Below, one piece after another: positions 1 to 43,734 of a DNA stretch of 43,734 nt. Every line of letters starts with the position of its first letter. The first letter of the stretch is position 1. This stretch comes from Planctomycetaceae bacterium (GTDB lineage: Bacteria; Planctomycetota; Planctomycetia; Pirellulales; Pirellulaceae): NCBI GenBank assembly GCA_002862205.1, contig PKCN01000147.1:1-43734 (forward strand), given 5' to 3'. The notes beneath the pieces were generated by a model, which worked only from the letters and a program-made list of their open reading frames with translations, was not told where the DNA came from and did no database searches. Made by a program: the position numbers and the translations under genes.

Positions 1-264
1 GTCGAATCGTTCAATGGCACGCTTCGCGATGAGCTACTCAACCGTGAAATCTTCCTGAGCTTCGAGGAAGCTTGCTGGGTGATTGATCGCTGGCGACTCG
101 ACTACAACCATCACCGCATCCACAGTTCATTGGATTATCAAACCCCTGCCGCATACGCGGCCGGCTGTGTTCTTCCGGCTTCGGCTACGCCTCAGCCTCC
201 AGAACACAGCCGCATTACCAACCCCAATGCTCTCACTCAACCTGGTGCAAAGACTGGGGCGTAA
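1..264 (+). CDS. IS3-family transposase OrfB, C-terminal part (cut by window edge)
   Basis: The frame is open from base 1 to the stop at 262-264. It encodes the last 87 residues of an IS3-type DDE transposase. The final catalytic Glu lies in ESFNGTLRDELLN, and the tail WRLDYNHHRIHSSLDYQTPAAYA is the usual OrfB ending. The protein would catalyse cut-and-paste or copy-out transposition of its own element. The upstream catalytic Asp residues and OrfA lie outside the window. The last 25 or so residues, rich in Pro and Ser, follow the conserved end. Identification is firm; whether the complete gene is intact cannot be judged. Confidence 0.9.
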   Translation, partial: VESFNGTLRDELLNREIFLSFEEACWVIDRWRLDYNHHRIHSSLDYQTPAAYAAGCVLPASATPQPPEHSRITNPNALTQPGAKTGA

Positions 265-298
265 TCACTCAACCCGAGAGAATCTCCGCTTCAATCAC

Positions 299-330
299 AC
301 ACCTGGTGAAAAGAGTGGGGAGGACTCACA
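299..330. mobile_element. Probable right terminal inverted repeat of the IS3 element
   Basis: Reading inward from base 330 on the minus strand the sequence begins TGTGAGTCCTCCCCACTC, starting with the TG dinucleotide expected at IS3-family ends. A related stretch (cctggtgcaaagactgggg, 241-259) lies 58 bases upstream inside the orfB tail. The end was assigned by motif only, because the left end is outside the window. Confidence 0.5.
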
Positions 331-332
331 AC

Positions 333-806
333 TCATTCAAATGTTGACGGAGGAATCGGCGAGTCACCTCCTACCGCCATGGACCTGCTATTTTCCTCAG
401 CGATCGCATCACGCGTATTCTTTTGGACGGTAACCGCAGTGAATATGCAGAGCAGATAGGCGATCCCATAAAATCCTTTCTCACTGAGTGCTAGCGTGTT
501 CGCATTGTAAAGGCCAATGACGAGCAGGCCGATTGCAGTGGCAATCGCTGCCCAACTTAAGCCCAAGTAGATCTGGGAAACTTGAATCCCCTCAGCGCGA
601 TCTCGCACGCACTTTTGGATCGAGATAGCCGAATACATACCGAATGCAAGGATTGTAAAATAAAAGCCTTTCTCATTCATGTGCATTTCGGCATTCCACA
701 GACCCACGAGGTAGCCTGCCGTACCAACAGCCATGGCGGCCATGGATGCGATTGCAAATGCTTTGCTGCTAGGTAGATTCGTCACGGTGTTCATTGGTCC
801 GTCCAT
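333..806 (-). CDS. yiaA: YiaA/YiaB-family inner membrane protein
   Basis: A 157-residue protein with two copies of the YiaA/B two-helix module. Each copy is a hydrophobic hairpin followed by a signature: GLWNAEMHMNEKGFYF with QKCVRDRAEG, then GLYNANTLALSEKGFYG with QKNTRDA. The arrangement and length match E. coli YiaA. The cellular role of the family is not established. The start at 806 has an AAGGG stretch about eight bases upstream; a second ATG lies four codons in. The stop lies two bases from the probable IS3 end at 330, so the last residues may have been reset by the insertion. No partner gene is visible. Confidence 0.88.
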   Translation of the reverse strand: MDGPMNTVTNLPSSKAFAIASMAAMAVGTAGYLVGLWNAEMHMNEKGFYFTILAFGMYSAISIQKCVRDRAEGIQVSQIYLGLSWAAIATAIGLLVIGLYNANTLALSEKGFYGIAYLLCIFTAVTVQKNTRDAIAEENSRSMAVGGDSPIPPSTFE

Positions 807-1296
807 TGGTTCGCCCTTCGGCTAGTTGGTCGCAAACGTATTTGTGATCCGTCTGAAGAGCCCCATTACGCTATTCTCTTCGTTCCTTTCCTGCCTTTCC
901 GCGGCGAAAATTCTTTATAGGCAGCTTCCCCTGGACCTTCCCCGTGCAAGCAAGCCTAATGGTGCGCGTAGACGTTGTTTTGGAATGGACCGACTCTAGG
1001 AACACCCTACATCGAACCTGGTAACCATGGACCGCACGGTTTTGTTGAAACCTTCAGCAGCGGTGTCCGATTGACCCGCATTCACTATCACTAAATGAGC
1101 GAAAACGCCAGATGATGATAGGCATCTTTGTGATAATGCCCATCATCATCTGGCGTTTCTCTTCCTCATGTATTTGTGGCAGTCCAGATAAGGTAGGATC
1201 TGAATCCAGAAAACCAGCCTCAAAATCTCAGTTGAGTTACCAATTGAGTTACTTTTGGATTAGCAGTCAGAAAGCACCGCGAATAACGAGGAAAAA
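807..1296. other. Intergenic region with no gene seen
   Basis: No convincing reading frame or RNA gene was found. The only notable structure is the long hairpin at 1103-1158. The part next to 806 should contain the yiaA promoter, but no clear -35/-10 pair could be assigned. Confidence 0.5.
1103..1158. repeat. Long near-perfect hairpin
   Basis: Arms 1103-1119 and 1142-1158 pair perfectly (AAACGCCAGATGATGAT with ATCATCATCTGGCGTTT). A single mismatch and a further five pairs (GGCAT/ATGCC) follow, leaving a ten-base loop at 1126-1135. No U-tract follows on either strand, so a simple intrinsic terminator is unlikely. It may be the core of a small non-autonomous element, a protein-binding palindrome or a structured RNA. 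Confidence 0.6.
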
Positions 1297-1303
1297 TCAA
1301 AAC

Positions 1304-1327
1304 GGTTCGAGTCCCTCATCGCCCACT
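1304..1327 (+). repeat. tRNA/tmRNA 3'-end fragment, possible attachment-site core (copy 1)
   Basis: GGTTCGAGTCCCTCATCGCCCA has the layout of a T-loop (TTCGAGT), the 3' side of the T-stem (CCCTC), an acceptor strand (ATCGCCC) and discriminator A. The upstream T-stem strand and the rest of a tRNA are missing. The same core recurs at 5294-5315 and, altered, at 7872-7896. Integrases commonly use such 3' ends as att sites. Confidence 0.55.
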
Positions 1328-1438
1328 CTCGCAGATTGCAATTGTGCGAACTCACCAGCAGGCCCGCGAAAATCACTAGATCTTCGTTGGGCCTTTTGCG
1401 TTGGTGGACCCTCAGTTCGTGTCATTTCAGACGCCTTC

Positions 1439-1459
1439 TGCCCCACCTCGTGCCCCACC
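1439..1459. repeat. 21-bp repeat inside integrase remnant (copy 1)
   Basis: The 21-base sequence that starts TGCCCCACCTCG and ends TGCCCCACC is identical at 5231-5251. Both copies lie 85-150 bases from a tRNA-like core, inside the two integrase-tail remnants. Copy 1 is read as VGHEVGQ in the remnant frame; copy 2 is read as GGARGGA in a different frame. Confidence 0.6.
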
Positions 1460-1756
1460 CGAAATCGCTTGGCAGCAGAAAAGTGTTGGTTGGTCACCTG
1501 CAGGTAATGTTTGGCCGCTACAAGTTGACCGTTGCCCATCCACGCGGTGACCGCGTGGAGTCAAAAAACTCGAACGAGCACCTTGGCCGTTGATTTCCAA
1601 GGTTGGGTCGGCCACTGAGCCTCGATTTTGAGTCGAGATCTAGGCTGCCTTAATCGTTGGCGGCGAAAAATCGGTTCAAAACGGTCGCACTGCGCAGCAG
1701 TAACCCAGCTGATTAGTCCGACACCGGTGTGGGAACGAAAAAGAAAACCGGCCGAG

Positions 1757-2836
1757 CTAGGCCACTCGCCGATACGATCGAAGTAAACGGCCAAGATGCT
1801 CAGTCGCTTCGATCTCAGCATCCATGTCAGGCGGTCTCACCATCGGGACGACCAAGTCGTTTTCCAAACCCTGATGATTCCGTTCTGTGTGATAGTGAGT
1901 GACGTAGCTTCTGACGGCTCTTCGTGTCGCGGTATCACCGAAATGAATCAATTTGTAGAGGCATTCGGATTTCAATGATCCAAAAAATCTTTCCAGGTGT
2001 GCATTTAAATTGGGGCTTCGCGGAGGTAATCGCACTGGCTTCACGCCTTCGCGTCGCAGACATACACGGAACGACTTGCTGAAAGTCGCATCGCGATCCA
2101 TGATCAAGCACTTCTTGCTTTCGAGAAAACCGTCTTCGCTGTTGGTCAGCTCACGGGCAACTGTTTTGATCCACTCTTCATTCGGATTGGTTGTGCAACC
2201 GGCGAAATCGACGCGACGAGTTTGCAGCTCCATCACAAACAGCAGGTAGAACGTTGTCAGGCCACTCGTTGTCCAGACTTCCACGGTCGTGAAGTCGATC
2301 GAAGCCATCACATCTATATGCGCCTTCAGCAATGTTTCCCATGACCCTGTGCGTTGGCGCATCGGTGCAGGCTCAATGCCGTGGGCTTTGAGGATATTGA
2401 CAATGGTGGTATCGGTGATGTGGTAGCCGACGTTCGATAAAGTACCGCTGATACGGTCCTAGCCCCACGTCGGGTTCTCTTTGGCGAACTGCACGGTCAA
2501 ATCAACAATCATTTGGCGGGTTCTTGGCCGACCTGGTTTCTGCTCTTTGCGATCTGAGTAATCGCACTTACTGGCGACCAATTGTCGATGCCATCGCAGG
2601 ATCGTGTCGGGCGTGAACAGGGTGCCGTCCTCGGAGAGTTGTTTGCGTCCCAATATTTTGCCTTTGACGGCTAGGCGGCGCTGGTCATCGGTCAGCAGAA
2701 ATCGCCTTTTACCGAGCTGCTCTATCAGGACAGCACATTGGGTTTCGAGATAGTCGATCCGTGGTTGCTGCTGTTGGTTGCTCCAATTGGCAATGATCAA
2801 CAGAAACAACCGCCATGGCTGTAGAACCAAGTTCAT
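1757..2836 (-). pseudogene. DDE (rve-domain) transposase interrupted by one in-frame amber codon
   Basis: Two consecutive open frames, 2836-2459 and 2458-1757, are in the same phase and form one 359-codon gene broken only by TAG at 2459-2461. The residues around it (NPTWG, stop, DRISGTLSNVGYHITD) show that the stop replaces a residue normally Tyr in this family. An N-terminal hydrophobic start and a helix-turn-helix region (DTILRWHRQ) precede an integrase core. The core carries the Asp of MASIDF, the Asp of LIMDRDATF and the Glu of HLERFFGSLKSE. Without suppression only the first 125 residues, lacking the catalytic core, are made. The terminal inverted repeats of the element were not resolved. 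Confidence 0.8.
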
Positions 2837-2879
2837 TGGCGTCTCGAGATTCGTGCAAACCTGAGACGATCGCTGGTGT

Positions 2880-3135
2880 TCACCGACGCGTGAACCGCTG
2901 CCGGCGAGGCCTTGGTGTTTCTGGCCCTAAATGAGTTCCAGTGCTAGCGACTGTGCTGATAATGTGGCCCCGATTGGTTCTCAAGCTCGGCTGAGATGCG
3001 TGACCTGCAAGCCGAGTAAACCTGGTTCTCAGCGGTGTTCCGACGTCAGCTGACGTTTTCTGAACCCACGGGCGCGAGAACTCTCGTTGAAAACTCCAGA
3101 ATGTCGTGACGAACAGCACCGAAGTCGAGCAGGCC
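2880..3135 (-). pseudogene. Decayed sequence after IS3 orfA, possible orfB N-terminal remnant
   Basis: This stretch sits where orfB should follow the orfA remnant on the minus strand. All three frames contain stops or lose similarity; only short resemblances to an OrfB start remain. It ends where the other transposase element begins, so it may have been truncated by that insertion. The assignment rests mainly on position. Confidence 0.3.
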
Positions 3136-3402
3136 TCAGAGCTTGTTTGACAGAACATCCTGCAGAATCTGCTTGTGCAGACTCAGATCGGCAACCAACG
3201 AATTTAAACGCTTGCTCTCCTCTTCAAGTTGCTTCAAACGCCGGAACTCTTCGGTGCAAAGCCCTGCGAACTTTTTCGTCCAGCAGTAAAAGGTTTGCTG
3301 ACTGATGCCAAGCTTGCGGCAGACCTCTTCGATCGGCGTTCCGGACTCTGCTTCCTTCAGTGCGAAATCGATCGGTCAATCGGTGAATTTAGACTTCTTC
3401 AC
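3136..3402 (-). pseudogene. IS3-family OrfA pseudogene
   Basis: Starting from GTG at 3402 the translation gives KKSKFTD, then a TGA stop, then PIDFALKEAESGTPIEEVCR and KLGISQQTFYCWTKKFAGLC, followed by a leucine-zipper-like tail to a stop at 3136-3138. This is a classical IS3 OrfA: an N-terminal helix-turn-helix with the TFYxWxKKFAGL signature. The early stop, after eight codons, destroys the gene. OrfA normally binds the element ends and forms the frameshift fusion with OrfB. Confidence 0.7.
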
Positions 3403-3649
3403 CGGCGTTGTCTCCAAGGAAATGCCGCCCCGAGTTTAGTCCGAATTTCTCAAGTGGTATGAATCAGGTTTTTGGGCGCAGATCAGTTTGGCAAGATTTG
3501 TAAAGCCGCTAACCTTTTTTGCAGTAATAGACAGCATCCAAAGCACAAGGTTCTTGGGGAATCCCACACACTAAACTTTTCTACAAGCAATGTCCTCTGA
3601 GGGTAATTCTGAGTATCCAAGTAGCGTGCCGCCGATCATGATGACGAGA

Positions 3650-4594
3650 CTATTTTGACTTGGAACGACTTCCTGCCAGGAATTTCGTCATGGCAGTCGG
3701 CAACGGTGATTCGAAGGTCATGACTTCGCCTGAATTCGGATGCTGAAAACAGAGAGACTTCGCATGCAACGCGATTCGAGCGCGAATCCATCGCGGGTGC
3801 TTTGCCTGCTTCGTCCTGTAGCGTGGGTCAGCGAGAACGGGATACCCGGCGTCCGCAAAATGGATGCGAATCTGATTGCGCTTGCCAGTCTCCAAAGTAA
3901 CTTCGACGAGGGTAGTGTCGGTCATTCGCTGTAGCACACGATAGTGCGTGATCGCCAATTCAGTCTCACTTGATGGCGGTGCAACGTACCGATCAAGGTT
4001 CTTGCCGGTCGCCAAATGTGACCGAAACGTCCCCTCATCGTTCGCCATCACCCCGGACACAATCGCCGTGTAGACACGTTTCGGCTTTCGATGTCTGAAT
4101 TGTTCGATCAACTGATTAGCGACTTGCTCCTGCTTGCCAAAAACAAGTAGTCCGCTCACAGATCGGTCCAACCGATGGACAACCCAAGCTTCTCGATTAC
4201 CACGCGAATGACTCAGATAAAGCGACACACGGTCCACGAGCGTATTGAGCTCGTTGTGGTCCGTTGGAACTGTCAACGTACCAGCGGACTTGTCGGTGAC
4301 AATCAAATAATTGTCTTCGAACACGACGCTGAATGTACGATCATCCCAGTGTTTCTTTTTCTCTTTGTAACGCTGATGCGAATCGAAACAGATCGAAACA
4401 ACATCGCCGACAACAACAGTTCGAGCGATGCTTGGACAGATCACTCCGTTGATCGAGACGCAGCCATGACCGACCATGCCGCGGACTTGGCTTCGCGAGG
4501 ATTCGGTTAACTGCCGAGCAACAAGGTCGACACGACCCGCGTTGTCCGCGTCGACCGTCGTCGAAAGTGACGTCATGGCCATCGTTGAAAACAC
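3650..4594 (-). CDS. RluA-family pseudouridine synthase
   Basis: A 314-residue enzyme that isomerises specific uridines in rRNA or tRNA to pseudouridine. Residues 15-75 form an S4-type RNA-binding domain (ARQLTESSRSQVRGMVGHG). The catalytic domain carries the family signature VVHRLDRSVSGLLVFGK with the essential Asp in HRLD, and the later motif LETGKRNQIRIHFADAGYPV. Length and domain order are normal for RluA/RluC/RluD proteins; the target base cannot be told from sequence. Alternative ATGs lie at codons 5 and 7. It is the only intact housekeeping gene within the 1-5.4 kb region and shows no sign of damage. Confidence 0.9.
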   Translation of the reverse strand: MFSTMAMTSLSTTVDADNAGRVDLVARQLTESSRSQVRGMVGHGCVSINGVICPSIARTVVVGDVVSICFDSHQRYKEKKKHWDDRTFSVVFEDNYLIVTDKSAGTLTVPTDHNELNTLVDRVSLYLSHSRGNREAWVVHRLDRSVSGLLVFGKQEQVANQLIEQFRHRKPKRVYTAIVSGVMANDEGTFRSHLATGKNLDRYVAPPSSETELAITHYRVLQRMTDTTLVEVTLETGKRNQIRIHFADAGYPVLADPRYRTKQAKHPRWIRARIALHAKSLCFQHPNSGEVMTFESPLPTAMTKFLAGSRSKSK

Positions 4595-4946
4595 CTAAAT
4601 TGAGATAGCAAAGATGCCCGCGCCCTACGCGTCGACAATTGAATTGTTGGGCTTTGGTTCACGATGTCGTATCGATCCAGATTTTGCAACCCACCCTACC
4701 TGCAAAACCACCCGACCTGAGCATTTATGCGGCTTAAGACATTTTTCTTGGAATAAGACGCGGAACTGCGTGCCTCGACCTTCGGTCCGATCGAGTCGCT
4801 GCCTAGCTCATCGGTGCTTCACTCGTTCTGTACCTGCCCGTTCCGCAAAAGCCTCGCGGACATCTGCCATTGACCTCCCCTTAAGGAATTGCACCACTGT
4901 GAGCGAGAGAATCTTGATCGGGAATTGCCCGGAAAGGACTTTCACA
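4595..4946. other. Intergenic region with no gene seen
   Basis: No frame here resembles a protein family, and no stable RNA structure was recognised. The stretch next to 4594 should hold the promoter of the pseudouridine synthase gene. The rest appears to be debris leading into the IS3 orfA fragment. Confidence 0.4.
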
Positions 4947-5030
4947 ACACCTCAGAAACGTCACACAGTGGATCAGATTGTTGCCAAGCTACGTAAAGCG
5001 GATGTGGAAATCGGCAAAGCCAAGACACAT
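4947..5030 (+). pseudogene. IS3 OrfA N-terminal fragment
   Basis: The frame reads PQKRHTVDQIVAKLRKADVE followed by IGKAK. This is the start of an IS3 OrfA of the type PRKRHTxEQIVxKLR. The initiator position is ACA instead of ATG, and similarity stops after about 25 residues. It is a dead fragment. OrfA of this type is usually paired with an OrfB like the one at the left window edge, so the two could be debris of the same element family. Confidence 0.6.
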
Positions 5031-5092
5031 TCCAGTGCTGCGAGTGTGGCGGCGGGTTTGATGTGGATTGGGGTGAGGGTTTGGACCGCGTA

Positions 5093-5314
5093 TTAGAGAG
5101 TGACCGCCCAGGATCGGGTTGTGTTGGTTGAATCCACCGATCGAACGAGTTCTATGATTTTCAGCTGGATCTGTTCCGGCAGGTGCGGCCAGCATTCGCT
5201 GAGTTCTATTAAGATCGCGTCGGGATGCATTGCCCCACCTCGTGCCCCACCGATCTCGGAAATTCGCTTTTCCTGCGGAATTTCCAGAGGTTCTTCGAGT
5301 CCCTCATCGCCCAC
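5093..5314 (-). pseudogene. Integrase C-terminal tail remnant across a tRNA-like core
   Basis: The frame opens in the tRNA-like core (MGDEGLEEP) and ends with WPHLPEQIQLKIIELVRS. That is a short helical tail of the kind found at the extreme C-terminus of planctomycete integrases. It contains the 21-bp repeat shared with the first integrase remnant (5231-5251). No catalytic domain lies upstream on this strand; beyond the core (5315 onward) there is unrelated sequence. I read it as the far end of a lost integrated element. A chance frame cannot be excluded. Confidence 0.4.
5231..5251. repeat. 21-bp repeat inside integrase remnant (copy 2)
   Basis: Identical to 1439-1459 and at a similar distance from a tRNA-like core. 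Confidence 0.6.
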
Positions 5315-5315
5315 T
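5294..5315 (+). repeat. tRNA/tmRNA 3'-end fragment, possible attachment-site core (copy 2)
   Basis: TTCGAGTCCCTCATCGCCCA is identical to copy 1 from the T-loop to the discriminator base. The flanks differ from copy 1, as expected for att-type cores left by independent or rearranged insertions. Confidence 0.55.
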
Positions 5316-5685
5316 TTGAAGAGTTACCGATTCCCTCGGATTTCTGGTCTCTTACGTCGCGAACCAAGAGAACTTTGAGCTGTTTGCTCAAAGTCCTTTT
5401 TCCGTTCGATCGTGTGGGTTCGTGTTCAATATCTGCAGACAGCCTCCATTGGCTCGCAACTCTCGCTGTTGACCATTGGTGCGGCACGAAAAAAAGACTC
5501 ACTGGTCACTGCCAGAGAGTCCTTTTCAGTGCAAACGGGTGTTGCAACCTAGCCAAGTCAGAAGCATTGCAATGCACGTCAAGCCATGATATTGCGAGGG
5601 CAATCTCCCGAATCACAATTTTTGAAAGTTGCTTCATTCATCAGATTCTGCACAGCCCTGTCGTATTCATCTTGGATACGTCGAA
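5316..5685. other. Intergenic region with no gene seen
   Basis: No supported gene. Short frames on both strands lack ribosome-binding sites and family resemblance. It separates the second att-like core from the small lipoprotein gene. Confidence 0.4.
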
Positions 5686-5880
5686 CTACTCATCATCGGC
5701 TCCATCGCTATCGCCTTCTTCCTCCGACTCAGACATCAGCCGGTCATACTCAGCGATTTCCGCAGCATCTGCATCATCAGTGATCACCGACGGTTCGCCA
5801 GAACCGCCACAACCGACGAATGAACAACACAATCCCAAACAAGCCACTGCGCTGAACACATACTTCACAAACAAATTCAT
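5686..5880 (-). CDS. Small acidic lipoprotein downstream of a DUF1559 gene
   Basis: A 64-residue protein with a short basic N-terminus (MNLFVKY), a hydrophobic stretch and a lipobox ending CSFVGC, giving a lipidated Cys near residue 24. The mature part is only about 40 residues and very acidic (repeated Glu/Asp, ending EEEGDSDGADDE). It lies 127 bases downstream of the DUF1559 gene on the same strand. Tiny lipoproteins following DUF1559 genes are a recurring planctomycete arrangement, suggesting co-expression and perhaps an envelope partner of the pseudopilin-like protein. Its function is unknown. Confidence 0.7.
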   Translation of the reverse strand: MNLFVKYVFSAVACLGLCCSFVGCGGSGEPSVITDDADAAEIAEYDRLMSESEEEGDSDGADDE

Positions 5881-5953
5881 TTCGATTCCTCTCTCTCAAA
5901 TCTCTCAAAGACAATGTCTAAATCGCGACGTTGTGTCGCCACGTTTCTAACCG

Positions 5954-5986
5954 AGCGTTCATGGCCAGTTACACACCATGAACGCT
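5954..5986 (-). promoter_or_regulatory. Stem-loop between DUF1559 gene and its lipoprotein gene
   Basis: An 11-bp perfect stem (AGCGTTCATGG/CCATGAACGCT) with an 11-base loop lies just after the DUF1559 stop codon. No U-run follows it on the minus strand, so it may act as an RNA processing or stability element rather than a full terminator. Confidence 0.5.
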
Positions 5987-6007
5987 TCGCAGACACGAAC
6001 CAGAAAC

Positions 6008-7231
6008 TTACTGATTAAGCTGCTCTTCAACGGTCTCACTGGCGGCACGTGTTCCCAGTGCACCCCAAAGTCCGTAAGGACTTGGCATTCCCGGCATATT
6101 CTTGTTCACATTGGTACCGTTGTGCCAAACCATTGGGTTACGCGAGTCGCCAGCCTCAATGGAATCGGTAATGAATACCACAGCTCCATCGCCCATGAGC
6201 ACATGCGCGCCCCCTTGATGGTTACTCGACATCGTCGCGGTCGTTGAGGAAGTTGGACTGTTCGCACACAATTCTCGGTTCGGCGGAAGAATCGTGTATA
6301 CCGTTGTGAAATTCGGCAAGTAATCCGCCCAGCGGAAGCCACGCCCATTAATCGAACTGAAAGTGGGAGTTGTCGGCGCCCAAAACCGTGGTCGGGTTGG
6401 ATCAATCAGGGTGCCATCGTCGACGCAAAGCGAGGGATTATCTCGTAACGTATTGGCGGTACCATTCGGACCATCCCAACCCATTGTACGAATGTCTCTC
6501 TGCCCCAGGTCCGTTGCAATTTCACCCGCAGCAATCGTGTTTGAAAGGCCGTCAAGACAATCTCGGAATTTTGTTTCGTCCTGAGGCTTGAAAAATCCAC
6601 GATTTTTCGCGTTGGCTCGACGCGCAAATCCATTATTTTCTGGATAAGGTAAAGATGGTGCATTGCGTCTCACCCAAAGTGTTCCATCACGGCCACGGTA
6701 TGCTGAATCGCCCAAGCAAGCAGCATAGTTCGAGCGGCCCAGTGCGGGCAGTCCCACGCCAGGATCACTGGGACACCGGTACGTCGGGACCTCTGTTGCC
6801 CAAGGTCGGTACTGTCTCCTGTTCGGAGTTGGCCCCATGGCTGGGTACTGGTTCGTTCCGTCATTGTAAGGATTTGAGATCACCTCCCAAAGCGCTTGCT
6901 GTTCTACGAATGGTGTAATCGCCACCAAGAAACTAAGCCGGTGATTATTACCGGTGTTGGAGGATGACCAAATATTCGTCTGAATGGTTGGGTGAGTGCC
7001 ACCACCATGCAATGGGAGCTGCTTGTACGCAGAATGATAGTTGTGTATGGCCAACCCAATCTGCTTGAAATTATTGCTGCAACTCATGCGACGGGCAGCC
7101 TCGCGGGCAGCCTGAACCGCAGGCAGAAGCAAGCCAACAAGCACGCCAATGATGGCAATGACCACGAGCAATTCCACCAGCGTAAATCCTTTCGCCTTGG
7201 ATTTTCTCACTGTGATAATTTCTTTAATCAT
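6008..7231 (-). CDS. DUF1559 protein with type IV pilin-like N-terminus
   Basis: A 407-residue protein. After a short basic leader it has a prepilin cleavage and methylation motif (KGFTLVELLVVIAIIGVLVG) starting near residue 15, so processing at G/F is expected and the hydrophobic helix would pack into a pseudopilus. The DUF1559 body follows, with AVQAAREAARRMSCSNNFKQ and the C-terminal H-rich motif around HQGGAHVLMGDGAVVFI. These proteins are greatly expanded in planctomycetes; their individual roles are mostly unknown. The gene precedes the small lipoprotein. The start is fixed by the leader; no strong Shine-Dalgarno sequence is seen. Confidence 0.93.
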   Translation of the reverse strand: MIKEIITVRKSKAKGFTLVELLVVIAIIGVLVGLLLPAVQAAREAARRMSCSNNFKQIGLAIHNYHSAYKQLPLHGGGTHPTIQTNIWSSSNTGNNHRLSFLVAITPFVEQQALWEVISNPYNDGTNQYPAMGPTPNRRQYRPWATEVPTYRCPSDPGVGLPALGRSNYAACLGDSAYRGRDGTLWVRRNAPSLPYPENNGFARRANAKNRGFFKPQDETKFRDCLDGLSNTIAAGEIATDLGQRDIRTMGWDGPNGTANTLRDNPSLCVDDGTLIDPTRPRFWAPTTPTFSSINGRGFRWADYLPNFTTVYTILPPNRELCANSPTSSTTATMSSNHQGGAHVLMGDGAVVFITDSIEAGDSRNPMVWHNGTNVNKNMPGMPSPYGLWGALGTRAASETVEEQLNQ

Positions 7232-7871
7232 GTTTCACTTTTAAAAAAACGTTAGGAAAGATTTTAATATTCGCAGCACTAGCGGCAGCGATGGAACCTA
7301 AAATGCAGTTCTTGGGGTACCGAGGCAACCCGAATGCTAGAGATCCTAAACCAACCGTGTTAGCAGAACCAACATTCACCACAATCTGTTACAGACCGTT
7401 ACATACCAGTCCGATGCACTGACCATCAGGAACCGGCCGTTTCCGTACTTTGAACCTGAGCCATCAAGAAATTTCAAATCACAGACGCGAAGCCTCGTGC
7501 ACCAACAGCAGCCAATCCACTTGACTGTATCCGCGTTCAATCCCTGATCACTTGCGACTGCGAATTCAGATCTGTTTCACTCTGATCCCGGAAACCTATT
7601 TACGAAACGAAGTTTCCAGGACCGAGACCTTCTCACGATCATTGCCTGCCTTCCCCCCACCCCAATGAGCGCGCCATTCCTGCCATCGCTCAGGGTCGCA
7701 TTGGAAAGACAGCAGTGGCGTCAATGACCAAGACCAGTCATGCAAACCACAGCGTTGGGTGCAATGAAGGAGACTGCTTCTTTTTCTGGCAAACGCTCCA
7801 GACCTGCGTCAAAGCCCGAAAAACTTGAGACGTTCGAGAGGAAACCGAAAGGGATTCATCACGAAATTGTT

Positions 7872-7896
7872 GGGGGTTCTAGCCCTTCATCGCCCA
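7872..7896 (+). repeat. tRNA/tmRNA 3'-end fragment (copy 3, diverged)
   Basis: GGGGGTTCTAGCCCTTCATC followed by GCCCA can form a full T-arm (GGGGG with CCTTC, two G-U pairs) and then the same ATCGCCCA acceptor end as copies 1 and 2. No matching 5' acceptor strand, anticodon arm or tmRNA body was found upstream. Confidence 0.5.
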
Positions 7897-7953
7897 CGAG
7901 AGGCAGCCGGCGGGCCGAATTGCTTTTTTCTTTACCCATTTAACTTGTGTTCC

Positions 7954-8035
7954 GCTATCCCCACGCTATCCCCACGCTATCCCCACGCTATCCCCACGCT
8001 ATCCCCACGCTATCCCCACGCTATCCCCACGCTGT
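7954..8035. repeat. 11-bp tandem repeat array
   Basis: Six perfect copies of CCCCACGCTAT (7959-8024) plus a partial copy on each side. The period is not a multiple of three, so it is not coding. Confidence 0.95.
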
Positions 8036-8359
8036 GCTTAGCGTGGTCAATCCTGATTCACGATCAGTTTGCTTGGGTTAGGTCAACACAGCCGATCATC
8101 ACCACAGCCGATCATCGGAGTTCAGCGATCCTTCAGCCTCCGACCAGGCAGCTTGTGAGCCTTGACACAGTAAATCCATGCAAATCCCTGCCACGCCTGA
8201 TACCACGATAGAATACAGAACCGATGTGATCCATCAGGCGGTTACAATGACGCTCGATTGAAACGTCACGCCTTGTCGACTGGCTCAGCGGGGAGTGCCG
8301 TGGTCAGTGCAAAAGCTGACTTTCAAAACTTGGGAAATTGAGATCTTCAAGCAGCTAGA

Positions 8360-9469
8360 ATGAGCAACCAAACCCTCACAGAATCGATCGCTCAGCTGGA
8401 ATCAATCACGACCAGAAATTTAACACTGGACCAGACTGAGGTGTTACTGAAACGAACGCGAGCCGCAATGAGCGACTTGGCAGAAAAAGTTGACAGCCGA
8501 TACCGGATACTTGCTGAGGACTTTGAAAATGCTGATCCATTCGCGATTGGTCAGGCGCGACGATTGACGTCACGCTTTCAAACCCAGGCGGACTACCTGA
8601 CGAATCTGGAAGAAGGCCTTCAGACACACTTTCACCAGAAGCAGATCGAAAATCGCATGGCGGAGCGGCTTGGTGGCCCGCGGAACCTCAGAATTCTTGA
8701 GTATGGCATTCTGTTTCTGATCGTGGCCTTACTGGGTTTGTTGATTTATGACATGACAGCCGGAGCAGACAACCTCCGTCCATGGTGGCTCACCTCCAAG
8801 AGCATCTTTTTCATCGATGCATTTTGCTGCGTGATTTTCATGAGCGAGTTTGTACTCCGCCTGACCTGCGCCGAATCAAAGCGATTTGTCTGGAAGCACC
8901 ACTGGGTGGACTTCGCGACCTCGATCCCTATCCCCGGAGAAGCCCAACTTTCCCGCTTTGGCAGGCTTGGCAGACTGGCAAGATTCGCAAGGGTTCTGAG
9001 ATTACTCCGCTTTGCACGCCTGTTTTTCTTTTTATGGCGAGGCATGGACAAGCTCCAGGATGTGATGGATGTCAGGATGATGAAAAAGACGATCCGTTGG
9101 TCCGTGATGGCGACGCTTGCCGGAGCATTCTTTATCTATCAGCTTGAAGGCAATGGAGCCGAAGACAACCTGATGGCCAATCCAGTGTCGACATTTGGCA
9201 AAGCCATCTGGTGGAGCTTCACGACAGTGCTCACCGGTGGTTTTGGCGATATCCACAACCCCAGTTCTGCATCAGGTCAGGTTTTGACAGGGCTATTGGT
9301 TGTCGTGGGCATGGTGCTTGTCGGAGTTTTCACGGCAACACTGACCACCATCTTTGTTGGCCAGCAGAATGAAACAGAAAACGAGAACATTGACTCGATC
9401 CTCACTCGGCTCGACGAATTCGCCGCGTTGAATGAAGGATCATCCGACAGCGATTCCGGCAGCCCCTAA
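8360..9469 (+). CDS. Voltage-gated potassium channel-like protein
   Basis: A 369-residue membrane protein. Residues 1-105 are helical and charged. Transmembrane segments follow at about 113-132, 148-169, 245-263 and 306-333. The S4-like helix has Arg at 199, 202, 205, 208, 211, 214, 217 and 220, an unbroken every-third-residue series. The pore loop WWSFTTVLTGGFGD (residues 284-297) has TGGFGD where K+ channels normally have TVGYGD, so selectivity may differ. A short acidic cytoplasmic tail ends the protein; no cyclic-nucleotide or RCK domain is present. It would conduct cations across the inner membrane in response to voltage. The uridine kinase gene follows 49 bases downstream on the same strand. 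Confidence 0.88.
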   Translation: MSNQTLTESIAQLESITTRNLTLDQTEVLLKRTRAAMSDLAEKVDSRYRILAEDFENADPFAIGQARRLTSRFQTQADYLTNLEEGLQTHFHQKQIENRMAERLGGPRNLRILEYGILFLIVALLGLLIYDMTAGADNLRPWWLTSKSIFFIDAFCCVIFMSEFVLRLTCAESKRFVWKHHWVDFATSIPIPGEAQLSRFGRLGRLARFARVLRLLRFARLFFFLWRGMDKLQDVMDVRMMKKTIRWSVMATLAGAFFIYQLEGNGAEDNLMANPVSTFGKAIWWSFTTVLTGGFGDIHNPSSASGQVLTGLLVVVGMVLVGVFTATLTTIFVGQQNETENENIDSILTRLDEFAALNEGSSDSDSGSP

Positions 9470-9518
9470 CCAGGCTTGAAACCCCCTCGATGCCAACTTA
9501 CCAGCTCTGATAAAAAAG

Positions 9519-10151
9519 ATGCCCTCTGATCAAACCAAACCTGCACTTCTGATTGGAATCGCAGGTGGCAGCGCGGGCGGCAAGACGAGCCTCGCCCGAG
9601 AACTGACAACCGCAGCTGGAAACAAGGTGGCCATCCTGCAACTGGACCGCTTCTATCACTCTCTGCAGGACGTTGAAAACAGTCACCTCACAAACTTTGA
9701 CGAACCGGCAGCCTTGGACTTTGAGTTACTGGAAACGGTTCTCGAACAATTACGTCTGAACGGGACCGCATCCGTTCCCAAGTATGACTTTGCCACACAC
9801 ACCCGAATTGGTTATGAACGTCTTGATGCTGCCCCTGTGGTCATTGTCGAAGGCATCCTGACTTTGTGGCACGCTGGCGTGCGTGATCTGCTCGATTTCA
9901 AAATTTACGTCGATGCACCAGAAAAACTGCGTTTTCAAAGACGATTGAAACGCGACATCAGCGAGCGAGGTCGCGACGCCAATTCCGTTAAACGGCAATG
10001 GAACGACACGGTCCGACCGATGCACGACAAGTACGTTGAACCATCCCGACAACACGCCGACCAACTTATCGATGGCACAGGCAATCTGAATAACACAGCA
10101 AAAGAATTACTGGAGACCTGGTTCAAACTAGTGGAACCCAAAATCAGCTGA
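9519..10151 (+). CDS. udk: Uridine kinase family P-loop kinase
   Basis: A 210-residue phosphoribulokinase/uridine kinase family protein. The Walker A loop GGSAGGKTS lies at residues 16-24. The substrate and lid motifs LQLDRFYHSL, DEPAALDFELL, VVIVEGILTL and RRLKRDISERGRD are in the expected order. It would phosphorylate uridine/cytidine with a nucleoside triphosphate in pyrimidine salvage. The length is normal for bacterial Udk. It may instead act on a related small substrate, since family members differ little in sequence. The start ATG follows an A-rich run (GATAAAAAAG). It could be co-transcribed with the upstream channel gene. Confidence 0.85.
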   Translation: MPSDQTKPALLIGIAGGSAGGKTSLARELTTAAGNKVAILQLDRFYHSLQDVENSHLTNFDEPAALDFELLETVLEQLRLNGTASVPKYDFATHTRIGYERLDAAPVVIVEGILTLWHAGVRDLLDFKIYVDAPEKLRFQRRLKRDISERGRDANSVKRQWNDTVRPMHDKYVEPSRQHADQLIDGTGNLNNTAKELLETWFKLVEPKIS

Positions 10152-10233
10152 CATGCGTCAGCGTTTACAGCGTCCCCGACCGGACGACTACACTTGCAAA
10201 ACGCGACCAGACAAACTCTGCGTCTGTGGGCCG

Positions 10234-11667
10234 CTAGGCGAGCAGTTCATTGACAACTCGTGCCGGCTCAACTCCTGTGAGTCCAAGATCAAGCCCTTTG
10301 AAGCGGTACTTGAATTGACGATGATCGATGCCCATCAAATGCAGAATGGTGGCGTGCAGATCCCGCACGTGGACCACGTCAGTTGCAACGTGATACCCAA
10401 ACTCATCTGTTTCACCATAAGTCAAACCCGGCTTTGCTCCTCCGCCTGCCATCCACATGGTAAATCCATGAGGATGATGGTCGCGTCCGTACGTTTTCCC
10501 GGAAACCTGCGCCACAGGGGTTCGACCAAACTCACCACCCCAAATGACCAGCGTGTCATCAAGCAAACCACGTTGCCGCAGATCCTTCAGCAGTGCTGAA
10601 ATGGGACGATCCGCAGCAACACACTGACGTTTGTGCTGATGCTCAATATGAGTGTGTGAATCCCAGCCTCGATCGTAGAGCTGCACAAATCGAACCCCAC
10701 GTTCAACCAGTCGACGGGCAAGCAGGCAGTTGTTCGCAAATGAGGGCTTGCCTGCTTCAGCACCATAATCGGCAAGCGTCTGCCCAGACTCCTGCGACAG
10801 GTCCGTCAATTCTGGCACACTGGACTGCATCCGGAATGCCATTTCGTAAGACGCAACGCGAGAGAGGATTTCCGGGTCATTGACCTGCTGGTGTTGCTTC
10901 TCATTCATCCACCGAATCAAGTCCAGCTGTTCACGACGCCGCCCGGCAGTGATCCCTTCCGGATTTGACAGATGCAGAACCGGTGTGGATCCAGTCAACA
11001 AGGGTACACCCTGATGCCGGGAATCCAGAAACCCATTTCCCCAAAAACTCTGCAAGAGAGGCTGAGCCATCTTCAAGGGACCCGACGTCAGCACGATGTA
11101 ATTTGGCAGGTTTGCATTCTCTGAGCCCAATCCATAGGAAAGCCATGCTCCCAAAGTTGGCCTGCCAAAAAGCACGGAACCGCAGTTCATCATGTTGACG
11201 CCAGGATCATGAACATTGGTAGTCGTCTGCATGGATCGAATGACGGTCAACTCATCTGCCACGCTCGCGAGATTTGGCAACAACTCCGAGACCACCGTTC
11301 CCGACTCACCGTGCCGGGCGAAACGATAGGGCGAACCTTTGATGGCAGGCATTCCCCGAATCAACGCGAACTGCTGATGATCCTTCAGCAACTCCGCTGG
11401 AATTTTTTCACCGTCCATGGTGTTGAGCATCGGCTTGGGATCAAACAGATCAAGATGAGAAGGCCCTCCGGCCATGAACAGAAAGATCACACGCTTGGCA
11501 CGAGCTGGCCGATGCAACTCAGATAGACTGCCAGAACCGGGATCCCGCGCAGCCGAAACGTTCGGCAACATGCTTCCTAACGCGATTGATCCAAACGCCA
11601 AGGCCGCATCGTTCAAAAATATGCGTCTGCGCAACGGCGTCACCGAAAGTTTTTCATGCTTATTCAT
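10234..11667 (-). CDS. DUF1501 protein (secreted, alkaline-phosphatase fold)
   Basis: A 477-residue protein with a twin-arginine-like N-terminus (TPLRRRIFLNDAALAFGSIA) and DUF1501 throughout. Typical motifs are FLFMAGGPSHLDLFDPKP, WGGEFGRTP and GRDHHPHGFTMWMAGGG. DUF1501 is related to sulfatases and alkaline phosphatases but has no assigned reaction. Its start codon overlaps the stop of the DUF1549/DUF1553 gene by four bases (ATGA). That gene lies upstream on the same strand, so the two are translationally coupled. This pair is one of the most repeated arrangements in planctomycete genomes and is thought to act on extracellular polymers; the substrate is unknown. Confidence 0.92.
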   Translation of the reverse strand: MNKHEKLSVTPLRRRIFLNDAALAFGSIALGSMLPNVSAARDPGSGSLSELHRPARAKRVIFLFMAGGPSHLDLFDPKPMLNTMDGEKIPAELLKDHQQFALIRGMPAIKGSPYRFARHGESGTVVSELLPNLASVADELTVIRSMQTTTNVHDPGVNMMNCGSVLFGRPTLGAWLSYGLGSENANLPNYIVLTSGPLKMAQPLLQSFWGNGFLDSRHQGVPLLTGSTPVLHLSNPEGITAGRRREQLDLIRWMNEKQHQQVNDPEILSRVASYEMAFRMQSSVPELTDLSQESGQTLADYGAEAGKPSFANNCLLARRLVERGVRFVQLYDRGWDSHTHIEHQHKRQCVAADRPISALLKDLRQRGLLDDTLVIWGGEFGRTPVAQVSGKTYGRDHHPHGFTMWMAGGGAKPGLTYGETDEFGYHVATDVVHVRDLHATILHLMGIDHRQFKYRFKGLDLGLTGVEPARVVNELLA

Positions 11668-14609
11668 GGTCGTGTTACCGCCTCATCACAATTGAGCAAT
11701 GCGCTGCAAACAAGCGTCCATGCTGCGAGCTGCGCAGGATTGCCATTGGCGTCACCTGCAGTGACCGCTCTGGCGGCTGGCAAGTCACTTGCAAACACAT
11801 TCTGCTGGCTCGAAACATACGCACCGAAGCGTTGCAATTCCTGCTGGTCAGGTGCACGAGCCAACAACCAGTGAAATGCCACTGCAATACGCTTTTCATC
11901 ATCACCCTCAACTTGCTCCATGAGTCGGCTGGCGAAACCCCGCGCGGCCGCCACAAAAATGGGATCATTCAAGAGCACAAGTGCTTGTGTGGGAATATTG
12001 GAAATTTCACGTTTGACCACACAATTTTCACGAGCGGGAGCGTCAAGCAACTCAAGTGTTGGATGCAAAGCCATGCGACGCCAATAGCTATAGATCGATT
12101 TGCGATAACGATCATGCCCCATGCTGTTCGTCCACTTGCCGGGAAGCACTCTTTCTTTCCAGTACCCGTCTGGCTGCACAGGAAAAACGGGTGGTCCGCC
12201 CACCGTCCTTGACAACAAGCCACTCACCGCCAAGGCCTGATCCCGAATCTGCTCAGCTGGCAAACGCACCCGCGGCATGTGAGTGAGCAACAGGTTATCG
12301 GGGTCTTCCTTGCTGGCCTTCACGGGAACTCGGGCAGACTGCCGGTAAGTGTTCGAAGTCACAATCAATCGATTAAGGTGCTTCATGTCCCAACCGCTGC
12401 TCACAAACTCCGTTGCCAACCAGTCGAGCAATTGGGGATGCGTTGGCACGCTGCCCTGCACTCCAAAGTCATCCGGAGTTCGGACAAGACCGTGCCCGAA
12501 ATAGGACTGCCAAAAGCGATTGACGACGACACGAGCAACAATCGGATTCCGACGACTCACCAACCAACGGGCAAACTCAAGACGGTTCCGTGGCTGGTAG
12601 CTGTCGGCGACATCGAAAGCCGAGGGTACCGCCGGTCGAACCTGTTCACCATGGTCGAGAAAATTACCACGAATGTGCACAAATGTCATGCGAGGCTCAC
12701 TCAACTCCTGCATCACTGGAACCGCTTTGACCACGAAGGGTGATTCTTTCGCTGAGGACTGCTGTTTGGCCAGAGCCAAGCGCAGCGCCGCAATTTTCTT
12801 CCCTGCAGATCCGGCGGAAATCTGGTTGCCCAAAATCTGATCACTCAATTGAACCTCATTGAGTTTTCCCGTGAATTCAAAGGCGGGCTCGTTCACGTCC
12901 CCGTTGTAACCATATCCAATGGCAAGGGGCCGGTCGGACTCACTGATCGAGTTCGGCACCGCCCCGGTCACATTCGCGGAAAGGTCCTCAATTCCATCTA
13001 TGAAAAGTCGAACAGATTCTCCGGCGACGAACTCAACCGCGACCTGATGTTCTTTCCCATCATTGACCGGAAAACTGCTGTAGACGGTGACTCCGCGAAA
13101 CACATCCGGACTGGATGACGCCCAGAAAAACAGGTGTCCTGGCAAGCTGGTGGCATCTCCTTCACCGCCAATGCCAAACACATAACCGCGTTGCTTTGCT
13201 CGCCAGTCATACTTTGAAACAATATCGGCAACCGCTTCCACTGTCTGAATCTTCGCGACGATCGTGAGATCCTTTTTCAGTGAAAACTGCTGCGGATCCT
13301 CGTGGACGGTCGGGGAATTCCAAACGCCCAACACCTGACTTGCCTGCAACCCTACTGGCGGCAGCAATTGTTTCCTCGCGTTTTCAATTTGCTGCAACAG
13401 TCGGTCACGTTCCACGGTCCCAGAATCAAGAGTTTCTGCTTGTGGCAAACGATACTCCATCGTCGGCCCACCCTGCTTGAAGCCTGTTCCGCTGTGTGCA
13501 ATGTTGTTGAAAATAGCCAGCATCGAATAGTAGTCGCGTTGGCTGATGGGATCGAATTTGTGATCATGGCACTCAGCACAATCAAGCGTCATTCCCAACC
13601 AGACTCGCCCGATTGTATTGACACGATCGATCACGCCCTTGATGCGATATTCTTCAACGGGATAGGTCATTCCTCTGGCTTGAGGTGCATTGCGGTGAAA
13701 ACCTGTCGCCAGACGCTGATCATCCGTCGCACCAGGCAACATGTCCCCGGCCAATTGTTCGATACTGAACTGATCAAACGGCATGTTTTGATCGATGGCG
13801 CGAATAACCCAATCTCGCCAAGGCCATGCAATCCGCATTTGGTCATCAGCAAACCCGCGAGTATCAGCGTATCTGGCCAGATCCAGCCAATCTTGCGCCC
13901 GTCGTTCCGCATACGCGGTCGTTGTCATCAGACGGTCAACAACGCGATCGTAGGCGTCCTCACTCGCATCCTTCTGAAAGGCGGCAAGCTCCTGTGGCGT
14001 CGCAGGCAACCCTGTCAGATCTAGCGTGACTCGTCGGATCAGTGTGTTTCGATCCGCTGGCGCAGCGGGCTTGAATCCCGCCAGCGTCATGCGTGAAACG
14101 ACAAAAGCGTCAATGGGATTATCGGACCAGGCAGCAAGGTCGACCGCTGGCAACGGGACACGTATGGGCGGCACCAAAGACCAATGTTTTTCGTACCTGG
14201 CTCCTTGGGCAACCCAGCGTTTCAGAATCCGCTTTTCCGCCACCGACAGTGATTTATTCTGAGAGGGGGGCGGCATGATTTCGTCAGGATCATCACTATC
14301 GATCCGACGAATGAACTCGCTCAAATCCGGTTGCCCGGGAACAATCACACCACCGTCTTCATTTGTCCCCAAGGCTGAATCCCGCTGATCCAGCCTCAAC
14401 CCGGATTCCCGTGAGTGCTCGTCCGGCCCATGACAGGCGTAACAACGATCCCCCAGAATCGGTAAGACATCCCGATTGAATTGGAGTTTGTCAACGTGCT
14501 CATCAGCACAACAACAAGCCGCCATGGCAAGCAGCAGTGCTGCACCGAGAACCGATCGTGGAATTCGAAAATCAATAACAAACACCCGCGATCCGCCCGA
14601 ACGAGACAT
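11664..14609 (-). CDS. Planctomycete cytochrome-type DUF1549/DUF1553 protein with LamG-like domain
   Basis: A 981-residue exported protein. A signal peptide ends near ACCCADEH. A PSCyt1 segment follows with a c-type haem motif (CYACH, about residue 57) and MPP-type ligands downstream. DUF1549 spans about 150-370 (RVTLDLTGLPATPQELAAF and CAECHDHKFDP, a second CxxCH). A laminin-G/concanavalin-like insert lies at about 430-590 (RLFIDGIEDLSANVTG), and DUF1553 at about 680-960 (VVNRFWQSYFGHGLVRTPDD). The two haem motifs suggest electron transfer or a haem enzyme acting on a bound polymer in the periplasm or paryphoplasm. It is first in the two-gene unit with the DUF1501 gene. Confidence 0.92.
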   Translation of the reverse strand: MSRSGGSRVFVIDFRIPRSVLGAALLLAMAACCCADEHVDKLQFNRDVLPILGDRCYACHGPDEHSRESGLRLDQRDSALGTNEDGGVIVPGQPDLSEFIRRIDSDDPDEIMPPPSQNKSLSVAEKRILKRWVAQGARYEKHWSLVPPIRVPLPAVDLAAWSDNPIDAFVVSRMTLAGFKPAAPADRNTLIRRVTLDLTGLPATPQELAAFQKDASEDAYDRVVDRLMTTTAYAERRAQDWLDLARYADTRGFADDQMRIAWPWRDWVIRAIDQNMPFDQFSIEQLAGDMLPGATDDQRLATGFHRNAPQARGMTYPVEEYRIKGVIDRVNTIGRVWLGMTLDCAECHDHKFDPISQRDYYSMLAIFNNIAHSGTGFKQGGPTMEYRLPQAETLDSGTVERDRLLQQIENARKQLLPPVGLQASQVLGVWNSPTVHEDPQQFSLKKDLTIVAKIQTVEAVADIVSKYDWRAKQRGYVFGIGGEGDATSLPGHLFFWASSSPDVFRGVTVYSSFPVNDGKEHQVAVEFVAGESVRLFIDGIEDLSANVTGAVPNSISESDRPLAIGYGYNGDVNEPAFEFTGKLNEVQLSDQILGNQISAGSAGKKIAALRLALAKQQSSAKESPFVVKAVPVMQELSEPRMTFVHIRGNFLDHGEQVRPAVPSAFDVADSYQPRNRLEFARWLVSRRNPIVARVVVNRFWQSYFGHGLVRTPDDFGVQGSVPTHPQLLDWLATEFVSSGWDMKHLNRLIVTSNTYRQSARVPVKASKEDPDNLLLTHMPRVRLPAEQIRDQALAVSGLLSRTVGGPPVFPVQPDGYWKERVLPGKWTNSMGHDRYRKSIYSYWRRMALHPTLELLDAPARENCVVKREISNIPTQALVLLNDPIFVAAARGFASRLMEQVEGDDEKRIAVAFHWLLARAPDQQELQRFGAYVSSQQNVFASDLPAARAVTAGDANGNPAQLAAWTLVCSALLNCDEAVTRP

Positions 14610-14651
14610 GCCACCTTTCGATCATTATACGCAGGGAATCGGCTTGAGCCC

Positions 14652-15779
14652 TCAGCCTCCGGTCACCATTTCGTCCACAATTTCCTTCATTTTATGCTCA
14701 GGAATGTGGCTCAACCCCCAATCCCTGATCCAGTTGCGAAACCGTGATCGGCTAGTCGACATATCGAGTCCATGCCGCGATTCCTTGATCACCGCATCTG
14801 CCACTGGTTTCCGCTGCTTTTGGAACTCCGTCAACAGCATCTCGACATCGGTTTGCTGATCCAACATTTCAGCCAACGCAAATGCATCAGCGATCGCTGC
14901 ACAAGCGCCCATGCCGGCATAGGGACTGGTGGCATGGGCTGCATCACCCATCAACAGCAGCCTACCTTGATACCAGGGATCCAACGCCAACAGATCCCCC
15001 GCCTTGGTTGAGACCATCTGCAGTTCCGTGGTCATCTCCATGCACTGCTGGATCACCTCGGGTATGTGCACCATGCCCTTCTTAATCTGTTCCATTTTTG
15101 AAACCGAATCATCAGGCAATCGATGATTGAAGCCAACGTACCAGCGTGCTTCACCATTTCCGATGTCAGCGACACCCGCCTTGCACCCAGGTTGCCAAAA
15201 ATCCATGTGTCGATTTTTCTGCAATGACGGAGGATGTTGGTCCATCACAGCGATCCACCCACCTGCATCGAGCATCTTCAATTCTGCATCGGGATGAATG
15301 GCTGCCCTGACAACACTGTGTGCACCATCACACCCAACCACGACATCACCTTCGTCGGATGATCCATCTTCAAAGAATGCGACCGCCGAGTCTTTGCTGT
15401 TTTCAACCGACACACATTTGTGGCCAAATTCCAGATCATCACCGACCATATCCGACATGCACTCGATCAATCGACGCCGATTGATTTCGAAGCTGTCAGC
15501 ACCATGCGACCGCGAAATTTTTCCAATCGGCATTTCACTGATTTTCTGTCCGCTCCGACCGTGCACTTCAAAGACTTCAAGCGGTGTTCCAACCAGGTGC
15601 ACCGGAACATCAAGTTTCTGCAGTAACGCAATGGCATAACTCCAAATCAGGAATCCTGTCTGGTGATGCTGTTGGTGGTCGTACTTCTCGTGAACCGTTA
15701 CCGCAATGCCGCGCTGCTTCAACGCCAAGGCCAGCGTCAAGCCACCTATCCCGCCACCAATGATTACGACCTTGTTCAC
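14652..15779 (-). CDS. FAD-dependent monooxygenase (PHBH fold)
   Basis: A 375-residue flavoprotein of the aromatic-hydroxylase/kynurenine-monooxygenase class. The N-terminal FAD loop is GGGIGGLTLALALKQRG, with Glu 31 at the end of strand two. The DG motif is VGCDGAHSVVRA and the GD motif LLLMGDAAHATSPYAGMGAC. It would use NAD(P)H and oxygen to hydroxylate a substrate that the sequence does not reveal. Length and motif order are complete. It is flanked by unrelated genes, 42 bases after the DUF1549/1553 start on the same strand, without evident coupling. No Shine-Dalgarno sequence of note is seen. Confidence 0.88.
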   Translation of the reverse strand: MNKVVIIGGGIGGLTLALALKQRGIAVTVHEKYDHQQHHQTGFLIWSYAIALLQKLDVPVHLVGTPLEVFEVHGRSGQKISEMPIGKISRSHGADSFEINRRRLIECMSDMVGDDLEFGHKCVSVENSKDSAVAFFEDGSSDEGDVVVGCDGAHSVVRAAIHPDAELKMLDAGGWIAVMDQHPPSLQKNRHMDFWQPGCKAGVADIGNGEARWYVGFNHRLPDDSVSKMEQIKKGMVHIPEVIQQCMEMTTELQMVSTKAGDLLALDPWYQGRLLLMGDAAHATSPYAGMGACAAIADAFALAEMLDQQTDVEMLLTEFQKQRKPVADAVIKESRHGLDMSTSRSRFRNWIRDWGLSHIPEHKMKEIVDEMVTGG

Positions 15780-16042
15780 AACCCTTCTCCATCGAAAACG
15801 AAATGGCGCCCACTGTCAGGCAAGGCCTGACATGAATTCACACCTGACATCAAGCCATCATTTTACACTGAATCGACTTACCTGCATTTTGGAACCAGAC
15901 CACCGCATTACTCAAACCCTCAGTATCAGAGTCTGCTCTAACAGACATGACACTGCCCAGGAATCATGAACTGCTCACCATGACGCGCAGTGGTAACGAT
16001 TCCCAAATCAATGCGTTGAAACACCCCCTGATTCATGAAAGA

Positions 16043-16930
16043 TCAAACGGAACGCGCAAACTGCAGCAGCAACTTTTGCAGGTCCGTCACCTGACATTTC
16101 TCAACAAACGCATCAAGTGATTCGCCAGTGATCGACTCGACATATTGTGGGTAGGCTTTTACTCTTTGAATCAGGGATGCACGGTTGAGTTCGGGATGAA
16201 ATTGAGTTCCATAAATAGGTTTGTCCCGGATCCGGAACGCCTGATTCTCGACCTTACCCGAAAAAGCCATGCGAATGGCATTGGGTGGCAACGCCACAAC
16301 ACAATCCTGATGCCCCATGGGTGCAAGAAAACTTGATTCAAGACACCCAAAGACTGGATCTGACTGCCCCTCAGCAGTGAGAAACACTTCGACGGTCCCC
16401 AGCTCTGCGCTTGCCATGTCAGTGACAACCTCACCGCCCAACGCCGCCGCCATTGCCTGAAATCCCCAACACGAGGCGAAGGTTGGGATTCCCATGTCAT
16501 AAAGCTCGCGCATCGCCTGCAAAGCCGGTGGCATCCATGGGCCACCCTCAGCAACCGAGTAGTCACCGCTGCCACCCAACAACACGACATCAAACTTGGA
16601 AAAAAACTCAACTGTAGGGCAACCAGACAGCAAGTCAAACACCGTTATCTGACCAGAATTGCACTGCAACGAATCGGCAAAACAATCGACCTCCTGGAGC
16701 AACATCGCGTCATTCGGATCTCGAACCTGTAACAAAAGAAACTCATGCATTGGAATCGCCACATCGAATCCTCGGGTAGTGAAGCCCCAAAGTATGAGCG
16801 TCCACCCTCTGCCCGTCGATGCCTGTTCCCAAAGCCCGGGATCATGAACGTTCCACGATCGGCCGGCCACCGGCACAGAAAGGAACGACCACCAGAAAAT
16901 CGCAATTGCTGCCAGCCAGCGAGTGATCAA
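16043..16930 (-). CDS. Class I glutamine amidotransferase-like protein
   Basis: The conserved part begins at MHEFLLLQVRDPNDAM, codon 61, so the true start may be the ATG at 16750, giving 235 residues. The upstream 60 residues look partly like a signal peptide (LAAIAIFWWSFLSVPVAG) but show no family similarity. The class I nucleophile elbow is FASCWGFQAMA, and the His-Glu pair is in GTQFHPEL, so the triad is complete. It would hydrolyse glutamine or a gamma-glutamyl compound, and no synthetase partner is adjacent. The C-terminal 40 residues are helical. The longer frame is given as the outer bound. Confidence 0.82.
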   Translation of the reverse strand: MITRWLAAIAIFWWSFLSVPVAGRSWNVHDPGLWEQASTGRGWTLILWGFTTRGFDVAIPMHEFLLLQVRDPNDAMLLQEVDCFADSLQCNSGQITVFDLLSGCPTVEFFSKFDVVLLGGSGDYSVAEGGPWMPPALQAMRELYDMGIPTFASCWGFQAMAAALGGEVVTDMASAELGTVEVFLTAEGQSDPVFGCLESSFLAPMGHQDCVVALPPNAIRMAFSGKVENQAFRIRDKPIYGTQFHPELNRASLIQRVKAYPQYVESITGESLDAFVEKCQVTDLQKLLLQFARSV

Positions 16931-16961
16931 ACGATGGTTGCATTACCTGAGTCAGGGCTGC

Positions 16962-17825
16962 TCAATTTTGGCGAATTTGATTCGCCAAATGGAGTTTCGA
17001 AGATTTGTGAGCACGCCCTGATTGAACCTGACGTGTCCCGAACTCGATTGGAGGTATGCCGTTACAGAAGGCATCAATTCGGTCATTGGCAACATTGGAG
17101 CACCACTCCGCCGGAATGGAACACTGTTGCTCGTCCGGCATGTGCCCGAAGTCGGTCGGCCCATAGTAGGAATTGCGATCAAATGCGTTTGCCACTTTCC
17201 AGTCGGGACCAGAAGCCACAAGCATTGGATATTTCGAATCTGGTATCGTCCTGCCAGGCAGAACTGCACGTTCAAATGAACCAACCCTTTTAGAGGAAAG
17301 CGGCGACGACACAAACGGCACAAATTGTTCGGACAGTGAATCAGCTGGTAGGTTCGCCCCACCACACTCTTTCTTGGGCATGCTATCCGTTTCCGCCGCC
17401 AATGCCCGGCCCCGCCGCTGCACTACTGGGGCAAGGATTGGGAGTGGTTTCAATGACTGCGAACTGTCCGCGCCCCTAAGAATACGACTCGCGTCTGAAT
17501 CGTCAACAAGATCTTCACAACACTCCACCGCTGTGTTGGCGATCGTGGATAAACGTGTTCGCGTGCGTTGCAAAAATGCTTGTAGGTCAGCACGACACTC
17601 TTGGATCGCAACGATTCCGTTTCTTACACTGGCCTCAGCCTGGTTGCCGGTGCCCGACACTGATTTGCCGGTGCCAGACACTGAATTGCCGGTGCCAGAC
17701 ACTGAATTGCCGGTGCCAGACACTGAATTGCCGGTACCCGACACTGATTTGCCGGTACCCGACACCGAACTACCGGTGAGAGAACCTTGCACCCCAGTAA
17801 CATTACCATCGTTATATGCTCGCAT
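16962..17825 (-). CDS. Unknown protein with N-terminal heptapeptide repeats
   Basis: Not recognised. The 287-residue frame begins MRAYNDGNVTGVQGSLTG and then carries the period-seven repeat SVSGTGN/K encoded by the 21-bp array. A moderately charged central part and no membrane segment follow. Its start overlaps the stop of the upstream ORF by 14 bases, and GGAGG lies nine bases before the ATG, which supports coupled translation. It lies in a unit led by a candidate c-di-GMP riboswitch. Against reality: the opposite strand is also open across the same stretch, and composition is unusual (several isolated Cys, no recognisable domain). It may be a fast-evolving adhesin-like or degenerate gene. 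Confidence 0.4.
   Translation of the reverse strand: MRAYNDGNVTGVQGSLTGSSVSGTGKSVSGTGNSVSGTGNSVSGTGNSVSGTGKSVSGTGNQAEASVRNGIVAIQECRADLQAFLQRTRTRLSTIANTAVECCEDLVDDSDASRILRGADSSQSLKPLPILAPVVQRRGRALAAETDSMPKKECGGANLPADSLSEQFVPFVSSPLSSKRVGSFERAVLPGRTIPDSKYPMLVASGPDWKVANAFDRNSYYGPTDFGHMPDEQQCSIPAEWCSNVANDRIDAFCNGIPPIEFGTRQVQSGRAHKSSKLHLANQIRQN
17647..17772. repeat. 21-bp tandem repeat, six copies
   Basis: Units such as CCGGTGCCAGACACTGAATT plus G repeat six times with one to four differences. On the minus strand they encode SVSGTGN/K. The unit length is a multiple of three, so copy number can change without a frameshift. Confidence 0.95.
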
Positions 17826-18189
17826 CAGACTGCCCCTCCGATGATGAATTCATAAATTCCGGGTGTGTGACAGGTGACACACGTCGTTCACCCTTGATCC
17901 ACCCACAGTCACTCACAATGAGGTGACCTGCAAAATAGTCAGGCTTGGCAACAACCCAAGCACTCAGTGATGAAGTCGAACAGAGGCAATTTGTTACCGC
18001 GGAATCACAACGGTTTGAAGTAGAAGAGTCATCATGAGGTGGCAAGTCAAAGAATCGTTTCTGTGCCACAACAGGCGCAATCACAAAAACATCCCGAACA
18101 TGATTTAAAGCATCAGACACATGCACTTGGCATGAGATTGAGAGAGTGGCAAAACACTCGTCTGCATGAATTTCTGCAAGATGCTTCAT
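17812..18189 (-). CDS. Unknown 125-residue protein downstream of a c-di-GMP riboswitch
   Basis: The ATG at 18189 is preceded by GGAG at 18199-18196 with a six-base spacer, a better start than the upstream GTG at 18210. The product starts MKHLAEIHADECFATLSISC and has no signal peptide or membrane helix. It is rich in Ser, Asp and Cys and is not recognised as any family. It lies 60-70 bases downstream of the predicted riboswitch, which argues for a real expressed gene. The next ORF overlaps its 3' end. A non-coding leader with a fortuitous frame cannot be excluded. Confidence 0.45.
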   Translation of the reverse strand: MKHLAEIHADECFATLSISCQVHVSDALNHVRDVFVIAPVVAQKRFFDLPPHDDSSTSNRCDSAVTNCLCSTSSLSAWVVAKPDYFAGHLIVSDCGWIKGERRVSPVTHPEFMNSSSEGQSDASI

Positions 18190-18251
18190 GATGATCTCCG
18201 CAACCTCCACCCTGACGCAGAAAAGCGCAAGGATTGATTGCTGTGAAGTAG

Positions 18252-18345
18252 ATTCGACTTCGGTAGCCCAGCCATCTCAGAGAGATCTGTGGCTTTGCGT
18301 CCCGACCTCGCGGTCGGTTTGCCGTTTCGGAGAACCTTTTCAGAG
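18252..18345 (-). promoter_or_regulatory. Cyclic-di-GMP-I (GEMM-I) riboswitch
   Basis: Read on the minus strand the segment contains the GEMM-I core in order: GGCAAACC; a six-pair P2 stem capped by a GCGA tetraloop (CCGACC-GCGA-GGTCGG); GGGACGCAAAGCC; a P3 hairpin (ATCTC-TCT-GAGAT); and GGCTGGGCTACCGA. The GNRA tetraloop and the GGGACGCAAAGCC and TACCGA strands are the most conserved parts of the c-di-GMP aptamer. It would sense the second messenger and control the ORF starting at 18189. The P1 boundaries are approximate and the expression platform was not resolved. Confidence 0.8.
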
Positions 18346-18392
18346 ACCCACATCTGTGAGACTGAAGTGGTACACCGCCCCCGTGCAGGAGG

Positions 18393-18404
18393 GGTGTTAA
18401 CACC
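18393..18404. repeat. 12-bp perfect palindrome upstream of the riboswitch
   Basis: GGTGTTAACACC lies about 50 bases upstream of the riboswitch core in the minus-strand sense. It could be an operator; no supporting copy was found. Confidence 0.3.
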
Positions 18405-18511
18405 TATCCATGTGAAGCATGTGTCAGAAAACAGGAGAGTCAAGAAAAACCGAAGCTTTTTTTTTGAAAGACAACCGCCGCGGTCGCGAAAATCGGATCG
18501 GGATCGCGCGT

Positions 18512-18563
18512 GATCCTTGTTTGCGATCCTTGTTTGCGATCCTTGTTTGCGATCCTTGTTTGC
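18512..18563. repeat. 13-bp tandem repeat, four perfect copies
   Basis: GATCCTTGTTTGC repeats four times, followed by a partial copy, 43 bases beyond the stop of the polytopic membrane protein gene. The period excludes a coding role. Confidence 0.95.
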
Positions 18564-18605
18564 GATCCTGCTGCCGTGCCTGATTCCAGCAGGTCAGTGG
18601 ACGAC

Positions 18606-19658
18606 TCATACGATCTTGGACCGGGATTCACGTTTCCAGATAAAACCATCGAGGACGTAATGGGTGACCTGCGGCACCGCCAACAATGGCACCAGCAGGA
18701 TCTCGTAATTCTCAAGACTCCATGCTGGCCCAAAAAACCAACTGCGTTCATGCCAGACACCCGAATCCCATAAGAATTCTTCCAAATAGGCCAGCATCCA
18801 CAGCACCCCGAGAAAGGAGGCGATTTTTGGAAGATGCCTTTTCGGCGTCTGCTGTTGCCCGGCACAGCGGTACCAATAGACCAACACCATGTAAGGGATG
18901 CCGTGAATGATCACATTGGTGACAGTGAATGCATAATCCGAGTTGAAAGTCACAATACCAACGTACCAGCAGATGGCTGTTGTGATCACGACGATATCTT
19001 TACCCGGGCTCCACTGCTTTCGAGCCACACCAAGATAAATCAAACGAACCACATAGACGCTCAGGCTCGCCCAATAAATGGGTGCGGCAATGGCCTCGAA
19101 CACAGCAGGCAATTGCTGAAAATCACCTTCAAGGAACCACCAGAAATTTCGTGGTAAATTCGAGTGCCAATGGATCAACGGATAGAGCGTTGCCATGTAG
19201 ATGGCAATGGTATCGATCCAAAATCCAAGACGCCCTGTTTCACCAGCACGCGACCGATAAAGTGCGACCCAACCATACTGCTGCCTCACAAAATGAAAAA
19301 CGGCAAGATACGCCAGCAATCTCCAGAACGTCGCTTGACCTTCTGAGTAAATTGCCATCCCAACAAGAAATGCAAATAACGGAGTCAGTCCATATAGCCA
19401 CGGCCTGCGTCGCAACTCAACTGGATCAAAGTAGACACGGAATCCTGTGGAGTAGACATGCGCCACATCGATCATCAGGATTGCACCGATCCACAACCAA
19501 TCAGGAGCATCAGTTTCCAGCAGGCCAAACGGTGCGCCAACGGCAAGCAACCCGAGTGCCAACACCGCACTTCCAAGAAAAGCCCACAGATCGACTGCTG
19601 GTGAAAAGAGCCACCTCTCGGTTGGCCGTTGTCGTGCAGGAAGAGATGAAATTGCCAC
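18606..19658 (-). CDS. Polytopic membrane protein, last gene of the polyamine/SPFH operon
   Basis: A 350-residue protein with about eight to ten hydrophobic segments spread over the whole length, starting at about residue 25. No family is recognised with certainty. Several His and aromatic residues sit at membrane edges: DVAHVYSTGFRVYFDP, FHFVRQQYGW, PLIHWHS, IIHGIPY and THYVLDGFIWK. These might bind a metal or an anionic lipid head group. The start is GTG at 19658, eight bases after the stop of the flavoprotein gene, with AAGGTAG upstream. That tight spacing makes it part of the operon. A transporter or a membrane-embedded enzyme are both possible. Confidence 0.82.
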   Translation of the reverse strand: MAISSLPARQRPTERWLFSPAVDLWAFLGSAVLALGLLAVGAPFGLLETDAPDWLWIGAILMIDVAHVYSTGFRVYFDPVELRRRPWLYGLTPLFAFLVGMAIYSEGQATFWRLLAYLAVFHFVRQQYGWVALYRSRAGETGRLGFWIDTIAIYMATLYPLIHWHSNLPRNFWWFLEGDFQQLPAVFEAIAAPIYWASLSVYVVRLIYLGVARKQWSPGKDIVVITTAICWYVGIVTFNSDYAFTVTNVIIHGIPYMVLVYWYRCAGQQQTPKRHLPKIASFLGVLWMLAYLEEFLWDSGVWHERSWFFGPAWSLENYEILLVPLLAVPQVTHYVLDGFIWKRESRSKIV

Positions 19659-19666
19659 TGCTACCT

Positions 19667-21334
19667 TCAGCCGTTACGAAGATCATTCAGGGGTTGGTCA
19701 ACAATCCCGCGCACAGACAAAATTTCCTCTGCCGCACGTACACCGTGAAAAAATGCTTCCTCAAGCAGTGCAACCCCACTCAAATCGGTACCGGCAAAAT
19801 GAATCGACCCCATCGGCTTAGCTGCCTGCTGTCGGGCGTCTCCCCACACAAATCCGGGCAACGGCTGAATCATCGCATGCCCCCAGCACATGACATCAAT
19901 CCGGGACACCAAATCATCAATCTCCGGGTGGGCGAGACGCAAGTCTGTTAGCACGACATCAGCCCAATCCGCCCACTTCAATTGCAACATCTGCTTGCGT
20001 GTGATCGTTGCTTCAACATCTGCAAATGGATAATACCAGGTCAACACCGTCGGGCCATGATCGATTCCCGATTGGTGTGTTGCTGTGACATATCCCAGAG
20101 ACCTGGATTCACGAATGACGTTATCCCATGCCATGGGGAAGCCAGCATCCACTGGACGATCTTTGAGATGGACATTCGCCACCAACCATGATCCATAGCG
20201 AAACGCCGAAGCATCGCGTCCCGAATCACTGAACCCGTCGATCACATACTTGGCCATCATTTGTGGCGCCGCGAACAGCACCTGTTCAGACTGGAAACCC
20301 ACTGGCTTTTGGGTGGCTGTGTCGACCGCCAGAACGGTTGTGGGATTCGTCTGATCGCCACCTGCAACCCCAAACACGCCCAACCCGGTTCGCACCTGCC
20401 CGCTGACAGCATCGTTCAGATAATCAACGATTCGCCCATTTCCCTCTGGCCACGTGATGACTTCCTGCGAGCCCTCGCTTCCTGGTGCGATTCGAGCCGC
20501 AAAATAGAACACGCCAGCCCAGGCACTCACACGATCTGGTGGCAAGCCATAATCATCGCGGCATGAGTAATCGACGAGCCAACGCAGGCGGGGTGAATCC
20601 CAGCCGCGTTCATTCAACCACGCTTCCATCGACATCTGGTCCAGTTTCCGAACCAACTCATCGTCAGAACCATGAGCCATTGGTATTGCAAACATTCTCC
20701 GTCCGCTGGGATCGCGCATGTCCGCCCAACGGTTCATCTCCGCCCTGAAGGCAGCTAACTGCCGCAGATCTTCTTCACTTGCTCCGTGCTGAGGGTACAA
20801 GCCCTCATACCAACGCCCCTGACTACAGATCCGTTCTTCAGGCTCACGGCAGAGATACTGCTCGGACACCACGGGACTGCCATCTTCGGACAAAGACTCG
20901 ATCACCCGCATTTCAGTCAACAGGTCAATCAATGCCTTATTTTCTGCCATTGGGACCGGAATGTAGTGTGCTCCCCAGGGAAACCTGAACCCATTACGTT
21001 TGCCGCCCCGCGCGGTTCCACCAGGGCTCGATTCCAATTCAGCAAGCACAAAATCGTCAAAACCGGCTCGTTTCAACCGCCATGCTGCGGCAAGGCCCGC
21101 AATTCCGCCGCCAACAATCGTGACGCCCACGCCCTCATAAGTCTGCGGTCTGAGACTTGCATCCACCCCATCACGCAACAGATGCCCAACATCAAACCTT
21201 GTGTGTGTAAGCTCACCCGCAGCCGAAGGACGGGACGTTCCACACCCAACACTGTTAGCAACCTGCCACCCCAGTAAGGCAGTCAGCAGTTGTCGACGAT
21301 TCAGCGTTTCACTCTCTGCCACGCCACTCCTCAT
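19667..21334 (-). CDS. Exported FAD-dependent amine-oxidase-like protein
   Basis: A flavoprotein of about 555 residues. Near the N-terminus [20 protein letters not shown] combines a twin arginine with a lipobox-like Cys, suggesting Tat export as a lipoprotein. The FAD-binding loop is [20 protein letters not shown], followed by the GG doublet SPGGTARGG typical of the monoamine/polyamine oxidase and phytoene desaturase group. The C-terminal FAD motif is [20 protein letters not shown]. Neighbours suggest an amine or aminopropylated substrate, which is inference. The ATG at 21334 overlaps the upstream synthase gene by 26 bases; GTG at 21322 with AGGAG just before it is an alternative start. Confidence 0.87.
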
Positions 21335-22898
21335 CGTAATACCGCACCAGCACTTGATTATTGAGCTGATTGATTTCCGTTTCGATGGGCTGAATATCGC
21401 GTGGCAACTCAAACAGATTCGCCATCATGGAAGCATTGAGAAAAGACAAATCCTGATCCAGCTTCCCCAATTCCTGAGGAACAACAATCTCGGGTTGCTG
21501 GGATGCCAACGCAAATCCCCAAACACCAAAAGTCGGAACCGAGGTGCAATAGGGACGAACATAAAACCCTGCCTCCTCCATCGTTCGCAGGATACACCAG
21601 TACGACTGCGCCGCCACCAGGGGAGAGGTGCATTGAATACTGAGCACAGCATCTGAAGTAATGATCTGCCGCAAGCGTCGATAGAAGAAAGTCGTGTACA
21701 ACTTTCCAACAGAGTAGGAACCGGGATCTGGAAAATCGATCACCACGGCGTCAAACGGCTCATGCTCCTGTCCTACCCAAACAAAAGCATCTGTATTGAC
21801 GACCGTGACTTTATCATCGGTCAACGCCTGCTGATTCAAATCACGCAGTAATGGAAATTGCGTTGCAAGTTCGGTCATTCCGGGATCGATATCCACCAAG
21901 GTTACCGTCTCAACGCTGTCATGCTTCAGAATTTCCCTGACGGCAAGCCCATCGCCACCGCCCAAGACAAGGACACGTTTTGGCTGCTGGGCCGCCAGCA
22001 GAACAGGATGCACCAATGCTTCATGATAGCGATACTCATCAACCGAATTGAACTGTAAATGCCCGTTGAGATAAAGCTGGAACCCACGACGATTGTTGGT
22101 GACCAGGATTCGCTGAAACCGGGTCTGCTTGGCATGCACAACAGCCTTGCCAAGAATGATCTCTTCGGTCCATGTCGTCAGCGTATCCGCTTTGATGATC
22201 CCCACCACCAGCAAGCCGACAACCAGGAATGCCCGTCCTCGCAATCCTGTCAAGCCGCGACTGGTGAGCAGTGGACGCAACAAATACGTGCCCCACAATC
22301 CGACCAGGGCATTCAACACTCCGAACACCAGCGATGTCCGCATCAACCCAAGATAGGGGACCAACAGAACCGGAAACAACAACGAGGCAAGCAGCGCGCC
22401 GATGTAGTCAAAGGTAAGCACTCGCGAAACAAGATCGCTGAAATCAAGGTGTTCCTTGAGAATCCGCATCAGCAGCGGCAACTCCAGACCGACCAACGTT
22501 CCAATCACAAACACCGTGCCGAACAGCACGAGCTGGAACCATTGCACGAACGCGAAGGAAACGAAGAGCAGCGGTGCAGACAGACCACCAACCAGAGCCA
22601 AGGCCAGCTCGACCTCAATGAATGTTTTCGCTAAACCTTTGTGCAAATACTGCGAAAACCAGGCTCCGACACCGAGCGCCGACAGATAGACACCGATGAC
22701 GAGCGAAAACTGCGTGACCGAATCTCCTAACAAATAGCTCGCCAGCGTCCCTGCAATCAACTCATAGATCAAGCCGCACGTGGCTACTGCCAGCACGTTC
22801 AAGTAGAGCAAAAAGAGAGGCGCACGGTTGAGCAATGCAAAAGCCAATCGCGAAGAACTAGCCAAGGATCGCCGAGGCAATGATGACAGAGATTCCAA
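21309..22898 (-). CDS. Membrane-fused spermidine synthase-like protein
   Basis: Up to 529 residues. About seven transmembrane helices fill residues 25-240 ([20 protein letters not shown]). A SpeE-type aminopropyltransferase domain then covers 250-480. Its motifs are [11 protein letters not shown], the SAM-binding loop [15 protein letters not shown], the acidic VDIDPGM and the catalytic-region [16 protein letters not shown], keeping both Asp of the usual DxxD. It would transfer aminopropyl from decarboxylated SAM, made by the decarboxylase in the same operon, to an amine at the membrane. The start is uncertain: TTG at 22898 overlaps the DUF350 gene by 41 bases, and TTG codons at 22865 and 22847 are alternatives. 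Confidence 0.88.
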
Positions 22899-23160
22899 CT
22901 ACGACTGCAGCAACGATGGTTGCCAACGCCTGATTGTGCTCTTCGATGACCTCCTTGACGATCGAAAACGGCGTGACCTTATCCATCAACAGAATCGCGA
23001 AGAACAGCACCACGATCCCGAGCACCGCAAAGACCGTTGCAGCCAGCAGGTGAGCCAGCAGCAGCGAAAGATTTCCGCCGCTGAGCGCAGAGCCTCCTGG
23101 ATCCGCACTCTGAGCCAACAACGACATTTCATCCACCATTCCAGAAATAATATTGAGCAT
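22858..23160 (-). CDS. DUF350 membrane protein
   Basis: A 100-residue protein beginning [12 protein letters not shown], with hydrophobic helices at about 35-58 and 78-98 separated by [20 protein letters not shown]. That loop, with the charged Lys/Glu pair and NxA, is the DUF350 signature (UPF0719, YjfL-like). The function is unknown; DUF350 genes often sit beside phage-shock or amidoligase-type genes. The start ATG at 23160 overlaps the stop of the small glycine-tailed gene (TAATG). GGAGG lies seven bases upstream, so the start is well supported. Confidence 0.87.
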
Positions 23161-23345
23161 TACTTGCCTCCTCCCCAAGAACCACCATATGAACGTCCAT
23201 AAGCGCCTCCACCCCCACGACTCATGCCGTCAAGGATCCCCAGATCAGGTGCTCGCCAACTGTACGCAGCGGCGATCCCGAACCAAAGGCAAACGCTCAG
23301 ACCAAAAACCAAATAACCAATGAACAACTTCGACTTTGAATTCAT
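23160..23345 (-). CDS. Small membrane protein with glycine-rich tail
   Basis: A 61-residue protein with one hydrophobic helix (LFIGYLVFGLSVCLWFGIAA) and a C-terminal tail of Gly, Ser, Tyr and Arg (GGGGAYGRSYGGSWGGGK). The ATG at 23345 lies six bases after the DUF4178 stop. The GGAG that overlaps that stop is its ribosome-binding site, so it is an in-operon gene rather than a chance frame. The tail resembles flexible low-complexity segments of SPFH- and Psp-associated small proteins. No family is recognised. Confidence 0.72.
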   Translation of the reverse strand: MNSKSKLFIGYLVFGLSVCLWFGIAAAYSWRAPDLGILDGMSRGGGGAYGRSYGGSWGGGK

Positions 23346-23351
23346 TAACGA

Positions 23352-24908
23352 TCACTCCGTTGCGTAGGGGCTGTAGTCACTGTCTTCCCAACGCTTTCGT
23401 TCAAACGAATGCAGGTATGCCAAAATCCCTAGCGGCAAAGCAGCGATCGCGACAAGCCCGTAAAAACAAAGCCACGGGTCAGCCCCCTGACTCACACCCA
23501 CACGGGCGAACGCAAGATAGAGAGCGAGTATCAATATCGATAACAACGGCCACGCAAAAAACATTCGCTTGTCAAATGAAGGTCCCGGTTGAATCGGACC
23601 AACACCGAAACTTCGTGGCAAATTCTTGACCCCGAAACCTTCTTCCACCGCCTCTGGCGGAACATAAACACACTCAGAAACATTCACCTCACTCGACTTT
23701 CCGGTTTCAGACCATTCATACGAGAGCATTCGCGGTGGTGCAATGTAGTCTGCCGTCTTGACCTTTTCGCCAGCCTCAACCTTCCAATAGAACTCGCCCA
23801 GAACATGCTTGACCGTGGCAACCCCACGATCATAGATCCGGAACTGCGAGCCATCGTACTCCACCTTGTCGGAGGCCCCACTATTCTTGAGCGCCGCTCC
23901 CGAGGCTGGTGACGCAAATGCCCAATGACGGTCGTTGTAAACCAACCATCGAAACCCATTTTTCTCGCTGTAAAGCAGGTACTCCTGCCATGGATAGCTG
24001 ACCCCCCCATACATGGCGAAGCGTCCCAGGAATCCAATCACGGTGTAATCGTCACCAAACAACTTGCCCTCAGTACCAAGCTTCAAACGCAACTTCAGCT
24101 TCTTGGGCTTTGAGAGGGTCTGCAGATAAGTCAACTTGCCGTTGTCTGCATCCAGCAAAGAATTACAACTTGGACAGGTGACACGCAGCGCCGCATCGGG
24201 AGCATGCAAAGTCAACGCACCTCCACACTTGGGACAGTTCAGGGAAACAGCGGATGTAACGATTTGAGCATCGACGACGTCCCACCCATCCCCTTCCAAC
24301 GCAAGACTGTCGAGGCTGATCTCTTTTCCAACATAAGCGTTGGTTGAAGCTCCATATTCAAACGTAGCAAATACACCATTGTCACCCTGCAGGTCGACAA
24401 ACTGATGATCTGCACCCCCGCGAAATGCCCAAGGAATGTCGCCTTCAGCTGCCAAAGCTGTTGCGACGCCACGCTCCGATACACTGAATTCTGAATCCCC
24501 CAATTTGACAACTTTGCCAAGATCCAGTTGATCGAAACCGGGAACGTTCACTTTACTGGTGAGTTTGCGCTGAAACATCAAGTAGGTCTTGCCCTGAGCC
24601 TCAGCAAGCCAACCCCAACGTCCACCAGGAAAGGCAAGGTACCATTCGTCCCAAACTCCCCCTGCAGGATGCTGATACTGAACGCGTCCAACTACGGTGA
24701 AATTCTTTTTATTGAATGTTCCCGAAAGACCGCAGCGAAGTCGCGATGGCGTCTGGACCAATTCCGCAACTTTTCCGATATCCTCGACCTTCCTGTCGGT
24801 ACGGGCGACCGCGGACTGGCAGAACTCGCACACCGATACCATCGAACCAACGGTGAACTCGATCGGTGCCCCACAAGATGGACAAGCGGTCTTTCGGCGT
24901 TTCATCAA
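23352..24908 (-). CDS. DUF4178 membrane protein with two zinc ribbons
   Basis: A 518-residue protein. It has an N-terminal zinc ribbon (CPSCGAPI and CEFCQ), a DUF4178 domain (about 55-200, WDEWYLAFPGGRWGWLAEAQ), a second zinc ribbon (CPKCGGAL and CPSCNSLL) and a second DUF4178 domain (about 265-400, WQEYLLYSEKNGFRWLVYND). Two transmembrane helices near the C-terminus (LLSILILALYLAF and FYGLVAIAALPLGILAYL) anchor it. The duplicated ribbon-DUF4178 unit is complete. The biochemical role of DUF4178 is not known; it commonly neighbours SAM decarboxylase, DUF350 and SPFH genes. Its ATG overlaps the decarboxylase stop by four bases. Confidence 0.88.
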   Translation of the reverse strand: MMKRRKTACPSCGAPIEFTVGSMVSVCEFCQSAVARTDRKVEDIGKVAELVQTPSRLRCGLSGTFNKKNFTVVGRVQYQHPAGGVWDEWYLAFPGGRWGWLAEAQGKTYLMFQRKLTSKVNVPGFDQLDLGKVVKLGDSEFSVSERGVATALAAEGDIPWAFRGGADHQFVDLQGDNGVFATFEYGASTNAYVGKEISLDSLALEGDGWDVVDAQIVTSAVSLNCPKCGGALTLHAPDAALRVTCPSCNSLLDADNGKLTYLQTLSKPKKLKLRLKLGTEGKLFGDDYTVIGFLGRFAMYGGVSYPWQEYLLYSEKNGFRWLVYNDRHWAFASPASGAALKNSGASDKVEYDGSQFRIYDRGVATVKHVLGEFYWKVEAGEKVKTADYIAPPRMLSYEWSETGKSSEVNVSECVYVPPEAVEEGFGVKNLPRSFGVGPIQPGPSFDKRMFFAWPLLSILILALYLAFARVGVSQGADPWLCFYGLVAIAALPLGILAYLHSFERKRWEDSDYSPYATE

Positions 24909-25414
24909 CCCTGCCCCCTGTCAGAGAAATCATGTCCACCCTGCTGACATGCAGACAATCCGCCCGACGCGCCCCGGGACAACTGTCTTACATCGACACT
25001 TTGCGCCCTCAAGGTCTCAGCAAGCCTCCCCGGCCAGTCCCAGGCAGCCCGCTCACGACAACAGTACAAATTGAAAGTTGCCAAGCCATATTCGGGATAA
25101 GTATGACACGCCAAGTGCGATTCACTCAACATGTACAACGCCGTAACTCCGCCCGGCCCATCGAAGCGATGACACTGCGGTTCACCAACCACTTCGACCC
25201 CAATGTCCGCAATGACTCGCTGACAAATGCGTTGAATCAAACCCAGGTCACGCAACAATTCCGCACTGCATCCAGACGCGTCTACCACCCATTCGGTTCC
25301 AGTGCCTACGACCCGTACCGCCGGTTCGGGTTCTGCCGATTCGGGGAGTGCCGGTTCGGATTCTGCCGCTGCGAGATGCGTTTGAGCAGTATTCATGAAT
25401 GAAACGGGGTCCAT
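24905..25414 (-). CDS. speD: S-adenosylmethionine decarboxylase (prokaryotic, pyruvoyl type)
   Basis: About 169 residues from ATG 25414 (ATG 25396 is equally possible). The self-cleavage and active-site block SESHLACHTYPEYGLATFNL then YCC has the Ser that becomes the pyruvoyl group, the His five residues later and the Cys twenty residues later, at the spacing of the class 1B enzyme. It would make decarboxylated SAM, the aminopropyl donor. An extra N-terminal segment of about 40 residues rich in Ala, Glu and Pro (EPALPESAEPEPAV), encoded by semi-repetitive GC-rich DNA, precedes the catalytic domain. It starts 51 bases after the SPFH stop and overlaps the DUF4178 start by four bases. Confidence 0.85.
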   Translation of the reverse strand: MDPVSFMNTAQTHLAAAESEPALPESAEPEPAVRVVGTGTEWVVDASGCSAELLRDLGLIQRICQRVIADIGVEVVGEPQCHRFDGPGGVTALYMLSESHLACHTYPEYGLATFNLYCCRERAAWDWPGRLAETLRAQSVDVRQLSRGASGGLSACQQGGHDFSDRGQG

Positions 25415-25464
25415 GACGATTGAAAACAACAGAATGACACCGGCGTTGCCCAGCGTAACACAGA

Positions 25465-26598
25465 TCAGGAAGCTGGTGGCGGCGGAGGCGGAGTGGCAGC
25501 TTGAAAATAGCCTGCCAACTGCGGCACCTGGGCAGCGGCGGTCCAACCACCGATTGCCGCGGTCCAAACCATCGTCCCCTCTCCGACATCGCCCGAGCCG
25601 ATCGCCGCCACAAGTTGCTCCATATTGAAGGGTCCCTGGGTCTGACCATTGACGGCTACATGCCACTGGGCAACCGGAGGTGGCGGAGGAGCGGCTCCTG
25701 CTGCCGGCATACCTGCTGCCGGAATACCAGGAGCACCCCCACCCTGACCCGGCATCATTCGACTGGCCATTGCAAACCCCATTCCGAGCCCCATTCCATC
25801 GGCGGCTCCGCCACCCGCAGGATTTTCAGCAGCTGCGGTCATTGCCTGACCCATTTGATACTGCTGATACGTATTCATGTTGCCAATCACTCCCATGCTG
25901 GTTCTCGTATCGAGAGCTTTTTCTACCGCTTCGGGCAGCGAGATATTGACGACATACAACTGGGGACAGTCCAACCCGTACTCATCATCAATTCTCTCAA
26001 CCACCTCGCTGCGCAGCGCCTCGGACAATTCTGTGTACTTGGAGGCGAGGTCAAGGGCTGGGACCTGCAGTTTTCCCAAGATATCTGCGAACGAAGAACC
26101 AATGATACTTCGCAAGAGTTCTGTTATATCGTCCGCTGAGAACTCTGCGTCAGTTCCAACGAGCTCTTTCAGTAGCGCTTTGGCATCGACTGCCTGAAGC
26201 GTGTAGCTCCCAAATGCCCGAATGCGGATCGGACCGAATTCCGGGTCGCGAAGCATGATTGGATTGGGTGTTCCCCACTTGAGATCTGTTACCTGCTTGG
26301 TACTGACAAAATAGACTTCTGCCTTAAAAGGGCTTTCAAAGCCATATTTCCAACCTTGCAACGTGGAAAGGATAGGCATGTTCTGGGTCGTCAATTCGTA
26401 ATGCCCTGGCTCATAGACATCAGCCAATTCACCGCCATTGACCAGCACTGCAATTTGCCCGGGTCGAACAATCAGCTGAGCGCCGTTTTTGATCTCGTTC
26501 TGATGGCGTGGAAAACGCCAAACCAGCGTGCGATTGGAATCATCGATCCACTCGATGATATCGATCAACTCACCACGTAGAACGTCGAACAGACCCAT
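25465..26598 (-). CDS. SPFH (virion-core type) protein with C-terminal GYF_2 domain
   Basis: The start is placed at ATG 26598 (MGLFDVLRGELIDIIEW) because GGAG precedes it by eight bases; an ATG at 26613 lies just upstream. Residues 15-240 form a stomatin/prohibitin-like domain of the COG4260 type (QLIVRPGQIAVLVNGG, GPIRIRAFGSYTL). A Gly/Met/Ala/Pro-rich linker (about 245-308) leads to a GYF_2 domain (WHVAVNGQTQGPF ... MVWTAAIGGW). The usual member ends with a zinc ribbon; here GYF_2, a proline-peptide-binding module, replaces it. SPFH proteins scaffold membrane microdomains. It is the first gene of the eight-gene minus-strand unit. Confidence 0.88.
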   Translation of the reverse strand: MGLFDVLRGELIDIIEWIDDSNRTLVWRFPRHQNEIKNGAQLIVRPGQIAVLVNGGELADVYEPGHYELTTQNMPILSTLQGWKYGFESPFKAEVYFVSTKQVTDLKWGTPNPIMLRDPEFGPIRIRAFGSYTLQAVDAKALLKELVGTDAEFSADDITELLRSIIGSSFADILGKLQVPALDLASKYTELSEALRSEVVERIDDEYGLDCPQLYVVNISLPEAVEKALDTRTSMGVIGNMNTYQQYQMGQAMTAAAENPAGGGAADGMGLGMGFAMASRMMPGQGGGAPGIPAAGMPAAGAAPPPPPVAQWHVAVNGQTQGPFNMEQLVAAIGSGDVGEGTMVWTAAIGGWTAAAQVPQLAGYFQAATPPPPPPAS

Positions 26599-27094
26599 AT
26601 CAATTACTCCCATCAGGTTTTTGTACTTCGATCAGCAGACTCAAAACGCGTGATTCCATGATTCGACATTGAACCCAAATCCCGGCAGCCCACCGCGGTG
26701 GCGAGTATAACGCCCCCGTTAGACCGGCACCATACAAGGCGAGAGTCTGAGCACCTTGTGGCGCGCTAGTTTGCTTTTTTCGCAAGAAACTACGAAACAA
26801 AAATTCCAGACGCCGTTGGGAACAGGGCAATTAGTCAGCCAACACGTCCCGCCACCGACTCATGGCACGCCTGCTCTGAGCTGGACGCATGCCCGTTACC
26901 GCATGCCTGTCACCGCATGAACAGCAGAGTGCTCATCCTGGATCGTCGATGACGGATATCGCTACCGTCAACGTTCAGCTGCGCAGCTTCATTCACGCTT
27001 GGCCAAAACCAAGATGGGCCATGCACGTTGTGCCAAGACTCGATTTTCACATGGGTTCGCGGCAGATCATGCGGCGTAAATCATGAGACGCGGG
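26599..27094. other. Intergenic region upstream of the SPFH operon
   Basis: No supported gene. It should carry the operon promoter, which I could not assign. At 26887-26914 there are two copies of a 14-bp unit (GCATGCCCGTTACC and GCATGCCTGTCACC), followed by a partial third. Confidence 0.4.
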
Positions 27095-28603
27095 TCAGGA
27101 AACAATGTCCTGTGAATCAGCACCGGTTACCTCATTCTTGTCCGCAAAGAACCACTGCCTTTGGGCAGGTTCTACATTCCGAAAGGTATCAGTTTGCTTA
27201 TCGTCCATTACAAAACCACGACGGTGATGACCATGGTGACCTTTGCGTTTATGAATGAATTCGTCAACGATCGCGTCAACACGATCCTGAAATGCGTCAC
27301 CTGAGTTCCAGTAGTCCATCAATTTTGCCAGCTTGCAGACCCTGGCCTCCTGTCGCAGAATTCCACCTATCACAATGTCTTCACCGGCAGTCACCAATCG
27401 ATCGACCCCGCGGCCTCCCACCAGAACATTGAAGCCCGGGCCTCCTCTGACAATATCGTCACCCGAGCCTGCGGAGAGGACGTCGTCTCCTCGGCCACCG
27501 ATCAGCTTATCATTGCCTCCACGGGTCACCACGACATCGTTTCCGGCACCCGCGATGACCGTCGTATTTCCACCACCACCCTGAACCACATCAGCTCCAG
27601 CGCCCGCCCTGATCACCGCATCCATTTTGACCCTTGGTTGCACGCGTACATGATCACGGCCAGGCCCAGTGACAATGCTCAAACTTTCAACGTCGTCTAC
27701 CTTGAACGAACGGTACTGTTTCCCAAAATCCTCGAATCGTGCCGCAATGTACAGTCTACCGTGCCGTGCCTTACGGACCTCGACGCGGTCTGCGCCACTG
27801 GCACCCACAACCTGAACCACATCGTCATCCGATAAAGTGACACCAACAATCGCAGCCCTTGCTTCAGCCGTGTCACTGCCAGCTGAATCAGTTACAGTCA
27901 CCGAAACATCATAAAGCCCGGGCGTTGCATAAACATGGGCTGCGTTGAAACTGTCGGAAACTTGATCAACTTGAGAAGCTGTCAGGACCTCACTGGTCCC
28001 GTCTCCCCAATCAACGGTGACTTGATGAACATCGGCAGCATCAGCATCAGCAAAATTGCCAGTGATTGAAACCGCGTCTCCGGGCAAGGCAGCGTTGACG
28101 AAACCGAGTCCAGCAAGACTGACAATTTCCGGTGAAGCATTACCGCCCTCTGCATCAAGAATTTCTATATCCATGATCAGATCGTTGTACCCCGCAAGCG
28201 ATGCGGTCACCCGCACGTCCTCATTCCCATCGGCAACCCCATCAACCAGTGCCTTCACAAGGAACTGATCGGACACTGATTCACCAGCAGCAACCGTCAC
28301 GGCAAATGACTCAGCAAAGGCAAAGAAGCTCAAACTCGCTTGCTCACTGCTTTGCGCAAGCTTCAATTGAATGACCAAATCGGGTGACCCAGTCGGCACC
28401 GCTGCTCCGATGTCAATTCGACCGACAATGGCCTTCCCTTCGATCACCCGATACGGCTCAGAATAGGGACCAGTAAACGTGAGATCGCCGGCAAGCAACT
28501 CTCGCTTCTCAAGACTCTGCACTGCAAACCGCCTATGCGAAGGTCGGCGTGGCAGTGAGTGCAGCTGATGGCTTTTAGAAACGTTGAATGAAGAGAAACG
28601 CAT
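27095..28603 (-). CDS. Extracellular PKD/RTX-repeat protein
   Basis: A 502-residue protein. The N-terminal motif AVQSLEKRELLAGDL is a variant of the planctomycete LEPRxLLSAD export/anchor signal. A Calx-beta-like region (about 60-150) and a PKD domain (about 160-245, VTVDWGDGTSEVLTASQ, YATPGLYDVSVTVTDSAG) follow. A short block of RTX nonapeptide repeats (about 325-405: GAGADVVQGGGG, GAGNDVVV, GRGDDVLSAGSGDDIV) should bind Ca2+ as a parallel beta-roll. The last 90 residues include a His/Lys cluster (HKRKGHHGHHRRG). It is probably a cell-surface or matrix protein. No secretion genes are adjacent. Confidence 0.87.
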   Translation of the reverse strand: MRFSSFNVSKSHQLHSLPRRPSHRRFAVQSLEKRELLAGDLTFTGPYSEPYRVIEGKAIVGRIDIGAAVPTGSPDLVIQLKLAQSSEQASLSFFAFAESFAVTVAAGESVSDQFLVKALVDGVADGNEDVRVTASLAGYNDLIMDIEILDAEGGNASPEIVSLAGLGFVNAALPGDAVSITGNFADADAADVHQVTVDWGDGTSEVLTASQVDQVSDSFNAAHVYATPGLYDVSVTVTDSAGSDTAEARAAIVGVTLSDDDVVQVVGASGADRVEVRKARHGRLYIAARFEDFGKQYRSFKVDDVESLSIVTGPGRDHVRVQPRVKMDAVIRAGAGADVVQGGGGNTTVIAGAGNDVVVTRGGNDKLIGGRGDDVLSAGSGDDIVRGGPGFNVLVGGRGVDRLVTAGEDIVIGGILRQEARVCKLAKLMDYWNSGDAFQDRVDAIVDEFIHKRKGHHGHHRRGFVMDDKQTDTFRNVEPAQRQWFFADKNEVTGADSQDIVS

Positions 28604-29150
28604 TGAATTGACCTAGGGGTTTAACATGAATCATGATGAAAATTGCCCCAAACTCTCCCGCAAATGCCCACCCAAGACTGTTCAAAGACATCGTAAACAC
28701 CGTCACGAACAGATAAATAAAACCAACACAAAAGCATGCTGGTCAAGTTCCTTGGACAACTCGTCATCGATTCTTTACTGCGCCGCTCTGCCACCAACAG
28801 CATCTTGCAATGACCTGCGACACATTAAAGCTACTCACGCGGCCCGAGCAAGCAAAAGCTTGGATTACCGACAAGATCGTTGATTTTTTAATTTAAAAGG
28901 GGGGTACACGACTCCACTAACCAGAAAACCTTGCCACCTTAAAATCCGACTCGCCAACACAGCTTAACAAGCAGGATTTCAGGGCGTTTGCAGATGGTAT
29001 CCGCATGAATTGCGGCGAAGATCATCGGAATTTGAATGAAGAACAGAGCCCTGAACCCGAATCTGGGGGAAAGATATCCCCCAAGGCCGAAAACCGCATC
29101 ATTACATGGAAAAACGATGCTATTCGCCAGTGCTGCGATGTCTCGTTCTG
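28604..29150. other. Intergenic region with no gene seen
   Basis: No supported gene or RNA. It is AT-richer than its neighbours around 28680-28910, consistent with the promoter of the PKD/RTX gene and the 3' side of the ABC operon. Confidence 0.4.
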
Positions 29151-30116
29151 CTAGAGAGGCGCCGGCAGATCGCGTCTTTGGAAGGTTTGAAATGCAACGA
29201 AGTAGAACAGGAAACCGAAGCCAATCAGAATCAGTGGATACACCGGGGGGGCAAACATACCCTCGGGCAATGCCTCACTGAATCTCCAAGGAGCACCCAA
29301 TCCCCCTTCGGTCACAAGCGACGTCATTTTCTGTGGCTTGTAACAACTGAAAAAAGTGAAGGACAAAAGCATGTCGAGCGACGTTGCGGCCTTTCCCAAT
29401 CCGAACATTACCAGTTGCAGAATGTAGAGTCCGACCACAGCACCAACGGTTCTCCATCGATAGCGGTCCAGTGCACTCAACATGGTGCTCAATCCTAAAA
29501 CAAAAAATCCGAACGCAAACAGGTTGAATGTTGAGGCTGCATAAGTGCGCACATCAACTCGGTCTCGCAGAGGAACTTCCTGTTTGGCGGGGGCATCGAT
29601 CGTCAAAGGTACTTCGACGTTGAAGAAAGGTATTTGCAGCGTGGGTTGCTCCACCGTTTCGCTCACACTGGTGGCGAATACGCCGATGCCAATTCCACCC
29701 CAAACAAGCAAGCACAACAACACAAGACCGCTGATCGAGACAGTGGCATGCGAGAACAGCAATGTGCTGCGTTTGATCGGTTGGGCCAACAACATTTCAA
29801 GGGTACCGCGGCCCAACTCTCCGCTTACAACATCGCTTCCGCGAGCGATACACCAGACGACCACACAGAGAATGACAATGGGCTCGTCATAGGTCATTCC
29901 GACGCGGCCCGGGTAGGTGAATAGCGCATCAAAATCGATGGGCGCGAACTTTTCAAATTCGCGAAACTGCTCAAGGATGGTCTTGAATTGCCCCATATCC
30001 AGCAGGCTGACTACCCAAACCCTCACCCAGGCAAATGCGAACAGGGCGATTCCGCAGGAGTAAAAGAGCAGGGACGATTGTCCGATGTACTTACGGACCA
30101 GAATTCGATTGATCAT
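29151..30116 (-). CDS. ABC-2 type transporter permease
   Basis: A 321-residue permease starting MINRILVRKYIGQSSLL at ATG 30116, which overlaps the ATPase stop by four bases (ATGA). About six membrane helices are seen, with a large periplasmic loop after the first. The conserved cytoplasmic stretch GELGRGTLEMLLAQPIKRST before helix three is the hallmark of the NatB/ABC-2 family, with Asp/Ser preceding it. It forms the membrane half of an exporter with the adjacent ATPase. The substrate is unknown. The longer frame upstream only duplicates ATPase sequence out of phase. Confidence 0.87.
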   Translation of the reverse strand: MINRILVRKYIGQSSLLFYSCGIALFAFAWVRVWVVSLLDMGQFKTILEQFREFEKFAPIDFDALFTYPGRVGMTYDEPIVILCVVVWCIARGSDVVSGELGRGTLEMLLAQPIKRSTLLFSHATVSISGLVLLCLLVWGGIGIGVFATSVSETVEQPTLQIPFFNVEVPLTIDAPAKQEVPLRDRVDVRTYAASTFNLFAFGFFVLGLSTMLSALDRYRWRTVGAVVGLYILQLVMFGLGKAATSLDMLLSFTFFSCYKPQKMTSLVTEGGLGAPWRFSEALPEGMFAPPVYPLILIGFGFLFYFVAFQTFQRRDLPAPL

Positions 30117-31183
30117 TTCCCGAGCCCCGCTGCTTCGACTGCCCGGTTGCTGCCTGAGTCGGTTCCGCAATTCTCAGCAGGCGGACTGCCCGTGTGAACG
30201 GAGTCATACACCGCACGTAGTCCCAGAGGTTCAATTCGAATTTGCTGCAAGTTCAACGAATCGATCCACGCAAGCAACGGAGCAAGGTCACCGGCAGTGT
30301 CAATCTGCAAGTGCTCAGCACGACCATGCTGCACCTGCTCGAGGGAAACGCTCTGCCTGAACTCTTCAGGCAATCCAACAGGCCCGTCGGGTCGACGAGC
30401 AGTGATTCGATGCCGCTGGAAAAGATCGGCCATGGCCAACTCGTGTGCCAACTTGCCATGCCTCAAAAAAGCCACACGATCGCAGGTATCTTCGATTTCG
30501 CTAAGCACATGCGAAGAAAAAATAACGGTTCGGCCAGCATCCCTCGCAGTGAGCACCAAGTCGAGCACGGTAGCCCGGATCGTGGGATCGAGATTTGCCG
30601 TCGGCTCATCGAGAATCAACAGCGGCGTTGACAGACCGAGGACCACCGAGAGCGCGAGTTTCTGCCGCATGCCAGTCGACATAAAACCAACTCGACGACG
30701 AGTCTGCAACTCGAGCCGGTCCGCGATCGCGAGGCTTCGATCCAGATCACCACTCGGGTGCATCTCCGCGAAGAACCTGAGCACGCCGCCACCGCGCATG
30801 TGCCGTGGGAGCCGTGCATCGCCCGGCAGATAAGCGACCCGCTGGCGAAGCCCCACTCCATCCAAACGTGGATCGAAACCATCGACGAGACAGCGGCCCG
30901 AAGTCGGCTGCAGAAAACCCAACATCAGTCGTATTAACGTTGTCTTGCCCGCGCCGTTGGGTCCAAGAAGCCCGAAAACTTCTCCACGCCTGACTCCAAG
31001 GCAGCAGTCCGAGAGTGCATTAAAATCCCCGTAACGCTTCGTCAATCGCTCGATTCGAACGATATCGTCTTGGCTACTGCTCGTCTCAGTACCGCTCGTC
31101 TCGGTACCGCTCGTCTCAGTACCGCTCGTCTCAGTACCGCCCATTTCAGATGCATAGGGTTTGCTATGCTTCGGCAATCTCAT
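30113..31183 (-). CDS. ABC transporter ATPase with N-terminal SGTET repeats
   Basis: A 356-residue ATPase. Residues 1-38 are a Thr/Glu/Ser tail with repeated SGTET units, which are not part of the nucleotide-binding fold. Then come Walker A (GLLGPNGAGKTTLIRLM), the Q-loop region (VAYLPGDARLP), a variant signature MSTGMRQK in place of LSGGQ, Walker B (LLILDEPTANLD) and the switch His (FSSHVLSE). A C-terminal domain of about 100 residues follows. It energises export through the overlapping permease. The repeat tail, encoded by 15-bp units, is an unusual addition that could also be upstream of an unseen real start; the first conserved residues are DIVRIERLTKRYG. Confidence 0.88.
   Translation of the reverse strand: MRLPKHSKPYASEMGGTETSGTETSGTETSGTETSSSQDDIVRIERLTKRYGDFNALSDCCLGVRRGEVFGLLGPNGAGKTTLIRLMLGFLQPTSGRCLVDGFDPRLDGVGLRQRVAYLPGDARLPRHMRGGGVLRFFAEMHPSGDLDRSLAIADRLELQTRRRVGFMSTGMRQKLALSVVLGLSTPLLILDEPTANLDPTIRATVLDLVLTARDAGRTVIFSSHVLSEIEDTCDRVAFLRHGKLAHELAMADLFQRHRITARRPDGPVGLPEEFRQSVSLEQVQHGRAEHLQIDTAGDLAPLLAWIDSLNLQQIRIEPLGLRAVYDSVHTGSPPAENCGTDSGSNRAVEAAGLGK
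31077..31136. repeat. 15-bp tandem repeat, four copies
   Basis: Units close to CCGCTCGTCTCAGTA. On the minus strand they encode the repeated SGTET of the ABC ATPase N-terminus. Confidence 0.95.
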
Positions 31184-31418
31184 CGCAGTGGCTCATCTGA
31201 TTTTGTTTGGCCTCAGGGGAACAGGCGGCGCAGAAACAAACGCCTCACGCCGCTAGTATGCCGGTAAGTCAAATCGCGACAAGGCGACACGAACCCTGAA
31301 AACCACGCTCCTGTTGCTCCACAGAGACGCATTCACAACAGCAAAAAGACGCCAACACGCCCATCGTCATAGCGATCCACTTGCCATCCTTCGTTACCCA
31401 AAATTAGTCAAAAAAGAC

Positions 31419-32672
31419 ATGACCGGCTCCGAAAACGCCCGTTTATCGATGAACTCGGATCCCTCCGCTGGGACGCAAAGCAATGACGCAGATGACGAAC
31501 TGCCGTCTGGTTTTCTCTATGCAGGTGTGACCTGTGGCATAAAACCGAGCGGAAGCCCGGACCTTTCCCTGATCGTATCCGACACCCCTGTGGTCGCAGC
31601 TGGCGTCTACACACAGAATCAGATTGTTGCAGCACCGGTGGTCCTGTCCCGCAGCAAAACACCTTCCAATTCAATTCGCGCTGTCGTCACCAATAGTGGC
31701 AACGCCAATGCATGCACGGGCGAGCAAGGCATGAAGGATGCCAGCGAAATGTGTCATTTGGTGGCTGAACACCTTGGTTGTCGCGCTGAAAACGTGTTGG
31801 TGATGAGCACTGGCATCATCGGAAAACAACTGCCCATGGATTGTGTGCGTCAAGGTATCCGGGACGCTCATCAACAGATCGAACATACCACTGCAGCATT
31901 CCTGCGTTCAGCCGAAGCCATTCGCACCACGGACAAGAATCTCAAAACGGAGATCGCAACTATCCACGTGGGGCCGCGTCAGTTCAGGATTGCCGCGATG
32001 GCAAAAGGTGCTGGGATGATCGCTCCCAACATGGCAACCATGCTATCCTCGATTTTGACTGACGCACCACTGACAGCGGAGATGGCGCAGGAATCACTCC
32101 GTCAGGCAGCCCGTTGCAGTTTTAATCGCGTCAGTGTCGATGGCCATACAAGCACCAACGACACGCTGCTCCTGCTGTCCAGCGGCCAAGGAACACCGCT
32201 GAACACAGCCGAACTATCAATCTTTCAGCAGGAACTGACCAAAGTGGCGATCAAACTTGCAAAGCAACTTGTTGCTGACGGCGAGGGTGCCCTGCATGTG
32301 ATGGCCATTCGCATCGACGGAGCAGTTGATGAGGCCGCGGCTGAAATCATCGCACGGACAGTCGCGGCCAGCCCACTTGTGAAAACGGCAGTGACAGGTG
32401 CTGACCCCAACTGGGGCAGAATTGTGTCCGCCGCGGGATATGCAGATGCCCAAATCTGCCCTGAAAAAACAAGCCTAAAGATCTGCGGCACCACGATTTA
32501 CCATGAAGGCACGCCGGTGAAATTCGATGAGGCTGCCCTGAGCGCGAAGATGAAGCTCAGCTCCGAAGTTTCCATCGTTCTATGCGTCGGTGGGGGGCCC
32601 GGCACCGTCGAATATTGGGCCAGCGATCTGACCACAGAGTACGTCGAATTCAACTCCGAATACACCACCTGA
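31419..32672 (+). CDS. argJ: Bifunctional glutamate N-acetyltransferase/amino-acid acetyltransferase
   Basis: ArgJ transfers acetyl from N-acetylornithine to glutamate and can acetylate glutamate from acetyl-CoA, closing the cyclic arginine pathway. The precursor self-cleaves before the nucleophilic Thr in KGAGMIAPNMATML (Thr about residue 207 from this start). Other family blocks are PSGFLYAGVTCGIKPSG, VVTNSGNANACTGEQG, MSTGIIG, VDGHTSTNDT and GADPNWGRI. Length is normal, about 417 residues. ATG 31419 was chosen over the upstream frame extension, which has no family similarity; ATG 31449 is also possible. Divergent from the ABC operon. Confidence 0.93.
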   Translation: MTGSENARLSMNSDPSAGTQSNDADDELPSGFLYAGVTCGIKPSGSPDLSLIVSDTPVVAAGVYTQNQIVAAPVVLSRSKTPSNSIRAVVTNSGNANACTGEQGMKDASEMCHLVAEHLGCRAENVLVMSTGIIGKQLPMDCVRQGIRDAHQQIEHTTAAFLRSAEAIRTTDKNLKTEIATIHVGPRQFRIAAMAKGAGMIAPNMATMLSSILTDAPLTAEMAQESLRQAARCSFNRVSVDGHTSTNDTLLLLSSGQGTPLNTAELSIFQQELTKVAIKLAKQLVADGEGALHVMAIRIDGAVDEAAAEIIARTVAASPLVKTAVTGADPNWGRIVSAAGYADAQICPEKTSLKICGTTIYHEGTPVKFDEAALSAKMKLSSEVSIVLCVGGGPGTVEYWASDLTTEYVEFNSEYTT

Positions 32673-32757
32673 ATTCAAGACAAAATCAGCCGCAAGTCAA
32701 GAAACACACCCAGCGGCGCAGTTACCATCAAGCGGAGTGCCTTGTCTTCGGCGGTCT

Positions 32758-33045
32758 CTACTCGGTTCCGAGTTCATCTCCATATTGCTTGAACACCAGC
32801 GGCAGATATTGACAGACAATCTCATGGAGCGATTGGTTCTCAGGAGAGACTTGCGTTTGATCATTCACAAGCCCATCTCTTTCCGCCAACACAATCGCGG
32901 CCAAAACATGCTGTACGTCAACCGGATGAGGCGTTGTATCTTCCAGTTCAATGGCCAGATCAAACAATACACGCCCCACCTCAGCATCAACCGAAACGTG
33001 ACCCGCTTCGTCCAGCCGAATCCCTGGGGCGATCATTCTTGGCAT
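32758..33045 (-). CDS. Small conserved hypothetical protein
   Basis: A 95-residue soluble protein starting MPRMIAPGIRLDEAGHVSVD with an acidic C-terminus. GGAAAG lies seven bases before the ATG. The central stretch PHPVDVQHVLAAIVLAERDG is helical. I believe similar short proteins exist in other planctomycetes, but no domain name or function can be given. It ends 86 bases beyond the argJ stop on the opposite strand and sits 93 bases from the end of the sulfatase gene, whose strand it shares. Confidence 0.62.
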   Translation of the reverse strand: MPRMIAPGIRLDEAGHVSVDAEVGRVLFDLAIELEDTTPHPVDVQHVLAAIVLAERDGLVNDQTQVSPENQSLHEIVCQYLPLVFKQYGDELGTE

Positions 33046-33138
33046 GATTTACTTTCCAATGCTCCAGCACCTTGTAGCTTTCCAGCGATGAGGCAGCCTT
33101 CTGAGAGACCCCTGAGAGGAACCGGCTAGACCGGCGAC

Positions 33139-34683
33139 TCATGGTAACCGTTGTTCGAGTTGCTTCGTCAGCTCGGCGACCACGTCAGGCTTTTGCGTAG
33201 CCAAGTTATTGGTTTCCGCCTGCGTGGAGTCATGGTCGTAAAGTTCAACGTTGCCCTTACCGTTGACAATCAGGCGATAGCGATCGGTGCGAATCGTTTT
33301 CCCCCTGCGTCCGTAGGAAATGGCAGAGTGGCCTTTCGCATTAACCTCATCGAGGCATGGCTTGAGGGAAACACCTGCCAGGTCGCTTGGCATTGGCAAT
33401 CCAGACAGTTCACAAAGCGTCGGAAAAACATCAACGGATTCTACGATCGAATCGGTTGTTTGACCGGGATTTTTCAGACCTTCGTATTGAATGATCAAAG
33501 GTGACCGCAACGATTCCTCGAACAAGGCGTGTTTGCCCCAGATAGCATGCTCACCAAGATGCCAGCCATGATCTCCCCACAACACGACAACCGTGTCATC
33601 TCGTAATCCCAGCCGATCCAAGCGTTCAAGCAAACGCCCGACCAGCGCATCGGCATAGGTAACGCAAGCGGCATAGTGACGACGAACTTCGGTTGCAAAC
33701 TCGGCGTCTTTATTCGGATCACGTCCCCAACGGTTGTACTTCATGAACTCACCCGAACCGTGCCAGGTGGTGACACCCTCGGGTTTTTCGGGGTGCGGGA
33801 TCGGCGGCAGGACAGTGTCCTTGTAAGCATCCATGTATTTTGCGGGTGCACCGAACGGCAAATGGGGGCGAATGATGCCAACGGCAAGAAAAAACGGTTT
33901 TGCTGAATCGGCTGCCAGCGAATCCATTTGCCTCAATGACTCGTCGACGATCCGACCGTCTGGATAGATTTCGTCCCCGCCCTGCACTGATTGAAAGACA
34001 TCCATCTCTTTCGCATTCTTGCGGATTTCACCGTTAGCTAAACCGTGCATTGCCCCTCGCGGATGCTGCCATGGCCCCGCAGGCAACAAGTGCCGATCCC
34101 ATGATTCAGGCATTTCCAACTGCTTATTGTCATCCCAATCACTGCCTCCGCGTCCGCCGGGATGATGGGAAACCTTTCCTACCGAAACGGTGGTATAACC
34201 GTGCGAACGAAACCAACTGGGCATCGTGGGCGTTATTTTCGTTGCCGCCGCAGCGAGTCGCCGTGCACGTTGAAAAAGAGCCCCGTTATCTCCGGCTCCG
34301 TACTGCCCTGTCAGCAAGGTGTAACGTGACGCACCACATGTGGGTGCCTGCACATAGTGCCGTCCAAAGATTCGTCCCCGCGATGCAAGCTGATCAATGT
34401 TCGGAGACGAAATATATTTCTTTCCGTAACAAGCCAACTCAGGACGAAGATCGTCGACACAAATCAACAACACATTGGGGTGCCGCTGGGAAGTGTCAGC
34501 AAGCTGGGAAGTGTCAGCAAGCACGGAGGAACACGGTTGCCCGAAGAAGCAAAGCGTGACGATAATCAAGAACGCACGTGACGAAGTACACTGCGTTGGA
34601 GCATTCGAGGCTGAGCCACCGCAACAAAAATCAAGCCAACGTGTAAAAGTTTCAACGTGATCAACCACAACCAGACTCCGCAT
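33139..34683 (-). CDS. Secreted sulfatase (iduronate-2-sulfatase type)
   Basis: 514 residues from ATG 34683, which has GGGAG eight bases upstream. A signal-anchor or signal segment ([15 protein letters not shown]) precedes a duplicated hexapeptide ([11 protein letters not shown]). The sulfatase fold starts at [19 protein letters not shown] with the metal-binding Asp pair. The formylglycine site is [15 protein letters not shown], that is CxASR rather than the usual CxPSR. Further metal residues are in [18 protein letters not shown]. It would hydrolyse sulfate esters of algal or animal polysaccharides outside the cytoplasm after Cys-to-formylglycine conversion. No carbohydrate-utilisation gene is adjacent. 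Confidence 0.92.
34486..34521. repeat. 18-bp direct tandem repeat
   Basis: CTGGGAAGTGTCAGCAAG occurs twice in a row at the mature N-terminus of the sulfatase, encoding a duplicated LADTSQ. Confidence 0.9.
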
Positions 34684-34757
34684 CGGACGGCTCCCTACCA
34701 CTCACTACCACTCACTCGGCCAATGGCTGACGCCTGTCAATCACACGAGTGGCCAGA

Positions 34758-35315
34758 CTATTCGACGTTTTCAAAATCCTCAAAATCCTCGAGACCATCT
34801 TCAACCTTGGGCTCTTCGCTGGGTTTGCTTCCCAGACCAAACTCGGTACTGATCTCGTCATCAATTTCGATTTCGTAATCGTCTTCAACTTCTTCTTCGA
34901 AGTCGTCATCGAAATTATCATCAAAATCATCCTCATCGATGTCGTCGAATTCATCGAGATCATCGTCGTCATCGAGATCATCCTGAAATCCGGTGTCGGG
35001 ACTCACTTCGCCGTCATCTGAGAATCCGTCACCGCTGTCGCCCGCGTCCTCACCCTCCGCGTCATCACCGCCAGCGTCATCACCGCCAGCGTCATCACCG
35101 CCAGCGTCATCACCGCCAGTGTCATTACCGCCAGCGTCATCACCGCCGGCGTCGCTGCTGTCCTCAGACGAATCCTTTCCAGGATCTTCATTGACAACGG
35201 GCACTACATCTTCATCGGCAACGGGCACTACGGTTCCTCCCGCATCCGGCAAGGTGGTGGTGGAAACGGGAACGGACGTACCGAGAACGGTGCCGGAGGA
35301 ATCAGCAACAGCCAT
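34758..35315 (-). CDS. Very acidic low-complexity repeat protein
   Basis: A 185-residue protein with three parts. The first is a Thr/Val-rich start (MAVADSSGTVLGTSVPVS). The second is a block of GGDDA pentapeptides encoded by 15-bp units. The third is a run dominated by Asp and Glu (about residues 110-165). No signal peptide, membrane helix or known domain is present. The C-terminus FGLGSKPSEEPKVEDGLEDF is less repetitive. Its extreme negative charge suggests cation or DNA-mimic/basic-protein binding, which is inference. Both the repeat-bearing strand and its complement are open, so expression needs confirmation; no good Shine-Dalgarno sequence precedes the ATG. Confidence 0.55.
   Translation of the reverse strand: MAVADSSGTVLGTSVPVSTTTLPDAGGTVVPVADEDVVPVVNEDPGKDSSEDSSDAGGDDAGGNDTGGDDAGGDDAGGDDAGGDDAEGEDAGDSGDGFSDDGEVSPDTGFQDDLDDDDDLDEFDDIDEDDFDDNFDDDFEEEVEDDYEIEIDDEISTEFGLGSKPSEEPKVEDGLEDFEDFENVE
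35056..35145. repeat. 15-bp tandem repeat, about six copies
   Basis: Units close to CCAGCGTCATCACCG. On the minus strand they encode the GGDDA repeats of the acidic protein. Confidence 0.93.
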
Positions 35316-35864
35316 GGGCGAGGATCAAGGATTGGAGTCTGCAGAAAAAAAGGATGTCGATTCAGGTTACCTGCCATTTTATCCAAGCACGGCCATCGCG
35401 GGAATCGAAGTCCACCAAGAAGTCCAGTACCAGCAGGTTATGGGATCTTACCCCACCAAATAGATAGGCAACCTCGGAAACACTGGAAAGCTGCGTCAAA
35501 AGCGTAGTTTTCTTCGACTTTCCCAGTGTGACCGTTTATTTCAATCGAAATGATGACCAATCACCGATGGGAACGGAAGTAGGCAGACTCAGACGGGCTT
35601 GCCTCCCCACGGTTCGTGCTGCCATTTCAGAAATAAAGCAGCCCGTGCCCGGCCAGGCTGCGATCGACTGCCAAGGGTAAGACTGTCCGCACTGACCTAG
35701 CACCCAATTCTTTGATTTTGTTAGGGGAAAAGGGTTCGAACCGTCACTGATCGTGCATGAAACGTCATTGTTGGCCGTCTTGCTTGAGGGCCAGCTACCT
35801 TCGTTTTGCTGCAAAATTGAATACGCTTCCCCGCATCCGCTAGCACTTTTCCGGAAAAAGCTCG
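35316..35864. other. Intergenic region between divergent genes
   Basis: No supported gene. An imperfect inverted repeat (cactggaaag at about 35478 with ctttcccagtg at about 35518) could form a stem with one bulged base. The promoters of the acidic protein and of the lipoprotein operon should lie here. Confidence 0.4.
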
Positions 35865-36632
35865 ATGAACAAGCCTTACCTTCTCCGTCGTACGAGCCTA
35901 TTTTTTTTGCTCGGCTGCTGCTCGATTGCCGGCTGTGCCAGCCAATATGGACACATTCTTGCCAAACAAGACAAGAACCTTGTGGGCAGCCACGCTGCTG
36001 GCGCAGCCACATGGAATCCGCTGGTGGATGCCTCAGTTGCCCAGTTGCTGGGAAGATGCCCCCCGGCGGTTCAGCCTGTTACTTTTCACAATGCATCCAC
36101 TTTCACCAATGCGTCCAGCGTTCAAGACGGAGCCGGCTTCAACACCGCAGGCCTGAATGCTGGAGCCACCCCTGCCTTGGCGACTGGTCCAGCCTCCGTT
36201 TGCTTCATTGGAATTGAAAACAAGAGTGCTGAGGAACTGGGTGACTTCAAAGACCAGCTTTACCAGCGGATCGATACCCAAATCAACTCAGCTGATACAT
36301 TTCAAGCCATCAGCCGCCGGATGGTAGACACCGCCCTGCTGGAAACACGTCTGCGTCCCGATGCGCTTTTTCTACCGGCGAACCGGGCAGCCTTTGCAGC
36401 AGCCCTTGGTCGTCAGGGTTCACCGGTGGATTACCTGCTCTACGCAACCGTGACCAGTGGCACGACCGATCGCAACAAAAGCAGCCAACGTGATTACGAG
36501 ATCACTTTGGAAATGGTGAACATGCACACTGGAGAGTTCCTCAAAGAATCAGCGAAGATCCGCAAGGGTTACAGCAAGAACCGTGCCGGCAAGTGGTGGA
36601 ACTACGGTTGGTTCGACCAAGCTGATGGTTGA
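35865..36632 (+). CDS. LpoB-like lipoprotein
   Basis: A 255-residue protein with a lipoprotein signal (LLRRTSLFFLLGCCSIAGC, lipidated Cys about residue 24). A linker of about 85 residues precedes a domain like penicillin-binding protein activator LpoB (about 110-240): VCFIGIENKSAEELGDFKDQ, ISRRMVDTALLETRL and DYLLYATVTSGTTDRN. E. coli LpoB is an outer-membrane lipoprotein that stimulates PBP1b. Here it is followed 78 bases later by a second lipoprotein of COG3014 type, a pairing known from gammaproteobacteria. No penicillin-binding protein gene is visible in the window. Confidence 0.8.
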   Translation: MNKPYLLRRTSLFFLLGCCSIAGCASQYGHILAKQDKNLVGSHAAGAATWNPLVDASVAQLLGRCPPAVQPVTFHNASTFTNASSVQDGAGFNTAGLNAGATPALATGPASVCFIGIENKSAEELGDFKDQLYQRIDTQINSADTFQAISRRMVDTALLETRLRPDALFLPANRAAFAAALGRQGSPVDYLLYATVTSGTTDRNKSSQRDYEITLEMVNMHTGEFLKESAKIRKGYSKNRAGKWWNYGWFDQADG

Positions 36633-36656
36633 GCCGACGGGGACCATCCCCATCGT

Positions 36657-36674
36657 GGCACAACGGTTTGTGCC
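36657..36674 (+). promoter_or_regulatory. Stem-loop between the two lipoprotein genes
   Basis: GGCACAA-CGGT-TTGTGCC forms a perfect seven-pair stem with a four-base loop. No U-run follows, so it may be an attenuator or processing site rather than a terminator. Confidence 0.45.
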
Positions 36675-36710
36675 GGCGTGAGCTCCCGGTCATCGTGAAA
36701 TAACGACTTC

Positions 36711-38165
36711 ATGGCTACCCGTCCCCTGCATCTTATCGCGCTGCTATTTTTGCCGGCTACCTTTGCGCTCATCTCGGGTTGCGCACGATCGGTCGCCACC
36801 ATCGGCTCGGCCCGCCAAGCATTTGCCGCTGGTGATCTCACAACAGCCTCCACGACGCTCCACGAGGTTGCCAGCGATTCTTCGCAAATGAAGGACACAG
36901 CCCAACTGGACATGGCGGTCATTGAGCTTGCAGCTGGCAACCCATCCGCAGCAGAGCGACGGCTCAGAGCATTGCGAGATCGGTTCGACGCGGCCCCCAA
37001 ACTCAATCCTTTGAGCGAAACTGCGGCAGTGCTGACCGACGACAATGCGAAAGCGTTCCAGCCAGCAGGCTACGAAGAGGTGATGATCCGCACGATGCTC
37101 GCCGTCTGCTCCCTGGCAGGCGACCAAGTCGACGCAGAAAGCTACACACTTCAGGCGATCAATCGGCAGTCCAAGCTTGCCTCGCGAGCCAGCCGGCGAG
37201 GTCTGGACGGTGGTAACATCTACCAACCGATCGCTATCGCACCCTATTTGCGAGGCGTTCTGAGGGAAGCGACGCACCATGACTACGATGATGCGTCCAA
37301 ATATTACCAACTCGTCAGTTCGGTTCGCCCTGATTTCTCCGCGGCTGCTAGCGACATTACCCGCTCGCAAAGCGGCGTCCACAGTGCACGCGGCAATGGT
37401 GTCCTGTACGTCATTTCGTGTGTGGGACGTGGCCCGATTCTGCAAGAAACGGTAGCTCCCACGACAACGGCAACGCTCGCCATCGCGTCGTCGGTATTGA
37501 ATTCAGCAACCAACCAACGTCGCAACGACGACAAGGAGAACACCGGGCAGGATGACAGCAACCCAGCCAAGGCAACTGACGACATCCCAGCCTTACCGAA
37601 CATCGCCTCTGTCAAAATCCCAGAGGTGATCATTCCCGATAGCCCAGTAGCGCATGTGGGAATCATGGTCAATGGAACACCAGCGGGAAGAACCGAAACC
37701 CTGACCGATGTGGGCGAACTGGCAATCCGCCAGAATACGGCGGAGATGCCATGGACGATCGCCCGAGCCATCGTTCGACGGGTAACCAAGGAAACGGCCG
37801 TTGCCTCTCTCGGTGACGCCATGGGACTTGAAGGAACCGCTGGTTCGCTGTTCCATTTTGCAACGGCATCAGCATGGAGCGGTATTGAAAAAGCCGACAT
37901 CCGCTGCTGGAGCCTGCTGCCGCGAGAAATACAAGTTCTCAGAACCGAACTACCGGCAGGAAATCATGATGTTCAGATCATCCCTCTGGGGTTTAATAAC
38001 GCCATGCTTTCCAACGGTGTGCAAGAGACTGTGAGCATCAGAGATGGAAAAAACCACTACCTGATTGTGATGGCGCCCACGGCTCAAATACATGTCGTCC
38101 ACCAAACGACAACCGTGCATGAAAGCCAGCGCACCACGCCGCGGATCTTCTCGTTGTCCGATTGA
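36711..38165 (+). CDS. COG3014-like lipoprotein with TPR-like N-terminus
   Basis: A 484-residue lipoprotein: signal ATRPLHLIALLFLPATFALI, lipobox ISGC. Residues 30-240 are helical with repeated Ala-rich, TPR-like pairs (ARQAFAAGDLTTASTTLHEV). A linker of about 45 polar residues (DDKENTGQDDSN) follows. A C-terminal part then has a beta-rich domain and a membrane-active-looking helix region (AIVRRVTKETAVASLGDAMG). The overall plan matches COG3014 proteins, which lie beside LpoB-like genes in gammaproteobacteria. The function is unknown; a role in cell-envelope assembly with the LpoB-like partner is inferred from neighbourhood only. Confidence 0.72.
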   Translation: MATRPLHLIALLFLPATFALISGCARSVATIGSARQAFAAGDLTTASTTLHEVASDSSQMKDTAQLDMAVIELAAGNPSAAERRLRALRDRFDAAPKLNPLSETAAVLTDDNAKAFQPAGYEEVMIRTMLAVCSLAGDQVDAESYTLQAINRQSKLASRASRRGLDGGNIYQPIAIAPYLRGVLREATHHDYDDASKYYQLVSSVRPDFSAAASDITRSQSGVHSARGNGVLYVISCVGRGPILQETVAPTTTATLAIASSVLNSATNQRRNDDKENTGQDDSNPAKATDDIPALPNIASVKIPEVIIPDSPVAHVGIMVNGTPAGRTETLTDVGELAIRQNTAEMPWTIARAIVRRVTKETAVASLGDAMGLEGTAGSLFHFATASAWSGIEKADIRCWSLLPREIQVLRTELPAGNHDVQIIPLGFNNAMLSNGVQETVSIRDGKNHYLIVMAPTAQIHVVHQTTTVHESQRTTPRIFSLSD

Positions 38166-38360
38166 GTCGAAAACAGACGCAGCGACTATTCAACAACACT
38201 GATGTCCTGATCAACCACAAACGCCTGTTCGCAACGCAACAACGGTTTTCAAATCCCGAGCGGAAAATCTGTCACGCATACAAAGTGGCCTGCAACCTTG
38301 TAAGACGCAGGCCCATCAGAGTCAGCAATTGGATACCGGGTGAACTGGGGGAATGGCTGG

Positions 38361-39131
38361 TTAGCTGCGTGCCCGGTCAGGTTTTGCGAGCCCGCCACCG
38401 AGAGTTCCATCATCGAGTTCCTGCACCGTCCGCCCAAGCACGACATCAAAATTCGCCTCCAATTCACCGATCTTTGAACCTTTGATCGGACTGAATCCGA
38501 CAAGCAGTGAATCTCGTGCAGCCTGATTGGTGATACGCTTGAACAGGAAATCCTGCTTATTCATCGGGTGGTCTTTGACCAGCATCTGTGTCGTCAAAAC
38601 ACGCTGCCCGTTTTTGCTGACTCCAAAATGGATGTGTGGAGTCCTGCCTGGATACGGCACAGGTTTGATCGTGCGGAAAAAGTATCGTCCCTGACTGTCG
38701 GTCAAGTAACGTCCGTAGCCCTGAAAATTGGCATCGGTTTTGGTTTTATTGCTGGAACCGCTGTGCAGGTAGGCTCCGCCAGCGTCACACTGCCAGATTT
38801 CGACAAACGCATTACGAATCGGTTGACCATTTTTGCCCAGCACACGACCTGAGAGATAAGTTATTTCTCCTACTCCGGGACGAAGGGAATCATTGATCAA
38901 CAGGAGATCGTTATCAGTATCCAGTGGGAGCTTGTCCGGATAGAAAGGCCCCTCAACCATACTGGCCGTACGCACCAACCCGCCTGCGACCTCTTCTGCA
39001 AAGCACCCAGGAATGGCAAGTGCGGCGGATACGAACGCGGACTTCTGGATCATCGAGCGCCGATCCATGGACATCAACTGCCGTTGCGATCCTGACTTGA
39101 GCTCAGACAGAGTGTGTTTTCGACTCGCCAT
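38361..39131 (-). CDS. Exported intradiol ring-cleavage dioxygenase-like protein
   Basis: A 256-residue protein. A twin-arginine-like start with lipobox (DRRSMIQKSAFVSAALAIPG then C) implies export. The intradiol dioxygenase fold follows. The four iron ligands can be placed: Tyr in GAYLHSG, Tyr in FQGYGRYLT, and two His in RTPHIHFGV. Further motifs are EGPFYPDKLP and RNAFVEIWQCDAGG. Cytoplasmic relatives cleave catechol or protocatechuate; the exported subgroup is mostly uncharacterised. The first ATG at 39131 is used; ATG at 39074 lies directly before the Arg pair. Convergent with the COG3014-like gene. Confidence 0.87.
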   Translation of the reverse strand: MASRKHTLSELKSGSQRQLMSMDRRSMIQKSAFVSAALAIPGCFAEEVAGGLVRTASMVEGPFYPDKLPLDTDNDLLLINDSLRPGVGEITYLSGRVLGKNGQPIRNAFVEIWQCDAGGAYLHSGSSNKTKTDANFQGYGRYLTDSQGRYFFRTIKPVPYPGRTPHIHFGVSKNGQRVLTTQMLVKDHPMNKQDFLFKRITNQAARDSLLVGFSPIKGSKIGELEANFDVVLGRTVQELDDGTLGGGLAKPDRARS

Positions 39132-39551
39132 GCGTATTTTCCAGTTTTTGATTCAATGTTTCGGTACTTCGTTCAATCACGTCGCAGCTCTCAGACCCTC
39201 AATAGCCGCCGACTTCAGCGATGCTGACAGTTTACGCATGAACGCTCGACCCGGATGTAAAGCGATTGTAACAGCAGAACACCCATGACTCGAATCGCAG
39301 CCAGAAAAACGAAGGACATCTCGTTCCATGACCATGGCCTTAAGCCTGAACCAGGGTAAAAACGGGGTTGAGTGACAGGCTGGCATTGCAATACCCGCTG
39401 GATGTGTCAGCACACTGACCGATAGACTGGAAGCGTTACGGAGCAGCCACACGCGTCGCAATCGGCACACAAGACCGCAGAAGACATCCGACAGGGTGGA
39501 ACCACACTTACCGGCAGATCACCAGGGTGCCGCATGGGAGCCGCAAGGGTA
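39132..39551. other. Intergenic region between divergent dioxygenase and speA genes
   Basis: No gene seen. The promoters of both flanking genes should be here. No known riboswitch motif was recognised. Confidence 0.4.
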
Positions 39552-41471
39552 ATGGATATTGCTACAAATCGATCATGGTCGCCCCAAGACAGCGCATCAC
39601 TTTACGAAATTGATCGTTGGAGCGATGGCTATTTCAACATTTCGGATGAGGGAACCATCACGGTCTCGCCCACACGCAAGACAGAGGATGGGATCGACCT
39701 GAAGCAACTGGTTGACCGCTTGAAACAGCGTGGTCTGGACCTGCCGATTCTGATTAGGTTCAACGGAATTCTGGGAGACCGTTTGAAAACATTAAGCCAA
39801 TGTTTCCAAAAAGCGATCGATGATCACCAGTACCAAAATGGATATCGCTGCATCTATCCAATCAAAGTCAACCAACAACGGGATGTGGTTCAACAGATCA
39901 TTCACCACGGGCAACAGTTTGGCTCCGGTGTCGAAGCGGGAAGCAAGCCGGAATTACTGGCGGTGGTTGCCATGACCGATGCTGACACCCCCATCATCTG
40001 CAATGGTTTCAAGGATGCGGAATTCATCCGCATGGCATTGCTTGCCCAGCGGCTTGGCCGCACCGTCATTCCCGTCGTTGAAAAGGTCAGCGAGCTCGAC
40101 TTGATTCTCAAAATTTCTGATGAACTGGGCGTACGCCCGACACTGGGCATGAGAGTAAAACTTGCCACCCGCGGCTCAGGCCGCTGGCAGGCCAGCGGTG
40201 GGTACCGGAGCAAATTCGGACTTACCGTCGCCGAGATGCTGACCCAACTGGACCGGTTGATTGATCACGGCATGGGCGACTGTTTCCAGTTGTTGCATTT
40301 CCATGTAGGCAGTCAGGTAGGAAATATACGTCAACTCAAGGCGGCGATCATGGAAGCCTCCCGAATCTACGTCGACCTGCATCGCCGCGGAGCAGGTCTG
40401 AAATATCTCGACGTCGGTGGCGGCCTTGGTGTTGACTACGATGGATCACAAAGCGACACCGATTCAAGCATGAATTACACGGTCCAGGAATACGCCAATG
40501 ATGTGGTATTTCACGCACAAACCGTCTGTGACGAAGCCTCCGTTCCACACCCACAACTGATGTCAGAAAGCGGTCGCGCCATTGCCGCGCATCACAGTGT
40601 GCTTGTCGTGGAAACACTTGGCGTGACTTCACAAGGCAATGTCCAAGCTGTACCCATGCAGGTTCCCGACCACTACGAGCAGCCTGTGCTCGACCTGTGG
40701 ATGACCTATCGCGATCTGAATAACGAAAACATCCGCGAGTCCTATCACGATGCACAACTCGCACTTGACATGTGCATGAGTTTATTCAGCGGAGGATACT
40801 TGCCCTTGGAACAGCGTGTCACGGCGGAGGACCTCTTTTTCTCGCTGTGTCATCGCATTCGCGATATGGCGAACGCGCAGGGCAAAGCCCACGAGGACTT
40901 CAAGGAGCTCGATCGCATGCTGTCTGACATCTACTTTGTCAATTTTTCGCTTTTCCAGTCCATCCCGGACTCATGGGCCATCAATCAACTATTCCCGGTG
41001 CTTCCCATCCACCGGCTCGACGAGCAACCAACCCGTCATGCGGTGCTGGGTGACATTACCTGTGATAGCGATGGAAAGGTCGATCGGTTCATCAATGGCG
41101 GAAAACAGAAACGAACACTCCTGCTTCACGACCTTCGTTCCAACGAACCCTACCAACTGGCCGTATTCATGGTCGGCGCTTATCAGGAAATCCTCGGTGA
41201 CTTGCATAATCTCTTTGGTGACACTCATGCGGTACATGTCGATGTCAACGATGGAAAAGCGAAGGTGCAGTCCATCGTGAAGGGGGACACCGTTCGAGAA
41301 GTTCTCAGCTACGTGCAATATGAAGGCCGTGAACTGGTGGACAAGTTGCAGGAAGCCGTTGAGGACGCAGTACAACACGGCCACATCAATAACGAACAGG
41401 CAGGAGATACCGTTTCGTTTTACGAGCAGGCTTTGGAACACTACACCTATCTGTCCAGCCGGAGCGATTGA
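39552..41471 (+). CDS. speA: Biosynthetic arginine decarboxylase
   Basis: A 639-residue PLP enzyme converting arginine to agmatine, the first step of the plant/bacterial putrescine route. The PLP-binding Lys is in YPIKVNQQRDVV (Lys about 105). Typical later blocks are GSGVEAGSKPELLAV, LLHFHVGSQVGNI, YLDVGGGLGVDYDGS and the C-terminal LSPFLS-like region with HRLDEQPTRHAVLGDITCDS. Length and motif order are full. ATG 39552 follows AAGGG; an upstream ATG at 39534 lacks similarity. Agmatine-to-putrescine genes are not in the window. The product could feed the aminopropyltransferase system at 18.6-26.6 kb. Confidence 0.94.
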   Translation: MDIATNRSWSPQDSASLYEIDRWSDGYFNISDEGTITVSPTRKTEDGIDLKQLVDRLKQRGLDLPILIRFNGILGDRLKTLSQCFQKAIDDHQYQNGYRCIYPIKVNQQRDVVQQIIHHGQQFGSGVEAGSKPELLAVVAMTDADTPIICNGFKDAEFIRMALLAQRLGRTVIPVVEKVSELDLILKISDELGVRPTLGMRVKLATRGSGRWQASGGYRSKFGLTVAEMLTQLDRLIDHGMGDCFQLLHFHVGSQVGNIRQLKAAIMEASRIYVDLHRRGAGLKYLDVGGGLGVDYDGSQSDTDSSMNYTVQEYANDVVFHAQTVCDEASVPHPQLMSESGRAIAAHHSVLVVETLGVTSQGNVQAVPMQVPDHYEQPVLDLWMTYRDLNNENIRESYHDAQLALDMCMSLFSGGYLPLEQRVTAEDLFFSLCHRIRDMANAQGKAHEDFKELDRMLSDIYFVNFSLFQSIPDSWAINQLFPVLPIHRLDEQPTRHAVLGDITCDSDGKVDRFINGGKQKRTLLLHDLRSNEPYQLAVFMVGAYQEILGDLHNLFGDTHAVHVDVNDGKAKVQSIVKGDTVREVLSYVQYEGRELVDKLQEAVEDAVQHGHINNEQAGDTVSFYEQALEHYTYLSSRSD

Positions 41472-42043
41472 AACGCTCTCGAAACACCACACGGCCAGCA
41501 TCAAGCCACCCTGCGCCCAGCTCTACAAAGGGGAACCCAACAGCCAACCACTGGGCTCCGGCAGAAAACCACTGGGCTCCGGCAGTAAACAACTGGGCTC
41601 CGGCAGAAAACCACTGCGGTCCAAGACATGAACGGAGAAAGCGAGGCAAGCCGCGACTGTCGACTGCCGCAGCGATCCCAGCGAATCAGAAGCCACACGA
41701 AAAAGCCAGCGTCACCCCCCCTGGAAATCGGTGGTAAAACCAGCAAGGGCCGACGGAGGCCCCACCGGGAACCGACCAAAATCGCGGTGAGTGAGACGAA
41801 ACCGCCGGGCGTTGACGAAAATCGTCCTGCATTAGCCACAAAAGACGCCCCGTTTCTCGCACACGCTGGTCGGCTATGGCTCGCCTGCTACTATAGAGGG
41901 ACGTAGTTGGTGCCCCTCGCTGCGTGGATTTTCCGTCATCGAGCACCACTGGCGTTGTGTGTGAGATTACCAGCCAACAATTTTGGCTGCGTACCACGGT
42001 CCGCTCGACGGCGGCCGGCCCAAAAATTGCCAAGGAGAAATCG
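41472..42043. other. Intergenic region with a tandem repeat
   Basis: No supported gene. The 21-bp array at 41546-41622 is the only notable structure; frames reading through it on both strands give only repetitive peptides without start signals. Confidence 0.45.
41546..41622. repeat. 21-bp tandem repeat, 3.7 copies
   Basis: Units close to AACCACTGGGCTCCGGCAGA plus A, 75 bases downstream of the speA stop. Confidence 0.93.
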
Positions 42044-43207
42044 TTGCCCACCCTGTTCGCGGCCCAATGGCTTTTACCGATCGCCCAGGCTTTAACGCTG
42101 GCAGTCTTGCCGGTGGTTGTTGAGACAACTGATGGCAAGAAACTCCGTGGTGAATTTTCAGGCATCACCGCTGACAAACTGTTAATCACGGCAGATGGTA
42201 GTGTTCAGGAGCTTCCCTTCAACAGCCTGCTCTCGATGGAGAATACTGACTACACTCCCAAGGTCGCGCCCGCGACGAGTGTTGCTCTGGCCAATGGCTC
42301 AAAAATCTTCACAGGCGAGTTGAAGCTTGACGACGACGGCGTACTGATCCAACCTCGACGCCAGGCCCCGCTGCGAACCGCTGTCAAACAGGTTCGCTGG
42401 ATACGCTTCCGCAAATCAGCAAGCGAGACAGATGCTCAATGGCTAGGTCTTAGCAATGTGGAAAACAACCGGGACACGTTGGTGATCCGACGCCCCGGAA
42501 ACCGTCTGGACGCACAGCAAGGAATCATTCTCTCGGTAAATGACACGACAGTCGATTTTGATCTTGATGGGACCAGGATCAACGCCCCTATCAACCAACT
42601 CGAAGGTCTTATTTTCGGAGGCAAACTGGACATTGACGAAACTCCGTCGGTCCGCATCACTGACGTCTACGGATCCATCTGGTCCCTGTCACAGATCAAA
42701 TCTGGCGACGGCAGTAAGCCGTTGCAGATTCAACTTGATGAAAGCCTGCAACACACGCTTCCGATCGAGCAGATTGCCCGCATCGAGTGGAGCAGCGGGA
42801 TTCGCATGTTGGCTGAAGAACGCCCGACAGCTTCTGAGTTCAAAACCTACCTTTCAACCAAAGTTGCTCCAACGCTACTGGAGCGTTTCTTTGGACCGCA
42901 GCGTGAAGGAAAGACGGATCTGGTGTTCAACGGAGGCTCCACCCTCGAGTACAGACTGGACCCGAAATTCAAGAAATTTGCCGGGACCGTTGTTCGTGGC
43001 CGCACATCAGGCGTGACAGGAAAGCTGACCGTCAACGTAAAACTTGACGGTGAAGTGGTCTGGAGCGAGGAATTACCCGATACGCAACCGCGCGGGTTTG
43101 AACTTGAAACCAACGGCGCACGCCGAGTCCTGTTGGAGGTTGACCTTGGTGGCGACGGAGATGTTGGCGACACCATCCTTTTCCTGCGTCCCCGATTCAT
43201 CAAGTGA
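42044..43207 (+). CDS. Secreted protein with C-terminal NPCBM domain
   Basis: The start is placed at TTG 42044 because AAGGAG lies seven bases before it and the product then begins with a signal peptide (LPTLFAAQWLLPIAQALTLA). The open frame extends upstream to 41924 without similarity. The N-terminal two thirds are beta-rich with repeated RGEFSGITADKLLI-like units of unknown type. The last 85 residues (KFAGTVVRGRTSGVTGKLTV ... TILFLRPRFIK) resemble the NPCBM/NEW2 carbohydrate-binding module. It probably binds glycans at the cell surface. It precedes a protease gene on the same strand by 227 bases. Confidence 0.82.
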   Translation: MPTLFAAQWLLPIAQALTLAVLPVVVETTDGKKLRGEFSGITADKLLITADGSVQELPFNSLLSMENTDYTPKVAPATSVALANGSKIFTGELKLDDDGVLIQPRRQAPLRTAVKQVRWIRFRKSASETDAQWLGLSNVENNRDTLVIRRPGNRLDAQQGIILSVNDTTVDFDLDGTRINAPINQLEGLIFGGKLDIDETPSVRITDVYGSIWSLSQIKSGDGSKPLQIQLDESLQHTLPIEQIARIEWSSGIRMLAEERPTASEFKTYLSTKVAPTLLERFFGPQREGKTDLVFNGGSTLEYRLDPKFKKFAGTVVRGRTSGVTGKLTVNVKLDGEVVWSEELPDTQPRGFELETNGARRVLLEVDLGGDGDVGDTILFLRPRFIK

Positions 43208-43434
43208 TGCATTCTTTGCAATGATCCACCGCCCGAAGCAACATGTAGAGACGCCGCATCGTAGAAATAGAGAACACGGATGCCACACAGCCGATCAGGA
43301 AGTTGACAACCCGGACGTTGCAGTCAACGCCGAACAGCCTCATTACAAAACGTTTTGCGGACATGACTGCCCCAAAAAAAATTGCTGATGCCCTACTAAT
43401 TTCCTCTGAACTTTCAATTGACACCACTGAACTG

Positions 43435-43734
43435 ATGATAAACCGACGACTCCTCAGCGGACTGCTTTCGCTTGGCATGGCGATTTTGGCGATCCCCCCG
43501 TCTTCCGCGGCTGACCCAATTCAACTGGACCCGGCCTTGGAGGCAGTGGAGAACAGTCGGATTGAATCGGTCGCTCGCGCGGTTCCCTCTACCGTCAGTG
43601 TCTTCGTGCCCGGGGGTGGCGGTGGTGGCAGCGGAGTGATGATTTCCGAGGATGGCTATGCGCTCACCAATTTCCACGTGACCAGCCCCGCTGGTTCATT
43701 CATGCGTTGCGGCATGAGCGATGGGAATGTTTAC
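43435..43734 (+). CDS. HtrA/DegP-like serine protease, N-terminal part (cut by window edge)
   Basis: From ATG 43435 the frame is open to the window end (100 codons). A signal peptide (LLSGLLSLGMAILAIPPSSA) precedes a trypsin-like start with SVARAVPSTVSVFVPG and a Gly-rich loop. The block GSGVMISEDGYALTNFHV contains the catalytic His of HtrA proteases (TNxHV). The Asp, Ser and any PDZ domains lie outside. Periplasmic protein quality control or signalling is the expected role. Confidence 0.85.
   Translation, partial: MINRRLLSGLLSLGMAILAIPPSSAADPIQLDPALEAVENSRIESVARAVPSTVSVFVPGGGGGGSGVMISEDGYALTNFHVTSPAGSFMRCGMSDGNVY

Follow-up and report, generated by a model that had tools for sequence, protein, structure and literature searches.

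What does an operon modify when it sets an S-adenosylmethionine (AdoMet) decarboxylase beside a membrane-fused relative of spermidine synthase? The question arises from a 43,734-nucleotide stretch of DNA from a Planctomycetaceae bacterium (contig PKCN01000147.1; hereafter the window), in which eight ORFs form one operon-like row on the minus strand, running from 26598 to 18606. The order is SPFH-GYF2, SpeD, DUF4178, a 61-residue Gly-tail protein, DUF350, the membrane-fused aminopropyltransferase (APT) mSpeE, a flavoenzyme (FAO) and a polytopic protein (Poly). ORF coordinates and family profile matches bear out the original prediction of these eight genes in this order, and the coordinates also confirm its eight-base gap before the last gene (19658). 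The TAATG predicted at 23160 lies exactly there in the sequence, at the boundary between the small protein and DUF350, and the SPFH/SpeD gap is indeed 51 bases from the SPFH stop to the SpeD ATG (50 by coordinates, 25415-25464). An ATGA overlap placed at 24905-24908 is real, with the coordinate slightly off: the SpeD/DUF4178 boundary reads TTGATGA, with the stop TGA at 24907-24905 and the ATG at 24905-24903. A consensus promoter scan gave 7 matches against 5.2 ± 2.5 in shuffles, which is background.

SpeD (24905..25414) is a class 1b type AdoMet decarboxylase (AdoMetDC) and the predicted maker of decarboxylated AdoMet (dcAdoMet). It matches PF02675 (AdoMet_dc) at 89.1 bits (cut-off 25), falls just below the cut-off of the TIGR03330 equivalog (72.3 against 75.65 bits) and is the sole AdoMetDC found in the window genome. 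Aligned with the T. maritima enzyme it keeps its ESH serine as well as its His and Cys; the available part of PMC10407285 gives S63 as the pyruvoyl serine and H68 and C83 as catalytic, and describes neofunctionalised relatives (SpeDC/SpeDA) that use ornithine/arginine, not AdoMet. The aminopropyltransferase gene nearby would suit an enzyme that acts on AdoMet. mSpeE (21309..22898; the start codon is uncertain and TTG at 22898 was taken) joins a 7-TM domain (about 22182-22811) to an aminopropyltransferase domain (about 21312-22148), both parts being covered by the NF002956/PRK03612 profile (632.7 bits, cut-off 472, residues 28-526). Its AF2 model (pLDDT 93.1) matches T. thermophilus SpeE 3anx in Foldseek (E 4.4e-17). 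Y291, H292, D316, D338, D388, D391 and Q422, invariant in an alignment of 46 sequences, align with solved SpeE, and we take them to be catalytic. mSpeE is a putative transferase of aminopropyl from dcAdoMet to an amine. It shares the fold and the aligned catalytic Asp/Tyr/Gln positions of T. thermophilus SpeE (PDB 3anx/1uir), but has an N-terminal 7-TM domain, DxPDP instead of D-x-T-D-P, and a free-amine substrate that is only hypothetical. The prediction that the synthase domain sits at the outer surface of the inner membrane draws solely on loop charges and the number of helices, and AF2 models TM5-TM6 as a single long helix; in that topology dcAdoMet would have to be exported, via a hypothetical exporter.

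These two enzymes could serve an ordinary or variant free-polyamine pathway making spermidine, aminopropylcadaverine or a similar product at the membrane; the flavoenzyme would then be a polyamine oxidase of the periplasm, and the rest would be envelope-stress parts. The catalytic residues kept by SpeD and mSpeE would suit such a pathway, as would the resemblance of FAO to amine oxidases and an ORF within the window, 13 kb off, that we take to be a SpeA-like arginine decarboxylase. It leaves unexplained, however, the terminal lysine described below. Moreover, the accessible part of PMC12803844 states that bacterial membrane-APT fusion proteins, relatives of a fungal fusion, are uninvolved in spermidine or spermine synthesis. 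We infer that mSpeE belongs to this family, and consider a free-polyamine pathway quite improbable. Li et al., by its title and a sentence citing it, places AdoMetDC and membrane-APT fusion proteins outside that synthesis. In the window genome one AdoMetDC and no second strong aminopropyltransferase were found, which we count in favour of the protein-modification proposal below.

Four of the remaining genes have recognisable families. The SPFH/Band-7 scaffold (25465..26598) matches PF13421 (Band_7_1) at 332 bits and carries a C-terminal GYF_2 domain (PF14237, 57.5 bits). The DUF4178 protein (23352..24905; PF13785, 131.8 bits) has zinc-ribbon-like CxxC motifs, two DUF4178 stretches and C-terminal membrane segments, and DUF350 (22858..23160; PF03994, 39.7 bits) is a small YjfL-like membrane protein. 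FAO (19667..21334), a flavin-dependent amine-oxidase-like protein with Tat/lipobox features, starts with ATG at 21334 and has twin-arginine codons, read from the sequence, at 21293-21298. Its match to PF01593 (Amino_oxidase; 46 bits, cut-off 19.8) and its FAD-binding GxGxxG make amine oxidation a putative activity; a search gave no solved relative at E<=1e-4. As predicted, the flavoenzyme looks exported, the twin-arginine motif recurring in 67 of 77 orthologues. The last gene, Poly (18606..19658), has no Pfam/NCBIfam match at E<=0.1, and comparison of its AF2 model (pLDDT 92.6) with PDB and viral folds gave nothing at E<=0.001; the membrane residues invariant in a 50-sequence alignment include D64, H67, H122, H252, H333 and D337.

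The expectation that these genes would be conserved together held well beyond Planctomycetota, both around mSpeE and in the DUF4178+DUF350 loci considered below; loci of the window's type come from eight phyla, as titled in their records. We counted partners within 8 kb of mSpeE in 81 loci with enough flank, leaving out the window's own piece; some of these loci are close relatives. DUF350 was present in 77, DUF4178 in 71, SpeD in 68, FAO in 60, Poly in 39 and SPFH in 16, and SpeD, DUF4178, DUF350, FAO and Poly occurred together in 36 (34 without SPFH, 2 with it), a figure that leaves out two loci without a DUF350 call. Chance assembly of the gene set is rejected. SPFH, first taken as part of the system, proves to be an exchangeable scaffold, given its presence in 16 of the 81 loci and its replacement by PspA/CesT in the one divergent locus examined (L277). 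The idea that the complete set was undescribed does not hold for its core, which is already in print; with SPFH the complete set is rare (2 of 81).

The 61-residue protein (23160..23345) is a single-pass membrane protein with an export signal and a Gly-rich tail ending SWGGGK, and had zero family matches above cut-off in a Pfam/NCBIfam profile search. It had been listed as one membrane protein among others; in fact its C-terminal lysine (codon AAG, read at 23163..23165) ranks with the most constant elements that these loci have. In 90 of 90 DUF4178+DUF350 loci, -GK or -HK closes either this protein or a tail fused to DUF4178, 81 caught by rule (56 GK, 25 HK) and 9 by inspection; the assignments in L158 and L161 were made by inspection. 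A stricter single-pick rule gave a K-ending protein in 84 of 101 loci, and 12 of its 17 misses had another K-ending candidate in the same interval, the other 5 being found by inspection only. In a later survey, partly related to the first, 42 of 43 readable DUF350 loci fit the pattern. The background is low: among opposite-strand ORFs of these intervals, 9 of 143 and 1 of 65 have K as their last residue, and the products of the other operon genes seldom do (SPFH 0/26, SpeD 1/85, DUF350 0/110, mSpeE 2/124, FAO 1/79, and DUF4178 7/135 with fused tails counted). Poly, at 11/52, is above background, which counts against the proposal made below. Across tails ending GK, HK, RVK or RIK the lysine codon is AAA in 62 and AAG in 38, and all three stop codons occur, so the constraint acts on the amino acid.

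The lysine is carried by a membrane peptide of about 55 residues, by proteins of about 240 residues (232-254, several with a lipoprotein-type start) or by the DUF4178 protein itself, with its own -GK/-HK tail (L042, L056, L162, L164, L165). A preceding G or H is not absolute: L159 has a tail ending -RVK, and L170 one ending -RIK. Where the operon is split and mSpeE stands alone (L072, L073, L082), the DUF350 elsewhere in the genome adjoins a -GGK protein in 3 of 3 cases, and likewise in L166/L179 the DUF350 neighbour ends -GVGK. K-ending neighbours were not found for two more distant DUF350 matches of split-operon genomes (L186, L187), for the DUF350 of genome G017 (L178) or next to DUF350 in L235/L274. 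Nor did the coding-strand stretch searched, up to 5.5 kb from mSpeE, contain a candidate in L232/L282 and L233/L283, which have mSpeE and no DUF350 call. The terminal lysine is kept even where FAO, SpeD or DUF4178 was not found nearby. This bears on a lysyl-oxidase-like reading, in which FAO would oxidise the lysine and the aldehyde so formed would cross-link the small protein with lipid or protein, leaving mSpeE some other role. FAO has an export motif and in 60 of the 81 loci lies no more than 8 kb from mSpeE, both of which suit this reading, but the K-ending protein persists in loci whose neighbourhood lacks FAO (e.g. L047, L048, L050, L052-L054, L159, L160, L168-L174), and we give this reading the slimmest chance of those weighed here.

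Two known systems offer comparison. The accessible part of Ravi 2024 (PMC11237479) describes, as a "second major group", operons of PspA/CesT, mSpeE, DUF350, DUF4178 and a lipoprotein, with variants that include AdoMetDC, polyamine oxidase and a band-7 protein; the substrate is unnamed in that part, and the word "lysine" is absent from the main text. The window shares mSpeE (7TM + synthase), DUF350, DUF4178 and a small exported protein with this group, whereas SPFH-GYF2 replaces PspA/CesT, the 61-residue TM peptide replaces the lipoprotein, and SpeD, the flavoenzyme and Poly are extra; Pfam found neither PspA nor CesT among the window's eight genes, so the PspA-CesT/Tir dyad is absent from them. 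In a locus of the published type (L277: CesT_Tir_1, PspA, DUF4178, a lipoprotein-like protein, DUF350, mSpeE), one protein ends SRSGGFGK. The second comparison is with E. coli, where RefSeq gives YgiC and YjfC the name peptide--spermidine ligase; a 2023 study by Pederick, going by its title, concerns the loci that encode them. The yjfIJKLMC locus has DUF350 (YjfL) in common with the window, beside PspA-family YjfJ and DUF2170 YjfI, and yjfIJKLMC and ygiBC resemble it in pairing an exported protein bearing a Gly/Ser/aromatic tail with polyamine chemistry. The E. coli loci use an ATP-grasp-type ligase, of which Pfam found no match among the eight genes, whereas the window has SpeD and mSpeE. The tails differ too: YgiB ends RSMGG and YjfM GHWGG, and DUF1190 proteins of this sister type end in GG in 15 of 21 and in K in 0 of 21 (linkage of these 21 genes to a ligase was looked at in E. 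coli only), whereas the window's tail ends GGGK and so lacks the -GG of ligase-type partners.

What is new here is the Gly-tail protein, with its terminal lysine as the putative key of the system; its conservation suggests that this lysine is the residue modified by the membrane-bound transfer enzyme. The terminal [G/H]K might instead be a non-covalent recognition tag, a polyamine mimic that docks to mSpeE, DUF350 or a partner for sensing or gating and is never modified, with the acceptor of mSpeE elsewhere. An invariant terminal residue fits binding as well as catalysis, and position -2 is G or H while -3 varies; a tag, however, would explain neither the constant pairing with an aminopropyltransferase nor the -GG of the sister type, with its named ligase chemistry at a C-terminal carboxylate, and we think it unlikely. 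A membrane lipid or soluble peptide as acceptor would suit the membrane embedding of mSpeE and the fact that SPFH proteins organise membranes. Searching the eight genes, however, turned up no lipid-modifying family above cut-off, and such an acceptor gives the conserved lysine no reason; we hold it very unlikely. An aminopropylated "amine, peptide or lipid" had originally been proposed. That the product is aminopropylated and not a free polyamine still seems plausible, and we narrow the acceptor to a protein C-terminus because few features of the loci are as constant as the C-terminal lysine.

Our proposal is a membrane protein-modification system in which mSpeE aminopropylates the C-terminal lysine of the exported Gly-tail protein, a reading we judge to have an even chance of being right. 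SpeD would make dcAdoMet in the cytosol, and mSpeE would pass its aminopropyl group to the epsilon-amine of that lysine. The resulting N6-(3-aminopropyl)lysine would closely mimic a spermidine joined by an amide bond to the C-terminus of a protein. Bearing this polyamine tail outside the inner membrane, at the outer leaflet, the protein would then act in envelope maintenance with DUF350, DUF4178 and a scaffold partner (SPFH in the window, PspA/CesT elsewhere). Where present, the Tat-type flavoenzyme, and perhaps Poly, may oxidise the tail, take it off or process it further. We know of no biochemical datum for a SpeE relative transferring aminopropyl to a protein. In eIF5A hypusination a polyamine-derived group likewise goes onto a lysine epsilon-amine, although there an aminobutyl group from spermidine is placed on an internal lysine by an unrelated enzyme.

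In bacteria of many phyla an AdoMet decarboxylase is retained next to a membrane-fused enzyme resembling spermidine synthase, of a kind that reportedly makes neither spermidine nor spermine. The C-terminal lysine of the protein encoded beside it, nearly invariant although its three kinds of carrier are structurally unrelated, points to a concrete candidate acceptor for mSpeE. It is possible, though we put it slightly short of an even call, that this is a new modification, in which an extracytoplasmic membrane-embedded APT converts an encoded C-terminal Lys of small exported proteins to N6-(3-aminopropyl)lysine, the polyamine tail thus being assembled in place on the protein. It would be the counterpart of the ligation in E. 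coli of ready-made spermidine to peptides, probably onto -GG, two unrelated chemistries converging on envelope proteins with polyamine tails, and would supply the substrate so far missing for the "polyamine-independent" AdoMet decarboxylase. If true, the proposal adds a post-translational modification, would explain why the peptide-spermidine ligase type has -GG tails in parallel, and would provide a covalent link between polyamine chemistry and envelope maintenance by PspA/SPFH.

The operon consists of eight close-packed genes on the minus strand, running from 26598 to 18606 of the window, and translations together with Pfam/NCBIfam scans bear out the genes and families of the original prediction. 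In order, they encode an SPFH/Band_7_1 protein with a GYF_2 end, an AdoMet decarboxylase (SpeD), a DUF4178 protein, a 61-residue membrane protein whose tail reads AYGRSYGGSWGGGK before the stop codon (the small protein), a DUF350 protein, an aminopropyltransferase fused to a membrane domain (mSpeE; 632.7 bits for NF002956, whose cut-off is 472), a protein that resembles flavin amine oxidases and opens with a twin-arginine/lipobox sequence (FAO) and, at 18606–19658, a 350-residue polytopic protein without a family (Poly). The junctions are as first read, apart from a minor coordinate error where SpeD and DUF4178 overlap. Two tandem arrays lie immediately downstream of the last gene, at 17644–17778 (21 bp × 6.4) and 18512–18569 (13 bp × 4.5). 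A genome search found a single AdoMet decarboxylase in the window genome, that of the operon, and one further aminopropyltransferase-family match, a weak one of 25.9 bits; the SpeD product dcAdoMet therefore has no other evident use in this genome. Putrescine precursors could be supplied by a 645-residue ORF at 39534–41471 on the plus strand, which we take to resemble biosynthetic arginine decarboxylase (SpeA).

The expectation that these genes are conserved together holds in neighbourhood analysis. Poly is present in 18 of 246 genomes of the same phylum, and mSpeE spanning both transmembrane and synthase parts in 24 (30 are listed when partial matches are counted); the two occur together in 17 of the 246 (Fisher p = 8.6e-20, relatedness ignored). 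The order SpeD, DUF4178, small protein, DUF350, mSpeE, FAO, Poly is repeated at four loci elsewhere (L022, L023, L029 and L030). When the mSpeE membrane domain was searched against a collection of 84,980 species, the best 80 of at least 589 matching stretches, taken as loci, belonged by record title to Planctomycetota, Acidobacteriota, Myxococcota, Gemmatimonadota, Bacteroidota, Leptospiraceae, Armatimonadota and Pseudomonadota. One record, BNCN01000002.1 (L092), is titled Comamonas sp. KCTC 72670 and lies in genome G247, a match in the phylum of the Pyxidicoccus genome G249; the title may be wrong. At the 81 loci with enough flank, partners within 8 kb were DUF350 (77), DUF4178 (71), SpeD (68), FAO (60), Poly (39) and SPFH (16). 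This rules out SPFH, found at only 16 of the 81, as a core component and makes it an optional scaffold; all five other partners are present at 36 loci, and SPFH is added in 2 of these, so that the full eight of the window are an uncommon form. The SPFH proteins of L108 and L119 have zinc-ribbon-like CxxC motifs at the end, where others have a GYF_2-like end. In a planctomycete family (f21, L032–L038) the Poly homologue is divergent (31–35% identity) and does not adjoin mSpeE in the fetched pieces, though both are in those genomes.

The proteins encoded between DUF4178 and DUF350 gave no Pfam/NCBIfam match above cut-off in those tested and are not one recognisable family, yet they have a common ending. 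Of 118 loci examined, 90 have DUF4178 and DUF350 in order; the other 28 were left out as lacking mSpeE, or DUF4178/DUF350 in the piece, and inspection found lysine-ended proteins among them in L025, L067, L093, L107, L113 and L128. At 81 of the 90, the interval contains an ORF on the same strand that has a membrane-like segment and a final lysine (56 GK, 25 HK), and by inspection a final lysine is present at the other nine too, either on a tail of DUF4178 itself (L042, L056) or on proteins missed by the filter (L046, L061, L085, L086, L087, L089, L119); many loci are close relatives, so these counts are not independent events. The background, taken from opposite-strand ORFs of the same intervals, is 9 of 143. 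Under a stricter rule considering only the ORF nearest DUF350, 84 of 101 loci are lysine-ended (binomial 3e-83 against 9/143). Another lysine-ended candidate lies in the interval at 12 of the 17 misses, and at the remaining five (L067, L093, L119, L158, L173) such a protein is known from inspection. The stricter rule left 23 of 124 mSpeE loci unevaluated: 14 have a lysine-ended protein in the locus by inspection, in four (L072, L073, L082, L166) such a protein is encoded on another contig, and the last five are cut by contig ends (L027, L045, L051, L094) or are a partial SpeE match (L058). A lysine-ended partner is thereby found for 119 of the 124 mSpeE loci, those four on another contig included, the other five being the contig-end and partial-match loci.

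This ending is rare in the other operon proteins (SPFH 0/26, SpeD 1/85, DUF350 0/110, mSpeE 2/124, FAO 1/79, and DUF4178 7/135 with fused tails included); in Poly it stands above background, at 11/52. The terminal lysine could have been a by-product of overlapping start codons, an explanation ruled out by the use of both AAA and AAG, by the use of all three stop codons, and by the lysine that ends the DUF4178 fusions. Nor is FAO a likely reason for the lysine, which persists where FAO is not nearby.

In further genomes the pattern was put to tests that it might have failed. Among 200 Pseudomonadota genomes, 14 contain mSpeE at E ≤ 1e-60, and the test set comprised 19 loci: 13 genome loci with flanks and six drawn from 13 plasmid records, L156 among these six coming from Gemmatimonadota. 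At 18 of the 19 a membrane or exported protein, or a DUF4178 tail, ends in lysine (-SHK, -THK, -AHK, -HGK, -RVK, -RIK, -SGK or -GGK), L158 and L161 being assigned by inspection only. In the nineteenth, L166, the region is missing from the contig, and DUF350 elsewhere in the genome (L179) adjoins a protein ending GGGPGVGK. L161 itself is a variant on an Alteromonas mediterranea plasmid, in which 7866–14524 encodes mSpeE, SpeD, a hypothetical protein, a 'toxic anion resistance protein', DUF4178, an SSGK-ending protein and a 289-residue DUF350 protein. At three loci from Myxococcota-type records (L072, L073, L082) mSpeE stands alone; in all three genomes DUF350 is on another contig, preceded by DUF4178, with a 53-residue protein ending GFMGGK between them. 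No lysine-ended neighbour was found beside two weaker DUF350 matches of those genomes (L186, L187) or the DUF350 gene of genome G017 (L178).

A later survey matched 29 of 395 Bacteroidota and 106 of 195 Myxococcota genomes, with 30 loci taken from the latter. It yielded 44 loci with DUF350, 35 of which show the lysine directly (19 GK, 16 HK) against 1 of 65 opposite-strand ORFs, some of the genomes being discovery-set members or close relatives, so that the survey is not fully independent. In seven divergent Bacteroidota (mSpeE 32–37% identical) the lysine was found in wider pieces, on proteins of 232–249 residues, several with a lipoprotein-type start, ending -FGK or -GGK. One locus (L256) runs off its contig and is unreadable, and the true exception among the 44 is L235/L274, which has no lysine-ended protein beside DUF350. 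A further 10 Myxococcota and 4 Bacteroidota loci have no DUF350 call within 1.5 kb: a -GK protein is present nonetheless at L234 and L243, L246 and L260 come from the same genomes as L073 and L072, and at L232 and L233 the wider pieces contain neither a DUF350 call nor a lysine-ended candidate near mSpeE. Other Myxococcota mSpeE loci of this kind, L245, L247, L253, L255, L263, L264, L270 and L271, suggest that the operon is often split in that phylum; L247 also contains one in-frame TGA.

The structural model of mSpeE (pLDDT 93.1) contains a synthase part matching Thermus thermophilus SpeE both by fold (E 4.4e-17) and by sequence (E 5.9e-35), and residues Y291, H292, D316, D338, D388, D391 and Q422 are invariant in 46 mSpeE sequences. 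Seven hydrophobic segments lie ahead of this part, TM5 and TM6 being modelled as one long helix. Mean Lys + Arg counts are 2.52, 3.57 and 3.63 in loops 2–3, 4–5 and 6–7 and 0.04, 0.17 and 1.37 in loops 1–2, 3–4 and 5–6, from an alignment that barely covers the N-terminal region; by the positive-inside rule, these charges would place the N-terminus inside and the synthase domain outside. Signal or transmembrane anchors likewise suggest that the lysine tail is outside, and a twin-arginine motif is present in 67 of 77 FAO orthologues; on this reading the tail, the synthase and the oxidase may all face the periplasm. An outside synthase would require export of dcAdoMet, the weakest step of the proposal; alternatively the synthase would be cytosolic and modification would occur ahead of export.

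FAO could not be identified through solved relatives, none being found at E ≤ 1e-4. Poly is not a known enzyme by fold comparison, with no PDB or viral fold match at E ≤ 0.001, and Pfam searches of 50 members gave scattered weak matches only (13 families, best E 0.01). In its membrane part D64, H67, H122, Q126, H252, E293, E294, H333 and D337 are invariant or nearly so, and the His and Asp among them suggest a putative metal site; with a confident model lacking a PDB match, Poly is possibly an unrecognised membrane metalloenzyme.

A related arrangement is found in Escherichia coli K-12, where the products of yjfIJKLMC include a DUF350 protein and one of the PspA family, and where in both yjfIJKLMC and ygiBC a DUF1190 protein adjoins an enzyme named peptide--spermidine ligase in RefSeq. 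Pederick et al. (2023) reportedly claim that activity in the title of their paper. The DUF1190 proteins YjfM and YgiB end GHWGG and RSMGG, and the YjfM tail RGGYGRSSSARGHWGG resembles that of the window's small protein, RGGGGAYGRSYGGSWGGGK. DUF1190 was matched in 22 of 200 Pseudomonadota genomes; the 21 proteins read, which leave out L199 (unreadable) and L209, L211 and L212 (weak, one genome), end in GG (15) or other Gly/Ser endings (6) and never in lysine, the linkage to a ligase given here being that of the E. coli loci. Among 14 control genomes PF14042 (DUF4247) matched only in Corynebacterium glutamicum. A ligase would require a free carboxylate, and -GG is found; an aminopropyltransferase would require an amine, and -GK is found. 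On structural reasoning, N6-aminopropyl-lysine and an N8-linked spermidine amide would be one methylene and one carboxylate apart.

The complete set had been suggested to be undescribed. The operon type is in fact partly described and its parts are ordinary; what these searches did not find in print is the near-invariant C-terminal lysine. The main text of the paper describing the PspA/CesT, mSpeE, DUF350, DUF4178 and lipoprotein operon does not contain the word 'lysine' (Ravi et al., 2024). One locus of that type, L277 (CesT_Tir_1, PspA, DUF4178), encodes a lipoprotein-like protein ending SRSGGFGK, so the terminal lysine is common to both operon types. In searches of open-licence PMC papers we found no statement on the terminal lysine of these loci and no paper treating aminopropylation together with a C-terminal lysine. 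A passage of one article states that bacterial homologues of a fungal membrane-aminopropyltransferase fusion have been shown to be uninvolved in spermidine/spermine synthesis (PMC12803844, citing Li 2019), and these homologues would be the mSpeE family. The gene set and the near-invariant C-terminal lysine are held with high confidence; that mSpeE aminopropylates this lysine has about an even chance of being right. The near-invariant C-terminal lysine is a concrete candidate acceptor for an orphan aminopropyltransferase.
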